DNA of 64,000 bases from Clostridia bacterium (GTDB taxonomy: Bacteria; Bacillota; Clostridia; Oscillospirales; Acutalibacteraceae): the NCBI GenBank assembly GCA_017440755.1, contig JAFSGP010000033.1, positions 1 through 64,000 on the forward strand, given 5' to 3'. Numbering within the stretch: position 1 is the stretch's first letter; every line of letters starts with the position of its first letter. Made by a program: the position numbers and the translations under genes. Of this stretch, positions 1 to 64,000 are shown piece by piece. The notes beneath the pieces were generated by a model. The model searched no databases, was not told where the DNA came from, and worked only from the letters and a program-made list of their open reading frames with translations.

Positions 1-46
1 AATGATTACATAAGGAAAAGAATTACACTTGAAGGAGTTGATTAAC

Positions 47-283
47 ATGAGAAATTTTAATGAGTGGTTATATAACCCCAATTATATTAACCCACAAGCA
101 TATCACGATCAGCAGATCCGCATTACGCAAGAATATGAACGGGATCAGCAGAAAGAAATCCTAAACGCACATAAGGCACTTAACGATTTTCTTGATGCTG
201 TACAGAAAGTCGATAATCCTCATCAAGAACAATTATTTTTGGTGTGCTTTGGAGAGATAGCAAAACGAAACCAATGGGGCTAA
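47..283 (+). CDS. Small hypothetical protein (78 aa)
   Basis: I do not recognise this protein. An upstream in-frame TTG at 29 is possible, but GAAGGAG at 31-37 sits nine bases before the ATG at 47, so I take that ATG. The product is hydrophilic, rich in Asn, Gln and His, with no signal peptide or membrane segment and a probable helix in the middle. It lies 52 bases upstream of the next gene on the same strand, and both are much richer in A+T than the rest of the window. This suggests that the two form a small acquired cassette, or the end of one entering from the left edge. Function unknown. Confidence 0.6.
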   Translation: MRNFNEWLYNPNYINPQAYHDQQIRITQEYERDQQKEILNAHKALNDFLDAVQKVDNPHQEQLFLVCFGEIAKRNQWG

Positions 284-335
284 AAAAACACAAAAAGTAA
301 GCGGTAAAAGAAGTATAGCTGCTGGAGGAAAAACA

Positions 336-1517
336 GTGAACAGTAAAGAATTAGCAAAATTTTTGTTTGACCACGAGGTGTACGATTCTTATCAATTTAT
401 AGTTAACACACTAAAAACAATTAGAACTGCTTTGTTTTGTAAGGAATCTATATTATCATTAATTTCAAAAATGACTGAAGAACAGCGTAAATGGCAATCA
501 GATTTCTATAATGAATTATTAGAGCAATCCGGACCGATCAAAAAAGTGGCTCTTACTTATGATAGGATGCCTACCTATAGTTTTAACATTGCTGACATAG
601 AAACGAATATTCCTTTTTTGTTAGACAAGCTTACAAAAGATTTTTTTCAATATGTTAGAAATGCTTTTGATTGTATGTCGCAAGCTGCTAATGCAGCTTG
701 CCTTTCAACACGAGCTAAAAATATTGAGCGTGTAGATTTTGGATTTATGAAAAAAGTCTTTGAGCAACAGTCCTATTCACAAGACTTTCCAAGTATTTCA
801 AGGTGGTTTGCCAATATTGCTAATTGTGATGAATTCAAATATATTGAAGACTTCAATAACAGAACAAAGCATATTTGTGATGTGTATATTAAGTTATCTA
901 TGTCTTTAATTGGAAAAGGTGAAGAATCTACAATAAACCCTTTTTATAAAAAAGAGAAACAACACGAAAAACAAGATATTTCAGAATATCTGACAGAAAT
1001 CTACGATTTTGTTACTAAAGCATACCATGATTTTTTTGCTGCTCTCGAAACCGAAATAACAAAAAAATTGTATATTGCAAACAGATACCATAAAGTTAAG
1101 GTCTATCAACAAGTATTTAAAGATGATCCTGATAACGGATTCTCAATGGTGTATATTGATGCTACATGTGACATAGTAAATATGCCGGATGAAATAGAGG
1201 TGCTACTTATACATGAATACGATGGCGAAATTTCGGCAAAAAATTGTCCTGTAAGAACAATATATATCAAGAATCCCGACAAAGATAACGGCTATATTGG
1301 TAAATATGTTGTGCAAGACAATTATGGAGATGATACATTAATCAAATATCGTAAATATCAGAAAATCGTTCCAAACCCCAATACTCTGCCTTTAGCCTTT
1401 CAAGCAATGATATCAGATGAAAGTAAGAATGTTTTTTATCATGCCAATCAGTTTATGGATATAACAACTATCAGTGATGATCCAGATTTTAGAAAAAGAG
1501 TACAACTGCCTTTCTAA
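336..1517 (+). CDS. Hypothetical protein, AT-rich orphan (393 aa)
   Basis: The start is GTG at 336, supported by GGAGG at 324-328 with a seven-base gap. The protein has no signal peptide and no clear transmembrane segment. It looks mostly helical for the first 250 residues (many Lys, Phe and Asn), with a shorter region of likely beta structure afterwards (about residues 250-350). I recognise no motif. Codons are strongly A/T-ended (many AAA, AAT, ATT, TTT), unlike the G/C-ended codons of every gene after 2000, so recent transfer is likely. An accessory or defence-type role is conceivable for such a pair but nothing in the sequence shows it. A strong terminator follows at 1592-1629. Confidence 0.7.
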   Translation: MNSKELAKFLFDHEVYDSYQFIVNTLKTIRTALFCKESILSLISKMTEEQRKWQSDFYNELLEQSGPIKKVALTYDRMPTYSFNIADIETNIPFLLDKLTKDFFQYVRNAFDCMSQAANAACLSTRAKNIERVDFGFMKKVFEQQSYSQDFPSISRWFANIANCDEFKYIEDFNNRTKHICDVYIKLSMSLIGKGEESTINPFYKKEKQHEKQDISEYLTEIYDFVTKAYHDFFAALETEITKKLYIANRYHKVKVYQQVFKDDPDNGFSMVYIDATCDIVNMPDEIEVLLIHEYDGEISAKNCPVRTIYIKNPDKDNGYIGKYVVQDNYGDDTLIKYRKYQKIVPNPNTLPLAFQAMISDESKNVFYHANQFMDITTISDDPDFRKRVQLPF

Positions 1518-1591
1518 GCATCAAAAAGATATGTGAGGGTTCGAATTCATACGCAAAAACGGCAAAAATATCTTTTTTGTAGCCCATAGAC

Positions 1592-1629
1592 AAAAACACG
1601 GACACCACGTTTGTGGTGTCCGTGTTTTT
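1592..1629 (+). terminator. Intrinsic terminator after the AT-rich pair
   Basis: A perfect 17-bp stem (1592-1608 with 1613-1629) closes a GTTT loop and runs into a T tract to 1631. It lies 75 bases after the stop codon of the 393-residue gene. Because the stem starts with an A run it could act in both directions. Confidence 0.85.
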
Positions 1630-1664
1630 TTGGCAAGAGTAGAGAGCAGGTACCCCGCACGCCG

Positions 1665-1990
1665 AAAATGCCGTAGGCATTTTCATAAGGGGTTGCGAGC
1701 AGAGAAGTGAGAAGAGCAGAGGTTTCGGCGCAACCCCACGTGCCTGAGGTTCAAGTCCTTCTGCCCCTGCCAAAAGAACAGCCACCGCTTATGCGGTGGC
1801 TGTTCTTTTCGTATGAAGTGGATGAATTGAATTCTCGGCACGCGGAGCGTGTCGTGGGTAGCGTGTGCGAGCGCCGCCTGTGGCGGATACAGCGAGCATA
1901 AAGCTGCTGCCGCGGTCGAAATTCGCCGAGCAATAGCGAGAAAAGCGAATTTCGGGCACTGCAAAGGGGTTAGTCCTTCTGCCCTTGCCA
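1665..1990 (+). other. Structured non-coding island with two tRNA-Trp-like 3' ends
   Basis: The 514 bases between the genes ending at 1517 and 2032 hold no credible gene. They contain hairpins at 1665-1683, 1689-1697/1729-1737 (GGGGTTGCG pairing with CGCAACCCC) and 1917-1926/1945-1954. Two 25-base stretches, 1748-1772 and 1966-1990, match each other at 20 positions. Each ends in CTGCCC(C/T)TGCCA, which resembles the T-arm, acceptor strand and CCA of a Firmicute tRNA-Trp. No full cloverleaf can be drawn for either. Each is followed at once by a terminator hairpin, as a real tRNA gene would be. They may be decayed tRNA copies or att-type remnants of an element that used tRNA-Trp; the tRNA identity is from memory of tRNA-Trp ends. 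Confidence 0.45.
1772..1809 (+). terminator. Terminator hairpin after the first tRNA-like 3' end
   Basis: A 17-bp perfect stem (1772-1788 with 1793-1809) with loop TTAT; both arms carry A/T runs, so it could work in either direction. It begins at the last A of the CCA of the tRNA-like sequence. Confidence 0.8.
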
Positions 1991-1991
1991 A

Positions 1992-2025
1992 AACAAAAAG
2001 ACCACCGAATGGTGGTCTTTTTGTT
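1992..2025. terminator. Bidirectional terminator at the 3' end of the AraC gene
   Basis: A 15-bp perfect stem (1992-2006 with 2011-2025) with loop GAAT and T-rich ends on both strands. It lies just past the stop codon of the minus-strand AraC gene and follows the second tRNA-like sequence on the plus strand. Confidence 0.85.
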
Positions 2026-2031
2026 ATACCA

Positions 2032-2841
2032 TTACGCATCCTTTCGATATGCTCCCGGAGTGATTCCCATAATCTGCTTAAACACGCGGCAAAAGCTTTT
2101 AGAATCGGCGAAGCCGACCTGTATGGCGATGTTTTCTACCGCGTGGTTGGTTTCTTTCAGTAGGTGACAGGCCACGGTGATGCGGTGCTTGTTTAGCACA
2201 TTGTGGAAGGTGTCTCCCGTGATTTCCTTGAATATTTTGCAAAAATTGCTCTTACTGTATCCGCAAAAGGAGGAAATATCCTCGATGTTCAGCCGTTCGT
2301 CAAAATGGTTATAGATAATTTCCAGGGATTTTTCAATATTGGAGATCACCTTCAGGGTTTTGGAGGTGTTGGATACCTCGTTTTGATTTATGAAATTTTT
2401 GAGTATATAGGCGCAGATCTTATAGATATTTCCCTTGATAATCAGCTCGGAAAAGGGGGCGTTTTCCTCTAACAACATCACCGTTTCAGTAAGCAGGCCT
2501 TTCAGCTCTCCGTCATCCTCCAGACGGATGACAGGAGGAGAAAAGCACTCTCCTGACAGCAGGTCAAAGTAATTGTTCAGCATAGTGGGACCCACCTCAA
2601 TGGTAAGCGCCAGACAGTCTGCATTCTGGTCCTCCGGGATTTCGTGGGACACCATAGAGGAGATAAATGCCAGTTCTCCTTCGTTCAGGCGATAAGGCTT
2701 GCGGTCGATATGAATGTCGTATGCCCCCTTCACGCAGTAGCTCAGTTCGAACTCAGAGTGGCGGTGTCGGGCAAAGCCGGACATTTTGTTCAGCGCAACG
2801 AAATAGGGCTTGTTGCCGATAAGCATCTTCTGATACAGCAT
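2032..2841 (-). CDS. AraC-family transcriptional regulator (269 aa)
   Basis: The N-terminal third is a cupin-type sugar-sensing domain (metal-site-like HRHSEFEL at about residues 26-33). The C-terminal 100 residues carry the two helix-turn-helix units of AraC proteins, including a second unit of the form VGFADSKSFCRVFK and the closing ITPGAYRK. Start: an ATG at 2862 is in frame, but AAGGAGGG at 2847-2854 serves the ATG at 2841. The gene is divergent from the ceramidase-like operon and the two promoters lie within 100 bases, so control of that operon is the natural inference. The ligand is probably a sugar; its identity cannot be read from the sequence. Confidence 0.9.
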   Translation of the reverse strand: MLYQKMLIGNKPYFVALNKMSGFARHRHSEFELSYCVKGAYDIHIDRKPYRLNEGELAFISSMVSHEIPEDQNADCLALTIEVGPTMLNNYFDLLSGECFSPPVIRLEDDGELKGLLTETVMLLEENAPFSELIIKGNIYKICAYILKNFINQNEVSNTSKTLKVISNIEKSLEIIYNHFDERLNIEDISSFCGYSKSNFCKIFKEITGDTFHNVLNKHRITVACHLLKETNHAVENIAIQVGFADSKSFCRVFKQIMGITPGAYRKDA

Positions 2842-2873
2842 AGAATCCCTCCTTGAAAGCATGTCTTGCTTCC

Positions 2874-2901
2874 ATTATATCCCAACGGTAAAAGAAATCA
2901 A
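2874..2901 (-). promoter_or_regulatory. Sigma-A promoter of the AraC gene
   Basis: On the minus strand TTGATT (2901-2896) and TATAAT (2879-2874) are separated by 16 bases, upstream of the AAGGAGGG of the regulator. It is back to back with the promoter at 2944-2972. Confidence 0.65.
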
Positions 2902-2943
2902 GAGAAACTGTAAATTTTTGCGAATTTTTTAAGCCAATAAAAG

Positions 2944-2972
2944 GTGACATAACGAAGGGGATTTGGTATAAT
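2944..2972 (+). promoter_or_regulatory. Sigma-A promoter of the ceramidase-like operon
   Basis: GTGACA (2944-2949), 17-base spacer, TATAAT (2967-2972), 45 bases before the ATG at 3017. The AT-rich segment between the two divergent promoters (2902-2943) is a likely AraC binding region, though I see no clear direct repeat. Confidence 0.7.
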
Positions 2973-3016
2973 GAGGATAATGACGAGAATCTGGAAACAT
3001 AGGAGGGCGAAGACTT

Positions 3017-4318
3017 ATGGAAAAGCAGTTTGTAATCGGTGCGGCGCGACGGGTTATCACTCCGCCTTTGGGGACACCACTTTGCGGTTATCCCTATGAG
3101 CGTGCGGCTACCTCGGTCAACGATGACCTGAAGGCAAACGTCATTGCGCTCGGCTACGGTGAGGCGACGGCGCTGTGGATCAGTCTGGACGTTATTTCTG
3201 TGGACAACGTGTTGCGTGATGATATCTGCGCCTTGGCGGAACAGCATTTGGGCATTGGCAAGGACCATATTATCGTCTGCGCTATTCATACCCATTCAGG
3301 TCCTGCGGTTTCCGCCATTTGGGGTGGGCGGAACGAAGCTTACGTGCAGGAGATTTTGCTCCCCATGACGCTGGAAGCGATGAAAGAGGCGGTAACCAGG
3401 ACACAGCCTGCCGTAATGGGGGTGGCGACCACCACCAGCCAAGCCGGAATCAACCGCCGTGAATTCACCAAGGACGGCAACGTGATTCTGGGGCAGAATC
3501 CTTTCGGTATGTACGACCCCGAAATGACGGTGCTGGCATTTCAGAGCCTTGACGGTAAGCCGTTGCTCAACGTGGTGCACTACGGCGCTCATGCTACCGC
3601 AGCAGGAGAGGGCCCCGTCATCACCCGTGACTGGCCCGGCTTTATGGTGGACAGCATGGAGAAGAACACCTCCGCTATGACGGTGTTTATGAACGGTGCG
3701 GAGGGGGACGTGGGTCCTCGTTGCTCCAACGGAAAAACCACCGGTGGCAAGCCTGACGGGGATATTATGATGGCTTGTGAGGTGGGCTCTGTGGCGGTGA
3801 TTGACGCTATGCAGGCCTACCGCCATATAAAGGCATATAAGCCTGTGGATTTCCGCGTTGCTGCTGAGAATGTAAAACTGCCTCGCCGTCCGTTGCCACC
3901 CCTTGCGGAGCTGATACGGGAACGGGACAGTATGGGGGATCCTGCCGGACTGATCGAAACCAATGCGGCTAGATACGCGTATTTACAGCGGCAGATTGAG
4001 ATGGTGCAGAGTGGCGCATCGCAGGAGGATGTCGTTACCCTGCGACAGGTGTTTTTTGCTCTCAACGACGTGGCAGTGGCGCCTTTCCCCTTTGAGATGT
4101 TTTCGGAGATTACCCTGCGTCTTAAGCAACATAGTCCCTGCCCGTATACGCTGGCGCTGTCCAATGCCAACGGTAAGGAGGGGTATCTGCCCTCTCAGGA
4201 TCAGCTGTGCCGTGGCGGATACGAGGTAGAGATGTTTCTGACGCTGGATACGCGCCTGGCGGAGAATACCGACACTAACATCGTCAGCGAGTATCTGCGC
4301 GTGCTGGAGAAGCTATGA
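3017..4318 (+). CDS. Neutral/alkaline ceramidase-superfamily protein, copy 1 (433 aa)
   Basis: The N-terminal AARRVITPPLG opening, the metal-site motif IHTHSGP (His91, His93), a further His in GAHAT (192) and the NGAEGDVGPR segment (227-235) place it in the neutral/alkaline non-lysosomal ceramidase superfamily. In true ceramidases the last motif contains GDVSP, whose Ser is the catalytic residue; here it is Gly233. There is no signal peptide, so it acts inside the cell, unlike secreted ceramidases. It opens a three-gene operon (12-base gap to the dehydrogenase) with AGGAGGG at 3001-3007. Hydrolysis of ceramide is therefore unlikely; a metal-dependent reaction on a sugar derivative is a guess from context. 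Confidence 0.8.
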   Translation: MEKQFVIGAARRVITPPLGTPLCGYPYERAATSVNDDLKANVIALGYGEATALWISLDVISVDNVLRDDICALAEQHLGIGKDHIIVCAIHTHSGPAVSAIWGGRNEAYVQEILLPMTLEAMKEAVTRTQPAVMGVATTTSQAGINRREFTKDGNVILGQNPFGMYDPEMTVLAFQSLDGKPLLNVVHYGAHATAAGEGPVITRDWPGFMVDSMEKNTSAMTVFMNGAEGDVGPRCSNGKTTGGKPDGDIMMACEVGSVAVIDAMQAYRHIKAYKPVDFRVAAENVKLPRRPLPPLAELIRERDSMGDPAGLIETNAARYAYLQRQIEMVQSGASQEDVVTLRQVFFALNDVAVAPFPFEMFSEITLRLKQHSPCPYTLALSNANGKEGYLPSQDQLCRGGYEVEMFLTLDTRLAENTDTNIVSEYLRVLEKL

Positions 4319-4330
4319 GGAGGAAATCGT

Positions 4331-5302
4331 ATGCAATGTAAAAGAGCTTATTTAACAGAAAAAGGATGTTTTACCATACAGAACGTGGACTTGCAGCCTG
4401 CTGCCGATGAGGTGCTGGTTAAGGTTGCGTTGTGCGGTCTGTGCAATTGGGAACTTAATTACTGGAAGTCCAATGGCGGTATGTATTCCCAATATCCTGC
4501 GTTGTTAGGACACGAATGGAGTGGTGAGGTGGTGGAGGTCGGCAGTGACGTCACCACTTTGCAGGTGGGGGATAAGGTGACTTCCTTTGCTTTCGGCGGC
4601 TTCGGTCAGTATAACGTGGCCAAGGCGACTATGTGCAATAGGATAAATCCTGAGATCGCTTACGAAAATGCGATGGGTGAACCCATCAAGTGCATTGCCA
4701 CCGTGCTGTCCGGCGCCACACCGCAGGCGGGGGAGACGGGCGTCATTGTGGGCTGTGGCGCTATGGGGCAATGGTGTATCCAGAGCCTTAAGGATTACGG
4801 CTTGTCTCGCATTATTGCTGTTGATATTGATGATAGAAAATTGGAGATAGCAACGCGTCACGGGGCGACACACATAATCAACTCCGCTAAGGAAAATGCC
4901 GCCAAACAGGTGGCGGAAATCACCGATGGAAAGCTGGCGGATTTCGTTATTGAGGGAACCGGTGTTCCTGAGGTGTTGGACACCTGCGCAGATTATCTGA
5001 AAAACCGCGGTCGACTGGTGCTGATGAGCTCTTACGAAAGACCGGCGAAAAGTTTCGATTTCTATAAGATTTTCATCAAGGGAATTCACCTCATCGGCGC
5101 CTCTCCCAACCTGTCGGAGAACGAAGAGGAGGATTTGAAGCGGGGGGCAGAGCTGATAAATAACGGGACAATCCATAACGATTGGCTGATTTCCCATCGC
5201 TTCCCGCTGGAGGATATCAACCGCGCTTTTAAAATGCTGGAAAACAAGCCAAAAGAGTACATAAAAGGCGTTGTTGTGTGTAACGAAGATATGTTGTATT
5301 GA
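4331..5302 (+). CDS. Zinc-type medium-chain alcohol/polyol dehydrogenase (323 aa)
   Basis: A GroES-like N-terminal domain carries the catalytic zinc ligands in CGLCNWE (Cys at about residue 36) and GHEWSG (His at about 61). A Rossmann domain follows with VGCGAMGQW (around residue 138) and the acidic end of the second strand in AVDIDD. The four-cysteine structural zinc loop of many family members is absent and the protein is about 20 residues shorter than usual. It resembles sorbitol, threonine and related sugar-alcohol dehydrogenases. It sits between two ceramidase-superfamily genes, 12 bases after the first, with GAGGAGG immediately upstream, so it probably oxidises or reduces the compound those proteins handle. 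Confidence 0.88.
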   Translation: MQCKRAYLTEKGCFTIQNVDLQPAADEVLVKVALCGLCNWELNYWKSNGGMYSQYPALLGHEWSGEVVEVGSDVTTLQVGDKVTSFAFGGFGQYNVAKATMCNRINPEIAYENAMGEPIKCIATVLSGATPQAGETGVIVGCGAMGQWCIQSLKDYGLSRIIAVDIDDRKLEIATRHGATHIINSAKENAAKQVAEITDGKLADFVIEGTGVPEVLDTCADYLKNRGRLVLMSSYERPAKSFDFYKIFIKGIHLIGASPNLSENEEEDLKRGAELINNGTIHNDWLISHRFPLEDINRAFKMLENKPKEYIKGVVVCNEDMLY

Positions 5303-5315
5303 GGAGGTATTGGAA

Positions 5316-6656
5316 ATGAATAAACTGTATGCGGGTTACGCCGCTACCGTGATTACGCCCCCTATGGGCATAGGCATTTCGGGCTATTTTAAGGATCGCT
5401 TTGCTTCGGGGGTTTTGGATGACCTGTACGCTCGTGCGGTGGCGTTGCGAGCAGGGGAGGACACCGTTGTGTTGATCGCGGTGGATATTTGTCTGATCGA
5501 AACACCGGATTTTCGCCGTGCGCTGGAGCAGATTTCTGCGGATAACGGTTTGCCGATGGATCACATCTTTATGACCTGCACCCACACCCACACTTCGCCC
5601 TTTGTCAATGCCACCCGTACCGAGGCAATTGACAAGGCCTATCCCGATTACTTCAACCGTCGTGTTTCCGACGCGGTCAAGTTTGCCATCGCCGACCTCA
5701 AGCCTGCTAAGCTGGGCTGGGCTGTGGGCAAGGCGGAGAACGTGGCTTTTGTTCGCCGTTTCCGTATGAAAGACGGTAGCTGCCGTACCAACCCCGGTGT
5801 CGGCAATCCCGATGTTGTCCATCCCATCGGTGACGTGGACGAGCGGCTGAATGTAGTGCGTATCGATCGGGAAAATGCAGAAACCATCGTTATCAGCAAC
5901 TTTGCCAACCATCCCGACACCATCGGCGGTGACCTTATTTCCGCCGACTGGCCGGGTCTTTCCTGTGTGGCTCTTGAGCGGGCGATTCCCGGCGTCAAGG
6001 CGCTGTTTCTCAACGGAACCCAAGGGGATGTGAACCATATCAACATCAACGCCAAGGGCGGCGATCTCAACAACATGTTCCACGATTTTGACGATGTACA
6101 TCGTGGCTATGCCCATGCAAAGCACATCGCCAATGTGGTGGCAGGCGGTATCATGAGCGTGTATGAGAAGGTCAATTATATTGATGTGGACGAGATTCGC
6201 TGCAAGCAGGAGCTTGTTCCCGTCCCTGCCAATAAGGCTACTGCGGAAGAGTTGGTGCAGGCACATATCTACAAGAAGCTGCACGAGGAAGGTCACGATG
6301 ACCAAATCCCCTTTGAGGGTATGGAGTTGACCACCGTTGTGGCGGAAGCTCTGCGTATGGTGAAGCTGGCGGCTGCGCCGGACACCTTTGATCTGTTACT
6401 GTCCTCTGTTGCCGTGGGAGATCTGGCATTTATCGGCATTCCCGGTGAGCCTTTTACCGGTATCGGTCGCGGACTTAAGGAGAACAAGTCATTCGACTTG
6501 GTTTTGCCCTGCTGTATCACCAATGGGTATGAGGGCTATTTCCCCATGCAGGATTCCTACGACGAGGGCGGTTATGAAGCCCGTTCCTCCAACTATAAGG
6601 CGGGTACTGCTGAGCTTATTATTAAAAAAGGCAATGCTTTGCTCGACACACTGTAA
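5316..6656 (+). CDS. Neutral/alkaline ceramidase-superfamily protein, copy 2 (446 aa)
   Basis: A divergent paralogue of the protein at 3017: shared opening (TVITPPMG), the metal motif CTHTHTSP (His90, His92), NHPDTIGG (199-205) with ADWPG after it, and NGTQGDVNH (233-241). The position of the ceramidase catalytic Ser is Asn240. No signal peptide. The frame stays open upstream to 5271 within the dehydrogenase gene, but GAGGAGG at 5301-5307 marks the ATG at 5316. It is the last gene of the operon, with a terminator at 6673-6705. Two different residues at the nucleophile position in two paralogues argue that neither is a classical ceramidase. Confidence 0.8.
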   Translation: MNKLYAGYAATVITPPMGIGISGYFKDRFASGVLDDLYARAVALRAGEDTVVLIAVDICLIETPDFRRALEQISADNGLPMDHIFMTCTHTHTSPFVNATRTEAIDKAYPDYFNRRVSDAVKFAIADLKPAKLGWAVGKAENVAFVRRFRMKDGSCRTNPGVGNPDVVHPIGDVDERLNVVRIDRENAETIVISNFANHPDTIGGDLISADWPGLSCVALERAIPGVKALFLNGTQGDVNHININAKGGDLNNMFHDFDDVHRGYAHAKHIANVVAGGIMSVYEKVNYIDVDEIRCKQELVPVPANKATAEELVQAHIYKKLHEEGHDDQIPFEGMELTTVVAEALRMVKLAAAPDTFDLLLSSVAVGDLAFIGIPGEPFTGIGRGLKENKSFDLVLPCCITNGYEGYFPMQDSYDEGGYEARSSNYKAGTAELIIKKGNALLDTL

Positions 6657-6672
6657 TAAGAGCAACAAAAAC

Positions 6673-6705
6673 AACAGACCCCTCGGCAGAGTCGAGGGGT
6701 CTGTT
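6673..6705. terminator. Bidirectional terminator between convergent genes
   Basis: A 13-bp stem (6673-6685 with 6693-6705) between the end of the ceramidase-like operon and the end of the minus-strand GH78-like gene. T-rich sequence follows on both strands, moderately on the plus side. Confidence 0.75.
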
Positions 6706-6722
6706 TGCGTTTCGGTATCCGA

Positions 6723-8852
6723 TTACAGTACGTAATCGGCGTATTTGTGGAAGATATAAATCGGGATGGTCGCCCAGCCGTGGCACAGGCTACCTGCATC
6801 GGAGAAGTCCCAGGGACCGCGCTGGGTCTCCCAGAAGGAGGTAGCGCCTTTGAACAGCATACCGCCCCAGTTGTTAGCGATATCCTGACGGATATAACCG
6901 CCATAGGCAGCGGGGTCGCTGAGCAGTGCCTCGTATTTGTAGATGCAGTGGCTTTGGGTGATGGGGGTCAGCCCATTTTCGGCGGGAGCGGTCAGCTTTT
7001 CCCGCAGTAGGCGAGCCTGCTCCTCGGTGGCGATGCCGGCGAGGATAAACTGCGCCTGCACCAGCTCGCAGTCCTTCACAGGAGCATCCAGACAGGAGAT
7101 AAACTGCTGGCGCTCCGCATTCCAGAATGCCTGAGAGGCTTTGCGAATGCCGTCGATGATAGCGGGCAGCTCCGCGGAGAAAGGCGCCGTTTCGGTCAGC
7201 TTGCACAGGGCGAGATAATCCTCTGCCGACAGGATGTACATCGCCTGCATGGGTGCATAGCGACCCAAGGGAGCGGGGCCCTGCCACACGCCGTCAATAT
7301 AATGCCAGCCGTCAATTTCGTTGTTCCACTCGTAGAAGTTCCAATAGGCATCCCCCTCAAAGTTGGTAAGCAACCCGCTATCCGTCAGCTGAGGTAGGAA
7401 GGTCTTGAGAATGGTGGCGATGGTGGGTAGCATTTCCGCCGCGAAGGCGGTGTCGCCCGTTTGGTCTACGTAGTCCTTCACACAGCAGATGAAAGCCAGG
7501 CTAAAGCTGGGGATAGTCATATCAAAGTGGGAGGGAGCGCACAGCTCCAGCAAACCCGTTTCCTTCATACCTTGCGCCAGCAGCCGCATACTTTCGCGGG
7601 GCATAGCGGTTTCCTTGAACGCATAATAGCCGCACAGCATCTGCACGCGACTGTCCATCGCATACAGACCCTGTTCGCGCCAAGGGCAGTCCTCGTAGTG
7701 CTCGTGCATACATAGGCGCAGGGTGTCCATAGCGGTGGCATAAATCTTGTTCATCAGCAGATCGCCGCAGTCAAAGTCGGAGATGTACTCCAGAGGATAC
7801 ATCACGGGGCGCAGACCCATGTAGTACAGCTTGATTTCGGGGGCGTAGACGTGCAACTGCAGATACCGCGCGCCCAGACGCTTATAATAGTGGGTGAAGG
7901 TCTGGCGACCGGCTTTGGCATGATACACGCCGCAGAACTGACGACCGCCCACGTTGGTGCGCACGCGCAGGTCGTCCAGATGCTCGCCGAAGCCGATGTA
8001 CACCTTGGCATCCTGCTTCAACTCGATATCGAAATCCAAGAGACCGGCGGTTTCCCGTTCCAGATCCAGCATAATATACAGACCGTCGCCGTCTTCCACG
8101 CAGAACTCCATTCCCTCATCGTTGGGCAGGGTCAGGGGTCCGTTGTCGGTGGATTTTCGTCCGCGGAAGGACAGGGCGGCATACTGCATCTGCTCGCCTG
8201 CAGGCTCATCTGCCTTGTCGGGGCAGTCGGTGAAACTGCCGTAGGACAGAACGGCGGCGGGGCGGCGGTCTTCCAGTGTCAGCTGACGTAGAGGACGGGG
8301 GCGCAGGCTGGCGCAGGTTAGAGCGGGAACAGCAGAGTGCCACGTGCCGTCGGGGGTGTAGCCCTCCTTAAGCCAGCCGTCATTGCCGTCGGCATGATAG
8401 TGGAAGGTGTAGCTGAGCTGCATCGTGATGTTTTCCATCGGACCGCTCTCGTAGTCGGGCGCACGGCGGGACAGAGTGGCGGTGCTGCTCAGCGCCAGCG
8501 GTTTATCCTCCGCATACACCGCAAAGCGCACACCGGGGCGCCCCTCGCGGTAGGTAAGGCTGTCGGTAATCTGGCAATACCCCACTACGCACAGGCGGTT
8601 GTTACCTGCCTTCAAGTAGGGGGAGAGGTCCAGCGTATCCACGCTGCGGCACTCCGGATAATCGGAATAAGCAAAGCCGGGCACATACTGCCCGTTGATA
8701 AAGGCGGCATAGTTCGTGTCCGCCGCTATGTACAAGGTGGCGCAGGTGCTTTCGCACACGAAATCTTGCACAAACTGTGCGTACTGGTTAACTTTTTCGC
8801 TTTGGTCACACCAAATCCATTGGGCGGCTTCCAGACGGGTGACTTCTTTCAT
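6723..8852 (-). CDS. GH78-like alpha-L-rhamnosidase-related enzyme (709 aa)
   Basis: N-terminal beta-sandwich domains (about 1-330), then an (alpha/alpha)6 toroid (about 345-690). The toroid carries HEHYEDCPWREQG, matching the general-acid loop of GH78 (Asp388, Glu393), and FWETQRG near the C-terminus, where the catalytic base of the family lies. Its loop differs from the classic DCPxRExxGWxGD (YAMDSR follows), so substrate may differ from plain rhamnosides. No signal peptide: cytoplasmic. The start at 8852 has AGAGG a short distance upstream. It is transcribed alone, convergent to the ceramidase-like operon and divergent from the GH13 operon. Confidence 0.82.
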   Translation of the reverse strand: MKEVTRLEAAQWIWCDQSEKVNQYAQFVQDFVCESTCATLYIAADTNYAAFINGQYVPGFAYSDYPECRSVDTLDLSPYLKAGNNRLCVVGYCQITDSLTYREGRPGVRFAVYAEDKPLALSSTATLSRRAPDYESGPMENITMQLSYTFHYHADGNDGWLKEGYTPDGTWHSAVPALTCASLRPRPLRQLTLEDRRPAAVLSYGSFTDCPDKADEPAGEQMQYAALSFRGRKSTDNGPLTLPNDEGMEFCVEDGDGLYIMLDLERETAGLLDFDIELKQDAKVYIGFGEHLDDLRVRTNVGGRQFCGVYHAKAGRQTFTHYYKRLGARYLQLHVYAPEIKLYYMGLRPVMYPLEYISDFDCGDLLMNKIYATAMDTLRLCMHEHYEDCPWREQGLYAMDSRVQMLCGYYAFKETAMPRESMRLLAQGMKETGLLELCAPSHFDMTIPSFSLAFICCVKDYVDQTGDTAFAAEMLPTIATILKTFLPQLTDSGLLTNFEGDAYWNFYEWNNEIDGWHYIDGVWQGPAPLGRYAPMQAMYILSAEDYLALCKLTETAPFSAELPAIIDGIRKASQAFWNAERQQFISCLDAPVKDCELVQAQFILAGIATEEQARLLREKLTAPAENGLTPITQSHCIYKYEALLSDPAAYGGYIRQDIANNWGGMLFKGATSFWETQRGPWDFSDAGSLCHGWATIPIYIFHKYADYVL

Positions 8853-9223
8853 GGAGATTACCTCTTTTCACTGGTTTTTGGGGTTGGGAAAGCTGGTTAA
8901 AAAATCATACCGCGAGAGCAAAAAAACCACTCGAAAAATACAAATATATATGGTATGATAAGTCATGTGAGGTCATATTTGCATACTCAAGTAGTGCTGT
9001 AGTTGATAAACACCTTGTCTGCTGCAAAATAATCACGCACAGGTTTATTTTAACAAAAAGAAAGGCAGAACACAACCTGTGTTTTTTGCGGTTACAGTAG
9101 GGCTTTTTGCTCTTTTTCGGTTCTTTTTTCAAGACGAAGTCGGCAGACTTGCGGTTTTGGCTATAAACTTGCGATTTTTGATATTTCGAGAACGTTTTCT
9201 GTTCAGAGAGAGGAGAAAGACGA
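8853..9223. promoter_or_regulatory. Divergent control region of the GH78-like and GH13 genes
   Basis: This 371-base AT-rich region has no gene. CGAGAACGTTTTCT at 9187-9200 resembles the near-palindromic operators of LacI/CcpA-type regulators (central AACGTT) and lies just before the ribosome binding site of the GH13 gene. An inverted repeat CACAGGTT/AACCTGTG (9038-9045 and 9074-9081) followed by six T could be an attenuator-type terminator in the GH13 leader. I could not settle on a convincing promoter for either gene. Confidence 0.35.
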
Positions 9224-10765
9224 ATGAACAAGGAAATTTGCAATTCGATTATCTACAACGTGTATCCTACCTCGTTCTACGACAGCAACGGGGACGGCAT
9301 CGGCGACCTGCAAGGTATCATCGAAAAACTGGACTATATCAAGCAGTTTGCGGACATCGTGTGGGTCAACCCCGTGTTTAAGTCCCCGTTCCGCGACGGT
9401 GGCTATGATGTGGCGGATTATTTCGCCATTGACGAAAAATTCGGCACCATGGAGGACGTCAAACGGCTCACCGACAAGGCTCACGCACTGGGGCTGAAGG
9501 TGCTGTTCGACCTGGTGGTGGGACACACCTCCGACCAACACCCTTGGTTTATCCAGTCGCAGAAATATGAGAAGAACGAGTACAGCGACCGCTATATCTG
9601 GATGGATGATGTGTTTGGTTGGTGCCCATATAAGCACATTACCGGATTCAGCGAGCGGGACGGCAATTATCTGGTCAACTTCTTTTCGTTCCAGCCCTCC
9701 CTCAACTTTGGCTTCGCCGAGAAGAAATTCGACTGGCAGCATCACTACACCGACGAGGTGTGCCAAAAGGTGCATGAGGAGGTTATCCGCATTATCCGCC
9801 ACTATATGGCGCTGGGTGTGGACGGCTTCCGTGTGGATCTGGCTAACAGCATCGTTAAGGACGACGAGGGCGGCAAATGCTCCTGCGAGGTGTGGCGCAA
9901 AATTTTCGGTCGTGTGCGGGAGGAGTACCCCAACGCCATTTTCGTGTCCGAGTGGGGACAGCCCCGTTATGCGGTGAAAAACGGCGACTTTGACATTGAT
10001 TTTCTTACCCATTGCTTTGACGAGGGGTACAACAACCTCTTCCGCAAGGAGCCGGATACCAACGTTGTCAAAAGTGAGGGACACAGTTTCTTCCGCCAGG
10101 ACGGTCTGGGAGAGGCAAAGACTTTCTTCGACTATTTCCTGTCCAATATGGAGGAGATTGAGGGCAAGGGTTACATATCCGTGGTTACGGGCAACCACGA
10201 CCTGCCCCGCATTGCCATCGGGCGGTCGCAGGAGGACCTAAAGGCGGTGTTCGCCTTTATTCTGGCGCTGCCTTGCGTGCCGCTGATCTATTACGGCGAC
10301 GAAATCGGTATGCCGTACACCAAGTTGCGCAGCAAGGACGGCGGCTACTGCCGCACCGGCTCCCGCACCCCTATGCAGTGGACCGCCGGTAAGAATGCGG
10401 GCTTCAGCACCACCGACGGGGAGCTGTATCTGCCCGTAAACGATAACTATCCCGAGGTAAACGTGGCGAGCCGACAGCAGGATGCCGATTCGCTGGTTAA
10501 TGAGGTGGCCAAGCTGGTGGCTGTCAAACGGGAAAACCCCGATCTTTTCGGTTGCGGCAACGGGTTTGAGCTGGTGTCCGACACCTATCCGTTGGTGTTT
10601 AAGCGCACCGACGGCAAGCGCACATTGCTGTGTGCGGTCAACCCCTCGGAACGGGAATATACGCTGGACACCCCCCACAAGGCGGTGCTGGCCAGTGCCA
10701 ATGCTACGGTGGAGGCGGACAAGGTGACGTTGGCTCCCGTGTCCTACGTGTGGTTGGAGATTTGA
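9224..10765 (+). CDS. GH13 alpha-glucosidase / alpha-amylase family enzyme (513 aa)
   Basis: A typical GH13 barrel: IYNVYPTSFYDSNGDGIGDL opens it, VVGHTSDQHPWF is the region II area, GFRVDLA holds the nucleophile (Asp205), VSEWG the acid/base (Glu243) and TGNHD the third carboxylate (Asp326). The layout is that of oligo-1,6-glucosidase, trehalose-6-phosphate hydrolase and similar exo-acting alpha-glucosidases; the usual QPDLN is FQPSLN here. A beta domain ends the protein after about residue 430. No signal peptide, so it acts on imported short oligosaccharides. GAGAGGAG precedes the ATG. It forms a two-gene operon with the next gene. Confidence 0.9.
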   Translation: MNKEICNSIIYNVYPTSFYDSNGDGIGDLQGIIEKLDYIKQFADIVWVNPVFKSPFRDGGYDVADYFAIDEKFGTMEDVKRLTDKAHALGLKVLFDLVVGHTSDQHPWFIQSQKYEKNEYSDRYIWMDDVFGWCPYKHITGFSERDGNYLVNFFSFQPSLNFGFAEKKFDWQHHYTDEVCQKVHEEVIRIIRHYMALGVDGFRVDLANSIVKDDEGGKCSCEVWRKIFGRVREEYPNAIFVSEWGQPRYAVKNGDFDIDFLTHCFDEGYNNLFRKEPDTNVVKSEGHSFFRQDGLGEAKTFFDYFLSNMEEIEGKGYISVVTGNHDLPRIAIGRSQEDLKAVFAFILALPCVPLIYYGDEIGMPYTKLRSKDGGYCRTGSRTPMQWTAGKNAGFSTTDGELYLPVNDNYPEVNVASRQQDADSLVNEVAKLVAVKRENPDLFGCGNGFELVSDTYPLVFKRTDGKRTLLCAVNPSEREYTLDTPHKAVLASANATVEADKVTLAPVSYVWLEI

Positions 10766-10819
10766 TGTATTTTAGAGAATGACGATATAGCTGTTTTTTT
10801 ACGAGAGGACGGTATAAAG

Positions 10820-12946
10820 ATGGCAACACAACGTATCAATCTACAAAGCAAGAATATGGATATCACGGTGCAGGTTACCGAGCATGGCGCCTACATCGAG
10901 GGTGGTACCGTGAACGGTTTGCAGGTGGTGCGTGCGCCGCTGGCGCAGGTGCGGGTAAAGCGGCTCTCCGACCAGCGGGAGTTCGCCTTTGACTCCGAGA
11001 GCGGATTTGAGAAAACCGCTGTATCTCTGCACAAAAATCACACCCGCATCACCCTGTTCAATGCCTTGGATGGCGGGCTGGAGGACTTCTGTCTGGTGTT
11101 CCACATCAAGACGCTGGCGGACCGCATCGAGTGGAGCGTGTCGGTGCTCAACGACAATCACGGCTACTCCGTGCTGACTGCAGACTATCCCACTCTCACG
11201 CTGTGCGGCAGCCACATAGACGCCTTTGTGCCACTGTTCTGCGGTATGGAGGAAAAGGATGTCATCGAGAACGAGTATTATTTCCGCGACAGCTACCCCT
11301 ACGGCTGTAAGTTCACCATGCAGTATTTTGCCTTCTACAAAGAGGGCAAGGGCGTGTATGCGGCCATTCACGACAGGGAAGGTTCCTTCAAATATTTCAC
11401 CGTAAAGACGGATAAAGAGGCCTCCACCTGTACGCTGGAGACCCGCTATTTAGCGGCGGGTATGGGCAATGAGGCCAACGGCTTTGTTCTGCCCGGCAAG
11501 CTGGTGTGGCAGGCGCTGGACGGCGACTGGTACGATGCCTCCAATATCTATCGGGACTTTGTGCGCAAGGAGGCGGTTTGGATTCCTGAGGTAGACGAAA
11601 ACGGTCGTTTTGATACCCCCGACTGGTTCAAGGAGATTCCTTTCTGGATTATGGACTGGATGCCAAACGGTAAGAATAAGAACGACCCCGTTCCCACCAG
11701 TATCCGCCCCAAGGAGGGGGAGGTGATTCCGCCCGATGCGTGGTATGAGAGAGCCATTCGTTTGCAAAAGGAGCTGGGCGCACCCATTGGCTACCACCTC
11801 TACAACTGGCATATGATTCCCTTCAACAACGACTTCCCTCATTTCTTCCCCGCACAGGAGGAGGCATACGAGGGTGTCCGCAAGCTGACGGAGAATAACG
11901 TCCACGTGATGCCCTATATCAACGGGCGTTTGTGGGATATGAAGGACAGGCTGGACGAGGACTATCTGTTCAGCAAGGTGGCAAAGAAGTGGACGGCAAA
12001 AAGCCCCCATGACGGCACTATTTTCACCGAAAGTTATGAGTCTAAGGAGAGAAACGGCGAGACGGTGCAGCTGGCAACCATGTGTCCCTCCAGCGGAGTG
12101 TGGAAAAACCAGATTTCGGGTGTACTGGATAAGCTGGTCAACGACCTAAAGGTGCCGGCGATTTACATCGACCAGATTGCGGCAGCACCGCCACAGCCCT
12201 GTGCGGACAGGGAGCACAATCACCTGCCCGGCGGCGGTAGTTGGTGGGTGGAATCCTATGAAAAGATGCTCACCCGCTTCCAGTCGGAGATTGGCGACGA
12301 CGTCGCCATCACCACCGAGTGCAATGCGGAGCCCTTTATGAAGGAGATGGACGGTTTTCTTTCCTGGCTGTGGGTGCAGACCAACGACGTGCCCGCCTTC
12401 TCCCGTGTGTATTCCGGTTTGGTGGTGTTCTTCGGGCGCAATTCCAACGGCAAAAAGAAGAGTGACACCATGTTCTTCAAGCACAGTCAGGCCCAGTCGC
12501 TGGTGTTCGGTCAGCAGATGGGGTGGATTAATGCCGACGTGGTGGACGACCCCGCCCGCCTTGCCTTCCTCAAGAAGCTGGTAGAACTGCGTGTGGCTCA
12601 CACCAAGTTCTTTAACAGCGGCGATATGCTGCGTCCTCCCGTGGTGACGTGCGACAAGGAGGACCTGCTGGTGGAGCCTGCATTGGAGTATAAGGGCCCC
12701 CAGGTGATTCACCACGTCCTGAGCGGCGGTTGGCGGCTGTGGGACGGCTCGGATACCCGCCTGTTCGCCGTCAACTTGGCAGATGACCCCACCCGCGCGG
12801 TGCTGCGGCTTGATGCCGCTGAGTATGCGGACGTGGCGTGCGATACCCTGCGCATGGGTAACGGCAAGGTGCTTTCGGTCGCGACGGACGGTATGGAAAA
12901 AGTGGTGGAAGTGGAGATTGCCCCCAACGATTATATTGTGCTGTAA
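10820..12946 (+). CDS. DUF6259-like putative glycoside hydrolase (708 aa)
   Basis: N-terminal beta-sandwich (about 1-260), a (beta/alpha)8-type barrel (about 270-600) and a C-terminal beta domain. The barrel contains YHLYNWHMIPFNNDFPHFFP, VMPYINGRLWD, AIYIDQIAAAPP (Asp451) and TTECNAEPF (Glu500). The last two are well placed as a catalytic nucleophile and acid/base of a retaining enzyme; that is inference. I recall this architecture as the DUF6259 family of putative glycosidases. Cytoplasmic (no signal). It lies 54 bases after the GH13 gene, so an alpha-glucan-like or mixed oligosaccharide substrate is plausible. Confidence 0.7.
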   Translation: MATQRINLQSKNMDITVQVTEHGAYIEGGTVNGLQVVRAPLAQVRVKRLSDQREFAFDSESGFEKTAVSLHKNHTRITLFNALDGGLEDFCLVFHIKTLADRIEWSVSVLNDNHGYSVLTADYPTLTLCGSHIDAFVPLFCGMEEKDVIENEYYFRDSYPYGCKFTMQYFAFYKEGKGVYAAIHDREGSFKYFTVKTDKEASTCTLETRYLAAGMGNEANGFVLPGKLVWQALDGDWYDASNIYRDFVRKEAVWIPEVDENGRFDTPDWFKEIPFWIMDWMPNGKNKNDPVPTSIRPKEGEVIPPDAWYERAIRLQKELGAPIGYHLYNWHMIPFNNDFPHFFPAQEEAYEGVRKLTENNVHVMPYINGRLWDMKDRLDEDYLFSKVAKKWTAKSPHDGTIFTESYESKERNGETVQLATMCPSSGVWKNQISGVLDKLVNDLKVPAIYIDQIAAAPPQPCADREHNHLPGGGSWWVESYEKMLTRFQSEIGDDVAITTECNAEPFMKEMDGFLSWLWVQTNDVPAFSRVYSGLVVFFGRNSNGKKKSDTMFFKHSQAQSLVFGQQMGWINADVVDDPARLAFLKKLVELRVAHTKFFNSGDMLRPPVVTCDKEDLLVEPALEYKGPQVIHHVLSGGWRLWDGSDTRLFAVNLADDPTRAVLRLDAAEYADVACDTLRMGNGKVLSVATDGMEKVVEVEIAPNDYIVL

Positions 12947-12948
12947 TG

Positions 12949-12988
12949 AAAAAGCCCGCAAACGGATAATTCCGTTTGCGGGCTTTTT
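12949..12988. terminator. Bidirectional terminator between the GH13 operon and murQ
   Basis: An 18-bp perfect stem (12949-12966 with 12971-12988), loop TAAT, with T runs on both strands. It ends both converging transcripts. Confidence 0.92.
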
Positions 12989-12995
12989 TTATTTT

Positions 12996-13808
12996 TCACT
13001 CGGCTTTCCAAGCGTCTACAACGGCGCGAATTGACCAGTCGTGTGCCTCCAGCCGTGCGACGGCCTCCTCTCGCTCGCAGGTGAGAATGTCCGTGACGAT
13101 GCGGATAACCCGCTCCCGCAGTTTCTTGTTGGTGGGGGCCAGATTAATCATCAGATTCTCATACACCTTGCCGGTTTTGACCATGGCACAGGTGGAAATC
13201 ATATTCAGCACCAGCTTTTGGGCATTGCCCGCCTTTAGGCGGGTAGAGCCGGTGATGACCTCCGCGCCTGTGGGGGTGGCGATGGCGATATCCGCTGCCG
13301 ATTCGATGAGGGTGGGGGAGTTGCTGCTCAGGGAGATGGTGGTGCAGCCCTGCTCCTTGGCGGCACAGAGGGCGGCGTGGACGTAGGCGGCACCGCCGGA
13401 GGCGGAGATGCCCATTACCACGTCGTTTTCTGTGAGGTTGCAGGCGAGTACGTCCTCTCTCCCTGCGGTGGCAGAGTCCTCTTCACCCTCCGCGGCGCGT
13501 ACCATCGTCCGCTGTCCGCCGGCGATAATGGCATTGACCATATCGGGGGAAACGCCGAAAGTAGGGGGGCATTCCGCCGCGTCCATCACGGCAATGCGAC
13601 CGGAGGTGCCGGCACCCACGTAGAACAGCCGTCCGCCTTTTTCAAAGGCCGTTGCTACCGCCTCTACGGCTTTGGCTACGTCTCCTAAGGCTGTTTCTAC
13701 GGCGTCCACGGAGGCACGATTCTCCTCGTTCATAACGCGCAGCATGGAAAGGGTATCCATTTCATCGATGTGGGTGGTTTTGGGGTTACGGGTTTCGGTG
13801 GGTAACAT
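12996..13808 (-). CDS. murQ: N-acetylmuramic acid 6-phosphate etherase MurQ (270 aa)
   Basis: MurQ splits the lactyl ether of MurNAc-6-phosphate to give GlcNAc-6-phosphate and D-lactate in the cytoplasm, a step of cell-wall recycling. Family marks are clear: TETRNPKTTHIDEMDTL at the start, GRLFYVGAGTSGRIAVMDAAECPPTFG (a SIS fold with the catalytic Glu region, about residues 55-85), GEEDSATAG, and the GISASGG sugar-phosphate loop. The frame is open to 13913, but GGAG just upstream of 13808 and homology select the ATG there. At 270 residues it is slightly shorter than the usual about 300. It starts five bases after the stop of the kinase gene, so the two are one operon. Confidence 0.93.
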   Translation of the reverse strand: MLPTETRNPKTTHIDEMDTLSMLRVMNEENRASVDAVETALGDVAKAVEAVATAFEKGGRLFYVGAGTSGRIAVMDAAECPPTFGVSPDMVNAIIAGGQRTMVRAAEGEEDSATAGREDVLACNLTENDVVMGISASGGAAYVHAALCAAKEQGCTTISLSSNSPTLIESAADIAIATPTGAEVITGSTRLKAGNAQKLVLNMISTCAMVKTGKVYENLMINLAPTNKKLRERVIRIVTDILTCEREEAVARLEAHDWSIRAVVDAWKAE

Positions 13809-13812
13809 AGCA

Positions 13813-14976
13813 TTATTCTCCTTTTGCATCGTTGTAGGTAGCGGCGAAGGTGTCACCGAAGGTTTTCGGCTTGTCTTCTTTGGCAAACAAGTGGTGACAG
13901 TACACACAGGCACCGTATATGGGCGACCGCGTGGGGAAAATGAGGGGAACGGGGTGCTTCATGGTGGTGCGGAATATCTCGCTGATGATGTCCGCGCGCG
14001 CCGTCAGACCACCCGCCAGCACGGCGGGACCGTCCGCACCGTACAGTTCGGCGGCGGTATCCAGCAGTTCCGCTATTCGCTGTAAATTTTTGCGAAGAAT
14101 ATCGGCGGCAAGGGAGTCTCCCTCGGTATAAAAGGTGAAAGCCAGCGGTGCAAAGGACGCAATATATTCCTTGCCGCCATTGTAGACGGTGTCGAGAACG
14201 TCCCACAGACGACCGCCGCCCCATTTCACGCGGGCTGCCTGTAGCAACGGAGTTTCGGCACGCAGACCATCTTCTGCCTCCAGGCAAGCGCACAGGATAT
14301 CTCGTCCAATATCGTAGCCGCTGCCTGCCCCGTCCAGCAGATAGCCGTAGCCGCCCAGACGTTTCAGCCCGTTGGTCGTGCGAACGTACACAACGGCTCC
14401 TGTGCCTAAAATGACAGCTGTTGAGGGCTGTTCTTCGGTGCTGTAAAACACGTTCATAATATCCGACTCTATCCGAATCGGCAGGTTGGGGAACTGCGCT
14501 TGCAGTGCTTTCTGCATATTGGCAGCATGGTCCGCCGCGCTGCTGCCGGCGATACCTGCAAAAACGCCGTCGATGTGTTTGGCAAGCTGCAGCATGGCGG
14601 TTATGCCCTGCGATAGCGTGGCGCAGGCGGCTTCTATGCCGTAAATGTTTGGGTTGGTACCTCCCGCCACTATGCGGTGATACACCTCTCCGTCGGGGGA
14701 GAACAGCACAAACTCGGTTTTTGTGCCGCCACCGTCAATGCCCAGATAGGCTACGTCGGCAGCGGGGGGGAGTACGCCGTCAAACAGCTTGTCAAAGGGA
14801 ATGTGCAGCACACTTGCCAGCATACACACGTTTTCCAAATCCGGCACGGTCAAAGCATTTTCCCACTTGGATATGGTTTGGGCGGACAGAAACAGCTGAG
14901 AGCCCAGTTGCTCTTGGGTCAGTCCCGCCGCTTTTCGGTAAAAACGGATATTGGAAGCCAAAATCTCATGATTCAT
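13813..14976 (-). CDS. XRE-type HTH fused to BadF/BcrA-type N-acetyl(hexos)amine kinase (387 aa)
   Basis: Residues 1-65 are a Cro/cI helix-turn-helix (RKAAGLTQEQLGSQL, TISKWENALTVPDLENV). From about residue 77 the rest is an ASKHA sugar kinase of the BadF/BadG/NagK type: GIDGGGTKTEF (phosphate 1), GTGAVVYVR (phosphate 2), DGAGSGYDIGRDIL and AGGLTARADII (adenosine motif). Next to murQ it most likely phosphorylates MurNAc and/or GlcNAc, as known for the MurK kinases. AAGGAGGG lies eight bases before the ATG. The fusion of a DNA-binding head to the kinase suggests that it also regulates its own operon, perhaps sensing amino sugar or ATP; this is inference. Confidence 0.85.
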   Translation of the reverse strand: MNHEILASNIRFYRKAAGLTQEQLGSQLFLSAQTISKWENALTVPDLENVCMLASVLHIPFDKLFDGVLPPAADVAYLGIDGGGTKTEFVLFSPDGEVYHRIVAGGTNPNIYGIEAACATLSQGITAMLQLAKHIDGVFAGIAGSSAADHAANMQKALQAQFPNLPIRIESDIMNVFYSTEEQPSTAVILGTGAVVYVRTTNGLKRLGGYGYLLDGAGSGYDIGRDILCACLEAEDGLRAETPLLQAARVKWGGGRLWDVLDTVYNGGKEYIASFAPLAFTFYTEGDSLAADILRKNLQRIAELLDTAAELYGADGPAVLAGGLTARADIISEIFRTTMKHPVPLIFPTRSPIYGACVYCHHLFAKEDKPKTFGDTFAATYNDAKGE

Positions 14977-15341
14977 AGAAATCCCTCCTTGCTTTCCATT
15001 CTACTATAAACCGTAAGGTTAAGCAATCACTTTTCGTGAGACCGAGTGAATAAAAAATCGCCCGAGAGGTGATTTTTGGTGCAGATTGGGCGAAGGCACT
15101 CCCTTCTGCGTAGCACTTGTCTATTTTCACTCTGTTTTTGGCAAAAAAGAGTCAATTTCCATATAGTTCCATTTTACGGTGTCCCCTTTATATATAAAAC
15201 ATAATATATGGCGAATAAGAGCGTGAAACCCTACTTTCACGACATTTTCCCCTATCGACATTCTGCACAAAAAAATCTATAATTCATAGTAGAGAATGTC
15301 GGCAAGTATGTCCCGATATTTTTTAAGAAAGGACGATGATT
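14977..15341 (+). promoter_or_regulatory. Leader and control region of the 32-kb glycan locus
   Basis: No gene is visible in these 365 bases. A very good sigma-A promoter is TCGACA (15255-15260), 17-base spacer, TATAAT (15278-15283). A 9-bp inverted repeat, CGACATTCT (15256-15264) and AGAATGTCG (15293-15301), overlaps the -35 and the presumed start of transcription, and looks like an operator or a 5' hairpin. A second inverted repeat, CGTGAAA (15222-15228) with TTTCACG (15235-15241), lies just upstream. The whole is placed to control the run of genes from 15342 to 47502. Confidence 0.7.
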
Positions 15342-18300
15342 ATGCGAAAAGTAATGGCAAAAAGGCTGGCAGCCCTTCTGGCAGTGTGCGCGCTGTTGAC
15401 CTCGTTGCTGGTTGTGGGTGTCACCCCCACGTCGGCGACCACCAACAGCCCTGCCGGTAAGCACTACAACGTGGTGCTGGACGCTGACGGGCTGACGACC
15501 GAGAACGCTTGGACACCTAAGGAGAGTGTGTCGAGCGATTCGTCCCACGCATTGAGCGGCAACGCTTATAAGTGGACGATGACAGCCGGCAACGCGGCGA
15601 CTCTGTCGTTCCCTGCCACCGGCTATGAGGACGAGACCGCCTTCTTCTTCTGGGTGGACGCGTCCGATCTGACGGCGGACGCGGCGGTCGTTATTGAGTT
15701 GAGCGACGGCACGAACACCATTAAGGTGTCTCCCGATGCGTCGGAATACTCGATTCTGGCCTTCCCGGACGACGACCCGTCGAGCATTGAGATGCCTGCG
15801 GTCAGCGCCAACGGCGCGGTGACCGTTCGTGCGGGCTTCGTGGGTGTGGTCGCCATCGATATGAACTGCAGCATGCTTTCCTTCGATGGTATGCTGGCCG
15901 GCGGCACGGTAACCTCTGCTGTGCTGACCCCCACCACCGACGGCACGCTGTATTTCGACGATATCGGTTTCGCCATCGGCGATCTGATGGACGATTTCGC
16001 TACCGCGGCTTTTGACGGCAATTTAGAGGCCAACCGCGACCCCTGTGCTCTCTATGGTCACAAATGGCTGGATGCAACCTGCACCGCGCCCAAGACCTGT
16101 GAGCGCTGTGGTGACTCCGAAGGCACGGTTGCGGACCATACATACGTAGGCGGCGTTTGCAACGCTTGCGGCGCGGCAGCTCCGGTGGTTGAGTTCGAGA
16201 CCTTCCAGAGCTACGAGACCGAGACAGAGCGGAATAACGCTCCGGCTGGCGGCGCTCACATCGGTGTGCCGGATAGCGCGAGGATTACCAACCGTTTTGT
16301 GACGGCTACCCCTATTAACGGTTCCTATTCCCGTGAACTGTACTGGGACGGCGAGGTTGGTGCCGGTGCGGACTATCTGGTGCAGAGTGTGCCGGCCTCT
16401 ACGCTGACGAACACCACCGGTGTCTACGTCCGCATTAAAGTAAACACGACGGCACCTGCCCCCCTCGTGTTATTGGCGACAGCAGATGCCGACGGCACCA
16501 TTTCCGATTGGCCGAACGGAACGACGAAGGCGAAGTTCTATAATTTGAACGGCGATCTGGTTGCTACCAGCGAAGCCGCATGCCCCGCAGGCTTTGATGG
16601 CTATGCCTTCATTCCTTGCGGTGATGTGCAGGGCAAGGCTTTTGCCGCTATGCTGATGGCCACTTGGTACGGAAATGCCTACGGCGGCACGACCACGACT
16701 TCTTGGTGGTCCGCCGGCCCCAACGGCGGGAAACCCACCATTCTGTTTGACGACATTGGTTACTACTACACGTCCAACGGCGATGCGGTCGATTATGCGA
16801 CCCTGGTGAGCAAGCTGAAAGCGTTGGAGATTCCCAATCCCAACCCCGGCGGTGGCTCCAATCCCAACCCCAATCCCAATCCCGGTGGCGGCACCAATCC
16901 TACCTATAAGTATGAGATTGTGCAGGACTACGAGGATGAGAACAAGGGCGAGTGGGGTCATGCCGGCTTTGTGAATGAGCTGGTTAACCAGACCCCTGTG
17001 ACGAAGGACCCTGTCGTGACGCAGAATCCCCTGTCCGGCAGTAACTCCTTCTTCACTCAGATTATGGACACCAATTCCGGTTCGGACTTCCTGATTGCGG
17101 ATGCGGCTACCATGCAGCCCACTATTGAGAATCCCACCGGTATCTTCTTCCGTCTGAAGACCAACCGTAGTGCAGATACTACCATGTACCTGAGCACCGT
17201 TGGTGCCGGTACCACATTGGATGCAGGAGTTCACGCTTGGGGCGCCAACAGCGCTGCGGCGTACAGCATCATGAACTGGCAACATAACAATGCGTGCATC
17301 GGCGCGCGTTATTATGCGTTGGACGGTACCGATAAGACGATTTCTGAGGACGGTCGCGTAGTTCCTGCCAACTTCGACGGATACGTATTCATTCCCGTGA
17401 ACCTGTCCACCAAGACGCTGGACGGTCTGACCATTTTCTACGCACAGAATTGGGCGCTGACCGGTTCCTACAATGGTACTCTTGCGAACTGGTACGGCTT
17501 CGACCGCACCACGGTGGTTGGTTTCGATAACGTTGGTTTCTACTCCGCCTCTACCGCCGCCGATTGCAAGGCGATCGTGGCGGCGCTCAACGAGAGCCAT
17601 CCTCCTGTGGGTGGCATAACGCCTCCTCCTGCTTCTGGCACGGATTTCGAGATCTTCCAGAGCTACGAGACTGAGGCGGAGCGAAACAACGCGGCGGCTG
17701 TGGGCTCTCACATTGGTGTGCCGGACAGCGCGATGATTACCAACCGTTTCATGACCTTTGACCCGATCAACGGCGGCTATTCCCGTGAGCTTTACTGGGA
17801 TGGTGAGGTTGGTTCCGGTGCGGACTATCTGGTGAAGAGTGCTCCTGCATCCACGCTGGCGAACACGTCGGGTGTGTTTGTCCGCATCAAGACGAACACT
17901 ACCAAGCCCACCCCCTTTGCTCTGTGGGCTACGGAGGACAACGACGGCACCATTTCCGATTGGCCCAGCCACGCAACACCCGCCAAGTTCTACAATATGA
18001 ACGGCGAGTTGGTGGCTACCAGCGCTTCTATGTGTCCTGCAGGCTTTGACGGCTATGCCTTCATCCCCTGTGGCGACGTGGCGGGCAAGACGGTTTCCGC
18101 CATGCTGTTGGCTACTTGGTTTGCTGACCACTATAGCGGTGTTACCACCACGGCTTGGTGGTCTGCCGGTCCCGACGGCGGTCGCGCTACCATCCTGTTT
18201 GATGACATCGGTTATTACTATGCGCCTAACGGTGATAACGCAGAGCTTGCAGAGTTGGTCAGCGACCTGAAGGATGCCGAGAACGGCGAGGGTTCTGCTC

Positions 18301-21299
18301 CTGAGGTGTATTTCGAGACCATTCAGGGTTACGAGTCTGAGGCGGAGAAGAACAATGCCGCTGCTCCCGGTTCTCACATCGGTGTGCCGGATAGCGCGAT
18401 GATTACCAACCGTTTTGTGACTGCGAATGCCCTTAAGGGCGAGTATTCCCGTGAGCTTTTCTGGGATGGTGAGGCCGGTTCCGGCGCGGACTATCTGGTG
18501 TTGAGTGCGCCTGCTTCCACGCTGGCGAACACCACGGGTGTTTACATTCGCATCAAGACGAACTCCACCGGACCTACTCCTTTTGCTCTGTGGGTGACGG
18601 CGGATACCGACGGCACCATTTCCGATTGGCCCAACGCGGCTACTGCTGCCAAGTTCTACAATTTGGACGGCGAGCTGGTTACTACCAGCAACTGTATCTG
18701 CCCTGCCGGCTTTGACGGCTACGCCTTTATCCCCTGCGGCAACGTAGTAGAGAACAAGGCCATTGCCGCTATGCTGCTTGCCAAATGGTATGGCGATGCC
18801 TATAGTGGTATGGATACCGCCGCTTGGTGGTCTGCCGGTCCCGACGGCGGCAAAGCCACGCTTCTGTTCGATGATATCGGCTACTATTGCGCACCCAATG
18901 GTATGGACGCCGAGTACACCGCTTTGATTGACGAGCTGAAGGCAGCTTCCGGTGAAGGCGGCGGTAACACTGGTGGCGGCACCACGCCCACGCCTCCCTC
19001 TACCACCTATGGTTTTGAGGTGATTCAGAACTACGAGGGTGAGAACACCAACGGCGGTCTGTGGGGTCACGCGGGCTACGTGGGTGAGCAGGCGAACAAG
19101 CGCCCCACCACCATCGATCCCACCGCGCCCCAGACGCCTCTCTCCGGCAACGGCTCTTTCTTCTCTGAGATGGGCTTTGGCGAGCAGGGTTCTGACTATC
19201 TGATTGCGGACGCCTATACGATGCAACCTTCCCTGTCGAACCCCATGGGTATCTTCTTCCGTATGAAGACCAACCGCGATGCCAACACCACTATGTTCCT
19301 GACCACTATTGGCGCGTCTACTCCCACGCAGGATTGGGCCGGTAACAATAACAAGAAGTACAGCCTGATGAACTACATCATGAACAACGCTTGCGTGTAC
19401 GCGCGCTGGTTTGCGCTGGACGGCACCGAAAAGACGGTGGACGGCGATGGTCGTGTGATTCCGGCCAACTTCGACGGTTACGTGTTCATTCCTTTTGACG
19501 TGGCTTCCAAGAGCCTGGAAGGATTGACCATCTACTACGCTCCCAGCTGGGCGTTGAGTGGTTCTTACGGCGGTTCCATCGCCAACTGGTACAACGACGA
19601 TCCCACCACCGTAGTTGGTTTCGACAATATTGGTTACTACTCCATCTCCGGCAGCGCCACCGCTTCTATATATAAGGATATAATGACGCGCGTGGAGAAT
19701 GGCGAAGGCTACACCGCCAACCCCAATCCCAATCCGCCCGCTCTGCCCGGCATCAAGCCTGACGGCAGCGACATGGAGAAGGACGATCCCAACAGCGGTA
19801 CTTACGATTACGAGATGCTGAACACCTTCGAGACGGAAGAGGAGAAGGCGAACATCGGTCCCCATATGTACGGCGAGACCTTCTTCAGCGAAAACTCTCC
19901 TCTCGGCGGCACCACCTCTCTGCGTCTGGACAATATCGGTATCGACGCGGTGGAAGTGGCACTGCTCACTGAGGCTCCCAAGCCCACAGTGGATAATGCC
20001 AATGGTCTGTTCTTCCGCTTCAAGGCGAATAACGAGGCAGGCGGCGATATGTGTATGTCCTCCGGTAGACCCATTCTTGGCTATGATGAGTGGACGGGCG
20101 AATACACCGTACTGTGGAAGGATGTCAACAAGGGTCGTCTGGTGTATGTCTGGATGGATGGCACCGTCGGCTACAGCGACTCGGTGATTCCCGCCAACTT
20201 TGACGGCTATCTGTTCGTAATGATTCCCGATACTATCAACCAGAGATACGCAGACGGCTGGTGGAAGGGCGTTCGTGCCATCTTCCCCAAGTGGTGGGCC
20301 GGCTTTACCTGGTACGGCACCACCCAGTTCTTCGACAACGTCGGTTACTGCAACATCTCTGACATTCAGAATGCGGACATCTACCGCCGTATGGTGAATG
20401 ACCTTAATGCGGCGTATCCTGCGGTAGAGGGCTCTGGTCAGGGTATTCCTGAGATGCAGAAGTATATGACCTACGAGGATGATCTGGAGCCTACCGATAA
20501 GGGTAACTCAACCTTCTTCCGTAAGCCCTATCTGTATTTCAACACCGAGATGCCCATCGCGGTGAAGTGGTCCGTGCAGGTTGGTAAGGCGGAACTCACC
20601 TATCTGCAGGATCCCAACGATGCTACGCTGGCTAAGCACGGTGTGATGGTTACCTTCGGCTCCACCGGTAGGGTGGTTATCCGCGCCGAGCTGGTGGGTG
20701 ACAGCAAACAGTACGTTGACTACACCTTCTCGGTACGTACCGACTCCGCCCGTCTGGACGACGCCTTGTTTGAGGCAGGCATGATCGTGGATTATGCCAC
20801 CGGTCTGCTCTACGAGATGCTGGTCGAAGAGATGGATGAGGCCTTTATGGTGCTGATGGATGACAGCGCTACCCAGTACGATTACAACTATCACGTGGCG
20901 GCGCTTGAATATCTGATGCAGGTGTTTGACAACGGCGGTGTATTTGAGGATGCTCAGCCGGATGACGGCACCGAGACCCTGCCCGATGACGGTACAGAGA
21001 ACGTACCCGATGACGGCACCGACCCCTTGCCTGATGACGGTACAGAGAACGTACCCGACGACGGCACCGACCCCTTGCCCGACGGCGGTGAAGAGAATGC
21101 ACCGACCGACGGTGATGAGAATGGCTCTAATGACGGCAATGATATCCTGCCCGACGACGGTACCGAGAATCTGCCCGGTGACGAGGGCTCTTCGCCTGTG
21201 ACCGGCGAGCGCTCTCTGGTTGTTTCGGCTTTGATTCTGGCGGTTCTGTCCGGCGCTGTGATTTTCATACTGAAAAGAAAGGTGATGTTTAGCAAATGA
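15342..21299 (+). CDS. Giant wall-anchored repeat protein with jelly-roll-like modules (1985 aa)
   Basis: A signal peptide (about 1-31) is followed by a beta domain (33-225), a Cys-rich zinc-ribbon-like segment (about 234-279; CALYGHKW, CTAPKTCERCG, CNACG) and about 215-residue modules of two types. Type A starts near 284, 768 and 991 (F-E-x-[FI]-Q-[SG]-Y-E, then HIGVPDSA and SRELYWDGE); type B near 524 and 1225 (GWGHAG-like, GIFFRLKTNR, NWYG); a variant is near 1490. All end in F-D-[DN]-[IV]-G-[YF], as in carbohydrate-binding jelly rolls. A unique domain (1705-1870), an acidic DDGTE-repeat stalk, SPVTGE (1951-1956), a hydrophobic helix and a KRK tail follow. SPVTGE fits the (S/P)PXTG sortase signal. 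ATG 15342 is preferred over 15336 because AAAGGA ends at 15333. Probably binds glycan; not shown. Confidence 0.85.
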   Translation: MRKVMAKRLAALLAVCALLTSLLVVGVTPTSATTNSPAGKHYNVVLDADGLTTENAWTPKESVSSDSSHALSGNAYKWTMTAGNAATLSFPATGYEDETAFFFWVDASDLTADAAVVIELSDGTNTIKVSPDASEYSILAFPDDDPSSIEMPAVSANGAVTVRAGFVGVVAIDMNCSMLSFDGMLAGGTVTSAVLTPTTDGTLYFDDIGFAIGDLMDDFATAAFDGNLEANRDPCALYGHKWLDATCTAPKTCERCGDSEGTVADHTYVGGVCNACGAAAPVVEFETFQSYETETERNNAPAGGAHIGVPDSARITNRFVTATPINGSYSRELYWDGEVGAGADYLVQSVPASTLTNTTGVYVRIKVNTTAPAPLVLLATADADGTISDWPNGTTKAKFYNLNGDLVATSEAACPAGFDGYAFIPCGDVQGKAFAAMLMATWYGNAYGGTTTTSWWSAGPNGGKPTILFDDIGYYYTSNGDAVDYATLVSKLKALEIPNPNPGGGSNPNPNPNPGGGTNPTYKYEIVQDYEDENKGEWGHAGFVNELVNQTPVTKDPVVTQNPLSGSNSFFTQIMDTNSGSDFLIADAATMQPTIENPTGIFFRLKTNRSADTTMYLSTVGAGTTLDAGVHAWGANSAAAYSIMNWQHNNACIGARYYALDGTDKTISEDGRVVPANFDGYVFIPVNLSTKTLDGLTIFYAQNWALTGSYNGTLANWYGFDRTTVVGFDNVGFYSASTAADCKAIVAALNESHPPVGGITPPPASGTDFEIFQSYETEAERNNAAAVGSHIGVPDSAMITNRFMTFDPINGGYSRELYWDGEVGSGADYLVKSAPASTLANTSGVFVRIKTNTTKPTPFALWATEDNDGTISDWPSHATPAKFYNMNGELVATSASMCPAGFDGYAFIPCGDVAGKTVSAMLLATWFADHYSGVTTTAWWSAGPDGGRATILFDDIGYYYAPNGDNAELAELVSDLKDAENGEGSAPEVYFETIQGYESEAEKNNAAAPGSHIGVPDSAMITNRFVTANALKGEYSRELFWDGEAGSGADYLVLSAPASTLANTTGVYIRIKTNSTGPTPFALWVTADTDGTISDWPNAATAAKFYNLDGELVTTSNCICPAGFDGYAFIPCGNVVENKAIAAMLLAKWYGDAYSGMDTAAWWSAGPDGGKATLLFDDIGYYCAPNGMDAEYTALIDELKAASGEGGGNTGGGTTPTPPSTTYGFEVIQNYEGENTNGGLWGHAGYVGEQANKRPTTIDPTAPQTPLSGNGSFFSEMGFGEQGSDYLIADAYTMQPSLSNPMGIFFRMKTNRDANTTMFLTTIGASTPTQDWAGNNNKKYSLMNYIMNNACVYARWFALDGTEKTVDGDGRVIPANFDGYVFIPFDVASKSLEGLTIYYAPSWALSGSYGGSIANWYNDDPTTVVGFDNIGYYSISGSATASIYKDIMTRVENGEGYTANPNPNPPALPGIKPDGSDMEKDDPNSGTYDYEMLNTFETEEEKANIGPHMYGETFFSENSPLGGTTSLRLDNIGIDAVEVALLTEAPKPTVDNANGLFFRFKANNEAGGDMCMSSGRPILGYDEWTGEYTVLWKDVNKGRLVYVWMDGTVGYSDSVIPANFDGYLFVMIPDTINQRYADGWWKGVRAIFPKWWAGFTWYGTTQFFDNVGYCNISDIQNADIYRRMVNDLNAAYPAVEGSGQGIPEMQKYMTYEDDLEPTDKGNSTFFRKPYLYFNTEMPIAVKWSVQVGKAELTYLQDPNDATLAKHGVMVTFGSTGRVVIRAELVGDSKQYVDYTFSVRTDSARLDDALFEAGMIVDYATGLLYEMLVEEMDEAFMVLMDDSATQYDYNYHVAALEYLMQVFDNGGVFEDAQPDDGTETLPDDGTENVPDDGTDPLPDDGTENVPDDGTDPLPDGGEENAPTDGDENGSNDGNDILPDDGTENLPGDEGSSPVTGERSLVVSALILAVLSGAVIFILKRKVMFSK
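16192..20420 (+). repeat. Six large modules in the wall-anchored giant (order A-B-A-A-B-variant)
   Basis: Approximate starts: A 16192, B 16911, A 17645, A 18312, B 19014, variant 19810. The A modules keep long near-identical DNA, for example around 16257-16303, 17704-17750 and 18374-18420, where copies 1 and 3 are nearly the same. Pro/Gly/Asn-rich linkers (such as NPNPNPNPGGG) separate some modules. Such repeats can gain or lose copies by recombination. Confidence 0.8.
20961..21180 (+). repeat. Acidic stalk repeats (DDGTE-x-x-P type)
   Basis: Eight-codon units of the form DDGTENVP/DDGTDPLP. A 48-base unit is present twice almost unchanged between about 20985 and 21080. They encode the extended stalk between the folded part and the wall anchor; length variation by slippage is likely. 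Confidence 0.8.
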
Positions 21300-23143
21300 A
21301 AAGTCTGAAGAGATTGCTTCCCCTGATGTTGGCGGTATGTATGATGTTTACCATCATGGTTGGCTGCAACAACGAGCCTGCGGTGTCCACCCCTGTCGAT
21401 TCCGACGTGACCGGTGATACCACCTCGGTTTCTACTGAGGCTACCGCCGATAACACCACGGAGGACGCAGATGCTACCGGTGATACTACGGCGGACCCCA
21501 CCGGTGAGGATACCACCGATGCTACCGGCGAGGATACCACCGATGCAATCGGTGGTGATACCACTGCCGATGCGGATGGTTCCACCACGACCGGCAAAAA
21601 GCCTACCGGTACTAACAAGACTTCCGGTACCAACAAGACCTCCGGTACCAACAAGACCTCCGGCACCAACAAGACTTCCGGCACTAACAAAACCTCCGGT
21701 ACTAACAAGACTTCCGGTACTAACAAAACCTCTGCGACGGTGACCTCCAACACGATGGTTACCACCGCCCCCAAGGATAACCGTTTCCCCGGTCGTGTGA
21801 CCGACCTGAAGGGCCGTACCATTGTATGGAATGTGTCTCCTGACCAGGGAACCAACGAAAAGGACCCTGCCAACAAGGACTTCTTCGACACCATCAACTA
21901 CGTTGAGCAGATGTACAACTGCAACATCGATTTCTACAAGCGATACAACGAGTCCGCCGGTGACAACACCATCGCCACCTCCGTGCTGGCGGGTGACCCC
22001 GTGTGTGACATCTGGACCCAGAATGGTATGAACGAGTTCATTCCTCACTACCGCGCCGGTCTGCTGCAGGATCTGTCCAAGCTGCGCGTTGTGGACTTTA
22101 AGCGTACCGACAACCCCTGGGATCGCTCGGTTGAGTCCTTCAACATTAACGGTAAGTACTACGTGCTGACCATCCCGCGTTCCTCTGCCGCGCAGTATGC
22201 GGACTTTGCTTGCATCATGTTCTTCAACCCCAAACTGCTCAAGCAGTACGGTGTGAACGAGGATCTGTTTGCTCTGCAGGAGAATGGCCAGTGGACTTGG
22301 GATAAGTTCGAGGAGATCTGCAAAAAGTTTAACAGCAACGCTTCCAAGGCGGGTCTGACTGCAATGTATGATTCCAGTCTGGACTTGTATCAGTCCCTGC
22401 TGTATACCTATGGCACCGACTGGATCATCAACGACGGCGGCACCTATAAGTTTAACGGCAACGACCAGAGAGCACAGGCAGCGCTGACCCAGTATCGCGA
22501 GTGGGTGGCTGACGGCACCATCAAGACCGTGGCCGGTCTGCCGCTGGTTCCCTCGACGACCACTCCTCAGTACAACTTCTACACCGGCAAGTCTGCATTC
22601 TCCATTGCGCTGCTCACCAACGTGGAGTGGGGTATGATGCAGGGCGGTCAGACCACTCAGGAGGTCAAGGATAACTATGGTATTCTGCTACTGCCCAAGC
22701 AGAAGGCTTCTGACGAGTATACCGCTGCCGTCGCCGCTTCTCAGGCGGGTGGCTATGCCATTCCTTATGGTGTTAAGAGAGCTAACGAGGTTCTGTGTGT
22801 AATGGATACGCTGTTCTCCACCCAGGGCGAGTATAAGTCCGATGCGGAGAGAACGGAGCAGTTCCTGCAGACTCAGCTGGATAAGTTCCTGAATAATGCT
22901 ACCGGCGCCCAGACTCGTAAGTCTATTGCCCGTCTGCATAAGCTGTTCCTCGCCGGTAAGCAGTACTACAGCGAGAACTATGTTGGCGGCTACACCACCC
23001 CCAACATCACCACCGACCTGAGCAACGGCTGGTACGGTCACGTGCTGAAGGTTGCTAACGGTACTGAGGCTATGGGTTCGGCTCTGTCCTCTGTTACCAA
23101 CACCTATAACAACACTCTGAAAAATTTCCTGGCTGAACGATAA
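21296..23143 (+). CDS. Lipoprotein sugar-binding protein of an ABC importer (615 aa)
   Basis: The signal peptide ends in a lipobox (IMVGC, Cys23), so the protein is tethered to the outer face of the membrane. Residues 25-160 are a Thr/Asp-rich stalk ending in seven GTNKTS repeats. From about residue 160 it is a family-1 extracellular solute-binding fold (GRTIVWNVSPD, DIWTQNGMNEFIPHYRAGLLQDLS, NGKYYVLTIPRS, WTWDKFEEICKKFN). It captures oligosaccharide for the permeases downstream. The ATG overlaps the TGA of the giant surface protein (ATGA at 21296-21299), so translation is coupled. The exact sugar cannot be read. Confidence 0.88.
   Translation: MKSLKRLLPLMLAVCMMFTIMVGCNNEPAVSTPVDSDVTGDTTSVSTEATADNTTEDADATGDTTADPTGEDTTDATGEDTTDAIGGDTTADADGSTTTGKKPTGTNKTSGTNKTSGTNKTSGTNKTSGTNKTSGTNKTSGTNKTSATVTSNTMVTTAPKDNRFPGRVTDLKGRTIVWNVSPDQGTNEKDPANKDFFDTINYVEQMYNCNIDFYKRYNESAGDNTIATSVLAGDPVCDIWTQNGMNEFIPHYRAGLLQDLSKLRVVDFKRTDNPWDRSVESFNINGKYYVLTIPRSSAAQYADFACIMFFNPKLLKQYGVNEDLFALQENGQWTWDKFEEICKKFNSNASKAGLTAMYDSSLDLYQSLLYTYGTDWIINDGGTYKFNGNDQRAQAALTQYREWVADGTIKTVAGLPLVPSTTTPQYNFYTGKSAFSIALLTNVEWGMMQGGQTTQEVKDNYGILLLPKQKASDEYTAAVAASQAGGYAIPYGVKRANEVLCVMDTLFSTQGEYKSDAERTEQFLQTQLDKFLNNATGAQTRKSIARLHKLFLAGKQYYSENYVGGYTTPNITTDLSNGWYGHVLKVANGTEAMGSALSSVTNTYNNTLKNFLAER
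21608..21733 (+). repeat. Seven tandem 18-bp repeats encoding GTNKTS
   Basis: Seven consecutive 18-bp units differ only at third codon positions (act/acc, aag/aaa, ggt/ggc). They lie in the stalk of the binding lipoprotein. Synonymous differences show that the peptide repeat is kept by selection. Confidence 0.95.
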
Positions 23144-23148
23144 CTGAT

Positions 23149-23178
23149 GCAAATGCCTGACGGCATTTGCCGTCAGGC
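23149..23178 (+). other. Two overlapping, mutually exclusive hairpins between genes
   Basis: GCAAATGCC (23149-23157) pairs with GGCATTTGC (23162-23170). Alternatively GCCTGACGG (23155-23163) pairs with CCGTCAGGC (23170-23178). Each stem is 9 bp and they share bases, so only one can form. No T tract follows, so this is not a plain terminator; it may set message stability or expression balance between the binding protein and the next gene. Confidence 0.6.
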
Positions 23179-23211
23179 TCGGTTATTATCACAAATGGAG
23201 GTCCCCGACGT

Positions 23212-25302
23212 ATGAAAAGAAAACTCGCATCTCTGATGCTTGCGATGGTGCTGTTGCTGACCATGACCACAGTGGTCAGCGCGGCCGATCCGTATGATAA
23301 CTACGTTTACGATTCGGAAGAGAATCCGCAGCAGGAGCCTCAGGCATACATCCCCGAGCGGGTGGTTGCCGGCGCCGATCTGGACGAATTAGGGCTCAGC
23401 AATCCAAAGGATCTGTTCGTCACCAAAGACGGCAAGATCTATATTGCGGACACCGGTAACAACCGGATTCTGGTGTTGGATGGCTTGAATTCTGTGGAGC
23501 GCGTTATCAGCGGCTTTCAGAACGGGGACACGAAAGAAACCTTTAACGCCCCGCAGGGTGTGTTCGTCACCGACGAGCACACCCTGTACGTGGCGGATAC
23601 CGGCAATCACCGCATCGTTCGTCTGGATGCGAAGGATAAGCTGGTCGCTACCTACGGAACGCCTACCTCCTCGCTGTACTCCGGCAAATATGCCTATGAC
23701 CCGGTCAAACTGGTGGTGGACAAGGCGGAGCGTATGTATGTAGTATCTCTCAACAGCAGCGAGGGTATTATCGAACTGAATCCTGACGGCGAATTCATGG
23801 CCTATTTCGGTGCTATCACCACCATGCCCAGCTTGGGGCAGATTCTGCGTCGTATGCTGCCTTTTGATTTCCTTAAGGACACCACGGCGCTCAACATTCC
23901 TACCGAGTACTCCAGTGTTTGCATCGACGACCTGGATATGGTATACGGTACCGTCGGTATTATCGACGGTGAAAAATTCGATCCTTCCCATTTCATTCAC
24001 CGCTTGAATCCCAGCGGTATTGACATTCTGAAACGAAACGGCATTAATCCCCCCATGGGCGATGTACAGCTGCAGCGAGATGAGGAAACCGACACGATGC
24101 TCACCTCCTTCCTGTGCGACGTGGCCGTTCGTGACCACGGTATCTATTCTGTCCTTGACCAGCGTCTGGGACGTGTTTTCACCTACAGCTCCGACGGCGA
24201 ACTGATGTATATTTTCGGCGGCAAGGGCGACAGCCTGGGTCAGGTTGGCATTCCTGCCGCTTTGGACGTATACAACGGCAAGTATCTGGTGTTGGATTCT
24301 CACCTCAACCAGATTGTGGTGTATAAGCCGACTCTGTACGGCGACTGCATCAACGATGCCATTGAGAGCTATTTCAGTAAAGACTATGAAACCTCCAGCG
24401 CCAAATGGAATGAGGCGCTTAGCTATACATCAAAGTCCAGTTTGGTGTACAACGGCGTGGCGGATACGGCATATAAGGCTTTGGATTACAAGCGCGCTAT
24501 GTACTATTATAAGCTGGCACAGAACCGCGAGGGCTACTCCAAGGCGTTCAAGTACGCCCGTCAGGAGCTGCTCACCGAGAATTTCTCCCTCATCGTGATT
24601 GTCCTCGCTGTGTTGGTTGCGGCGTACATAGCGTATCGCATTTACCGTAAATTCCACCCCAAAAAGGAGAGGGAAGAGCGCAATACCCTGTGGGAGCAGC
24701 TGCGCTATTCCACCTACGTGATTTTCCACCCCTTTAAGGGCTTTTGGGATTTGAAGCATGCTAAAAAAGGCAGCATGCTTTCCGCTTGGATACTCGCTTT
24801 GGCGATGATCGTGGTGTTTATTCTGCGCCGTCAGTTGACCGGCTTTGTTATCAACACCAACGACGTGTCCGAGATGAACATTTTGGTGCAGTTCTCCTAC
24901 GTGCTGTTGCCCCTGTTTTTGTGGTGTGCCGCCAACTGGGCTATCACCACCCTGATGGAGGGTGAAGGCACCATCAAGGAGATTTTCATCACCACCTGTT
25001 ATGCCTTGACTCCCGTGATTTTGATGAACATTCCGATGTTGATTCTGAGCAACGTTCTGGCTCTGGACGAGATGTCGGTGTATACGCTGTTAGGCACCGT
25101 ATCCATTATTTGGGCGGTATGCCTGCTGATTGTGGGTATCCAGACCATTCACCAGTTCTCTATGGGCAAGACCATTGCGACGATGCTCATTGCGGTGCTG
25201 GGTATGGCGGTGCTGGCGGCGATCGGTCTGCTGTTCATTTCCTTGATTCAGCAGATGGTTAACTTTGTAGAAATCAGTATCTTCGAGATATCTATGAGAT
25301 AA
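23212..25302 (+). CDS. NHL-repeat / Yip1-type membrane protein (696 aa)
   Basis: A signal peptide (1-25) precedes NHL beta-propeller repeats (about 50-400; LGLSNPKDLFVTKDGKIYIADTGNNRI and further copies). A short helical-hairpin region like TPR follows (about 400-465), then one membrane helix (470-490), a charged loop and a Yip1-like bundle of about four or five membrane helices (540-690). The frame is open from 23167, but GGAGG at 23197-23201 and the signal peptide favour the ATG at 23212. In my recollection such proteins accompany DUF5696 lipoproteins and sugar ABC permeases in Firmicutes. A scaffold or sensor role beside the transporter is inference. Confidence 0.8.
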   Translation: MKRKLASLMLAMVLLLTMTTVVSAADPYDNYVYDSEENPQQEPQAYIPERVVAGADLDELGLSNPKDLFVTKDGKIYIADTGNNRILVLDGLNSVERVISGFQNGDTKETFNAPQGVFVTDEHTLYVADTGNHRIVRLDAKDKLVATYGTPTSSLYSGKYAYDPVKLVVDKAERMYVVSLNSSEGIIELNPDGEFMAYFGAITTMPSLGQILRRMLPFDFLKDTTALNIPTEYSSVCIDDLDMVYGTVGIIDGEKFDPSHFIHRLNPSGIDILKRNGINPPMGDVQLQRDEETDTMLTSFLCDVAVRDHGIYSVLDQRLGRVFTYSSDGELMYIFGGKGDSLGQVGIPAALDVYNGKYLVLDSHLNQIVVYKPTLYGDCINDAIESYFSKDYETSSAKWNEALSYTSKSSLVYNGVADTAYKALDYKRAMYYYKLAQNREGYSKAFKYARQELLTENFSLIVIVLAVLVAAYIAYRIYRKFHPKKEREERNTLWEQLRYSTYVIFHPFKGFWDLKHAKKGSMLSAWILALAMIVVFILRRQLTGFVINTNDVSEMNILVQFSYVLLPLFLWCAANWAITTLMEGEGTIKEIFITTCYALTPVILMNIPMLILSNVLALDEMSVYTLLGTVSIIWAVCLLIVGIQTIHQFSMGKTIATMLIAVLGMAVLAAIGLLFISLIQQMVNFVEISIFEISMR

Positions 25303-25315
25303 GGTGGTGAGCAGC

Positions 25316-27940
25316 TTGAAAATTAAATCCGGTATTTCTCTGTTGTTGGCCTTGTCGGTGGCACTGACGGGCTTGGCAACGCTTAGCGGCTGCTCTTCCC
25401 ATGAGGACGCAACCTCTAATGCCCCGACAAAGTCTGTGTATCGCAATCCGCAGGCGGATTACGACCAGCAGATTAAATCTGTGTTTGGGTTCCAGTCTGT
25501 GGCCCGGACCGATGCCTTAGAGTTGTTTGTGGATGCCACCACGGCCGAAATCAAGGTGGTAGATAAGAAGAACAACGCCGAATGGTATTCCAATCCCCAG
25601 GACCGCTTTGACGGTGCCGGCACGGGTGGTACCACGCTGGATGCTTTGGCATCTCAGGTGAAGGTGGAGTATAACGTCAAGGATAACACCATGACCTATA
25701 ACACCTGTGCCGATGCGGTATGGAACAACCAGTTCTGTTTCGAGCAGGTCGAGGACGGTTTGCGCGTCAATTACCTGCTGGGTAAGCCTGTCAAAACCTA
25801 TATCGTTCCGCAGATTATTTCGGTGGAGCGGCATGAGGAATTCGCCTCCGTTCTGACGGAGGAGCAGCTGGCTTTCCTCGATGCGTATTATAGCTATACG
25901 TCCTTGGATGGTATGTCCAAGGTGGAAAGCGCCGTCCTTACCGAAAAGTATCCTATCCTTAAAAAGAAGGACGTATACATCGCGCTGTTGACCAACAATC
26001 TGGGTAGTGCGGACGGCGTTTTTGCCTCCGACTATTTGATGACCCAGTTGGAGGAAATCTTCATTGCGGCCGGCTACACGGAGGAGAAGTACGTTGCGGA
26101 TAACGAGGAGAACGGCATAACGGTCAGCAATCCGGACGATGCCTCCATCGCTCTGTCGGTGGTCTACTCCATTGCAGACGGCAACTTCTCTGCGGTTATC
26201 CCCAATGACAGCATTACCTATGACAGCTCCTACGTTACCCCCATGAACTTTACGCTGCTGCCGTATTTCGGCTGTGCTTCGGATAAGCAGAACGGCTATA
26301 TGTTCGTGCCGGACGGCACCGGCGCTCTCATTAACCTGAACAACGGCAAGCACAGCGCCAACGACTATAGCAAGCGTGTTTACGGTCAGGATTACTCTGT
26401 CAGCGCGGACGATGACTCCGATTTGGATATTGAGCAGATTTATCTGCCGGTGTTCGGTATGCGGCAGAATAACGAGAACGGAATGCAAGGCTTCTTAGCC
26501 GTTATCGAAAAGGGCGATGCCTTGGCGGAAATCAACGCCAGCATTAGCGGCCGCGTCAGCAACTTTAATACCATTTGCAGCGTTTTCCACGCCAACCAGA
26601 CCCAGAAGGCTTCCGAGCAGACCTTGGGCGTGGCTTTGGGTCGTCGGTACCAGAAGCAGAACGCCTCCAGTGATTTTGCTATTCGCTATCTGTTCTTGGG
26701 CGCGGATAATACCGACTATAACGGTATGGCGATGCGGTACCGCGAGTATCTGCTGGCGGCGAATGGGCTGAATGCGGCGCAGGTGCCTGCAAAGATGCCG
26801 CTGTACATTTCTACCATTGGTGCTGTAGATGCGGTGGAGACCGTAGCGGGCATTCCGGTGGAGACCCTTGTACCGTTGACCACCTATGAGCAGAATACGC
26901 AGATTATGCAAAAGCTGTTGGACGCCGGTGTGGATACTCTGCTGTGGAACACCGACGCTTGGTGCAACAACGGCGTGAAGAATACGGCTTTTGCAAAGCT
27001 GTCGCTGCCCGGCAAGCTGGGCGGCAAGGGCGACTATCAGTCTCTGTTGACGTTCGCCAAGGATAAGGGCATTATCCTGTATCCGCAGGTGAAGCTGCAG
27101 GCGGTTGCGAAGGAAACCTCCTTCGACGGCTTCTCCGGCAGCAAGCACGTAGCACGAAATCTGGAGAATGCCACTGCATACGAGAGCGATTACAGTCTGG
27201 TTACCCGCAGCTATGACGAGGAAACCCGCCGCAAGCTGATCAGCGCGCAGGCGTACGGCGAAATGCTGAACGGGTTCCTGTCCGCCTATACCAAGTACGG
27301 TAACAAAAATATCGGTCTGAGCACGCTGGGTCAAGCACTTAACGGTGACTACAACGAAGACGATTTCGTGGACCGTCAGCAGGCGAAGGACCTGGTAGCG
27401 GCGCTGCTTGCGGATATTCCGGAGGATCTGTTCCTTTCGGCACAGGGCGGCAATGCCTACACTCTGGGTGTGCTGGACCTGATTCACGGCATGCCTACCA
27501 TATCCAGCCGCGAGTACGTGTTTGATGCCTCTGTACCGTTCTACCAGATGGTGGTGCGCGGGTTTATTCCGTACACGGGTCGCGCCATGAACCTGTCCTC
27601 GGAATATGAGGTTGACGTACTTCGTCTGATTGAGACCGGTACCATTCCCTCGTTCCAGTGGATCTATGAGCAGAACACCGTTCTTAAAAATACCGATTAT
27701 AACTACTATAGTGTGAACTACGAGACCTGGCTTGAGAAAGCCGTGGCACTGTATGAGGAGATTAACACCGCACTGGCCGGTCTGGCAGATGCCGAAATCG
27801 TGCATCACGAAATGCTGACGGCGGACGTGGTGTGCACCGAGTATGAGGGCGGCGTAAAAATCTATGTAAACTACGGTGATACCGCCTATAAGACGGCGGA
27901 CGGCACCGTGCAGCCCACGGATTATTTGCGGGTTGGCTGA
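25316..27940 (+). CDS. DUF5696-type lipoprotein (874 aa)
   Basis: The start is taken as TTG at 25316, with AAGGTGG at 25301-25307; GTG codons at 25304 and 25307 overlap that site. The protein begins KIKSGISLL and has a lipobox (ATLSGC) around residue 26. The mature part has an N-terminal beta region (about 50-420) and a barrel-like region (about 500-800; LWNTDAWCNNGVKN, ILYPQVKLQAVAKE, SRSYDEETRRKLI-like segment, TISSREYVFDASVPFYQMV). This resembles the DUF5696 family found beside carbohydrate ABC systems and may have glycosidase-like activity; no catalytic pair is certain. It sits between the NHL/Yip1 gene and the first permease pair, 13 and 23 bases apart. Confidence 0.75.
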   Translation: MKIKSGISLLLALSVALTGLATLSGCSSHEDATSNAPTKSVYRNPQADYDQQIKSVFGFQSVARTDALELFVDATTAEIKVVDKKNNAEWYSNPQDRFDGAGTGGTTLDALASQVKVEYNVKDNTMTYNTCADAVWNNQFCFEQVEDGLRVNYLLGKPVKTYIVPQIISVERHEEFASVLTEEQLAFLDAYYSYTSLDGMSKVESAVLTEKYPILKKKDVYIALLTNNLGSADGVFASDYLMTQLEEIFIAAGYTEEKYVADNEENGITVSNPDDASIALSVVYSIADGNFSAVIPNDSITYDSSYVTPMNFTLLPYFGCASDKQNGYMFVPDGTGALINLNNGKHSANDYSKRVYGQDYSVSADDDSDLDIEQIYLPVFGMRQNNENGMQGFLAVIEKGDALAEINASISGRVSNFNTICSVFHANQTQKASEQTLGVALGRRYQKQNASSDFAIRYLFLGADNTDYNGMAMRYREYLLAANGLNAAQVPAKMPLYISTIGAVDAVETVAGIPVETLVPLTTYEQNTQIMQKLLDAGVDTLLWNTDAWCNNGVKNTAFAKLSLPGKLGGKGDYQSLLTFAKDKGIILYPQVKLQAVAKETSFDGFSGSKHVARNLENATAYESDYSLVTRSYDEETRRKLISAQAYGEMLNGFLSAYTKYGNKNIGLSTLGQALNGDYNEDDFVDRQQAKDLVAALLADIPEDLFLSAQGGNAYTLGVLDLIHGMPTISSREYVFDASVPFYQMVVRGFIPYTGRAMNLSSEYEVDVLRLIETGTIPSFQWIYEQNTVLKNTDYNYYSVNYETWLEKAVALYEEINTALAGLADAEIVHHEMLTADVVCTEYEGGVKIYVNYGDTAYKTADGTVQPTDYLRVG

Positions 27941-27963
27941 TTTACGACAAGGAGGAAAGGTTA

Positions 27964-28890
27964 GTGTTTAACAAGAAAGGAAAACGGAGCATATCGCTGG
28001 AATCGAAGAAAGCGATGTCCGGCTACGTGTTTGTAGCACCGTTTGTCATTGGTTTTATCTTTATTTTCTTCTCGTCGTTCATCTTTTTCATTGCTATGGC
28101 ATTCAGCGAGCAGGGTATGTCCAACGAAGGTATGGTGTTGGAATTCTGCGGACTGAAGAATTACGAAGAGCTTTTCCTGTCGAATATGGAATACGTAAAA
28201 AGCGTGTTTGCCAGTTTGGGCAGCCTGCTGATTCGTTTGCCGTCGGTCCTGCTGTTCAGCTTTATGCTGGCGGTGGTGCTGAATCAGCAATTTAAGGGAC
28301 GCGGTCTGGTCCGCGCGGTGTTCTTCCTCCCTGTGGTGGTTGCTTCGGGTATTGCGGCTTCCACCGGTAACTCCGGCGGTCTGCTGGATAATGCACAGAT
28401 GATGCTGCAGGGTATGATGGGGGACGACACCGGTGCCCAGAACATTACGGAATCCATTATTTCCCTGTTTGGTGAGGGCTCTTACGGCTCGGTGCTGATT
28501 GAAGGCGTTGCGGCCGTGGTCGCGGGTATCTATGATATCGCCCAGGCCTCCGGCGTGCAGATTCTTATCTTCCTGGCGGCGCTGCAGACCATTCCCTCCT
28601 CCTTGTATGAGGCGTCCTATATGGACGGTGCCACCGGCTGGGAGAATTTCTGGAAAATCACGTTGCCGATGATTAGCCCGATGCTGCTGGTAAATGCGGT
28701 TTACACCGTTATTGACGCACTGGTGGGCGCGGACAACGCCGTAGTTACCATGGTGTACAATATGGGCGCGAAGCAGACCAACTACACGATGAGCGCGGCG
28801 ATGGGTCTTCTGTACTTTGTGGTGGTCGTAGTCGTAATCGGATTGCTGATGTGGGGCTTGTCCCGCTTGGTATATTACGAGGATAACTGA
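27964..28890 (+). CDS. Carbohydrate ABC importer permease, MalF type (308 aa)
   Basis: Six predicted membrane helices. The cytoplasmic EAA loop is EASYMDGATGWENFWKITLP (about residues 217-236), where the ATPase docks. Start GTG at 27964, with AAGGAGGAAAGG just upstream. A loop of about 50 residues between helices 3 and 4 (MMLQGMMGDDTGAQN) is longer than in MalF-like permeases of similar size. Pairs with the permease that follows. Confidence 0.9.
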   Translation: MFNKKGKRSISLESKKAMSGYVFVAPFVIGFIFIFFSSFIFFIAMAFSEQGMSNEGMVLEFCGLKNYEELFLSNMEYVKSVFASLGSLLIRLPSVLLFSFMLAVVLNQQFKGRGLVRAVFFLPVVVASGIAASTGNSGGLLDNAQMMLQGMMGDDTGAQNITESIISLFGEGSYGSVLIEGVAAVVAGIYDIAQASGVQILIFLAALQTIPSSLYEASYMDGATGWENFWKITLPMISPMLLVNAVYTVIDALVGADNAVVTMVYNMGAKQTNYTMSAAMGLLYFVVVVVVIGLLMWGLSRLVYYEDN

Positions 28891-28911
28891 CGGACAGCGA
28901 GGAGATAAATG

Positions 28912-29877
28912 ATGCAACTGAAGAATTGGATTTCCGAACATAAGGCGCTACGCAAGCGTTTTAACAGCCATTACCTGAAAGGGTTATCTTGGCGTGTGGT
29001 GCGTACGATTATGCTGGCCGGTCTGGTCTTTATGATTTTGTACCCGCTGTTTGTGCAGTTTATTTCGTCCATCAAGTCGGCGTCCGACTTGGGGGACCCC
29101 ACCGTCATCTTTTTCCCGAAGAACCCGACCATAGTGAACTATCGCGTTCTGTTCGATGCCATTGAATATCCTACCGCGTTCTTGTACACGGCGGTGTTCA
29201 ATCTGGCTATGAGCGCGTTGCAGATTGCTTCCTGCGTAATGGTTTCGTATGGCCTTGCCCGGTTTAAGTTTAAGGGACGCGGCTTGGTGTTTGCCCTGTC
29301 GCTGTTCACCCTGATTGTGCCGCCCCAGACCATTATGTTCCCCATGTTTTTGCGATTCAAGTATTTTAATCCCTTGTACATATTCAAGCTGACCGGTTCC
29401 TTCTCGGCGGCAACCACGCTGAATCTGACCGGTACGTGGATTCCTTTCCTTTTGCTCTCGTTGACAGCTATCGGCTTTAAGAACGGCCTGTTCATTTTCA
29501 TGCAGCGCCAGTATTTCCGCAACCAGCCGGTGGCCATCGAGGAGGCAGCGTACGTGGACGGCTGCGGTCCCTTCCGCACCTTTGTGTCCATTATGCTGCC
29601 CGGCGCGTTGCCGATTATTTTGACCACGTTCCTGCTTTCCTTTGTGTGGGGCTGGAATGATATGTTTTACACACAGGCGCTCGCCCCCGAATTACCCCTG
29701 CTGGCGAGTAAGATGTTCGGTGTGGCGTTTGAGGCGTTTAGTACCGGTAGCCCGGTCATGGATGCCTATCTGGAAAATGCGAAGCTGTTCCTGCTGATTT
29801 TCCCGCTGATTATTCTCTATATCTTTACACAACGCCACTTTACCGAAAGCATTGAACGCAGCGGCTTGGTGGGATAA
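28912..29877 (+). CDS. Carbohydrate ABC importer permease, MalG type (321 aa)
   Basis: Six membrane helices with the EAA motif IEEAAYVDGCGPFRTFVSIM. Two ATG codons are adjacent (28909 and 28912); GAGGAG at 28899-28904 has the better spacing to the second. Together with the preceding permease it forms the channel of the first importer, fed by the binding lipoprotein at 21296 or the protein at 29907. No ATPase gene is present in the window, so a shared MsmK-like ATPase encoded elsewhere is expected. Confidence 0.9.
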   Translation: MQLKNWISEHKALRKRFNSHYLKGLSWRVVRTIMLAGLVFMILYPLFVQFISSIKSASDLGDPTVIFFPKNPTIVNYRVLFDAIEYPTAFLYTAVFNLAMSALQIASCVMVSYGLARFKFKGRGLVFALSLFTLIVPPQTIMFPMFLRFKYFNPLYIFKLTGSFSAATTLNLTGTWIPFLLLSLTAIGFKNGLFIFMQRQYFRNQPVAIEEAAYVDGCGPFRTFVSIMLPGALPIILTTFLLSFVWGWNDMFYTQALAPELPLLASKMFGVAFEAFSTGSPVMDAYLENAKLFLLIFPLIILYIFTQRHFTESIERSGLVG

Positions 29878-29906
29878 TCCATCGGCCCATAACGGAGGAA
29901 GCCTCA

Positions 29907-32783
29907 ATGATGAACAAACTACAGATAAAAAGATGTGTATCGGCCTTATGTGTTGCCGGTATGCTTGCCACCGTTTTTCCCGGTGGTATATCCGTCGCAG
30001 CAGCGGGCGCATCCGACTACGAGTTCTCCACCAAAATTGAGCTGGAGACCGCGGATGATTACGCTACCTATCTGCAAGAGCATGCAGCGGCATCTCACGC
30101 AAGCAAGGATATTCTCATCGACGGCGGTGCTTTCACCGCCGGGGAGAACGCCCAGCTTGTTACCGACTATAAAGGCAATAAAGGAGATTCGGTTCTGACC
30201 GATGAGACCGGCTTTGTCGAATGGACGGTGGAGATTGAGAAGGATGCGCTGTACAGTGCGGAAATCGAATACTACCCCGTAGAGGGCAAGGGCGTTACCA
30301 TCACCCGTTCTTTGCAGATTGATGGCGAGCTGCCGTTCAGTGAGGCACGTAACCTGTTCTTCTCCCGTGTATATACGGACCAGTGCGACGAAAACGGTGT
30401 GAAGATTGCCACCGATGCGGGCGGCAATGACATTCGCCCCACGCAGGTGGAAGCCCCCGCTTGGCAGACTGCCTATTTGAAGGATTCCACCGGCTACGTG
30501 GTGGATCCGCTGCAGTTCTATCTGACGGCGGGTACCCATACCATTCGTCTGACCTCCACGCAGGAGCCTATGGCGATTCGCAGCATTCGGCTGTGCAAAT
30601 ACGAGCTGCCGGCAGCCTATCAGGCACCTTCCGGCCAGTCTGCGGATGCGGACCCCATTAAGATGCAGGGCGAGGCGGCGGACCTGAAGTCGGATGCGAC
30701 GATGATTCCGCTGTCTGACCGCTCCAACAGCGCCATTGAGCCCAGCCACGTATCCGCTATGAAGCTGAACTGCGTCGGCGGTACCGATTGGCAGGCCAAC
30801 GGGCAGATGCTCACTTGGAACTTCCACGTTGAGAAGGCGGGTCTTTATAAGATTGCCATTAAGACGCTGCAGAACTTTACCAGTGGTTCCAGTTCTTACC
30901 GTCGCATTTATATTGACGGTAAGGTGCCTTTTGCCGAGCTGGATAAGGAAGCTTTTGCTTTCTCTAACAAGTGGCAGATGCATGTCCTCGGTGGGGAGGA
31001 GGAGCCGTACGCTTTCTACTTCGAAGAGGGCGACCACTCCATCTCCATGGAGGTAACGCTGGGCGGCGTAGCCGACCTGCTGGGCAGTGCGGTGGACCTG
31101 ACCAATCGTCTGAACAGCATATACCGCGACATTCTGATGATTACCGGTTCCACCGCGGACGTGAACCGTGACTATCAGTTCGATGTGGCCATTCCCGACA
31201 CCTTGAAGGAAATGGTCGTGGCAGGCAAGGACCTGGACGCCCTGTATAACCTCATTATTGAGCGTAACGGTTCCGCCGGTCAGAGCGGTCAGCTGTTGCA
31301 TCGGTTGGCGATCCAGCTGGAGGAGATGACCGAAAACCCCGATAGCATTGCGGCTAAGTTCAGCGCTTTCCAGAACAACGTGGCCTCTCTCGGTACCTGG
31401 ATCAGCTCCACCGAGCAGCAGCCTCTGACCATCGATTATCTGTTGGTTACCCCGCTGAACAGCGAGCTGCCCTCCACAAAGGACACCTTCTGGAATTCCA
31501 TTAAATATCACGTAGGTAGCTTTATCTACTCCTTTATCGTAGACTATAACGTGCTGTCCAGCGACACCGAGAATGCCGAGAGCATCCGCGTGTGGGTGGG
31601 TAGCGGTTTGACCGGCGGTCGCGATCAGGCACAGATTATCAAGACGCTGATCGGCGATTCCTTCACCCCTCAGACGGATATTGCCGTGCAGATGCAGCTG
31701 GTGTCCATGGGCGCGCTGCTGCCCGCCTATATGTCGGGCGGTGGTCCCGACGTGGTGCTGTCCCTGTCCGCTGCCGAAATTATGAACTATGCGTTCCGTA
31801 GCGCTGCCTTGGACCTGTCGCAGTTTGAGGAACTGCCTGAGATACAGAGCCGTTTCCACGAGAGCTCCTTGGTGCCGCTGTCTTTTGACGGCAAATGCTA
31901 CGGTGTTCCCGAGACCCAGTCCTTCCCGGTGCTGTTCTACCGTAAGGACATTCTGTTAGAATTAGGTCTGGAGCTGCCCAGCACATGGGACGACGTCATT
32001 GAGATGTTGCCTGTGTTGCAGAAGCAGATGTTCCAGTTTGGCTTGCCCACGGTTTCCACCTCCGGTGCCTCCATGCCGATGTACAACACCTTCCTGCTCC
32101 AGCACGGCGGTACGTTGTACGCGGAGGACGCCAAGAGCACGCTGGTGAATATGCCGGTATCTGAGACGGCTTTCTCCTTCTTCACCCGTTTGTATACGGA
32201 TTATAAGATTCCGCAGACCATCGACTTTGTTACCCGTTTCCGTATGGGTGATGTACCGATTGGTATTGCCGATTATCAGCTGTTCAACCAGTTGTCTGTG
32301 TTCGCACCGCAGCTGGAGGGCCTTTGGGGCTTCTCGCTGATTCCCGGCACGGTGCGGGAGGACGGTACCATTGACCGCTCGGTTCCTGCCGGCGTAACGG
32401 GTACTATGGTTCTTAATAATACCAAGAACAAGGATGCCGCTTGGGAGTTCCTGAAGTGGTGGACCGACGCGGATACGCAGGTGATCTTCGGCCGTCAGCT
32501 GGAGAGCATTATGGGTACGGCAGCGCGGTATCCCACCGCCAATATGGAGGCTATGCAGCAGATTCCTTGGACCAAAGAGTTTTCTAACGTTCTGAACGCC
32601 CAGTGGGCGTGGGCGGACGGTGTTCCGGAGATTCCCGGCAGTTACTACACCCCCCGTAATATGGACTTTGCGTTCCGTGGTGTGGTCAACTCTTCCGAAG
32701 ATATTGCCGAGAGCTTAGAGGATGCCGCACGCGAGATCAATGCCGAAATTGCCAAAAAACGCAAAGAGTTCGGATTGTCGTAA
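29907..32783 (+). CDS. Large solute-binding protein with N-terminal beta-sandwich modules (958 aa)
   Basis: An export signal (about 1-32) has no lipobox Cys at the cleavage site. Two beta-sandwich modules follow (about 40-235 and 255-410), each with the ligand-binding look of CBM6/35-type domains (WTVEIEKDALYSAEIEYYP; WNFHVEKAGLYKIAIKT). A helical linker (415-520) leads to a family-1 binding fold (about 560-958; GGGPDVVLSLSAAEIMNYA, YGVPETQSFPVLFYRKD, WDDVIEMLP, WEFLKWWTD). The length is about twice that of ordinary binding proteins. GGAGG at 29894-29898 serves the ATG at 29907. It stands between the two permease pairs and may serve either. Confidence 0.85.
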   Translation: MMNKLQIKRCVSALCVAGMLATVFPGGISVAAAGASDYEFSTKIELETADDYATYLQEHAAASHASKDILIDGGAFTAGENAQLVTDYKGNKGDSVLTDETGFVEWTVEIEKDALYSAEIEYYPVEGKGVTITRSLQIDGELPFSEARNLFFSRVYTDQCDENGVKIATDAGGNDIRPTQVEAPAWQTAYLKDSTGYVVDPLQFYLTAGTHTIRLTSTQEPMAIRSIRLCKYELPAAYQAPSGQSADADPIKMQGEAADLKSDATMIPLSDRSNSAIEPSHVSAMKLNCVGGTDWQANGQMLTWNFHVEKAGLYKIAIKTLQNFTSGSSSYRRIYIDGKVPFAELDKEAFAFSNKWQMHVLGGEEEPYAFYFEEGDHSISMEVTLGGVADLLGSAVDLTNRLNSIYRDILMITGSTADVNRDYQFDVAIPDTLKEMVVAGKDLDALYNLIIERNGSAGQSGQLLHRLAIQLEEMTENPDSIAAKFSAFQNNVASLGTWISSTEQQPLTIDYLLVTPLNSELPSTKDTFWNSIKYHVGSFIYSFIVDYNVLSSDTENAESIRVWVGSGLTGGRDQAQIIKTLIGDSFTPQTDIAVQMQLVSMGALLPAYMSGGGPDVVLSLSAAEIMNYAFRSAALDLSQFEELPEIQSRFHESSLVPLSFDGKCYGVPETQSFPVLFYRKDILLELGLELPSTWDDVIEMLPVLQKQMFQFGLPTVSTSGASMPMYNTFLLQHGGTLYAEDAKSTLVNMPVSETAFSFFTRLYTDYKIPQTIDFVTRFRMGDVPIGIADYQLFNQLSVFAPQLEGLWGFSLIPGTVREDGTIDRSVPAGVTGTMVLNNTKNKDAAWEFLKWWTDADTQVIFGRQLESIMGTAARYPTANMEAMQQIPWTKEFSNVLNAQWAWADGVPEIPGSYYTPRNMDFAFRGVVNSSEDIAESLEDAAREINAEIAKKRKEFGLS

Positions 32784-32796
32784 GAGGAGGTTTCCC

Positions 32797-33726
32797 ATGT
32801 CAACATTTATGCAAAAGCAAACATGGAAACAGAAAACAGCCTATACAGCTAAGCGTATTTGGCGGTTTCGGGCATCGTATGCCTTTGTGGCACCGTTTTT
32901 GCTGATCTTTTTGACCTTTACCTTCTTACCGGTTGCTATCGCTATTTTCTACAGCTTCACCCAGTTCAACGTGCTGGAGCCGGCGAAATGGATCGGTTTG
33001 GAGAACTTTAAGAATCTGTTTCTGAACGATGCGGTCTTTATGACCGCCGTGAAGAACACGATGGTACTGTCGGTGGTCATTGCGGGTGTCAGCTTCTTGC
33101 TGTGCATCCTGCTGGGCTGGTTCATTAACGACTTCTCGCCCCGTGTACGTACCATTCTGACGTTTTTGTTCTACGCGCCGTCTTTGGCGAACGTGTATTA
33201 CGTGTGGCAGCTGATATTCAGCGGTGATTCCAACGGTTTTATCAATGCCTATCTGATGAAGCTGGGTGTTATCACCGAGGCGATACAGTGGTTTACGGAT
33301 ACACGGTATATGACCGGCGTGGTTATCTTCGTGCTGTTGTGGTCCAGCTTGGGTACCGGCTTCTTGGTTATGATTGCCGGTTTCCAGAACGTGGACACCG
33401 CTCTGTATGAGGCGGGCGCCATCGACGGTATCAAGAACCGCTGGCAGGAGATGTGGTTTATCACCCTGCCGTATCTGCGTCCGCAGCTGATGTTCTCGGC
33501 GGTTACTACCATTACCGGTTCTTTCAGTATTGGTGGAGCGATAGATATCCTGTGCGGTAACCCCAGTACCGATTATCAAGCCTGGACGATTATGAACCAT
33601 TTGAACGACTACGGCGGCACGCGATTTGAGATGGGCTATGCCTGCGCGATAGCGGTGCTGTTATTCCTGCTGATGGTGGGTGTCAACTCCATCGTCCAGA
33701 AAATGCTGACTAAGATAGGGGACTGA
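32797..33726 (+). CDS. Second carbohydrate ABC importer permease, MalF type (309 aa)
   Basis: Six membrane helices and the EAA motif YEAGAIDGIKNRWQEMWFIT. The frame is open upstream into the binding-protein gene, but AGAGGAGG and the following ATG at 32797 mark the start, 13 bases after the previous stop. Forms a pair with the next gene. Confidence 0.9.
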   Translation: MSTFMQKQTWKQKTAYTAKRIWRFRASYAFVAPFLLIFLTFTFLPVAIAIFYSFTQFNVLEPAKWIGLENFKNLFLNDAVFMTAVKNTMVLSVVIAGVSFLLCILLGWFINDFSPRVRTILTFLFYAPSLANVYYVWQLIFSGDSNGFINAYLMKLGVITEAIQWFTDTRYMTGVVIFVLLWSSLGTGFLVMIAGFQNVDTALYEAGAIDGIKNRWQEMWFITLPYLRPQLMFSAVTTITGSFSIGGAIDILCGNPSTDYQAWTIMNHLNDYGGTRFEMGYACAIAVLLFLLMVGVNSIVQKMLTKIGD

Positions 33727-33731
33727 TACAA

Positions 33732-34613
33732 ATGACGAAAGAGAATAAAGTGAAACGGCATTTGTTGAAACGAGCCAAGGTCAATCGTTCCCACGCAGGT
33801 AACTTTGTGGTGTTCGCATTCATATTCGTTTTGGGCGTGTTTATGGCGATTCCGCTGGTATACGCTATCAGCAACTCCTTCAAGCCGCTGGATGAATTGT
33901 GGATTTTCCCGCCTCCGCTGTTTCCCAATCAGCCGACTCTCGAAAACTACACCGGCTTGTTCGGTCTTTTGGGAAGCTCGTGGGTGCCGATGTCCCGCTA
34001 CCTATTCAATACCATATTCATCACGGTGGTTGGTACGGTGGGACAGGTGGTGCTCGGTTCTATGTGTGCCTATCCGCTTGCAAAACACGACTTCCCCGGC
34101 AATAAATTTATTTTTAAGCTCATCTTCTTCTCCCTGATGTTCTCGGGTGCCGTTACCAGCATTCCCAGCTACCTCATCATGGTGGAGTTGGGCTGGGTTG
34201 ACACCTATCAGGCGCTGATTGTTCCTGCCATGGGTAGCACGATGGGTCTGTATCTGATGAAGCAGTTTATGGAGCAGATTCCCAACGCTCTTTTGGAAGC
34301 GGCCCGCATTGACGGTGCCGGCGAGTGGCGTATTTTCTGGCGTATCGTGATGCCGATGGTTAAGCCTGCGTGGCTGACCCTTATCGTGTTCTCGGTGCAG
34401 GGCTTGTGGAATATGGGTGCATCCACCCTGATCTATAGCGAACAGCTGAAAACCTTCCCCTACGCCATCACCCAGATCATTTCGGGCGGTATCGCCCGTG
34501 CGGGTGTCAGTACGGCGGTTACGGTGCTGATGATGATTGTGCCGCTGACGGTGTTTATTATCACCCAGAGCAACATTATCGAAACCATGTCTACCTCCGG
34601 CGTAAAAGAGTAA
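33732..34613 (+). CDS. Second carbohydrate ABC importer permease, MalG type (293 aa)
   Basis: Six membrane helices and the EAA motif LEAARIDGAGEWRIFWRIV. Five bases separate it from the preceding permease; the ribosome site (AGGGGA) is weak, so coupling with the upstream gene is likely. Together they are the second importer of the locus. Confidence 0.9.
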   Translation: MTKENKVKRHLLKRAKVNRSHAGNFVVFAFIFVLGVFMAIPLVYAISNSFKPLDELWIFPPPLFPNQPTLENYTGLFGLLGSSWVPMSRYLFNTIFITVVGTVGQVVLGSMCAYPLAKHDFPGNKFIFKLIFFSLMFSGAVTSIPSYLIMVELGWVDTYQALIVPAMGSTMGLYLMKQFMEQIPNALLEAARIDGAGEWRIFWRIVMPMVKPAWLTLIVFSVQGLWNMGASTLIYSEQLKTFPYAITQIISGGIARAGVSTAVTVLMMIVPLTVFIITQSNIIETMSTSGVKE

Positions 34614-34683
34614 TATACGGTTTAAGAGAATGGACCGTTTGAGAATGACGTAAGCGAAATTATATGCAGAAAGGTGATGTAGC

Positions 34684-36207
34684 ATGAAAATGAGAAAACT
34701 TTTGGCAAGTATTTCCCTGGTTGCGGTCGTTTTGGCTATGCTGTTAACTACCGCTTGTACTCCCTCTGAGGATCCGGATGAATCCTCCAACGTGGGCATA
34801 TCCACCTCTACGACCGAGGACGCCACCACCTCTACCGAGGATATGGGTGGGGATACCACCGAGGACCCCACCGATGCCACCAACGACGCGACCTTGGATT
34901 TCGGTGAGGATACCACCACAGATTATTACGAAGGGGATCCTACGGAGCCCTCCTATGACTGGCCGGAGTATACGGATCCTTCGACGAGCGAGGATGTAAC
35001 CACGTCTACGGAATCCACCACTACCGAGGCGCCTACCACGCAGGCTCCTACGACGGAGGCTCCCACTACCGAGGCGCCCGTCGCCACTACGACCACCACG
35101 ACTACTGCGTCTAAGGTGACCACCCGTCCCACTTTCCCCTCTGTTGAGGAGGTTCCTCACATTGACGAGAAGGAGGACGATGCCGTTGGCTCTGACGAAG
35201 ATTTCTACGAGTTTATCAAGGCGGAGGATTTGGCTTCCGATGCTACTTGGATGGCGGATGTCGGCTATGGTGTCATCGGCGGTGTGTCGTATACTACCCA
35301 TAACAGCGGAACCACCGGCTCGGAGGAATGGCAGTGGATGTCCGGTGGCAAGAAGACCTCTTGGAACGAATGTATCGAAGACTTTGATGTCAAGCACTAT
35401 GTGGATCAGATCGAGGAGACGGGTGCTGCCTATTTGATTTGGTTCACCCAGCAGGCGGACCGCTATTTCTGCGCCCCCAATGCCACCTTTGATAAGATTG
35501 TCGGCTATGAGCCCGGTATGGCCTGTGCCGAGCGCGACCTGATTATGGAACTTGCCAAAGAGGTTAAGTCCCGCGGTATGAAGTTTATGCTGTACTGCAC
35601 CGCTGACGGTCCGTGGAAAGAAGTGATTCCTTTCTCCGCCCTGTGCGAGAAGGCGTGGAACACCCCCACCACCCAGTCCTATACCTGGACCGATGCCTTC
35701 AAGAAGAACTGGTGTGCCATTCTGCAGGAGTTCAGCCTGCGCTACGGCGATCTGGTTGACGGCTGGTGGGTCGATGGTGCGGATGGCATGAAGTACAACA
35801 ACGATCAGGAGCTGTTGCGTATTTCCCGTGCGCTGAAGTCCGGCAACCCCAACACGGTTGTCTGTATGAATGGCGGCGGCGCGTCGCTGGCTCCCCGCTA
35901 CTATTCCTCCGCTGATGACTATGCGGCGGGTGAGGCGGATCGTTTTGAGTTCTATCCCGAGGATCAGTTTATCACCGGCACCTCCGGTCAACAGGTGCAG
36001 TGGCACATACTGTCCTATATGAACAATGCGATCAGCGACTGCGCAGAAGCCGGCAAGGATACGGCAGAGTTTATGATTGACTATGTACAGAAGGTAATGG
36101 CGAAGAAGGGCTGCGTTTCCATTGACTTGAAAAATGACCGCTACGGCAATATCAATTCCGAGCACTTGGAGATTATGAAGAAGGTCAAAGCGGCTATTCG
36201 TGGGTAA
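34684..36207 (+). CDS. GH29-like lipoprotein, extracellular paralogue (507 aa)
   Basis: Signal peptide with lipobox (LTTAC, Cys25). A Thr/Ser/Asp-rich stalk to about residue 165 includes TTEAP repeats. The globular part (about 175-507) belongs to the tandem family that follows: YGVIGGVSY, SWNECIEDFD, APNATFD, LYCTADGPW, GWWVDGADG (Asp364), ADDYAAGE and the ending IMKKVKAAIRG. The barrel and the W-W-[VI]-D-G motif recall GH29 alpha-L-fucosidases, where the nucleophile Asp lies in such a strand, but the GH29 YGLFxHWG and HHDGF motifs are missing. It is likely a membrane-tethered exo-glycosidase acting before import. It heads five consecutive paralogues. Confidence 0.72.
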   Translation: MKMRKLLASISLVAVVLAMLLTTACTPSEDPDESSNVGISTSTTEDATTSTEDMGGDTTEDPTDATNDATLDFGEDTTTDYYEGDPTEPSYDWPEYTDPSTSEDVTTSTESTTTEAPTTQAPTTEAPTTEAPVATTTTTTTASKVTTRPTFPSVEEVPHIDEKEDDAVGSDEDFYEFIKAEDLASDATWMADVGYGVIGGVSYTTHNSGTTGSEEWQWMSGGKKTSWNECIEDFDVKHYVDQIEETGAAYLIWFTQQADRYFCAPNATFDKIVGYEPGMACAERDLIMELAKEVKSRGMKFMLYCTADGPWKEVIPFSALCEKAWNTPTTQSYTWTDAFKKNWCAILQEFSLRYGDLVDGWWVDGADGMKYNNDQELLRISRALKSGNPNTVVCMNGGGASLAPRYYSSADDYAAGEADRFEFYPEDQFITGTSGQQVQWHILSYMNNAISDCAEAGKDTAEFMIDYVQKVMAKKGCVSIDLKNDRYGNINSEHLEIMKKVKAAIRG

Positions 36208-36240
36208 TTTCGCGTTTTTGTAACTTTATGAGGTGATTTT

Positions 36241-37248
36241 ATGTTTGGTTTGTTCGACGGCAAGCTGTTTTACGGCACCGACCCTGCCATCAGCGGGTTT
36301 AACCCCAACTGCGACTGGTTCGCCGAGGCGAAATATGGCGCGTTTGTCCATTATTTGGCCTATCGTGTGAACGATCCCGAAAGACCCCATTCTTTCGGCA
36401 AACATACCGACTGGGACACCTGTGTCAATGAGTTTGACACCGAGAAGTTTGCGGAGGATATGGCGGCGGCAGGCGTAGGGTACGTAATCTTCACCCTCCA
36501 GCAGTGCGACGGGTATATTTGCGTCCCCAACGCTACCTATGACGAGCTGTTGGGGCTCAAGCCCGGCGAGCGCTGTGCCACCCGCGATCTGGTGGATGAC
36601 CTGATTGAGTCCCTGAACAAGCGTGGCATTCCGTTGATGCTGTATTTTACCGCCGACGGTATGTGGCGGGAGCCGGATAAGATGACCAAACTGTGCGAAG
36701 CGGAGTTCCCCACGAACCCTGCCGAGTTTAAGGCGCACCACTGGACGGCACAGTTCAAAAGAAAGTGGTTTTCCGTTGCTCGCGAGTGGAGCTTGCGCTA
36801 CGGCAAGCGCATTAAGGGCTGGTGGATCGACGGTGCCGATGCCACTAAGGGCTTTAGCGATGCCGAATTGATGGTGTATCGTGAGAACCTGCGTGTGGGC
36901 AACCCCGATACCATTGTCACCTTTAACCCCGGCGATGAGAATCTGGAGCCGTGGCGCTATTCCATCGCTGACGATTATACCGCCGGTGAATCCGGTGGCT
37001 TTGACGATTACCCCGGGGGTCGTTGGTGGGAAGGTGCCCAGTGGCACCTGATCTCCTACACCCACCGCCTGTTACCTAAGTGCGCAGAGGAGGGGAGCAA
37101 CGCCGGTGAGGTTTTGGCAGAGTATGTCAAGACGGTTGCCGAAAAGCAGGGTGTTGTCAGTATCGATCTATCTGTTTACCGCGACGGCTCCGTGTTCCCT
37201 GAGGAATTAGAGGTTGTTAAAAAGGTGAAAGAGGTCGTTCGTGGCTGA
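36241..37248 (+). CDS. GH29-like cytoplasmic paralogue 1 (335 aa)
   Basis: No signal peptide. Starts LFYGTDPAISGFNPNCDWF and carries every family block: KYGAFVHYL (31-39), TDWDTCVNEFD (56-66), VPNATYDELLG (95-105), LMLYFTADGMW (132-142), GWWIDGAD (193-200, candidate nucleophile Asp197), SIADDYTAGES and FDDYPGGRWWEGAQWH. KYGAFVHYL is the copy nearest to the GH29 YGLFxHWG block. It is only the barrel; the C-terminal beta-sandwich of ordinary fucosidases is missing. GAGGTGA precedes the ATG. Acts on imported oligosaccharide; the sugar released is unknown. Confidence 0.7.
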   Translation: MFGLFDGKLFYGTDPAISGFNPNCDWFAEAKYGAFVHYLAYRVNDPERPHSFGKHTDWDTCVNEFDTEKFAEDMAAAGVGYVIFTLQQCDGYICVPNATYDELLGLKPGERCATRDLVDDLIESLNKRGIPLMLYFTADGMWREPDKMTKLCEAEFPTNPAEFKAHHWTAQFKRKWFSVAREWSLRYGKRIKGWWIDGADATKGFSDAELMVYRENLRVGNPDTIVTFNPGDENLEPWRYSIADDYTAGESGGFDDYPGGRWWEGAQWHLISYTHRLLPKCAEEGSNAGEVLAEYVKTVAEKQGVVSIDLSVYRDGSVFPEELEVVKKVKEVVRG

Positions 37249-37273
37249 TGTTTCTTAATTGGAGGTAACTATT

Positions 37274-38308
37274 ATGGAGTGGTTTGAAGGCAGCGGTTTG
37301 TATGAGGGTAAGTTGTTTTATGGCAGCGACCCCAAATTGAATGGATATAACCCCAACTGTGAGTGGTTTATGAATGCGAAATACGGTATTTCCGTCGGAT
37401 ATCTTTCTCACAGTGTGAATGCAGGTGTGGATTTCCCTGAACGGTTGACTTCTATGGGCAAACAGACCGACTGGGAGACCTGTGTTAATGAACTGGACGT
37501 GCAGAAGTGCGTGGATACGCTGGCGAAGGTACAACCCGGCTATGTGATGCTGACAATGCAGCAGTGCGATACTCACACCTGTGCGCCCAATGCCACCTTG
37601 GATGCGCTTTTGGGTGCAAAACCGGGTGAGAATTGTTCTACCCGTGACCTGGTCATCGAGTTTTCCGATGCTTTGAAGAAGTATAATATCCCCCTGATGC
37701 TGTACGTTACCGCCGACGGTATGTGGAAGAGTCCGGAGGCGATGAGCAAGCTTTGCGAAGCGGAGTTCCCGACGGATCCCTCTACCTTCAAGGCGCATCA
37801 TTGGACGGCCGCATTCAAGAGAAAGTGGTTTGCCGCTCACCGCGAGTGGAGTATGCGCTATGGCGATCGTATCGCCGGTTGGTGGGTCGACGGTGCGGAT
37901 GCCTGCAAGGGGTATAGCGACGTCGAGCTATTGCTGTTCAAACAGAATTTGCTGGCAGGCAACCCCAACGCCATTGTCACCTTCAATCCCGGTGGCGACA
38001 GATTTTTGCCTTGGCGGTATAGCATTGCCGACGACTATACGGCGGGTGAGTCCTGCGACTTTGACGACTATCCCGAAGAGCGCTGGGTAAACGGCGCTCA
38101 GTGGCACGAGATTTCCTATCTCGAGGCGGTGACCAACCGCTGCGCCAAGGATGGCTCCGACCCCACCGAATTTATGGTGAACTATGTGAAGGCGGTTACC
38201 GAGAAGCAGGGTGTGCTTACTATTGACTTTGCCCTGTTCCGCGATGGTCATCTGGATGAGGACCATCTGGCGATTATGAGGGCGGTAAAAGAAGCCGTTA
38301 AAGGATAA
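37274..38308 (+). CDS. GH29-like cytoplasmic paralogue 2 (344 aa)
   Basis: Same block order as its neighbours, with GWWVDGAD (Asp206) and the ending IMRAVKEAVKG. Distinct choices at the likely substrate face: QQCDTHTCAPNATLD instead of QQCDGYICVPNATYD. The frame is open from a TTG at 37259, but GGAGG at 37261-37265 serves the ATG at 37274. Residues 45-60 carry a small insertion (NAGVDFPERLTS) relative to the others. Confidence 0.7.
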   Translation: MEWFEGSGLYEGKLFYGSDPKLNGYNPNCEWFMNAKYGISVGYLSHSVNAGVDFPERLTSMGKQTDWETCVNELDVQKCVDTLAKVQPGYVMLTMQQCDTHTCAPNATLDALLGAKPGENCSTRDLVIEFSDALKKYNIPLMLYVTADGMWKSPEAMSKLCEAEFPTDPSTFKAHHWTAAFKRKWFAAHREWSMRYGDRIAGWWVDGADACKGYSDVELLLFKQNLLAGNPNAIVTFNPGGDRFLPWRYSIADDYTAGESCDFDDYPEERWVNGAQWHEISYLEAVTNRCAKDGSDPTEFMVNYVKAVTEKQGVLTIDFALFRDGHLDEDHLAIMRAVKEAVKG

Positions 38309-38339
38309 CGATTACCGATTGTAGAGAATGAGGTTGGCT

Positions 38340-39329
38340 ATGAAATTGTTTTACGGTACGAATTCCGAACTGTTCGGATATAACCCCAATACCGACTGGA
38401 TGGCGGAGGGGAAATACGGTGTTTGCATCGGCTATTTGAACCAGCTGATTAACCGTGCGGATCGCCCCCAGTCTTTGGGCAAGCAGACCGACTGGGACAC
38501 CTGCGTCAAGGAGTTTGACGTGAAGAAACTGGTGGACCAGGTTGCGGAGATGGATCCCGCTTATCTGTGCGTGACCCTGCATCAGGGTACGGAGTTTATC
38601 TGCGTTCCCAGCGAGGTGTTCAACACCGCCGCCGGCGTTAAGCCGGGCGAGTGCTGTGCCACCCGTGACTTGATCGCTGAGATGATTCCCTTGCTGAAGG
38701 AGAAGGGCATTCCGCTGATGCTGTATTTCACCGGCGACGGCCCTTGGATGAATTCGGATGTGATGACCAAGTTGTGTGATGCGCCTTTCCCCGGCAGCCC
38801 CTCCGAGTTTAAGCCCCACCATTGGACCCCCACCTTTAAGAAGAACTGGTTTGCCGTTGCTCGTGAATTGAGCTTGCGGTACGGTGAGCACGTAAAGGCC
38901 TGGTGGATTGATGGTGCGGATGCTTGTAAGGACTATAACGACGCCGAGCTGCTGCTGTTTAAGGCTAACCTGCTGGCGGGTAACCCCAATGCGGTGATGT
39001 GCTTTAACCCCGGCGGTGAGATGACCCCGCCCTGGCGCTACTCCATTGCGGACGACTTTGTTGCCGGCGAGTCCAAGTATTTTGACGATTATCCCGAGGA
39101 TCGCTGGGTGGACGGCGCCCAGTGGCAGATCCTCTCCTACCTCTCCCACCTGCAGGAGCAGTGCGCGGAGAAGGGTACCGATACCGCCGAGGAGATGGCC
39201 GACTACATCAAGGCGGTCGCCGAAAAGCAGGGCGTTGTCACCATTGACCTGCGTGTCTGCCGTGACGGCTCTATCCTGCCGGAGCAGGTAGAGATTATGA
39301 AAAAGGTGAAAAAGGCCATTCGAGGGTAA
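38340..39329 (+). CDS. GH29-like cytoplasmic paralogue 3 (329 aa)
   Basis: Blocks as in the family, but divergent at two places: AWWIDGAD (Asp191) has Ala for Gly, and HQGTEFICVPSEVF replaces the usual QQCD...VPNATY, so it may differ in specificity. The frame starts at 38328; TGAGG at 38330-38334 favours the ATG at 38340. Ends IMKKVKKAIRG. Lies 31 bases after the preceding paralogue. Confidence 0.7.
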   Translation: MKLFYGTNSELFGYNPNTDWMAEGKYGVCIGYLNQLINRADRPQSLGKQTDWDTCVKEFDVKKLVDQVAEMDPAYLCVTLHQGTEFICVPSEVFNTAAGVKPGECCATRDLIAEMIPLLKEKGIPLMLYFTGDGPWMNSDVMTKLCDAPFPGSPSEFKPHHWTPTFKKNWFAVARELSLRYGEHVKAWWIDGADACKDYNDAELLLFKANLLAGNPNAVMCFNPGGEMTPPWRYSIADDFVAGESKYFDDYPEDRWVDGAQWQILSYLSHLQEQCAEKGTDTAEEMADYIKAVAEKQGVVTIDLRVCRDGSILPEQVEIMKKVKKAIRG

Positions 39330-39365
39330 CCCTTTTTCTGTTGGGTTTTTGAGGAGTGTTACGCT

Positions 39366-40355
39366 ATGCCAACATTTTTTGGAACAAGTACGGAATTGAG
39401 CGGATTTAATCCCAATTGCGATTGGTTTGCCAAGGCGAAATACGGCATTTCCACAAGCTATCAGTATTTCAACGTGAACAATACCGAACGCATTTATTCG
39501 CAGGGGAAATATACCGACTGGGATACCTGCGTCAAGGAGTTTGATGTGGAGCGGTATGCTAAGACCTTGGCGGATATGGGTGCGGGCTACGCGCTGTTTG
39601 TGCTGTACTCCTGTGAGGAGTATATTTGTGTGCCGAGCCACCTGTATGACAGTCTCCTTGGTGCAAAACCGGGCGCGTTTTCCGCTACCCGCGATTTGGC
39701 GATGGAGTTGGCGGATGCGTTGGAGAAATATAACATTCCACTGATGCTGTATATTACCGCTGACGGACCGTGGAAGAATGCGGAGGTTATGACCAAGCTT
39801 TGCGATGCTCCTTTCCCCGCCAATCCGTCTGAGTTTAAGCCTCACCATTGGAATGCCACCTTTAAGAAAAACTGGTTTGCCATTGCCCGCGAGTGGAGCT
39901 TGCGGTATGGCAAGCGGGTGGCCGGCTGGTGGGTCGATGGGGCAGACCCCTGTAAGGCTTATACGGATGCTGAATTGATGCTGTTCCGCGAGAACCTGTT
40001 GGCAGGCAATCCCGATGCCATTATGTGCTTTAACCCTGGCAACGATCGTCTACCACCTTGGCGATATTCCATTGCGGATGATTTCACTGCGGGCGAATCG
40101 GGAGATTTTGACGATTATCCCGAGGGTCGCTGGGTGGACGGTGTCCAGTGGCACGAGATTTCCTATGTTGAGGCATTAGAGAAACGATGCGAAAGAGACG
40201 GCACTGACCCGGCTACCGAGCTGGGGAATTACCTGAATGCGGTTGCCGCGAAGCAAGGCGTTGTCACCGTGGACTTGCGTGTGTTCCGCGATGGCTCTGT
40301 TCTTCCGCAGCATGTGGATATAATGAAGAAAGTAAAAGCGGCTGTTCGCGGCTAA
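39366..40355 (+). CDS. GH29-like cytoplasmic paralogue 4 (329 aa)
   Basis: Family blocks with GWWVDGAD (Asp191), YSCEEYICVPSHLYD, LMLYITADGPW, SIADDFTAGES and the ending IMKKVKAAVRG. Closest by eye to paralogue 3 (shared KPHHW, TFKKNW). GAGGAG lies upstream of the ATG. It is the last of the tandem array and is followed after 20 bases by the GH127 gene. Confidence 0.7.
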   Translation: MPTFFGTSTELSGFNPNCDWFAKAKYGISTSYQYFNVNNTERIYSQGKYTDWDTCVKEFDVERYAKTLADMGAGYALFVLYSCEEYICVPSHLYDSLLGAKPGAFSATRDLAMELADALEKYNIPLMLYITADGPWKNAEVMTKLCDAPFPANPSEFKPHHWNATFKKNWFAIAREWSLRYGKRVAGWWVDGADPCKAYTDAELMLFRENLLAGNPDAIMCFNPGNDRLPPWRYSIADDFTAGESGDFDDYPEGRWVDGVQWHEISYVEALEKRCERDGTDPATELGNYLNAVAAKQGVVTVDLRVFRDGSVLPQHVDIMKKVKAAVRG

Positions 40356-40375
40356 TACAGTAGAGGGTGAGAAAT

Positions 40376-42214
40376 ATGAGTATTACTATAAACAAACAGG
40401 CGGTTTTGCCGAATAAAATACAGCCTCTGTCTGTCGGTGCTATGCAGTGGCAGGGGGATTTTGCGCGGGTGACCGACCTGATTATGCGGCGCCAGTTTAT
40501 GCGTGATCGTTGGTGGACAATCCTGACCGAGCAGTTTTCGCAGCGTTTGGACGGCCACAATAATGGCTGGCGCGGCGAATACTGGGGCAAGCTGATGCGC
40601 GGTGCGTGCTTGGTGTATACCGCCACTGCGGACGAGGAGCTGTATGCCACGTTGGTGCAGGCGGTTGAGCTGTTGCTCAAGCGTCAGGACGACGAGGGCA
40701 GAATTTCCAGCTATAACAAGGAACATGAGTTTAACGGCTGGGATATGTGGGGCCGCAAGTACGTTATGCTCGGCTGCGAATATTTCTTGGAGATTTGCCG
40801 TGACGATGAGCTCAAGGAGCGTGTCATTGCCGCGCTGATGCGCCATGCGGATTATATCGTGGACCATATCGGCGACGGCGAGGGCAAAAAGTCGATTTTT
40901 GAGACCAGTATGATTTGGGGTTGCGTCAACTCCAGCTCTATTCTGGAACCCTTCGTACGGTTGTACAACCTGACGGGGGAGCAGCGGTATTTTGATTTTG
41001 CCACCTACATCGTGGAGGCGGGCGGCTCGGCGGACGAGAATGTCTTTGAAAAGGCGGCTTTGGGCGAGGTGTACCCCTATCAGTTTAAGGTCACCAAGGC
41101 CTATGAGATGATGTCCTGCTTCGAGGGCCTGCTGGAGTACTACCGCGTCACCGGCGAGGAGAAGTGGAAGACCGCTGTCCTCAATCTGGTGGATATGGTG
41201 GCGGAGAGCGAGATTACCATTGTCGGATGCGGTGGTTGTACCCACGAGCTGTTCGACCATTCTGCCGTGGAGCAGTTTAATATGGAAAAGGCTACCGGCC
41301 CCATGCTGGAGACCTGTGTAACGGTCACCTGGATGAAGCTGTGCTGGCGCGCCTATTGTCTGACCGGTGATTGCCGCTACGTGGATTACGTGGAGCGGGC
41401 CTACTTCAATGCGATGCTGGGCGCTGTTAACACCGAGAATAGCCCCGAGAACGGCGGCTTGACCTTCGATAGCTATAGCCCTCTGATTCACTCTACCCGC
41501 GGCAAGGGTATCGGCGGTCTGCAGAATTTGAATTGGCTGTATTTCTCCGGCTGCTGCGATAGCATCGGCGCTTGCGGTATCGGCATCGGCGCCCTGTTTG
41601 CGGTGATGCAGGACGAGGACGGCGCGGTGGTCAACACCTATATGCCCGGTGAGGCGACGGTGGTGCACGGCGATGCGTCTGTCACCCTGCGCTTTGATTC
41701 CGTCTATCCCAAGGCGGGGGATATCCGCGTAGCGGTGACCGCCTCTGCGCCCTGTGAGATGACGATGAAATTCCGTATCCCGAAGTTTAGCGCGACCTCG
41801 GCCCTTACCGTGAACGGTGAGGCGTTCCCCTGCGCTGCCGGTGAGTATACGGCGATTACCCGCGTTTGGAAGACGGGTGACGTGGTGGAAGTGGCGCTGG
41901 ATATGAGCGTGCGCGCCATTACCCCTGCCGCTTATGGTGCAGAGGGTGTGGATATGGTTGCCTACGAGGCAGGCCCTCTGGTGCTGGCACGTGATGCCCG
42001 CTTTGGGGATGATATGGATTGCAAGCTGTCGCCTGCGGCAGTCTTCGAAGCCAAAGCGGTGGAGAACCCTGCCTTCCACAGCAACGTTTGTTATGCCATT
42101 CCTCAAGCAGACGGCACTGCCGTACTGTTGGCGGACTATGCCTCCTGCGGCAAGACCATGAATGAGGCTTCTATGACCACCGTTTGGATGCAGGTGGAGA
42201 CAGAAAATAAATAA
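40376..42214 (+). CDS. GH127-family beta-L-arabinofuranosidase-like enzyme (612 aa)
   Basis: GH127 enzymes are cysteine glycosidases with zinc bound by Glu and three Cys, one of which is the nucleophile. The ligands are visible: ETCVT (Glu312, Cys314) and GCCDS (Cys393, Cys394). The (alpha/alpha)6 barrel spans about 10-400 (RGEYWGKLMRGACLVYTATAD, DMWGRKYVMLG) and beta-sandwich domains follow (MKFRIPKFS, YEAGPLVLARDAR). No signal peptide: cytoplasmic. GTG at 40367 is in frame, but GAGGGTGAG fits the ATG at 40376. Removal of beta-L-arabinofuranose from imported glycan is the likely role, but the family also holds other activities. Confidence 0.85.
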   Translation: MSITINKQAVLPNKIQPLSVGAMQWQGDFARVTDLIMRRQFMRDRWWTILTEQFSQRLDGHNNGWRGEYWGKLMRGACLVYTATADEELYATLVQAVELLLKRQDDEGRISSYNKEHEFNGWDMWGRKYVMLGCEYFLEICRDDELKERVIAALMRHADYIVDHIGDGEGKKSIFETSMIWGCVNSSSILEPFVRLYNLTGEQRYFDFATYIVEAGGSADENVFEKAALGEVYPYQFKVTKAYEMMSCFEGLLEYYRVTGEEKWKTAVLNLVDMVAESEITIVGCGGCTHELFDHSAVEQFNMEKATGPMLETCVTVTWMKLCWRAYCLTGDCRYVDYVERAYFNAMLGAVNTENSPENGGLTFDSYSPLIHSTRGKGIGGLQNLNWLYFSGCCDSIGACGIGIGALFAVMQDEDGAVVNTYMPGEATVVHGDASVTLRFDSVYPKAGDIRVAVTASAPCEMTMKFRIPKFSATSALTVNGEAFPCAAGEYTAITRVWKTGDVVEVALDMSVRAITPAAYGAEGVDMVAYEAGPLVLARDARFGDDMDCKLSPAAVFEAKAVENPAFHSNVCYAIPQADGTAVLLADYASCGKTMNEASMTTVWMQVETENK

Positions 42215-42225
42215 ACAACAAGAAT

Positions 42226-42250
42226 AGCCCTCCTCGTTTTGAGGGGGGCT
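42226..42250 (+). other. Hairpin between the GH127 and GH78 genes
   Basis: A 10-bp GC-rich stem (42226-42235 with 42241-42250, one G-T pair), loop GTTTT. No T tract follows (GTTGTGG), so full termination is doubtful; it may dampen read-through or protect the upstream message. Its right arm, GAGGGGGG, could double as the ribosome site for a GTG at 42254. Confidence 0.5.
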
Positions 42251-42277
42251 GTTGTGGATGTGCTTGGTGATTTATAT

Positions 42278-44458
42278 ATGAATAAAACCTTTACTGATTG
42301 TGTCTGGGTGGGACCGAGCTATCCTTGCGGTTCCCCTCGGATTATCCGCCGTTTCACGGCGCAGGCGGCAAAAAAAGCCACCTTGACCGTGACGGGTCTT
42401 GGCTATTTTGAAGCCTATGTTAACGGGACGCCTGTGACGGAATACCGCCTTTTGCCGGTAGCCAGCGATTATGAGCCGCGGGATTTCTCCTCCTACACCT
42501 ATCCGCTGCTGGACGAAACGGTAAATCGCATTTACTACTACGAATTTGATGTGACCGAACAGCTGAAGGACGGCGAAAACCGGCTGGAGATTCTTCTCGG
42601 CAACGGCTGGTATTGCCAGCGTGAGCGGGGAGAAGAGGGCAACAACTCCTTTGGTGAAATCCTCAAAACCATTTACCGCTTGGATTTGGAGACGGCGGGT
42701 GGCACGCAGTCGATTTGTTCTGACGGCACGGAGAGTTGGACGGAAACGGCTATTCGCTACAACAACCTGTTTAAGGGCGAGGTTATCGACTATACCTTCC
42801 GCGATGAGGAGGAAAAAGCGGTGGCAATTTTGCCCACCCCCGACACGGAGATGACCCTTGCTATGGGTGCACCGGATAAGGTGATGGCGCGATTTTCTCC
42901 CGTGAAATTGGGCGAGGTTGAAGGCAAGGCGATTTTTGATGCGGGTGTGAATATTACCGGTGTGGTGCGGCTTGCCACCACCGCGCCTGCGGGCAATCGG
43001 GTGACGCTCCGCTTTGCAGAAAACGTGAACGAGGACCTGACCCTTAACTTCTTATCTGCGGGCGGGGATTACAAGTTCAATTCCGGCGAGCCGCAGATTA
43101 TGCAGGACGTATTTGTTACCGACGGGGGAGAGCGTGTGTTCGAACCCCGCTTTGTGTGGCATGCTTTTCGGTATTTTGAGGTGGAGGGTCCCTTTGACGC
43201 GGTAGAGGTGTGCGTGATTCACAGCGACACGCCGATTACCGCCACCTTCTCCTCCACCAGTGAGGGACCGCAGTTCCTGTTTGACGCGTACACCAGAACT
43301 CAGCTGAACAATATGCATGGGAGCTATCCTTCGGATTGCCCCCACAGAGAGCGGCTGGGGTATACGGGTGACGGACAGGCGTGCGCCGCTTCGGCGATGA
43401 TGTTGCTGGATAGCCAAGAGTTCTACAAAAAGTGGATACAGGATATATTGGACTGTCAGGACCGACGGAACGGGCACGTACAGCACACCGCCCCCTTTAT
43501 GGGCGGTGGCGGCGGTCCCGGTGGTTGGGGCTCCGCTATCGTTACGGTGCCGTACAACTACTATAAGCAGTTTGGCGACTTAGAGATGCTGGAAACCTGT
43601 TACGCACCGATGCAGCACTTTATCTCTTATCTGGAGAGTCGCTGTGAGGACGGTCTGTTGGTCCGCGAAGAGGACAGAGGCTGGTGCTTGGGTGAATGGA
43701 GCACCATAGACCCGATAGCCATTCCCGCTGACTACGTGAACACCTGCCTGTATATCAAGGACTTGGTTTTGGTTGAAGAAATCGCCAATCTACTGGGCAA
43801 AACGGAAGATATCGCCTTACTGCAGTGCCGCAGAAAGCGGGCGCAAGAGGCGGTGTATACTACTTATTACAATGCCGCCACGGGGCATTTTGCCGATAAT
43901 TTGCAGGCAGCAGACGCCTTTGCGGTCTGGTGTGGTCTTGCCGGAGCGGAAACGGCGCGTCAGGTGGCGGAACACTACGATGCTTTGGGCTATCTGGGTA
44001 CCGGCTTGTTCGGTACGGATATTCTGTTGCAGGTGCTATTCGATTATGGTCACGGCGACGTGGCGCTGAAGCTGCTGGAGAGCGAGGAAATCGGCTCTTA
44101 TCTGTATATGAAGCGGAGCGGTGCCACCACCCTGTGGGAGACCTGGCATGGCTACGATGTCTACAACGGACTGGGTATGAACTCCCACGACCACCCGATG
44201 TACGGCAGCTGTACCAGACATCTGTTCAGCGGTATTTTGGGTATACGCCAGAAAGAGGGTGCGGCGGGATACACGGATATTATAGTAGACCCTAAGGTGA
44301 AAGCCTCCTCTCATATCTTTTCAGGCAGCTTGCTCACACCTCAGGGACGGATAGCGGTCACGGTGGACTATCGCGTATCACCGCCCACCTTGTTGGTACG
44401 GGCACCGCAGGGGGTCAAGGTGACCATCCCTGACGAGAAGGCTTTTACCATTCAGTGA
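42278..44458 (+). CDS. GH78 alpha-L-rhamnosidase (726 aa)
   Basis: N-terminal beta-sandwiches (about 1-330) include the rhamnosidase-type segment GLGYFEAYVNGTPVTEYRLLP. The toroid holds the canonical acid loop DCPHRERLGYTGDGQ (Asp353, Glu358) and the base motif WETWHGYDVYNGLGMNSHDHPMYGS (Glu621). Cytoplasmic. The start is uncertain: ATG at 42278 agrees with homologues I recall but has a weak ribosome site, while GTG at 42254 has GAGGGGGG five bases before it and would add eight residues. Removes terminal L-rhamnose from imported glycan. Confidence 0.88.
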   Translation: MNKTFTDCVWVGPSYPCGSPRIIRRFTAQAAKKATLTVTGLGYFEAYVNGTPVTEYRLLPVASDYEPRDFSSYTYPLLDETVNRIYYYEFDVTEQLKDGENRLEILLGNGWYCQRERGEEGNNSFGEILKTIYRLDLETAGGTQSICSDGTESWTETAIRYNNLFKGEVIDYTFRDEEEKAVAILPTPDTEMTLAMGAPDKVMARFSPVKLGEVEGKAIFDAGVNITGVVRLATTAPAGNRVTLRFAENVNEDLTLNFLSAGGDYKFNSGEPQIMQDVFVTDGGERVFEPRFVWHAFRYFEVEGPFDAVEVCVIHSDTPITATFSSTSEGPQFLFDAYTRTQLNNMHGSYPSDCPHRERLGYTGDGQACAASAMMLLDSQEFYKKWIQDILDCQDRRNGHVQHTAPFMGGGGGPGGWGSAIVTVPYNYYKQFGDLEMLETCYAPMQHFISYLESRCEDGLLVREEDRGWCLGEWSTIDPIAIPADYVNTCLYIKDLVLVEEIANLLGKTEDIALLQCRRKRAQEAVYTTYYNAATGHFADNLQAADAFAVWCGLAGAETARQVAEHYDALGYLGTGLFGTDILLQVLFDYGHGDVALKLLESEEIGSYLYMKRSGATTLWETWHGYDVYNGLGMNSHDHPMYGSCTRHLFSGILGIRQKEGAAGYTDIIVDPKVKASSHIFSGSLLTPQGRIAVTVDYRVSPPTLLVRAPQGVKVTIPDEKAFTIQ

Positions 44459-44466
44459 GGTGGAAA

Positions 44467-46275
44467 ATGGAACAGACGAAAGCACTGTGTATCAGCGAAG
44501 TCAGTATCCCTATCGATGACTTTGACGGGAAGGAATACATCTTTTTCCCTGCCTGTGTGTATGACGGCAACCGTTTTCCTTGTTTGCAGCGAGCGTATCC
44601 GCCGGATTTCACCCACGAAGAAGCCTGTGCAGATATTCCCATTACCATTACCGATGTCCCTCGATTAAACGTGGACGGCAGCGGCGAGATTGAGGTGCTG
44701 GCGGGCGACCTGTCGGTGCCCTGTATGGGTATGTTCTCCAAGGAGCGTAAGCAGGGTTTGTTGATTTTTACCGCACAGGAGTTGGACGGCAAAAACCTGA
44801 TGCTGTCTTATTCCCAGGGTGTGTTCAAAATTTCCGACAAGGATAACCGCAAGCGGCGGTATTTTGCCATCGGTACCATGGCGGATAACGCAAAATATGA
44901 ACCGAATCCTGTTAAAGGCAACAAAGAGATCCCCTATAAAGTGTTGCAGTTTGCCTGCGAGGATATGGTGGCGTTTTACACGGCGTTTTTCGACAACCGC
45001 AAGGTGATGGGGATGAATGCCGTAAGACCGTCTGCTCCCATAACCGAAAGAGAGCAGTGGGCGCTTCAACGACAAAAATGGAACGAGGAATGCTACGATC
45101 CGCTGTGGGGCTATAATTTGGTCAATGCGCAAGGGCGATACCTGCTGGCGTGGGCGAATAACGGTGTAGCCTATCCCTTTATGAAATTGGGGAATGCAAC
45201 CGAGTGGGAGCGGGGCGTGGAAACCCTTCGCTACGTCTATGCGCAGCAGGCAGAGAGCGGGTTTATGCCCAGCTGTATTTTGCGAGACGGGACGATTTGC
45301 GGTGACGGTCACGGCAAGTCCAACACTACTCGTTGGCATATGGTTCGCCGCTCGGGAGAAACCTTATACAGCACCTTAAAGTGCTTCGGCTTATTCCGTG
45401 AACGCAATCTTCCGATTCCGCAGGATTTGATGACCGGTGCGCAGGCTTTGGCAGAGGCGTTTGTGACTCTGTGGAACCGCTACGGACAGTTGGGGCAACT
45501 CATAGATTATACCAACGGCGAGATGATTGTGGGTGGTTCCACGGCAGGTGCCATCGTAGCTGGCGGTTTGGCGAAGGCGTCGCAGTTTTTTGACAATCCG
45601 CAGTATTTACAGGTTGCCGAGAAAATCGGCGAACAATATTATACCCGTGATGCGCTGGCGGGCTATACCGTGGGCGGTCCCGGTGAGATACTGCAATGCC
45701 CCGACAGCGAAAGTGCTTTCTCCTTGTTAGAGAGCATGGTGGTGCTGTACGAGGTTACGGGCAATCGGGTGTGGTGCGACCGTGCAGAGCACGTAGCGCA
45801 TCTGTGCAGCAGCTGGGTGGTTGCTTATAACTACTGTTTCCCCGCGGGCAGCGAGTTTGCCCGTCTGGACATCAAAACCGTGGGCACGGTGTTCGCCAAC
45901 ATTCAGAATAAGCACAGCGCACCCGGTATCTGCACGTTTTCCGGTGACAGCCTGTACAAGCTGTATCGGTTTACGGGTAACAAGGCGTATCTGGAGCTGA
46001 TAGTGGATATTAAGTATGCAATCCCGCAATGTATGTCCACCGAGGAGTGTCCGATCTACGCCTATTCCATAGCGGATGGGGAGCGGGACGACAGAGGTGT
46101 GCCGCTTACGGCTGTTAAGCAGGAGGCAGGACGCATCTGCGAGCGGGTGAACATGTCCGATTGGGAGTCCCCGTTGCGCGTGGGCTGCATCTGGGGCGGC
46201 GGTCACAACTGGCCGGAGGTAAGCAATCTGATAACGCTGGCAGAGCTGCCCGAAGAGTTGTTTGAAACGGTATGA
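44467..46275 (+). CDS. Six-hairpin toroid protein, putative glycosidase (602 aa)
   Basis: N-terminal beta region (about 1-190) and an alpha/alpha-toroid (about 200-560; WGYNLVNAQGRYLLAWANNG, NRYGQLGQLIDYTNGEM, ESAFSLLESMVVLYEVTGNRVWCDRAEHV, KLYRFTGNKAYLELI). I do not recognise the family beyond the fold; candidate acids include the Glu in NGEM and in SESAF. No signal peptide. GAGGTGG before the ATG at 44467; the preceding stop lies eight bases upstream. Its place between GH78 and the RpiB-like gene suggests an enzyme working on a late oligosaccharide intermediate. Confidence 0.6.
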   Translation: MEQTKALCISEVSIPIDDFDGKEYIFFPACVYDGNRFPCLQRAYPPDFTHEEACADIPITITDVPRLNVDGSGEIEVLAGDLSVPCMGMFSKERKQGLLIFTAQELDGKNLMLSYSQGVFKISDKDNRKRRYFAIGTMADNAKYEPNPVKGNKEIPYKVLQFACEDMVAFYTAFFDNRKVMGMNAVRPSAPITEREQWALQRQKWNEECYDPLWGYNLVNAQGRYLLAWANNGVAYPFMKLGNATEWERGVETLRYVYAQQAESGFMPSCILRDGTICGDGHGKSNTTRWHMVRRSGETLYSTLKCFGLFRERNLPIPQDLMTGAQALAEAFVTLWNRYGQLGQLIDYTNGEMIVGGSTAGAIVAGGLAKASQFFDNPQYLQVAEKIGEQYYTRDALAGYTVGGPGEILQCPDSESAFSLLESMVVLYEVTGNRVWCDRAEHVAHLCSSWVVAYNYCFPAGSEFARLDIKTVGTVFANIQNKHSAPGICTFSGDSLYKLYRFTGNKAYLELIVDIKYAIPQCMSTEECPIYAYSIADGERDDRGVPLTAVKQEAGRICERVNMSDWESPLRVGCIWGGGHNWPEVSNLITLAELPEELFETV

Positions 46276-46311
46276 AAATACCGAAAAAGCATATAAAAGG
46301 AGAAATGACGT

Positions 46312-46857
46312 ATGGAAAAGAAAGTGTACATCGGCAACGACACCGCAGGCTTCTATCTCAAGAGCAAGTGCATCGAGTATTTGGAGGGCAAGGGCATTCC
46401 CTACGTGGATTGCGGCTCGGCGGACGACCCCGACATCGAGGCGACCCGTTATCCTTTCTTTGCCGCTAAGGTGGCAAAGGCGGTAGCCTCCGGTGAGGCA
46501 CGCTGCGGTCTGCTTATCTGCGGCACGGGTATCGGCATCAGCATGGCCGCCAACAAGTTTAAGGGCGTGCGTGCGGCACTGGTGAACAGCACCTATCTGG
46601 CCCGTATGACCCGCCGTCATAACGATGCCAACATTCTTTGCCTGGGTGGCAGAACCATCGGTGAGTGGGAGGCTATCGACATTCTGGAGACCTTCCTCAA
46701 CACCCAGTACGACGGCATGTTCCACGACGGTTCTCTGGACCTCATTCGCGAGGCGGAGGACTATATGATGAACGACAACGTATGGTGCGAGGAGCCCCGC
46801 AAAATCTCCACCGGTCCTCTGGCGGATGCGGAGATTTTCGACCGCAGCAAGGGCTGA
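46312..46857 (+). CDS. RpiB/LacAB-family sugar-phosphate isomerase (181 aa)
   Basis: The family interconverts aldose and ketose phosphates (ribose-5-P, allose-6-P, galactose-6-P). Key features: YIGNDTAGFYLK at the start (Asp10), ICGTGIGISMAANK with the catalytic Cys70, and RHNDANILCLGGR (His103). Residue 11, His in E. coli RpiB, is Thr here, and the protein is about 30 residues longer than RpiB. Both point to a different sugar, perhaps a hexose or deoxy-sugar phosphate. AAAAGGAG precedes the ATG. Confidence 0.85.
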   Translation: MEKKVYIGNDTAGFYLKSKCIEYLEGKGIPYVDCGSADDPDIEATRYPFFAAKVAKAVASGEARCGLLICGTGIGISMAANKFKGVRAALVNSTYLARMTRRHNDANILCLGGRTIGEWEAIDILETFLNTQYDGMFHDGSLDLIREAEDYMMNDNVWCEEPRKISTGPLADAEIFDRSKG

Positions 46858-46869
46858 GGAGGAAGCAAT

Positions 46870-47502
46870 ATGAAGCTTTATTCCGTAACGGATAAAGAGT
46901 TTGCCAAGTACGGTCGCGTGCTGGAGGGCTACGATTTTAGCGATATGTTTGCTATAGCGGAGAGTTTCCCCATTCAGGCGGGTATCGTGTATAAGCCTTC
47001 CATTCCGGAGCTGGAAAGCTGCGCGGCGGCGCAGGATATGTGTCTGCGCGGCTTCGGCGGCATGCCGATTCAGATTGGCTACGTGGCGGGCATCAACGGC
47101 CGTCTGGACTGTCTGGAGTACCATAAGAGCAGCGAGTTCAACATCGCCAAGGAGGACGCCATTCTGGTGCTGGGTACGGTGCCGGAAATGGACGGATTCT
47201 CCTTCGATACCGCAAACTGCAAGGCCTTTTTGGTTCCTGCGGGGACGGGTGTGGAGCTGTATGGTACCACCCTGCACTATGCGCCCTTCGGCGTGAACGG
47301 AGCGGGCTATCGGGTTCTGTGCGTGCTGCCTCGCGGCACCAACGGACCTAAGCCTGCTTTAGAAAATAAGGATGCTGAGGCCTTGTTATGCTGTGGCACC
47401 AACAAGTGGTTGGTTTGCCATCCCGACGTGGCGGCAGAAAATCCGAATGTGTACGTCGGTCTGCGGGGTAAGAACATTACCGACGCGGATATCACCGAAT
47501 AA
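46870..47502 (+). CDS. DUF4867-like protein, probable sugar-metabolism partner (210 aa)
   Basis: Resembles DUF4867 proteins in my memory: VLEGYDFSDMFAIAE near residue 17, GGMPIQIGYVAGIN at 59, EYHKSSEFNIAKEDAILVLGTV at 81 and PAGTGVELYGTTLHYAPFG at about 120. The pattern suggests a double-stranded beta-helix (cupin-like) fold, with His/Glu in EYHKS and LHYAPF as possible metal ligands. GAGGAGG precedes the ATG; 12 bases separate it from the isomerase gene. It is the last gene before a very strong terminator. Function unproven; an isomerase or lyase step is likely. Confidence 0.65.
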   Translation: MKLYSVTDKEFAKYGRVLEGYDFSDMFAIAESFPIQAGIVYKPSIPELESCAAAQDMCLRGFGGMPIQIGYVAGINGRLDCLEYHKSSEFNIAKEDAILVLGTVPEMDGFSFDTANCKAFLVPAGTGVELYGTTLHYAPFGVNGAGYRVLCVLPRGTNGPKPALENKDAEALLCCGTNKWLVCHPDVAAENPNVYVGLRGKNITDADITE

Positions 47503-47506
47503 TGGA

Positions 47507-47545
47507 CAAAAAACACCGCTGAGCACTGCTCAGCGGTGTTTTTTG
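47507..47545. terminator. Strong terminator ending the 32-kb gene run
   Basis: An 18-bp perfect stem (47507-47524 with 47528-47545), loop ACT, with six A and six T inside the ends. It serves the plus-strand run and probably also the convergent minus-strand epimerase gene, whose stop is at 47549. Confidence 0.92.
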
Positions 47546-47548
47546 TTG

Positions 47549-48391
47549 TTAAGCTAACCAGTTGTGGAGTTTCTCCAGCGCCTCGTCAATGGCGGGGGAG
47601 TCGTCGGATTTGGCGAAATATTCCAGCCCATAGTAGCCGTCGTAGCCGATTTCCTTGAGCAAGGCGAAGCACTCGTCAAAGTTGACGTCCCCTTGACCGA
47701 TCTCAACCTCTTTCACCCAGTTGCCCTGCCAAGTGGGCCAGGTGCAATCGGAATCCGGCGCTTTCGTCTTGCTCCATTTCATATCCTTGATATGCACGTG
47801 GACAATCTTGTCGGGGAAACGGCGGATGATGGGCTGGATTTCCTCCTCCATCTGACAGATATTACCCAAGTCCGCTACCACGCCGATGTCGCGGTCCACC
47901 TCTGCCAGCAGGCGGGAGAAGCCCTCCAGACCGTTGTACACGAAGGCCTGATCCTCGTACACGGCGCGGACGCCGAGGGTGGCGGCATAGTCGTACACCT
48001 GACGAATGCCGTCGATACCCTTGTAGAACAGCTTTTCCTTGTTCTCGGGGGTCAGACGCGCGTGGTCGTTGGTGATGATGACGGTGTGGTGGATAAAGGG
48101 GGAGCCCAAAATTGCCGCCACGTCTGTAAAGCCTTTCATGCGCTCAATCTGCGCCTCGGAATCCTCACCAACTAGGTCTGCATACACCGAAAAACAGCAG
48201 AAAACAATGCCCTTTTCATCGGCGTAGGCGCGAATCTTTTTGGCCGCCTCGACGTCCGGCTCGGTCAACTCCATGTGGCAGAAGCCCTCGACGGCGGGCA
48301 AGCCGTACTCTACTGCCAGGTCAATCATCTCGTAGAAGGACTTAATGCGGGGGAATGGGGGGTTATAAAAGGCAATTTTCTGCTGTTTCAT
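47549..48391 (-). CDS. Xylose-isomerase-like TIM-barrel epimerase/isomerase (280 aa)
   Basis: Sugar phosphate isomerase/epimerase (AP-endonuclease-2-like) fold. Metal ligands: YEDQAF, VADLGN, HVHIKD and the final GLEYF. The frame is open from 48439, but GTTGGAGGTAACC supports the ATG at 48391. It has its own consensus promoter at 48431-48459. With the adjacent Gfo/Idh gene it makes a pair known from 3-keto-glycoside pathways (for example the E. coli ycj cluster); whether it acts on keto-sugars here is inference. Confidence 0.85.
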   Translation of the reverse strand: MKQQKIAFYNPPFPRIKSFYEMIDLAVEYGLPAVEGFCHMELTEPDVEAAKKIRAYADEKGIVFCCFSVYADLVGEDSEAQIERMKGFTDVAAILGSPFIHHTVIITNDHARLTPENKEKLFYKGIDGIRQVYDYAATLGVRAVYEDQAFVYNGLEGFSRLLAEVDRDIGVVADLGNICQMEEEIQPIIRRFPDKIVHVHIKDMKWSKTKAPDSDCTWPTWQGNWVKEVEIGQGDVNFDECFALLKEIGYDGYYGLEYFAKSDDSPAIDEALEKLHNWLA

Positions 48392-48430
48392 ATGGTTACC
48401 TCCAACTTGTTTATTTGCTTGATGCGCGTA

Positions 48431-48459
48431 ATTATACACTACTAGAAATAAAATGTCAA
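48431..48459 (-). promoter_or_regulatory. Perfect sigma-A consensus promoter of the epimerase gene
   Basis: On the minus strand TTGACA (48459-48454), 17-base spacer, TATAAT (48436-48431). Both hexamers are exact. It lies between the Gfo/Idh stop and the epimerase start, so the epimerase can be transcribed apart from the genes upstream. Confidence 0.92.
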
Positions 48460-48528
48460 TAACAATAAGGTGGTGAAAATGTTGATTTTAGACAATGTGT
48501 GGTTGCTTTTCTATCAGCATTTTTTGGG

Positions 48529-49542
48529 CTATTGTTCCGCAGTTTCCAGAATAATGCCACCGTTTTCGCCGCTCTCGAAGCATTTTTCCAGCAGATACAT
48601 CGTGTTCACCGTTTGCTCCGGTGGGTTCTCGGCGTTTTCCTTATTGTTGGCGAGAATATCGACGAAATACTCAATTTCGGTGGTGATGCCGCCGGCGCCG
48701 GACATAGCGATGTCCTGCGTAACGCCGTCAGCGGTAAAGGTTACCGCTTCGCCGTCAAAGCGAAGGGTGCCCTTTTCAAATTCCACCGCATAGCTCATAT
48801 TGAAAACGGCTTTTTCATCCAGCCAGGCGCTGTCAATTTCCACCGTGTAGTCGCCGTAATTAAAACGGGACAGGGAATAGTCATAGGGGGTGGTGCGGCT
48901 CTCCAGCCGACAGGAGAGGGCGGTCGGCATACCGAAAATGTATTGCATCACGTCGATGTCGTGGATGTTCAGGTCCATAATGCTGCTGCCATTGCGGATG
49001 TTTTCACGCCGCCAGTTTGCTCCGCCCCACATAGGCAGAGGGGAAACACGGGTGAACGAGGCGCCCGCCACCTTGCCGTAGCGACCGTCCGCTACCGCCT
49101 CGCGGAGATAGATGTACTGGGGATAGAACCGCACGCACTGCCCAATCATCAGCGAGCGTCCGCTTTCGGCGGCGGCATCCGCCATCCGCTTGGCGGGTTC
49201 GTAGGCGGTGGCCATCGGCTTTTCACACAGGACGTCGCAACCCGCCTTCAGCGCCTCGATGGTGATTTCCTCATGCAGTAGGGTGGGGACGCAGATATCT
49301 ACCAAATCGGGCTTCTGTTCGGCAATCATCTGCCGCCAGTCGCTGTATTTGGCAAAGGGTAATTCGTCCACGATATCCCCCGGCATATCCAGATTAATCT
49401 TGGTCATGCCCTCAAAGGCGGCAGGATTGGGGTCGCTGGCGGCCACCAGCTGCACGGGCATGCCCGCCCGATTGTGGTACCAGTAGGCGTAGCGGTGCAG
49501 CTGGGCTATACCGCCGAAGCCAATCAAAGCGACACGTATCAT
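48529..49542 (-). CDS. Gfo/Idh/MocA-family oxidoreductase, copy 1 (337 aa)
   Basis: N-terminal Rossmann fold with GFGGIAQLH (about residues 8-16) and SDPN for the dinucleotide. The family EKP motif is CEKPMA (about residue 97) and the catalytic His region is LNIHDIDV (about 183). The C-terminal alpha/beta domain binds sugar. Substrates are usually sugars or inositols oxidised at a ring carbon. It is 12 bases from the GDSL gene. Paralogous to the protein at 60911 (shared GFGGIAQ, VPTLLHEE/LPTFLHAE, MIGQC.RF). Confidence 0.9.
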   Translation of the reverse strand: MIRVALIGFGGIAQLHRYAYWYHNRAGMPVQLVAASDPNPAAFEGMTKINLDMPGDIVDELPFAKYSDWRQMIAEQKPDLVDICVPTLLHEEITIEALKAGCDVLCEKPMATAYEPAKRMADAAAESGRSLMIGQCVRFYPQYIYLREAVADGRYGKVAGASFTRVSPLPMWGGANWRRENIRNGSSIMDLNIHDIDVMQYIFGMPTALSCRLESRTTPYDYSLSRFNYGDYTVEIDSAWLDEKAVFNMSYAVEFEKGTLRFDGEAVTFTADGVTQDIAMSGAGGITTEIEYFVDILANNKENAENPPEQTVNTMYLLEKCFESGENGGIILETAEQ

Positions 49543-49554
49543 TTTGTCCTCCTG

Positions 49555-50304
49555 TTAATGGTCAACGTACATGGTACTGGTGTTGACATCTTTGTTTGCC
49601 GTTACCTCATTTTTGGCGAGGGTGTCGGGGAACAGCATCATAAACAGCTGCTGGGCAATCCATTCGTGGCTCTCCCGATTGGGGTGATTGATGCGATTTG
49701 CCAGCATCATGGTGGTATCCTGCGTTTTGCTCAGCTCTTTCCAGTGGGCATACAGATCGCACACCGGCACGTTCATGGCGGCGGCCACCTCTCGGGCGCC
49801 GTCCATAAAGGCGTCCATTCGCCCACCGTTCTGCCATTCTGCCGTTTGAGCGGCGTACTCGTGGTATCTCTCGTCCACGTCGTCTGCCACGTAGGTGTTG
49901 AGCATGTTCGGGGTGATCAGGATGGGCTGGGCATCTGCCTCGCGGCAACGGCGGAAGATCTCCGCCAGAGACTCCTTATACTCCTCCAGCTCCAGATTGA
50001 TGTCGTTAAGCCCGAAGCAGACCAGCACCACATCGGGGTGGTGGTCCAGACACTGCCGCTGCAGGCGGGGCAGGGCAATGTGGGCGGTACCACCGCCGAT
50101 ACCCGCGTTGATGATATTAGTGGGGATGAAATAGTTCTTGGCATCAATCTTCTGCCGCAGGCGGTTCCAATACACTGCCTCATAGTCCATAAGGTCCATC
50201 TCGAAGCCGCCGTGGGTTACGCTGTCTCCCAGCGCTACGATGGTGATGGGGCCGTTTTCTACCAGTTCGCTGATGCCCATTGACAGTTTTTTCTGTACAT
50301 CCAT
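49555..50304 (-). CDS. SGNH/GDSL-family esterase (249 aa)
   Basis: ALGDSVTHGG holds the nucleophile (Ser28), NAGIGGG the block II Gly (about 67-72) and FGLNDIN the block III Asn (Asn100). Block V is NRINHPN with His207, but the Asp usually three residues before the His is Arg204; the acid of the triad must come from elsewhere or be absent. No signal peptide, so it deacylates (probably deacetylates) imported sugars. It lies 17 bases after the mannosidase gene. Confidence 0.85.
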   Translation of the reverse strand: MDVQKKLSMGISELVENGPITIVALGDSVTHGGFEMDLMDYEAVYWNRLRQKIDAKNYFIPTNIINAGIGGGTAHIALPRLQRQCLDHHPDVVLVCFGLNDINLELEEYKESLAEIFRRCREADAQPILITPNMLNTYVADDVDERYHEYAAQTAEWQNGGRMDAFMDGAREVAAAMNVPVCDLYAHWKELSKTQDTTMMLANRINHPNRESHEWIAQQLFMMLFPDTLAKNEVTANKDVNTSTMYVDH

Positions 50305-50321
50305 AACAAAAACTCCTTATC

Positions 50322-52739
50322 TTACAGAACGATTTCCGTAAACTCCATCGGCCGCAGGGTCAATGCCTGTTTATTGCCGGTGATGGCGGCGGCACAGACC
50401 GCCTGCTCCTGCTCGGTCTGGTTGAACAGGCAGACCGCCATACCCGCCGCCGTCTGACGGCAGGAGGTCATCGTCACCACGGGGTTATCCAGCGTGATCA
50501 GCGGGTCGTGGGCATCGGCGCCCTTGCCCGCAGTGAACAGGGACATAGCCACAGGCTTTTCGCAGAAAATCTGGGACTCCCGCTCCACCTGCGCCATACG
50601 GGTGGCATGAGCACCGCCGTCCAGCAGGAAGTCGTAGTCAAACTGCCCGATATCGATGCGGGGCAGGCAACGGTCGGAGGGGAGAATCTGGCGCTCCTCG
50701 ATGGGGTGAGCGCAGTAGGAGGGGGTACGCACCAACGTCTGGTACAGGACTCCGTCTTGGAAGCTGCTGGCGTACACACCGCTGCTGTTGCACAGAGTGA
50801 AGCACCCGTCACCGTTGGTGACCGCCAGCCAGCGCTGCGCCACGTTCTCACGACCGTCGTTGAACAGCTCCCGATGTCCGAACACGCCCTGCCCGAAGCA
50901 GTTGGTGTTCTCATAGGCGACGGGCAGCTGCCATTTCACCATGCGGTTAGCCTGCTGGAAGCTCATACGGATATGTACCGCCAGCTTGCCGGTGGCATGC
51001 TCCAGCGTGTAGGTGATTACCGCGTGGGACTGCTCGTATACAAATACCGCCTCTACAGCGGAGCGAACGGCGCCGTCCTCAATGAGGCGGACGGGCGTCA
51101 GGTCGTGGGGCAGACCGGCGATCCGACCCGCCTGCTCGGCAGTGGCCAGCGTGAAAGAGCCGATGTCCTTGGGGAAAGAGGAAACTCGCATGCCCCAGGG
51201 GTCTTCGTCGTCCTCGATAATGCGCAGTTGGCCTGCCTGCTCTTTGAGCACCGTTTTGCCGTCCGCCACGTAGGAGTCGATCCAGCCGGTGCTGCGATCG
51301 ATAGCAACAGAGGAGCGACCGCTCTCCATTACGATGAGGTCGCCCTCAGGCTGCGCCACTACGGGCTTTTCAGGCAGTTTCTTGGGGCGGGCGATAAGTC
51401 GTTTCATGGTAAAGGGCGGCAGATTGACCACAAAGGCCATCTGTTTGCTCCAATCCAGCGGAATGGTGCTGTTTTCCTTCACCAACTGAGAGGGGATCTG
51501 GGTGTCTCCGTCGTAGATGTCGTAGTCGGTCCAGTAGGGATCCCAGTTCTGGTCCGCCAGCATAAAGTCGGCCTCGTTTACCGACTCCACCGCCCAAGGA
51601 TGGGGGTTGTACACAAAAATCGGAATGGTGCCGGCGGGGGGAGCGGGGTAGGATTCAGCCAGTTTGATAAAGGCCTTGACCTGCGCCTTTTCCAGCGATT
51701 CGATAGCACCGCCGAAGGATTGCAGCGCGGCAGTTTCCGCCTCCCGGATACAGGAGCCGGGCAAAATGTCGTGGAACTCGTTAAACAGCAGGGTTTCCTC
51801 TGCCTCCGCCAGCACCCGGGTGGGAATCGGCAGACCGATCTGATGGTGGGCGGCGGCGCAAATCTTTTCGGTTTGCAGGAGCTTGTTTTCCAGCTTAGCG
51901 TGCAATTCCTTAATGCGGCGCATAGAGGAATAGCAGCCCACCATAATGGGAGTCAGGTCGCCGCCGAAGCGGGGCAGTTCGTCCAGATTCATGCCGGCGA
52001 AGTAATCCTCGGGTGTGCTGTGGAGGACCTCGTATTTATCCGCGTTTTTCTCTTTCCATGCGGCGATCTGCTCCAAATCAATCTTGGAGGGTCCGCCGCC
52101 GTGGTTGCCGATGCCCCAGAAAATCAGCATACGCTCTTTCTGCGGCTCATTGTTCAGAATCCACTCAATTTTCTCCACGCTCTTACCCATCAGGGAGCTG
52201 TAGCCCATAGAGGTGCGGTGGACGGGCAGAGCGTAGCCGTTGTAGCCCTCCCACATAAACTCATTGGGCAGCTGACGCTCGGGACGAACGCCGGGGCGGG
52301 TGATGATGTAGCCGGTGTAGCCGTTTTTCGCCATCAGCTGCACCAGACCTTGGTCATGACCGAAGGGGTCTACATTTACCGCCACTGTGGGGGTGACGCC
52401 GAACTTCTCCTGAAAATATTCCCGCCCGAAACGAATCTGTCGCTGGAGCGACTCGCCGGAGGACATCAGGCAGTCGGGCTGCAGGAACCAACCACCCATA
52501 ATATGCCACTTGCCGGCGGCAACCAGCCGCTGAATACGGGCGAACAGGGCGGGATCGTACTCTTCGACCCAACGATAGAGCAGAGCTTCGTTGTGGTTGA
52601 AGACAAAATCGCCGTCGTTCTCGCAGAAGTCGGCGGCAATGCGGAAGGTGGACAGCGCCTCCGCCAGACCGGCCGGCCATTTCCACTGCCATACCGGATC
52701 CAGATGGGCGTTACACACCAGATGAATTTGCTGTTTCAT
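50322..52739 (-). CDS. GH38 alpha-mannosidase (805 aa)
   Basis: GH38 enzymes are zinc-dependent retaining alpha-mannosidases. Zinc ligands and nucleophile are in place: NAHLDPVW (His12, Asp14), NVDPFGHD (Asp124, nucleophile) and EFHDILPGS (His323). The helical middle domain (about 260-350) and the C-terminal beta-sandwich follow (YNPHPWAVES, IDRSTGWI). No signal peptide: cytoplasmic, for imported manno-oligosaccharide. It heads a minus-strand operon with the esterase and the oxidoreductase, suggesting an acetylated mannose-containing glycan. Confidence 0.92.
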   Translation of the reverse strand: MKQQIHLVCNAHLDPVWQWKWPAGLAEALSTFRIAADFCENDGDFVFNHNEALLYRWVEEYDPALFARIQRLVAAGKWHIMGGWFLQPDCLMSSGESLQRQIRFGREYFQEKFGVTPTVAVNVDPFGHDQGLVQLMAKNGYTGYIITRPGVRPERQLPNEFMWEGYNGYALPVHRTSMGYSSLMGKSVEKIEWILNNEPQKERMLIFWGIGNHGGGPSKIDLEQIAAWKEKNADKYEVLHSTPEDYFAGMNLDELPRFGGDLTPIMVGCYSSMRRIKELHAKLENKLLQTEKICAAAHHQIGLPIPTRVLAEAEETLLFNEFHDILPGSCIREAETAALQSFGGAIESLEKAQVKAFIKLAESYPAPPAGTIPIFVYNPHPWAVESVNEADFMLADQNWDPYWTDYDIYDGDTQIPSQLVKENSTIPLDWSKQMAFVVNLPPFTMKRLIARPKKLPEKPVVAQPEGDLIVMESGRSSVAIDRSTGWIDSYVADGKTVLKEQAGQLRIIEDDEDPWGMRVSSFPKDIGSFTLATAEQAGRIAGLPHDLTPVRLIEDGAVRSAVEAVFVYEQSHAVITYTLEHATGKLAVHIRMSFQQANRMVKWQLPVAYENTNCFGQGVFGHRELFNDGRENVAQRWLAVTNGDGCFTLCNSSGVYASSFQDGVLYQTLVRTPSYCAHPIEERQILPSDRCLPRIDIGQFDYDFLLDGGAHATRMAQVERESQIFCEKPVAMSLFTAGKGADAHDPLITLDNPVVTMTSCRQTAAGMAVCLFNQTEQEQAVCAAAITGNKQALTLRPMEFTEIVL

Positions 52740-53002
52740 AATGACACCTCGCTAAAATTATACGGATACACAATTTTACACATAAATAATAGCAGAAACA
52801 GCAACGGCGAACAATGGCATTTCTTGTTCGCAGAGTAGGGTGTGTTGCGTTTTTCTGCTATATTTTGTAATAAGTACGGTTTTGAGGTAAAAAGAACAAG
52901 AAAAACTACTCTGAGAGCATAATTCAACATTGCCATGCAAGAGGCGATTATGATATCTTATAATCAGCGTGAAATATTATTTTTTGCGAAAGGAATGATT
53001 CC

Positions 53003-56000
53003 ATGAAACGTAGACTCTTAGCGCTTCTTTCCGCACTGACCATTATGGTAGTGGCCATTGCGGGAACCGGGGTGTTTGCTGTCACGGCGGAAACCGTAAG
53101 CAACAGCGAATGGTTTGCTAATGCCAAATATGGTATTAGCGTTTCCATCAAGCATGCATCCCAGAACAATCCCGAAAGTGACGCCTCAGGTGGTGCGCAA
53201 ACCAGCTGGGAAAACTGTGTCAACGAATTTGACGTTGACAACTTTGTCAGTCAGGTCGTGCAGACCGGTGCGTCCTACGTGCTGCTTTGCATCAACCAGG
53301 CAGACGAGTATTTTTCGGCTCCTAACCAGGCCTATGCAGACCTGATTGCAACCAGCGGTATGGACCTGACCGATGTTATGCCCACCCGCGACCTGCCCAT
53401 GGAGATAATGGACGCTCTGGCGGAGAAGGGCATCAAGACCATGATGTACTACGCCGGTGACGGTCCTTGGAAGAACGAGGAAGTTTTCGAGAACGTCTTC
53501 GGCGGCGAGATTGACGACGAGACGAAGGCACCTGTGCTGAACCCCGGCGGAAATGATTACGCCACCAAGACGATTAAGAAGAACTGGAAAGCCGTTATGG
53601 AAGAGTACGCCGCCCGCTACGGCACCAAGATTGCCGGCTGGTGGTTGGATGGTTTCGACACGTCTAAGTGGAGCCTGTTGGAGCAGAAGACCCTCCGTGC
53701 CATGCTGAAAAAGTACAATTCCGATGCGCTGATCTCCTTCAACGCAGGCGGTCCCTGGCGCGCTCCCGGCTACAATGTCGTGGACGAGGGCAAGGAGGGC
53801 GCGGACGATCCTGCTAACATCTTGATTGATGGCTCTGTGGACGATTACGCCGCCGGTGAGCATCACACGTTTGACTCTTATCCCGATTCCCAGTATGTAG
53901 TGGATAAGAAGGGCGCGCAGAAGCAGTGGCATATCCTGTCCTATCTGTGTGGCGATCCCTATGTGGATGGTGTGTCCGGCAGAACCGTTATGGATGCCGA
54001 CTATATGATCGAGTATGTGAAGGCGGTCGCCGAGAAGAAGGGCGTCGTCACCATGGACGTTACCGTGGGTCGTACCGGTAACATTCTGTCCAACGAGCTG
54101 AACGTGCTGAAGGCTATCAACAAGGCTATCTACGGCGTGGGCAATGAGCCCGAGACGCCTGACGAGGACGAGACGCTCGACAGCAACTACCAGATTATTC
54201 AGGACTACGAGGGCGACAACAACGGCGCTTGGGGTCATGCCGGTTTCGTGGACGGTGCGGTCAACCAGACCCCCACCACCAAGGATCCCGCCGGCAAGCA
54301 AGCTCCTATGTCCGGTTTCGGCTCCTTCTACTCCGAGATTATGCAGGACTACAACTCCGGATCTGACTTCCTGATCGCTAACGCGGCGGATATGGAGTGC
54401 AAGCTGGAGAACCCCACCGGTATCTTCTTCCGTTTGAAGACCAACCGCAAGGCGGACACCACCATGTTCCTGTCCACTCTGGGCTCTGCCTCTAATGTGA
54501 ACGACCAGGAGCATGGTTGGTGCGGTAACAGCAACGCCGATTATTCTATTATGAATGCTCAGTGTAACGAGCTGGCGACTTCCGCTCGTTACTACGGTTT
54601 GGATGGCAGCTATCAGACGGTTGGCGAGGATGGCCGTGTGGTTCCTGCTGAGTTTGACGGTTACGTGTTCATTCCCTTCGATGTGGCTTCCAAAAATCTG
54701 GAGGGTCTGACCATTATGTATGCCCAGAGCTGGGCGCTGAGTGGTTCCTATCCCGGAACCATTGGCAACTGGTACGGCACTAACCCCACCACTATCGTTG
54801 GCTTCGATAACGTTGGTTACTACACCGGTAACACCGTTGAGGACCATCGTGCTATCATCGCCGAAGTGGAGGGTCAGTACGTTTCTTACGAGTATGAGAT
54901 TCTGCAGGATTACGAGGGTGAGAACAACGGCGATTGGGGTCACGCTCCCATGGTTGAGGGTGCGGTGAATGCTACTCCCATCACCATCGATCCCAACACG
55001 AAACAGCCCTCCCTCTCCGGTATGGGCACTTTCTACAGTGAGATTACCAACACCAGTGCCGGCTCCGACTATCTGATTAAGGATGCGGCGGATATGCGGT
55101 ATGACCTGAAGAACCCCACGGGTATCTTCTTCCGTCTGAAGACTAACCGCAATGCTAATACCACCATGTTCCTGTCTACCATCGGTGGTGCTACCGAGCT
55201 GACCGACGCTCACGGCTGGGGTGGTAACAACAACGCGGACTACGCGCTGATGAACTACCAGTCCAACAACGATTGCATCAAGACGAAGTACATCGCGCTG
55301 GACGGCACCGATATGACGGTGGATGGCGACGGTCGTGTGGTTCCTGCCAACTTCGACGGTTATGTGTTTATCCCCGTGGATCTGTCCGCAAAGATTCTGG
55401 ACGGTCTGACCATTATGTACGCCCCCAACTGGGCGCTGACCGGCTCCTATTCCGGCACCATCGCCAACTGGTACGGCGCCGATCCCATCACCCGTGTGGC
55501 CATCGATAACGTGGGTGTCTACACCGCTTATAACAACGCCGCTTACAAGGCGCTGATTGATGCGGTAGAGAGCAAGTACGTTTCCTACGAGTACGAGATT
55601 ATTCAGGACTACGAGGGCGAGAACAATGGCTCTTGGGGTCACGCCGGCTACGTGAATGGTGACGTCAACCAGACTCCCATCACCACGGATCCTGCCGTTC
55701 AGAACGTTCTGTCCGGTTTCGGCTCCTTCTCTACCCAGATTAACGGTTTCGATGCCGGTTCCGATTATCTGATCGCGAATGCAGCGGATATGGAGTATAC
55801 GATGAAGAACCCCATGGGTATCTTCTTCCGTCTGAAGACCAACCGTGCCGCTAACACCACGATGTACCTGTCTACGGTCGGTGCGGCTACCGAGGTCACC
55901 GACGCTCACGGCTGGGCCGGCAACAACAACGCCGATTACTCCCTTATGAACCACCTGTTCAACAACGCTTGTCTTAATACCAAGTACATTGCGCTGGACG

Positions 56001-58945
56001 GCACCGATATGACAGTGGACGGCGACGGTCGTGTGGTTCCTGCCAACTTCGACGGCTATGTGTTTGTTCCCTTCGATGTGACCACCAAGTCTATCGAGGG
56101 TCTGACCATCATGTACGCACAGAACTGGGCTCTGACCGGCTCCTATAACGGCACCATTGCCGGCTGGTACGGCGGTGAGCCCAACGTGGTTTCCTTCGAT
56201 AACGTGGGTTACTACGCCGCGGGTACTTCTGCCGCTTACAAGGATATTGTCAATGCCGTAGAGGGTAGCTATAAGTCCTACGCTTACGACATCTTCCAGA
56301 GCTACGAGACCTCTGAGGAGCAGGCTAATGCGGCGGCTGCCGGTTCTATCATTGTCGGCGGTGACGGCGCCGGTATGACCAACCGTTACGTGACCGAGGG
56401 TCAGATCGGTGGCAAAACCTCCCGTGAGCTGTACTTCATTGGTAATAACTACGGCGGCGATTATCTGGTGATGAACGCTCCTGCTTCTGAGCTGTCTAAA
56501 CCGGCCGGTATCTATGTCCGTGTTAAGACCAATGCTGTTAAGGATCTCCTCTTCACTCTGTATCCCACCACCGGCAAGGAGGATCTCAGCTGGCCCAACT
56601 CCGCCCAGCCTGTGAAGTATTACAATCTGGACGGCGAACTGGTTTATACCAGCAAGTACGTAATGCCCGCCGGCTTCGATGGCTACGCCTTTATTCCCAC
56701 CGGTGATATTGCGGGTCAAGCCATTGCGGCACAGCTGTTGCCCACTTGGTACGGCAACGCGTATGCTGCGAATGAGATGACTAACGTAGGTCACGCTTGG
56801 GTCGCAGGCCCCGGCGGTGGCGTTCCCTCCATCTATTTCGATAACATCGGCTACTATGCCGCTGCTACCGATGCGGACTTTGCAGCCATCATTGCGGACC
56901 TGAACGCCAAGTATGGCGTAAAGCTCCCCGACGTAGAGTTTGACCTGTTCCAGGGCTACGAGACCGACGAGCAGCGCGCTAATGCAGCGGCCAACGGTGC
57001 TATCACCGGCTGTCCCGACTCCGACAAGCTTGCCAACCGCCTGGTGACCGAAAACACCCTTAGCGGTAACGTGTCTCGTGAGCTGTACTGGCATTTCGAT
57101 GGTGGTTCCGGTGCGGACTATCTGGTGCTGAACGCTCCTGCCTCCAAGCTGGAGAAGACCACCGGTTTCTACGTCCGTATGAAGACCAATACCACCGCTG
57201 TAACTGCCTTCAAGGTGATGGCCACCGCTGATAACAACACCGATGGTGATAACAAGATTGGCGAATGGCACGCGGATTCTATTGCGGCTAAGTTCTACAA
57301 TCTGAAGGGTGAGCTGGTTATGACCAGCAACAACCTGTGCCCTGCCGGCTTCGATGGCTATATTTTCATCCCCTCCGGTGATGTACAGGGCAAGGCTATT
57401 GCCGTTATGTTGTTGGCTGCCTGGTTCGGCGAGGCGTATACCCCCGGCAGCAATCCTGCCCAGTGGTGGATTGCCGGCCCCGATGCCGCTAATCCCACCA
57501 TCCTGTTTGATGATATCGGTTATTACTACACCCCCAATCAGGACGACGCGCAGTATGCCAAGCTGATCAACAAGCTGAAGGCTCCTGCCGTGAACGAGGA
57601 TGTGTCTGCTTCCTTCGAGATTGTTCAGGACTATGAGACCAAGGGCAGCAACGCTAACGCCGGCGGCGCTCCCTTCGGTCAGGACGGTAAGTGGAACGAG
57701 GATGGTTCTATTTGGGTATTCCGGGCTACGGAGGAGCAGGCCAATGCCGGTCTGGTGCGTCCTCTGAGCGGTGGCAATAGCTACCACACCCGTCTGGTTG
57801 ACGGTGTGCGCGGCTCCGACTATCTGATTAAGGATCTGGCTGCTCCCACTATCGCTGATGCCGATGGTATCTTCCTGCGCCTCAACACCGGCCACGACAG
57901 AACCGTTTCTCTGTGTCTGACTTCTGCGGGCGCCGACAGTGTGGTGAATGCGGAGACAGGCGAGCTGACCTCCGGTTTCCTGAATGGGGACTACGAATTG
58001 ACTCGTCCCGTTAACAACGCTATCAACACGGCTGTTCGTTACTACAGCTTGGATGGCGAGCTGGTCGGTACCGGTCTGGCTGTGCCTGCCGGCTTTGACG
58101 GCTACGTTTTCGTTCCCGTTGACCTGTCTACCAAGAAGCTTGACGGTCTGACCGCCAACTGGGTCGATGGCTGGTACGGCGAGGCCGAAACCTACTGGCA
58201 CAACTCCGATACTATCGTCCGTGTGGATAACATCGGTTACTACTCCGTGAGCAGCATGGGTCTGGATTCCGAGTACGCCGCCATCATCGGTGCGGTTGAG
58301 GGTTCCTATAAGTGCATCGATGATAAGTACCGCGATTTCTTCGGTTTGATTGCCGAGGCCAGAGGCTTTGACCTGACCACCGGTTTGGGTGCTGACCTGA
58401 AGGCTGACTTTGATGCAGCCATCACGAACATTGCTAGTGGTGCTCACGCCGATTCGGTTCTGTACGAGTACAAGATGAAGGTTGGTACTCTGGGCAATCC
58501 CCTGCGTCTGAACGTGGGTGGCGCCCAGATCCGCGAGAGCGATAACGCGCTGCGCTTCATTCTGGAAGCGGATCAGTCCTTCCTGGATTACATGAACGAG
58601 CGTTACACCAACGTGGAGTTCGGTACTCTGCTGGCTCGTGCTGACCTGTACAGCGGCGAGATGGTTTGCTCCGCTAAGAAGAACGGCTTCAGCAAGAAGG
58701 AAGCTACCACCATCATGCGTGAGAGCACCTTCACCCTTACTGAGGATGAGTATAAGGCTCTGAACGGCAGCAATACGCTGGTTTACACCTGCGTGCTGCG
58801 CGGTGTTCCCGCTGACAAGCACGACGTGGTTCTGCGTGCCCGTAACTACATCAAGTTCACGGACGGCGACACCGAGTACGTCGTGTACGGTGAGGAAATC
58901 AACACCACCTATGCCGAGGTGCTGGCACAGTCTGCACAGGCATAA
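53003..58945 (+). CDS. Giant secreted GH29-like protein with repeat modules (1980 aa)
   Basis: Signal peptide (about 1-28), then a sixth GH29-like domain (30-385): WFANAKYGISVS, TSWENCVNEFD, MYYAGDGPW, GWWLDGFD (Asp216), DDYAAGEHH, QWHILSY. B-type modules of the wall-anchored giant start near 396, 631 and 864, A-type near 1095 and 1313, and a variant near 1538; all close with F-D-[DN]-[IV]-G-Y. The last 210 residues (GAQIRESDNALRFILEAD, NTLVYTCVLRGVPADKHD, YIKFTDGDTEYVVYG) form a domain common at the C-terminus of secreted Clostridia proteins. No sortase motif or terminal membrane helix, so it is released or held by other contacts. Probably a secreted glycosidase whose modules bind the same glycan as the first giant. 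Confidence 0.8.
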   Translation: MKRRLLALLSALTIMVVAIAGTGVFAVTAETVSNSEWFANAKYGISVSIKHASQNNPESDASGGAQTSWENCVNEFDVDNFVSQVVQTGASYVLLCINQADEYFSAPNQAYADLIATSGMDLTDVMPTRDLPMEIMDALAEKGIKTMMYYAGDGPWKNEEVFENVFGGEIDDETKAPVLNPGGNDYATKTIKKNWKAVMEEYAARYGTKIAGWWLDGFDTSKWSLLEQKTLRAMLKKYNSDALISFNAGGPWRAPGYNVVDEGKEGADDPANILIDGSVDDYAAGEHHTFDSYPDSQYVVDKKGAQKQWHILSYLCGDPYVDGVSGRTVMDADYMIEYVKAVAEKKGVVTMDVTVGRTGNILSNELNVLKAINKAIYGVGNEPETPDEDETLDSNYQIIQDYEGDNNGAWGHAGFVDGAVNQTPTTKDPAGKQAPMSGFGSFYSEIMQDYNSGSDFLIANAADMECKLENPTGIFFRLKTNRKADTTMFLSTLGSASNVNDQEHGWCGNSNADYSIMNAQCNELATSARYYGLDGSYQTVGEDGRVVPAEFDGYVFIPFDVASKNLEGLTIMYAQSWALSGSYPGTIGNWYGTNPTTIVGFDNVGYYTGNTVEDHRAIIAEVEGQYVSYEYEILQDYEGENNGDWGHAPMVEGAVNATPITIDPNTKQPSLSGMGTFYSEITNTSAGSDYLIKDAADMRYDLKNPTGIFFRLKTNRNANTTMFLSTIGGATELTDAHGWGGNNNADYALMNYQSNNDCIKTKYIALDGTDMTVDGDGRVVPANFDGYVFIPVDLSAKILDGLTIMYAPNWALTGSYSGTIANWYGADPITRVAIDNVGVYTAYNNAAYKALIDAVESKYVSYEYEIIQDYEGENNGSWGHAGYVNGDVNQTPITTDPAVQNVLSGFGSFSTQINGFDAGSDYLIANAADMEYTMKNPMGIFFRLKTNRAANTTMYLSTVGAATEVTDAHGWAGNNNADYSLMNHLFNNACLNTKYIALDGTDMTVDGDGRVVPANFDGYVFVPFDVTTKSIEGLTIMYAQNWALTGSYNGTIAGWYGGEPNVVSFDNVGYYAAGTSAAYKDIVNAVEGSYKSYAYDIFQSYETSEEQANAAAAGSIIVGGDGAGMTNRYVTEGQIGGKTSRELYFIGNNYGGDYLVMNAPASELSKPAGIYVRVKTNAVKDLLFTLYPTTGKEDLSWPNSAQPVKYYNLDGELVYTSKYVMPAGFDGYAFIPTGDIAGQAIAAQLLPTWYGNAYAANEMTNVGHAWVAGPGGGVPSIYFDNIGYYAAATDADFAAIIADLNAKYGVKLPDVEFDLFQGYETDEQRANAAANGAITGCPDSDKLANRLVTENTLSGNVSRELYWHFDGGSGADYLVLNAPASKLEKTTGFYVRMKTNTTAVTAFKVMATADNNTDGDNKIGEWHADSIAAKFYNLKGELVMTSNNLCPAGFDGYIFIPSGDVQGKAIAVMLLAAWFGEAYTPGSNPAQWWIAGPDAANPTILFDDIGYYYTPNQDDAQYAKLINKLKAPAVNEDVSASFEIVQDYETKGSNANAGGAPFGQDGKWNEDGSIWVFRATEEQANAGLVRPLSGGNSYHTRLVDGVRGSDYLIKDLAAPTIADADGIFLRLNTGHDRTVSLCLTSAGADSVVNAETGELTSGFLNGDYELTRPVNNAINTAVRYYSLDGELVGTGLAVPAGFDGYVFVPVDLSTKKLDGLTANWVDGWYGEAETYWHNSDTIVRVDNIGYYSVSSMGLDSEYAAIIGAVEGSYKCIDDKYRDFFGLIAEARGFDLTTGLGADLKADFDAAITNIASGAHADSVLYEYKMKVGTLGNPLRLNVGGAQIRESDNALRFILEADQSFLDYMNERYTNVEFGTLLARADLYSGEMVCSAKKNGFSKKEATTIMRESTFTLTEDEYKALNGSNTLVYTCVLRGVPADKHDVVLRARNYIKFTDGDTEYVVYGEEINTTYAEVLAQSAQA
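54187..58300 (+). repeat. Six large modules in the secreted giant (order B-B-B-A-A-variant)
   Basis: Approximate starts: B 54187, B 54893, B 55594, A 56285, A 56939, variant 57616. B modules share long near-identical DNA, for instance the block encoding LDGTDMTVDGDGRVVPANFDG in copies 2 and 3. The modules are clearly related to those of the protein at 15342, so the two genes have exchanged or inherited the same building blocks. Confidence 0.8.
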
Positions 58946-58970
58946 GCATAATACAGTCTAATTAAGCGAG

Positions 58971-58996
58971 AGCCTCCGCCTGTATGGGCGGAGGCT
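58971..58996 (+). other. GC-rich hairpin after the secreted giant
   Basis: A 10-bp stem (58971-58980 with 58987-58996), loop TGTATG. No T tract follows, so it is a weak terminator at best. Confidence 0.45.
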
Positions 58997-59030
58997 GTCG
59001 CCGTATTATCCGCGATAGGAGGAATACGGT

Positions 59031-59840
59031 ATGAATGGATTATTATGGTCAAAAATGGCAAGGGCGATTAGCGTTTTTGCCGTCCTGTGCGTCTGCTTAT
59101 CTGTGGTTTTGCTGAGCGGTTGTACCGCTGAGCCGGAGGATTCGTCGTCGGGTAACCAGCTTCCCGCCGGACAGGAGGATTCGTCCACCACAGGCAAAAC
59201 CGAGGCGAGCAACGATGCGGTTTTTGAGGACGACACCTTTGTAGACGGCAACGATGCCAATAACGATGTGCTGAACGGTACTTCTGCGGAGGGCGCACAG
59301 CCCGACGGAAGTACAGGAGTAGGTGGTTCTACCGCGGCATGCAGTACCACGACCACGGCTAACAGCGTCGGGGGCGGCAGCACGACCACCGCTGACGGTG
59401 TGACCGCTTCGAGCGGTAATAGCACGACTTCCACGGGATTGGGGTCTACTCCTACCTCTGCGGCGGGCAGTCAGTCGCATTCCAGTGGCAATAATACCTC
59501 GGCGACCACGGTGAAAACCGAGGCGGGAACCCCCTCCGGATCTGCGACGACGGGGCAGGGCGGCCAGCCTACGCGTTCCACCGCTGCGGCGGGGGAGAGC
59601 CAAACCGGTACCGACAAAACCCAGTCTGTCGCTACGGGCAGTGTGACAAATAACGGCACTACGGGTGGTTCTTCTGCGCAAGGCGGCACCACTATGCCGT
59701 CTTCTGCCACTCCCAATGAAGATTCGACGAGCACGACGCAGAATGAAGCAGACACCTCTGCCCAGATCACGACAACTACCGAAAAGAACTGGTTTGGCAA
59801 GGATGAAGGCTATTTGCCTCCCGTTCGTCCTTGGAATTAA
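59031..59840 (+). CDS. Disordered Ser/Thr/Gly-rich lipoprotein (269 aa)
   Basis: A signal peptide with lipobox (VVLLSGC, Cys31) is followed by about 230 residues of Ser, Thr, Gly, Ala and Asn with no folded domain. The only distinctive part is the tail NWFGKDEGYLPPVRPWN, rich in aromatic and Pro residues. AGGAGG lies upstream of the ATG, 85 bases after the giant protein. It looks like the stalks of the other lipoproteins of the locus without their cargo domain. It may be a glycosylated spacer or may bind a partner through the tail; both are guesses. Confidence 0.75.
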   Translation: MNGLLWSKMARAISVFAVLCVCLSVVLLSGCTAEPEDSSSGNQLPAGQEDSSTTGKTEASNDAVFEDDTFVDGNDANNDVLNGTSAEGAQPDGSTGVGGSTAACSTTTTANSVGGGSTTTADGVTASSGNSTTSTGLGSTPTSAAGSQSHSSGNNTSATTVKTEAGTPSGSATTGQGGQPTRSTAAAGESQTGTDKTQSVATGSVTNNGTTGGSSAQGGTTMPSSATPNEDSTSTTQNEADTSAQITTTTEKNWFGKDEGYLPPVRPWN

Positions 59841-59881
59841 CAAAAAAAGCAACACAGGGTTTTCCTGTGTTGCTTTTTTTG
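59841..59881 (+). terminator. Strong terminator after the disordered lipoprotein gene
   Basis: A 17- to 18-bp stem (59841-59858 with 59864-59881), loop GTTTT, ending in seven T. It separates the giant/lipoprotein unit from the next operon. Confidence 0.92.
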
Positions 59882-59936
59882 CAAGGGGAGCGGCGGCACA
59901 CAGCATAAAACCCTACTCCAAGGGCAAGATTGCCAC

Positions 59937-59965
59937 TTGACGATGTTGGCGCGGTGCGGTATAGT
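59937..59965 (+). promoter_or_regulatory. Sigma-A promoter of the epimerase/oxidoreductase operon
   Basis: TTGACG (59937-59942), 17-base spacer, TATAGT (59960-59965). About 95 bases of leader precede the ATG at 60059. It follows the terminator at 59841-59881. Confidence 0.75.
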
Positions 59966-60058
59966 GCAGTTGTGATAGCTGTTTTCCTTGTATACATAGG
60001 GAATGGAGAATTTCACAAAAAACCATATTGAGAACGACAGGCAACAGGAGGAAAAACT

Positions 60059-60892
60059 ATGAAAATCGGCATTATGGTGATGATGGACCCCATCGACAAG
60101 CTGGAGAGTAAATTGCAGGCTATGGTGGCAGAGGGCTTTGATAACTGCCAGCTGCAGAGCTGGAATCCTCCCTCTTGGACGGAGGAGAACGCCGCTATTG
60201 TGAAGGGCCTTTTTGATAAGTACAACATTGAGATTTCCGCTTTCTGGTGCGGCTGGGAAGGCGTCTGCATCTGGAACTTCTACGAGGGGCAGGAGACTAT
60301 GGGCTTGGTGCCTCCTACCTATCGCTATGCCCGTATGAAGAACCTGCTGTCCGGCGGTAAGTTCGCTAAGATGCTGGGTGTCACCGACATCATCAGCCAT
60401 ATGGGCTATATCCCCGAGAATCCTTTCGATCCCAACTTTATGGGCGTCGTCTGTGCGCTGCGCGGCGTGGCGGAGCAGTACCAGAAGGACGGACAGTATC
60501 TGCTGTTCGAGACCGGTCAGGAGACTCCCACCACCCTGTTGCGCTGCATCGAGACCATCGGTACTGACAACCTGGGCATCAATTTGGACACCGGCAACCT
60601 CATCATGTACGGTAAAGGCAGCCCCGCAGATGCGTTGGTTACCTTCGGTAAGTACGTGCGTAACACCCACGTTAAGGATGGCGTGCCGCCCACGAGCAGC
60701 CGCACCATCGGTCGTGAGGTGAAGCTGGGCGAGGGTCGCGCCAACTGGCCTGTCGTGATGCGTGATTTGGTGAAAGACCATGGCTACGACCGCTATCTCA
60801 CCATCGAGCGTGAGATTGAGGGCGACCAGCAGATCGAGGATATTCGTTTTGCAAGAGCTTATCTGGAAGAAATCTATAATGGGTTGAAGTAA
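60059..60892 (+). CDS. Xylose-isomerase-like TIM-barrel epimerase/isomerase, copy 2 (277 aa)
   Basis: Same fold as the protein at 47549 but clearly divergent. Metal ligands: LFETGQE, INLDTGN, NTHVKD and TIERE. No signal peptide. GGAGGAAAA precedes the ATG. It forms an operon with a Gfo/Idh oxidoreductase 18 bases downstream, repeating the pair on the other side of the giant gene, so the locus has two oxidoreductase/epimerase modules. Confidence 0.87.
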   Translation: MKIGIMVMMDPIDKLESKLQAMVAEGFDNCQLQSWNPPSWTEENAAIVKGLFDKYNIEISAFWCGWEGVCIWNFYEGQETMGLVPPTYRYARMKNLLSGGKFAKMLGVTDIISHMGYIPENPFDPNFMGVVCALRGVAEQYQKDGQYLLFETGQETPTTLLRCIETIGTDNLGINLDTGNLIMYGKGSPADALVTFGKYVRNTHVKDGVPPTSSRTIGREVKLGEGRANWPVVMRDLVKDHGYDRYLTIEREIEGDQQIEDIRFARAYLEEIYNGLK

Positions 60893-60910
60893 GGAAAGAG
60901 GTTGTTTTGT

Positions 60911-61921
60911 ATGATAAAAGCTGCTATTATCGGCTTCGGTGGCATTGCACAGGCAGCGCACCTGCCTCCCTATATAGAGTTGGAGAAGCAGGGCAAAGCC
61001 AAGCTGGTGGCGGTGTGTGATATCGACCCCAAGCGCTTCGAGGCGAAAATGTCCATCAACCTGGGAGATGCGCAGGACACCCTGCCCGAGTCGGTGCATC
61101 GCTATACCGACTGGCATGAGATGCTGAAGAATGAAGACGTGGATATGGTGGATGTTTGCTTGCCCACTTTCCTGCATGCCGAGACGGCTATTGAACTGCT
61201 GAACAGCGGTTATCACGTGCTGTCGGAGAAGCCGATGAGCCTGTGCTATGAGGATTGCCTGCGTATGTGCGAGGCGGCCAAGACCAACGATAAGAAGCTG
61301 ATGATTGGTCAGTGTATTCGCTTTAACGGCAACTACAACTTCATCAAAGAAGCGGTAGAGGACGGTCGTTTCGGCAAACTCAAGACGGGTACCTTCCGTC
61401 GTTTGAGCTCGCCTCCCATCTGGGGCTGGGACAACTGGTTTATGGACTATGAGCGTTCCCACGGCTGTATGTGGGACCTGCATATCCACGATCTGGACTT
61501 TGTGCAGCATATGCTGGGTCTGCCGCAGGCGGTATCCTGTACGACACAGGACGTATACTCCGGTCGTGACATTTGCCATTCCAAGTTGCACTATGGGGAT
61601 TTCGCCATCTCTGTTGTCGGTGACTGGTCGCTGGAGGGCATGCCCTTTGTGGCGGATTTTGTCGTATCCTTCGAGAAGGCTACGCTGGAACTGCGTGACG
61701 GCAAGCTGTTGGTACATCCTCGTGATGGCGAGACCTATTCTCCCGACGTGGATACCACCGACTTCTATTTCAAGGAGATTGACTTCTTCGTCGATACGAT
61801 TGCAAACGGTACGGAAAACGTTGTCAACCGTCCCGAAAGTGCAGCGATGTCTATTAAAATCGCGGAAGAGCTGTGTAGAAGCTCGGATTTGGGCGGTCAA
61901 GTATTGCCCTTTAAGGCATAA
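60911..61921 (+). CDS. Gfo/Idh/MocA-family oxidoreductase, copy 2 (336 aa)
   Basis: Rossmann motif IIGFGGIAQAAH, CDIDPK after the second strand, SEKPMS as the family EKP motif and LHIHDLDF with the catalytic His. TTG at 60902 is in frame, but AAAGAGG and the ATG at 60911 are better. Likely NAD(P)-dependent oxidation of a sugar ring hydroxyl, with the epimerase acting on the keto product. The operon ends at the terminator at 61943-61972. Confidence 0.9.
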   Translation: MIKAAIIGFGGIAQAAHLPPYIELEKQGKAKLVAVCDIDPKRFEAKMSINLGDAQDTLPESVHRYTDWHEMLKNEDVDMVDVCLPTFLHAETAIELLNSGYHVLSEKPMSLCYEDCLRMCEAAKTNDKKLMIGQCIRFNGNYNFIKEAVEDGRFGKLKTGTFRRLSSPPIWGWDNWFMDYERSHGCMWDLHIHDLDFVQHMLGLPQAVSCTTQDVYSGRDICHSKLHYGDFAISVVGDWSLEGMPFVADFVVSFEKATLELRDGKLLVHPRDGETYSPDVDTTDFYFKEIDFFVDTIANGTENVVNRPESAAMSIKIAEELCRSSDLGGQVLPFKA

Positions 61922-61942
61922 TAGCGTAACAGAATTCGAGAA

Positions 61943-61972
61943 ACAGGCAGAAGGATTAATCCTTCTGCCTGT
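61943..61972 (+). terminator. Terminator after the second oxidoreductase gene
   Basis: A 12-bp stem (61943-61954 with 61961-61972) around ATTAAT, followed by ATTTTATTT. Confidence 0.85.
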
Positions 61973-61993
61973 ATTTTATTTAGGGGTATTTCA

Positions 61994-62022
61994 TTGACTT
62001 AACAGGAAGATTGTGGTAATAT
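61994..62022 (+). promoter_or_regulatory. Sigma-A promoter of the ligase-like gene
   Basis: TTGACT (61994-61999), 17-base spacer, TAATAT (62017-62022), about 58 bases before the ATG at 62080. Confidence 0.7.
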
Positions 62023-62079
62023 TAGTTTAGGTATTTGTAAGTTGAGAAATTGTTTCTTTTTCGAATAAGAGGGCTGTGC

Positions 62080-63765
62080 ATGAACGGGTTGTTAAAAGGA
62101 AAATCTCTGTGTTTTTCCCAGATTGTGCTGTATGCGGCATTGCTGGTGGCGGGTGTGTTTCACGAGTTTGTGTCCTGCCTGCTGGCGGTGGTTTTGCTGG
62201 TTTGGTTGGGAGTACAGTGGGGAAAGAAAAAGACGCTTAGCCTGTGTTTAACACCCGCCTTTGGGGCGATGGTGGCGCTGGTGCTTGCTTATGGCGCGAC
62301 GGTGCTTTGGGCGGTGGACAGCGGCATGGCGGTATTCGGGTTCTTTAAGTTTTTGCCCTTGCCGCTGTATATGCTGGTGCTGATGCAGCAGCCTGACGGA
62401 CGGCAGCGGGCGATTGACGGGCTTCCCTATGCGGTTACGCTGATGACGGTGTTTTCGGTGGTGGGTATGTATCTGCCGGTGGTATCTGTCTATTTCACCG
62501 TGTCGGGGCGTTTGTCCGGCTTTTTGCAGTATCCCAATACCTTTGCGGTGCTGCTCTTGATAGCGGAGCTTCTGCTGTTGACCGGAGACCGCCCGCGGTG
62601 GTGGGATTACGGCTGCATTTCAATTCTGCTGTTTGGTATTTTGTCCACCGGTAGCCGTACGGTGTTTTTGCTGACGGTGGCTGCCAATGGACTGGCGCTG
62701 CTGCTGCACCGCAACAAAAAGGTGCGGTGGGTGATGCTGGCTTGTATAGTAGCGGGTGTGGCACTGGTGCTGGTGTACTGTGCGGTGACCGACCGCTTTG
62801 GGGTGCTTGGACGCTATTTGAATATCAATCTTAAGGAAAGCACGTTTGCGGGACGTATCCTGTATATGCTGGACGCATTGCCTCTGGTGGCGCGTCACCC
62901 CTTTGGTCTGGGCTATATGGGCTACTATTATATGGAGCAGAGCATACAGACCGGCCTGTACGCTATCACCTACGTGCACAACGACTTGTTGCAGATTCTG
63001 CTGGACGTGGGCTGGGTTCCCTTTGCCGCCTTTATGACCGCGGTGGGAATGTCCTTTTTCAGCCGCGCTGTGCCTATGCGGCACAAGCTGGTGATGGCGG
63101 TGATGCTGGTTCACGCGCTGTTTGATTTTGACCTGCAATATATCGCCGTTTTTATGGTGCTTCTGCTGCTTATGGCACCTACCCCCTGTAAAAATCTGTT
63201 GCTGTCCCGGGGCAGGGGCTTGTGGTATGCCCTGACCGGTTTGCTGGCGGTGGCGTGCCTGTATGTGGGTACGGTGCAGGGACTGACGTATTTTAAATGC
63301 TATGACGAGGCGCGAGACCTGTACCCGTGGCATACCGCCAACGAAATTCGGCTCTTACAGGAGCTGGAAGACCCTGCTGAGGCGGCGGTGGTGGCGGACC
63401 GCATTCTGGACCGCAACCCCCACGTGTCGGTGGCATACAGCGTGAAATCCCGCTATGCATATTCCATCGGCGATTTTGCTTCGGTCATCACGTATAAGGA
63501 AAAGACCATAGAAACCGCCCCCTTTTTCCATTCGGAATATTGGGAGTACGGAGATATGCTGATTAGCGGCATTCGTCTGTATACCAAGGCGGGCGACATT
63601 GCCAGCGCCAAGGTGTGCGAACGGGCGCTGCTGGCGCTGTCGGATAAGCTGGCGGTACAGGAAGAGCGGCTGAGCGAATATGGTGCGGCCATCGACACCC
63701 AACCGATTTTCTATTTGCGCAAAGACCAGCGCGAATACATTGCGGCACTGAAAGGGGAGGAATGA
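62080..63765 (+). CDS. O-antigen ligase/polymerase-like membrane protein (561 aa)
   Basis: About eleven membrane helices. A central loop of the Wzy/WaaL type (GRILYMLDALPLVARHPFGLG, then VHNDLLQILLDVG) has the His-Asn-Asp seen in that superfamily. After the last helix (about residue 400) a 150-residue soluble tail looks like TPR helices. ATG at 62080 has AAGAGGG at 62067-62073; the frame is open from 62050. It probably joins or polymerises lipid-linked sugar chains of the cell surface, a building role in contrast with the breakdown genes around it. The next gene follows after one base. Confidence 0.8.
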   Translation: MNGLLKGKSLCFSQIVLYAALLVAGVFHEFVSCLLAVVLLVWLGVQWGKKKTLSLCLTPAFGAMVALVLAYGATVLWAVDSGMAVFGFFKFLPLPLYMLVLMQQPDGRQRAIDGLPYAVTLMTVFSVVGMYLPVVSVYFTVSGRLSGFLQYPNTFAVLLLIAELLLLTGDRPRWWDYGCISILLFGILSTGSRTVFLLTVAANGLALLLHRNKKVRWVMLACIVAGVALVLVYCAVTDRFGVLGRYLNINLKESTFAGRILYMLDALPLVARHPFGLGYMGYYYMEQSIQTGLYAITYVHNDLLQILLDVGWVPFAAFMTAVGMSFFSRAVPMRHKLVMAVMLVHALFDFDLQYIAVFMVLLLLMAPTPCKNLLLSRGRGLWYALTGLLAVACLYVGTVQGLTYFKCYDEARDLYPWHTANEIRLLQELEDPAEAAVVADRILDRNPHVSVAYSVKSRYAYSIGDFASVITYKEKTIETAPFFHSEYWEYGDMLISGIRLYTKAGDIASAKVCERALLALSDKLAVQEERLSEYGAAIDTQPIFYLRKDQREYIAALKGEE

Positions 63766-63766
63766 T

Positions 63767-64000
63767 ATGAAACGTCTATCATGGTTCCTCTGTTTAAGCC
63801 TGCTTCTGGGCTGCCTTACGGGCTGTCGGGGCGGCGGGGTTGCCGTGTATGACAGCGCGGGGGAGGTTATTGCCACCCCGACGAGTATGGAGTTTTCGGC
63901 GGAACAGCTGACGGACGAGATGTACGACAGCTACGTGCGAACGGTGCTGAACGAGGCTGTGGTGGTGCTGCAGGAGGTATACGACTACCGTGCCGACGAG
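63767..64000 (+). CDS. Lipoprotein gene, truncated by the window end (78 codons visible)
   Basis: GGGGAGG at 63754-63760 serves the ATG at 63767, one base after the preceding stop. The visible part starts MKRLSWFLCLSLLLGCLTGCRGGG, giving a lipobox at LTGC (Cys20), followed by a short acidic region with helical LTDEMYDSYVRTVLNEAV. No family can be named from 78 residues. It is co-transcribed with the ligase-like gene, so a role in surface polymer assembly is possible. Confidence 0.7.
   Translation, partial: MKRLSWFLCLSLLLGCLTGCRGGGVAVYDSAGEVIATPTSMEFSAEQLTDEMYDSYVRTVLNEAVVVLQEVYDYRADE

Follow-up and report, generated by a model that had tools for sequence, protein, structure and literature searches.

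Five tandem GH29-like barrel genes with a predicted rebuilt sugar pocket in a Clostridia genome

What do five adjacent copies of one gene encode, and do they form the undescribed glycosidase family that an initial annotation proposed? The copies occupy positions 34684-40355 of the window (the whole 64,000-nucleotide stretch of a Clostridia contig analysed here), in which the list of open reading frames has five consecutive plus-strand frames, about 10-40 bases apart, that encode one kind of protein with a shared barrel of about 310 residues (Table 1). The catalytic parts of copies 2-5 are 54-61% identical to each other, and that of copy 1 is 41-45% identical to them (40-61% overall), a resemblance far above chance. 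The five adjacent genes for one barrel, the sequence blocks listed for them and the export of one tandem copy all stand as initially annotated; Asp191, Asp197 and Asp206, named there as putative nucleophiles, fall in one alignment column (copy 5, copy 2 and copy 3, respectively, the last counted from the ATG at 37274). This ATG, with GGAGG upstream, is most likely the true start of copy 3 and is better than the listed TTG, and a second ATG at 38340 is a possible alternative start for copy 4. A profile search of the genome (1.8 Mb, 85% complete), which probably belongs to a gut bacterium, also recovered the module-fused sixth copy that had been noted and two copies elsewhere, giving eight in total. 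Long antisense open frames lie opposite real genes, including copies 1 and 6; they are a by-product of codon usage and not genes.

Table 1. Positions of the genes and features discussed; those without a prefix refer to the window.
Feature	Position	Strand	Description
Repeated-module protein	15336-21299		1987 aa; at least six modules; anchor-like end at 20450-21299
Solute-binding protein	29907-32783	+	Extracellular, sugar-type ABC importer; PF01547 5.9e-24
ABC permeases (two)	32722-33726, 33732-34613	+	PF00528; directly upstream of copy 1
Copy 1	34684-36207	+	507 aa; lipoprotein, T-rich linker, GH29-like barrel; PF01120 1.2e-12
Copy 2	36241-37248	+	335 aa; leaderless GH29-like barrel; keeps H37; PF01120 4.1e-14
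D197 codon, copy 2	36829-36831	+
E250 codon, copy 2	36988-36990	+
Copy 3	37274-38308	+	Leaderless GH29-like barrel; listed from TTG 37259 as 349 aa
Copy 4	38328-39329	+	333 aa; leaderless GH29-like barrel
Copy 5	39366-40355	+	329 aa; leaderless GH29-like barrel; Q88 is Ser
GH127-type protein	40367-42214	+	Beta-L-arabinofuranosidase-like; PF07944 7.5e-32; directly downstream of copy 5
GH78-type protein	42239-44458	+	Alpha-L-rhamnosidase-like; PF17389 1.9e-70
606-aa protein	44455-46275		Between the GH78 and RpiB/LacAB genes
Sugar-phosphate isomerase and DUF4867 gene	46312-47502	+	LacA/B-RpiB type; domain matches
Copy 6	53003-58945	+	1980 aa; secreted; barrel about 53096-54166, at least six CBM-like modules 54185-58270; family profile E 3e-75
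Antisense frames	34744-36165, 53186-58822	-	Among others
Further copies	C9:13161, C36:15182		Same genome
Module in the C36 protein	L034:7048-12888
Module protein after the C9 copy	L035:8108-13759
Tandem triplet	L018:6753-10866		Goat-ileum Thermoguttaceae
Weak relatives	L037:6863-8557, L046:1316-3136, L047:747-2459		E 1e-10 to 1e-15

All five tandem copies match the alpha-L-fucosidase family PF01120 in Pfam. Copies 1, 2, 5 and 6 exceed its gathering score of 25.2 bits, and copies 3 and 4 reach 24.0 and 24.1; NCBIfam assigned no family to the copies. A family profile built from 31 relatives retrieved FucWf4 (9pnj) first among PDB entries (E 1.4e-31), followed by GH29 enzymes along the barrel, and its hhalign comparison with seven classical GH29 proteins gave a probability of 98.8 (E 1.3e-16) over 289 columns. 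AlphaFold2 folds copy 2 (pLDDT 92.4, pTM 0.90) into a TIM barrel that follows the GH29 layout, in which D197 ends beta-4 (strand 193-197), E250 lies on beta-6 (strand 248-251) and no helix intervenes between beta-5 and beta-6. The Asp of the WWxDG motif is thereby at the C-terminal end of beta-4, the nucleophile position that had been suggested for it. A fold search with this model again returned FucWf4 (9pnj and 9pnk) as the best match (Foldseek 3.8e-17; Z 29.5, 2.5 A over 281 residues, 24% identity), ahead of AlfB, GH107 and other GH29 structures at Z 22-26.

FucWf4 is thus the best full-length match by both sequence and fold, which places the copies in its GH29-like group. One GH29 feature is absent: a His-His pair that binds O4 and O2 of fucose and is invariant in the seven classical GH29 proteins is replaced in 43 of 43 family members, and we therefore file the family as GH29-like and not as classical GH29. 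The copies are, as far as their sequences indicate, an amplified and remodelled GH29-like subgroup that looks catalytically intact, and are neither a new fold nor a wholly undescribed family. The initial reading of a distant GH29-like barrel agrees with the Pfam, profile and fold matches, but its proposal of an undescribed glycosidase family does not survive: three of the five tandem copies pass the PF01120 cut-off, and the fold search led, in part, to characterised enzymes, with top matches that all belong to GH29, GH29-like or GH107 proteins. The missing beta-sandwich, which had been taken as a sign against GH29, does not exclude the family because the GH29 enzyme AlfC also lacks one (PMC10154630).

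FucWf4 from Wenyingzhuangia fucanilytica has solved structures with fucose (PDB 9PNJ and 9PNK) and reported activity on sulfated fuco-oligosaccharides (PMC11189522). It resembles the copies along the whole barrel, keeps the first-strand His as copy 2 does and also has an altered His-His pair. It differs in its N-terminal extension of about 200 residues, its low identity, a His retained at the Q88 column and, in the profile alignment, the lack of a clear Glu at the E250 column. With AlfB, AlfC, TmFuc and BT2970 of GH29, the family shares the TIM barrel, the Asp that ends beta-4, a Glu or Asp on beta-6, the absence of an alpha-5 helix and the Tyr and Trp of the -1 site; AlfC is also without the C-terminal domain. 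Identity to classical GH29 proteins is nevertheless only 13-21%, [MQ]Q or a similar pair stands in place of HH, the EW motif is not recognisable, and H37 and the Trp of the C6 pocket have been lost in copies from this genome. Our literature search found no paper on the FucWf4 structure or on 'GH29-like' enzymes beyond a mention, and the copies add a well-defined group to the GH29-like enzymes around FucWf4, a space that has been little explored.

Eight residues (G33, P96, R115, D116, Y135, R186, D197 and E250) are invariant in 43 sequences. In the alignment of PDB profiles, E250 corresponds to the Glu of the AlfB 'YERR' motif, where 8ozt has Gln, as an acid/base mutant would. Alignment and model together indicate that D197 occupies the nucleophile position and E250 the acid/base position. 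In AlfC, fucose is contacted by H18, H87 and Y131 at O4, by H88 (with W40) at O2 and by W198 and W283 around C6 (PMC7718225). By alignment, H18, H87, Y131, H88, W198 and W283 map to H37, Q88, Y135, column 89, W195 and W281, the last match being based on position, nine residues past the Glu of WE.C. This mapping implies that the family as a whole has lost the His-His pair and that relatives elsewhere keep H37, Y135, W195 and W281. Outside this genome, H37 is kept in 35 of 35 sequences, W281 in 33 of 33 and an aromatic residue at 200, three after the nucleophile, in 35 of 35. Only in this genome is H37 replaced by Gly or Ser (six of eight copies) and W281 by Cys (8/8), with Asp at residue 200 throughout (8/8; GWWxDGxD, versus GWWxDGxY elsewhere) and W142 gained and fixed. 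These four changes are our best evidence that the -1 pocket of the eight copies may have been altered.

The initial annotation had also placed the variation among copies where a substrate would sit, which holds for particular residues but not as a general rule. Hypervariability of the rim loops found no support overall (mean pair identity among copies 2-5 of 0.60 at the rim versus 0.58 in the rest), and lineage-specific changes were not significantly enriched at the barrel rim (Fisher p 0.14). The beta-2 loop, which that annotation had quoted, is more divergent (mean pair identity 0.48 among copies 2-5), the copies differ at positions 87-91 and 97, and specific binding residues have changed.

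In a tree that replaced an earlier, poorly resolved one with a very divergent outgroup, the eight copies form one clade (support 100/97). Copies 2-5, all without a signal peptide, make up one branch (100/99), and the four exported copies (1, 6, C9 and C36) the other (96/90); within the latter, the lipoproteins copy 1 and C9 pair (99/94), as do the secreted multimodular copy 6 and C36 (100/99). The array consequently consists of four duplicates of a presumably intracellular type and one exported cousin; the five tandem genes are paralogues of one family, as annotated, but copy 1 and copies 2-5 are not sister groups.

Close relatives of the host seldom carry the family. Of nine congeners, one gave strong matches over the full length, another a fragment and a third a weak, partial match; in the GTDB family of the host, a match at 1e-25 was obtained in 5 of 249 other genomes. 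It is nonetheless scattered widely, across Armatimonadota, Planctomycetota, Hydrogenedentota, Bacteroidota and Clostridia. Arrays also occur in other gut bacteria, with three genes in a goat Thermoguttaceae, three in the congener L031, and two genes and a fragment in the sheep Clostridia genome L024. The goat triplet lies beside a 1171-aa protein that matches the middle domain of hydrazine synthase alpha in Pfam, likely a generic domain. Neighbours of the relatives include GH95, glucuronyl-esterase-like and GDSL genes, or a SusCD locus with a canonical GH29; GH95 adjoins the arrays in G001 and L024. The genome studied here also encodes fucose isomerase (FucI), rhamnose isomerase (RhaA) and GH95. 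Within the window, the 606-aa protein downstream of the GH78-type gene has no Pfam, NCBIfam or sound PDB match and is probably another glycan enzyme.

We propose, with a probability of about two in three, that the copies are divergent GH29-like retaining exo-alpha-L-glycosidases with a rebuilt -1 pocket, organised in an operon that works from outside to inside the cell. Hydrolysis would be a double displacement, with a glycosyl-D197 intermediate. The operon combines the exported lipoprotein copy 1 with four leaderless copies behind an ABC sugar importer: copies 1, 6, C9 and C36 would trim the polymer outside, the importer would take up oligosaccharides, and copies 2-5, presumably cytoplasmic judging solely by their absent signal peptides, would remove terminal alpha-L-sugars next to the GH127 and GH78 enzymes. 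With H37 and W281 lost, Y200 changed to Asp and W142 gained, the pocket appears rebuilt, so that the enzymes may release fucose or a related L-sugar; from the sequences, we consider fucose and another L-sugar about equally likely. Preferences for linkage or sugar probably vary among copies 2-5, and individual copies may target different sugars of plants or mucus. Eight paralogues of one pocket, with known catalytic positions and specific changes at fucose-binding positions, constitute a natural experiment.

Two narrower readings divide on this sugar, and each is tentative. In one, the copies are ordinary alpha-L-fucosidases whose -1 sugar is still L-fucose, and the array serves gene dosage or variation in linkage on fucosylated glycans. 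The closest relative of known structure, FucWf4, binds fucose and cleaves off terminal alpha-1,3/4 fucose, the genome has the fucose isomerase and GH95, and relatives retain H37, Y135, W195 and W281 and adjoin GH95 or a canonical GH29. However, the His-His pair is gone, and the residues lost here (H37 in six copies, W281 in all eight) have AlfC counterparts that hold O4 and C6 of fucose; their loss could mean weakened or lost fucose activity. In the other, which we hold just as tentatively, the eight-copy clade has shifted to a different L-sugar, such as L-galactose or L-arabinopyranose, with linkages or sugars divided among the four tandem intracellular copies. The changes at 37, 281, 200 and 142 are coordinated and confined to this genome, the neighbouring genes act on L-arabinose and L-rhamnose, copies differ at positions 87-91 and 97, and GH29 already includes alpha-L-galactosidases and alpha-L-glucosidases (PMC10154630). 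Against such a switch, W142 could rebuild the C6 pocket, and overall variation at the rim is not above background. If true, it would represent a new alpha-L-glycosidase specificity.

Decay of some copies, or a role for them as non-catalytic binding proteins, is improbable. Copies 1, 3, 4 and 5 have lost binding residues, with Q88 also changed to Ser in copy 5, but none of the eight has lost the residue at the nucleophile or the acid/base position, every reading frame is intact, and dN of 0.29-0.37 with a saturated dS of about 1-2 among copies 2-5 points to purifying selection. Still less probable are endo-acting fucan hydrolases like GH107: GH107 structures score Z 24-25, and the GH107 endo-fucoidanases 6DLH and 6DMS share the barrel (Z 25) and the aligned Asp strand, but they depend on a catalytic His as acid/base (H294Q entry) where the family has the invariant E250 on beta-6, they have long extra regions and an endo mode, the family is nearer to GH29 in sequence, and copies without a leader suit an exo attack on oligosaccharides taken up from outside.

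Weak relatives without the His-His pair are found at three further loci (L037, L046 and L047), of which the L037 protein branches well away from the present group in the tree; going by sequence, these proteins are maybe a second GH29-like group. Two window proteins, copy 6 and the 1987-aa protein, each contain at least six repeats of a module of about 215 residues, which was also seen by eye in the C36 protein and in the one that follows the C9 copy. The module has no Pfam match, and its AlphaFold2 model (pLDDT 86) is a beta-sandwich with CBM11 and CBM29 as weak best matches (Z 8.8), so that it is possibly an undescribed carbohydrate-binding module. The end of the 1987-aa protein, SPVTGERS with a hydrophobic segment and KRK after it, resembles a sortase cell-wall anchor.
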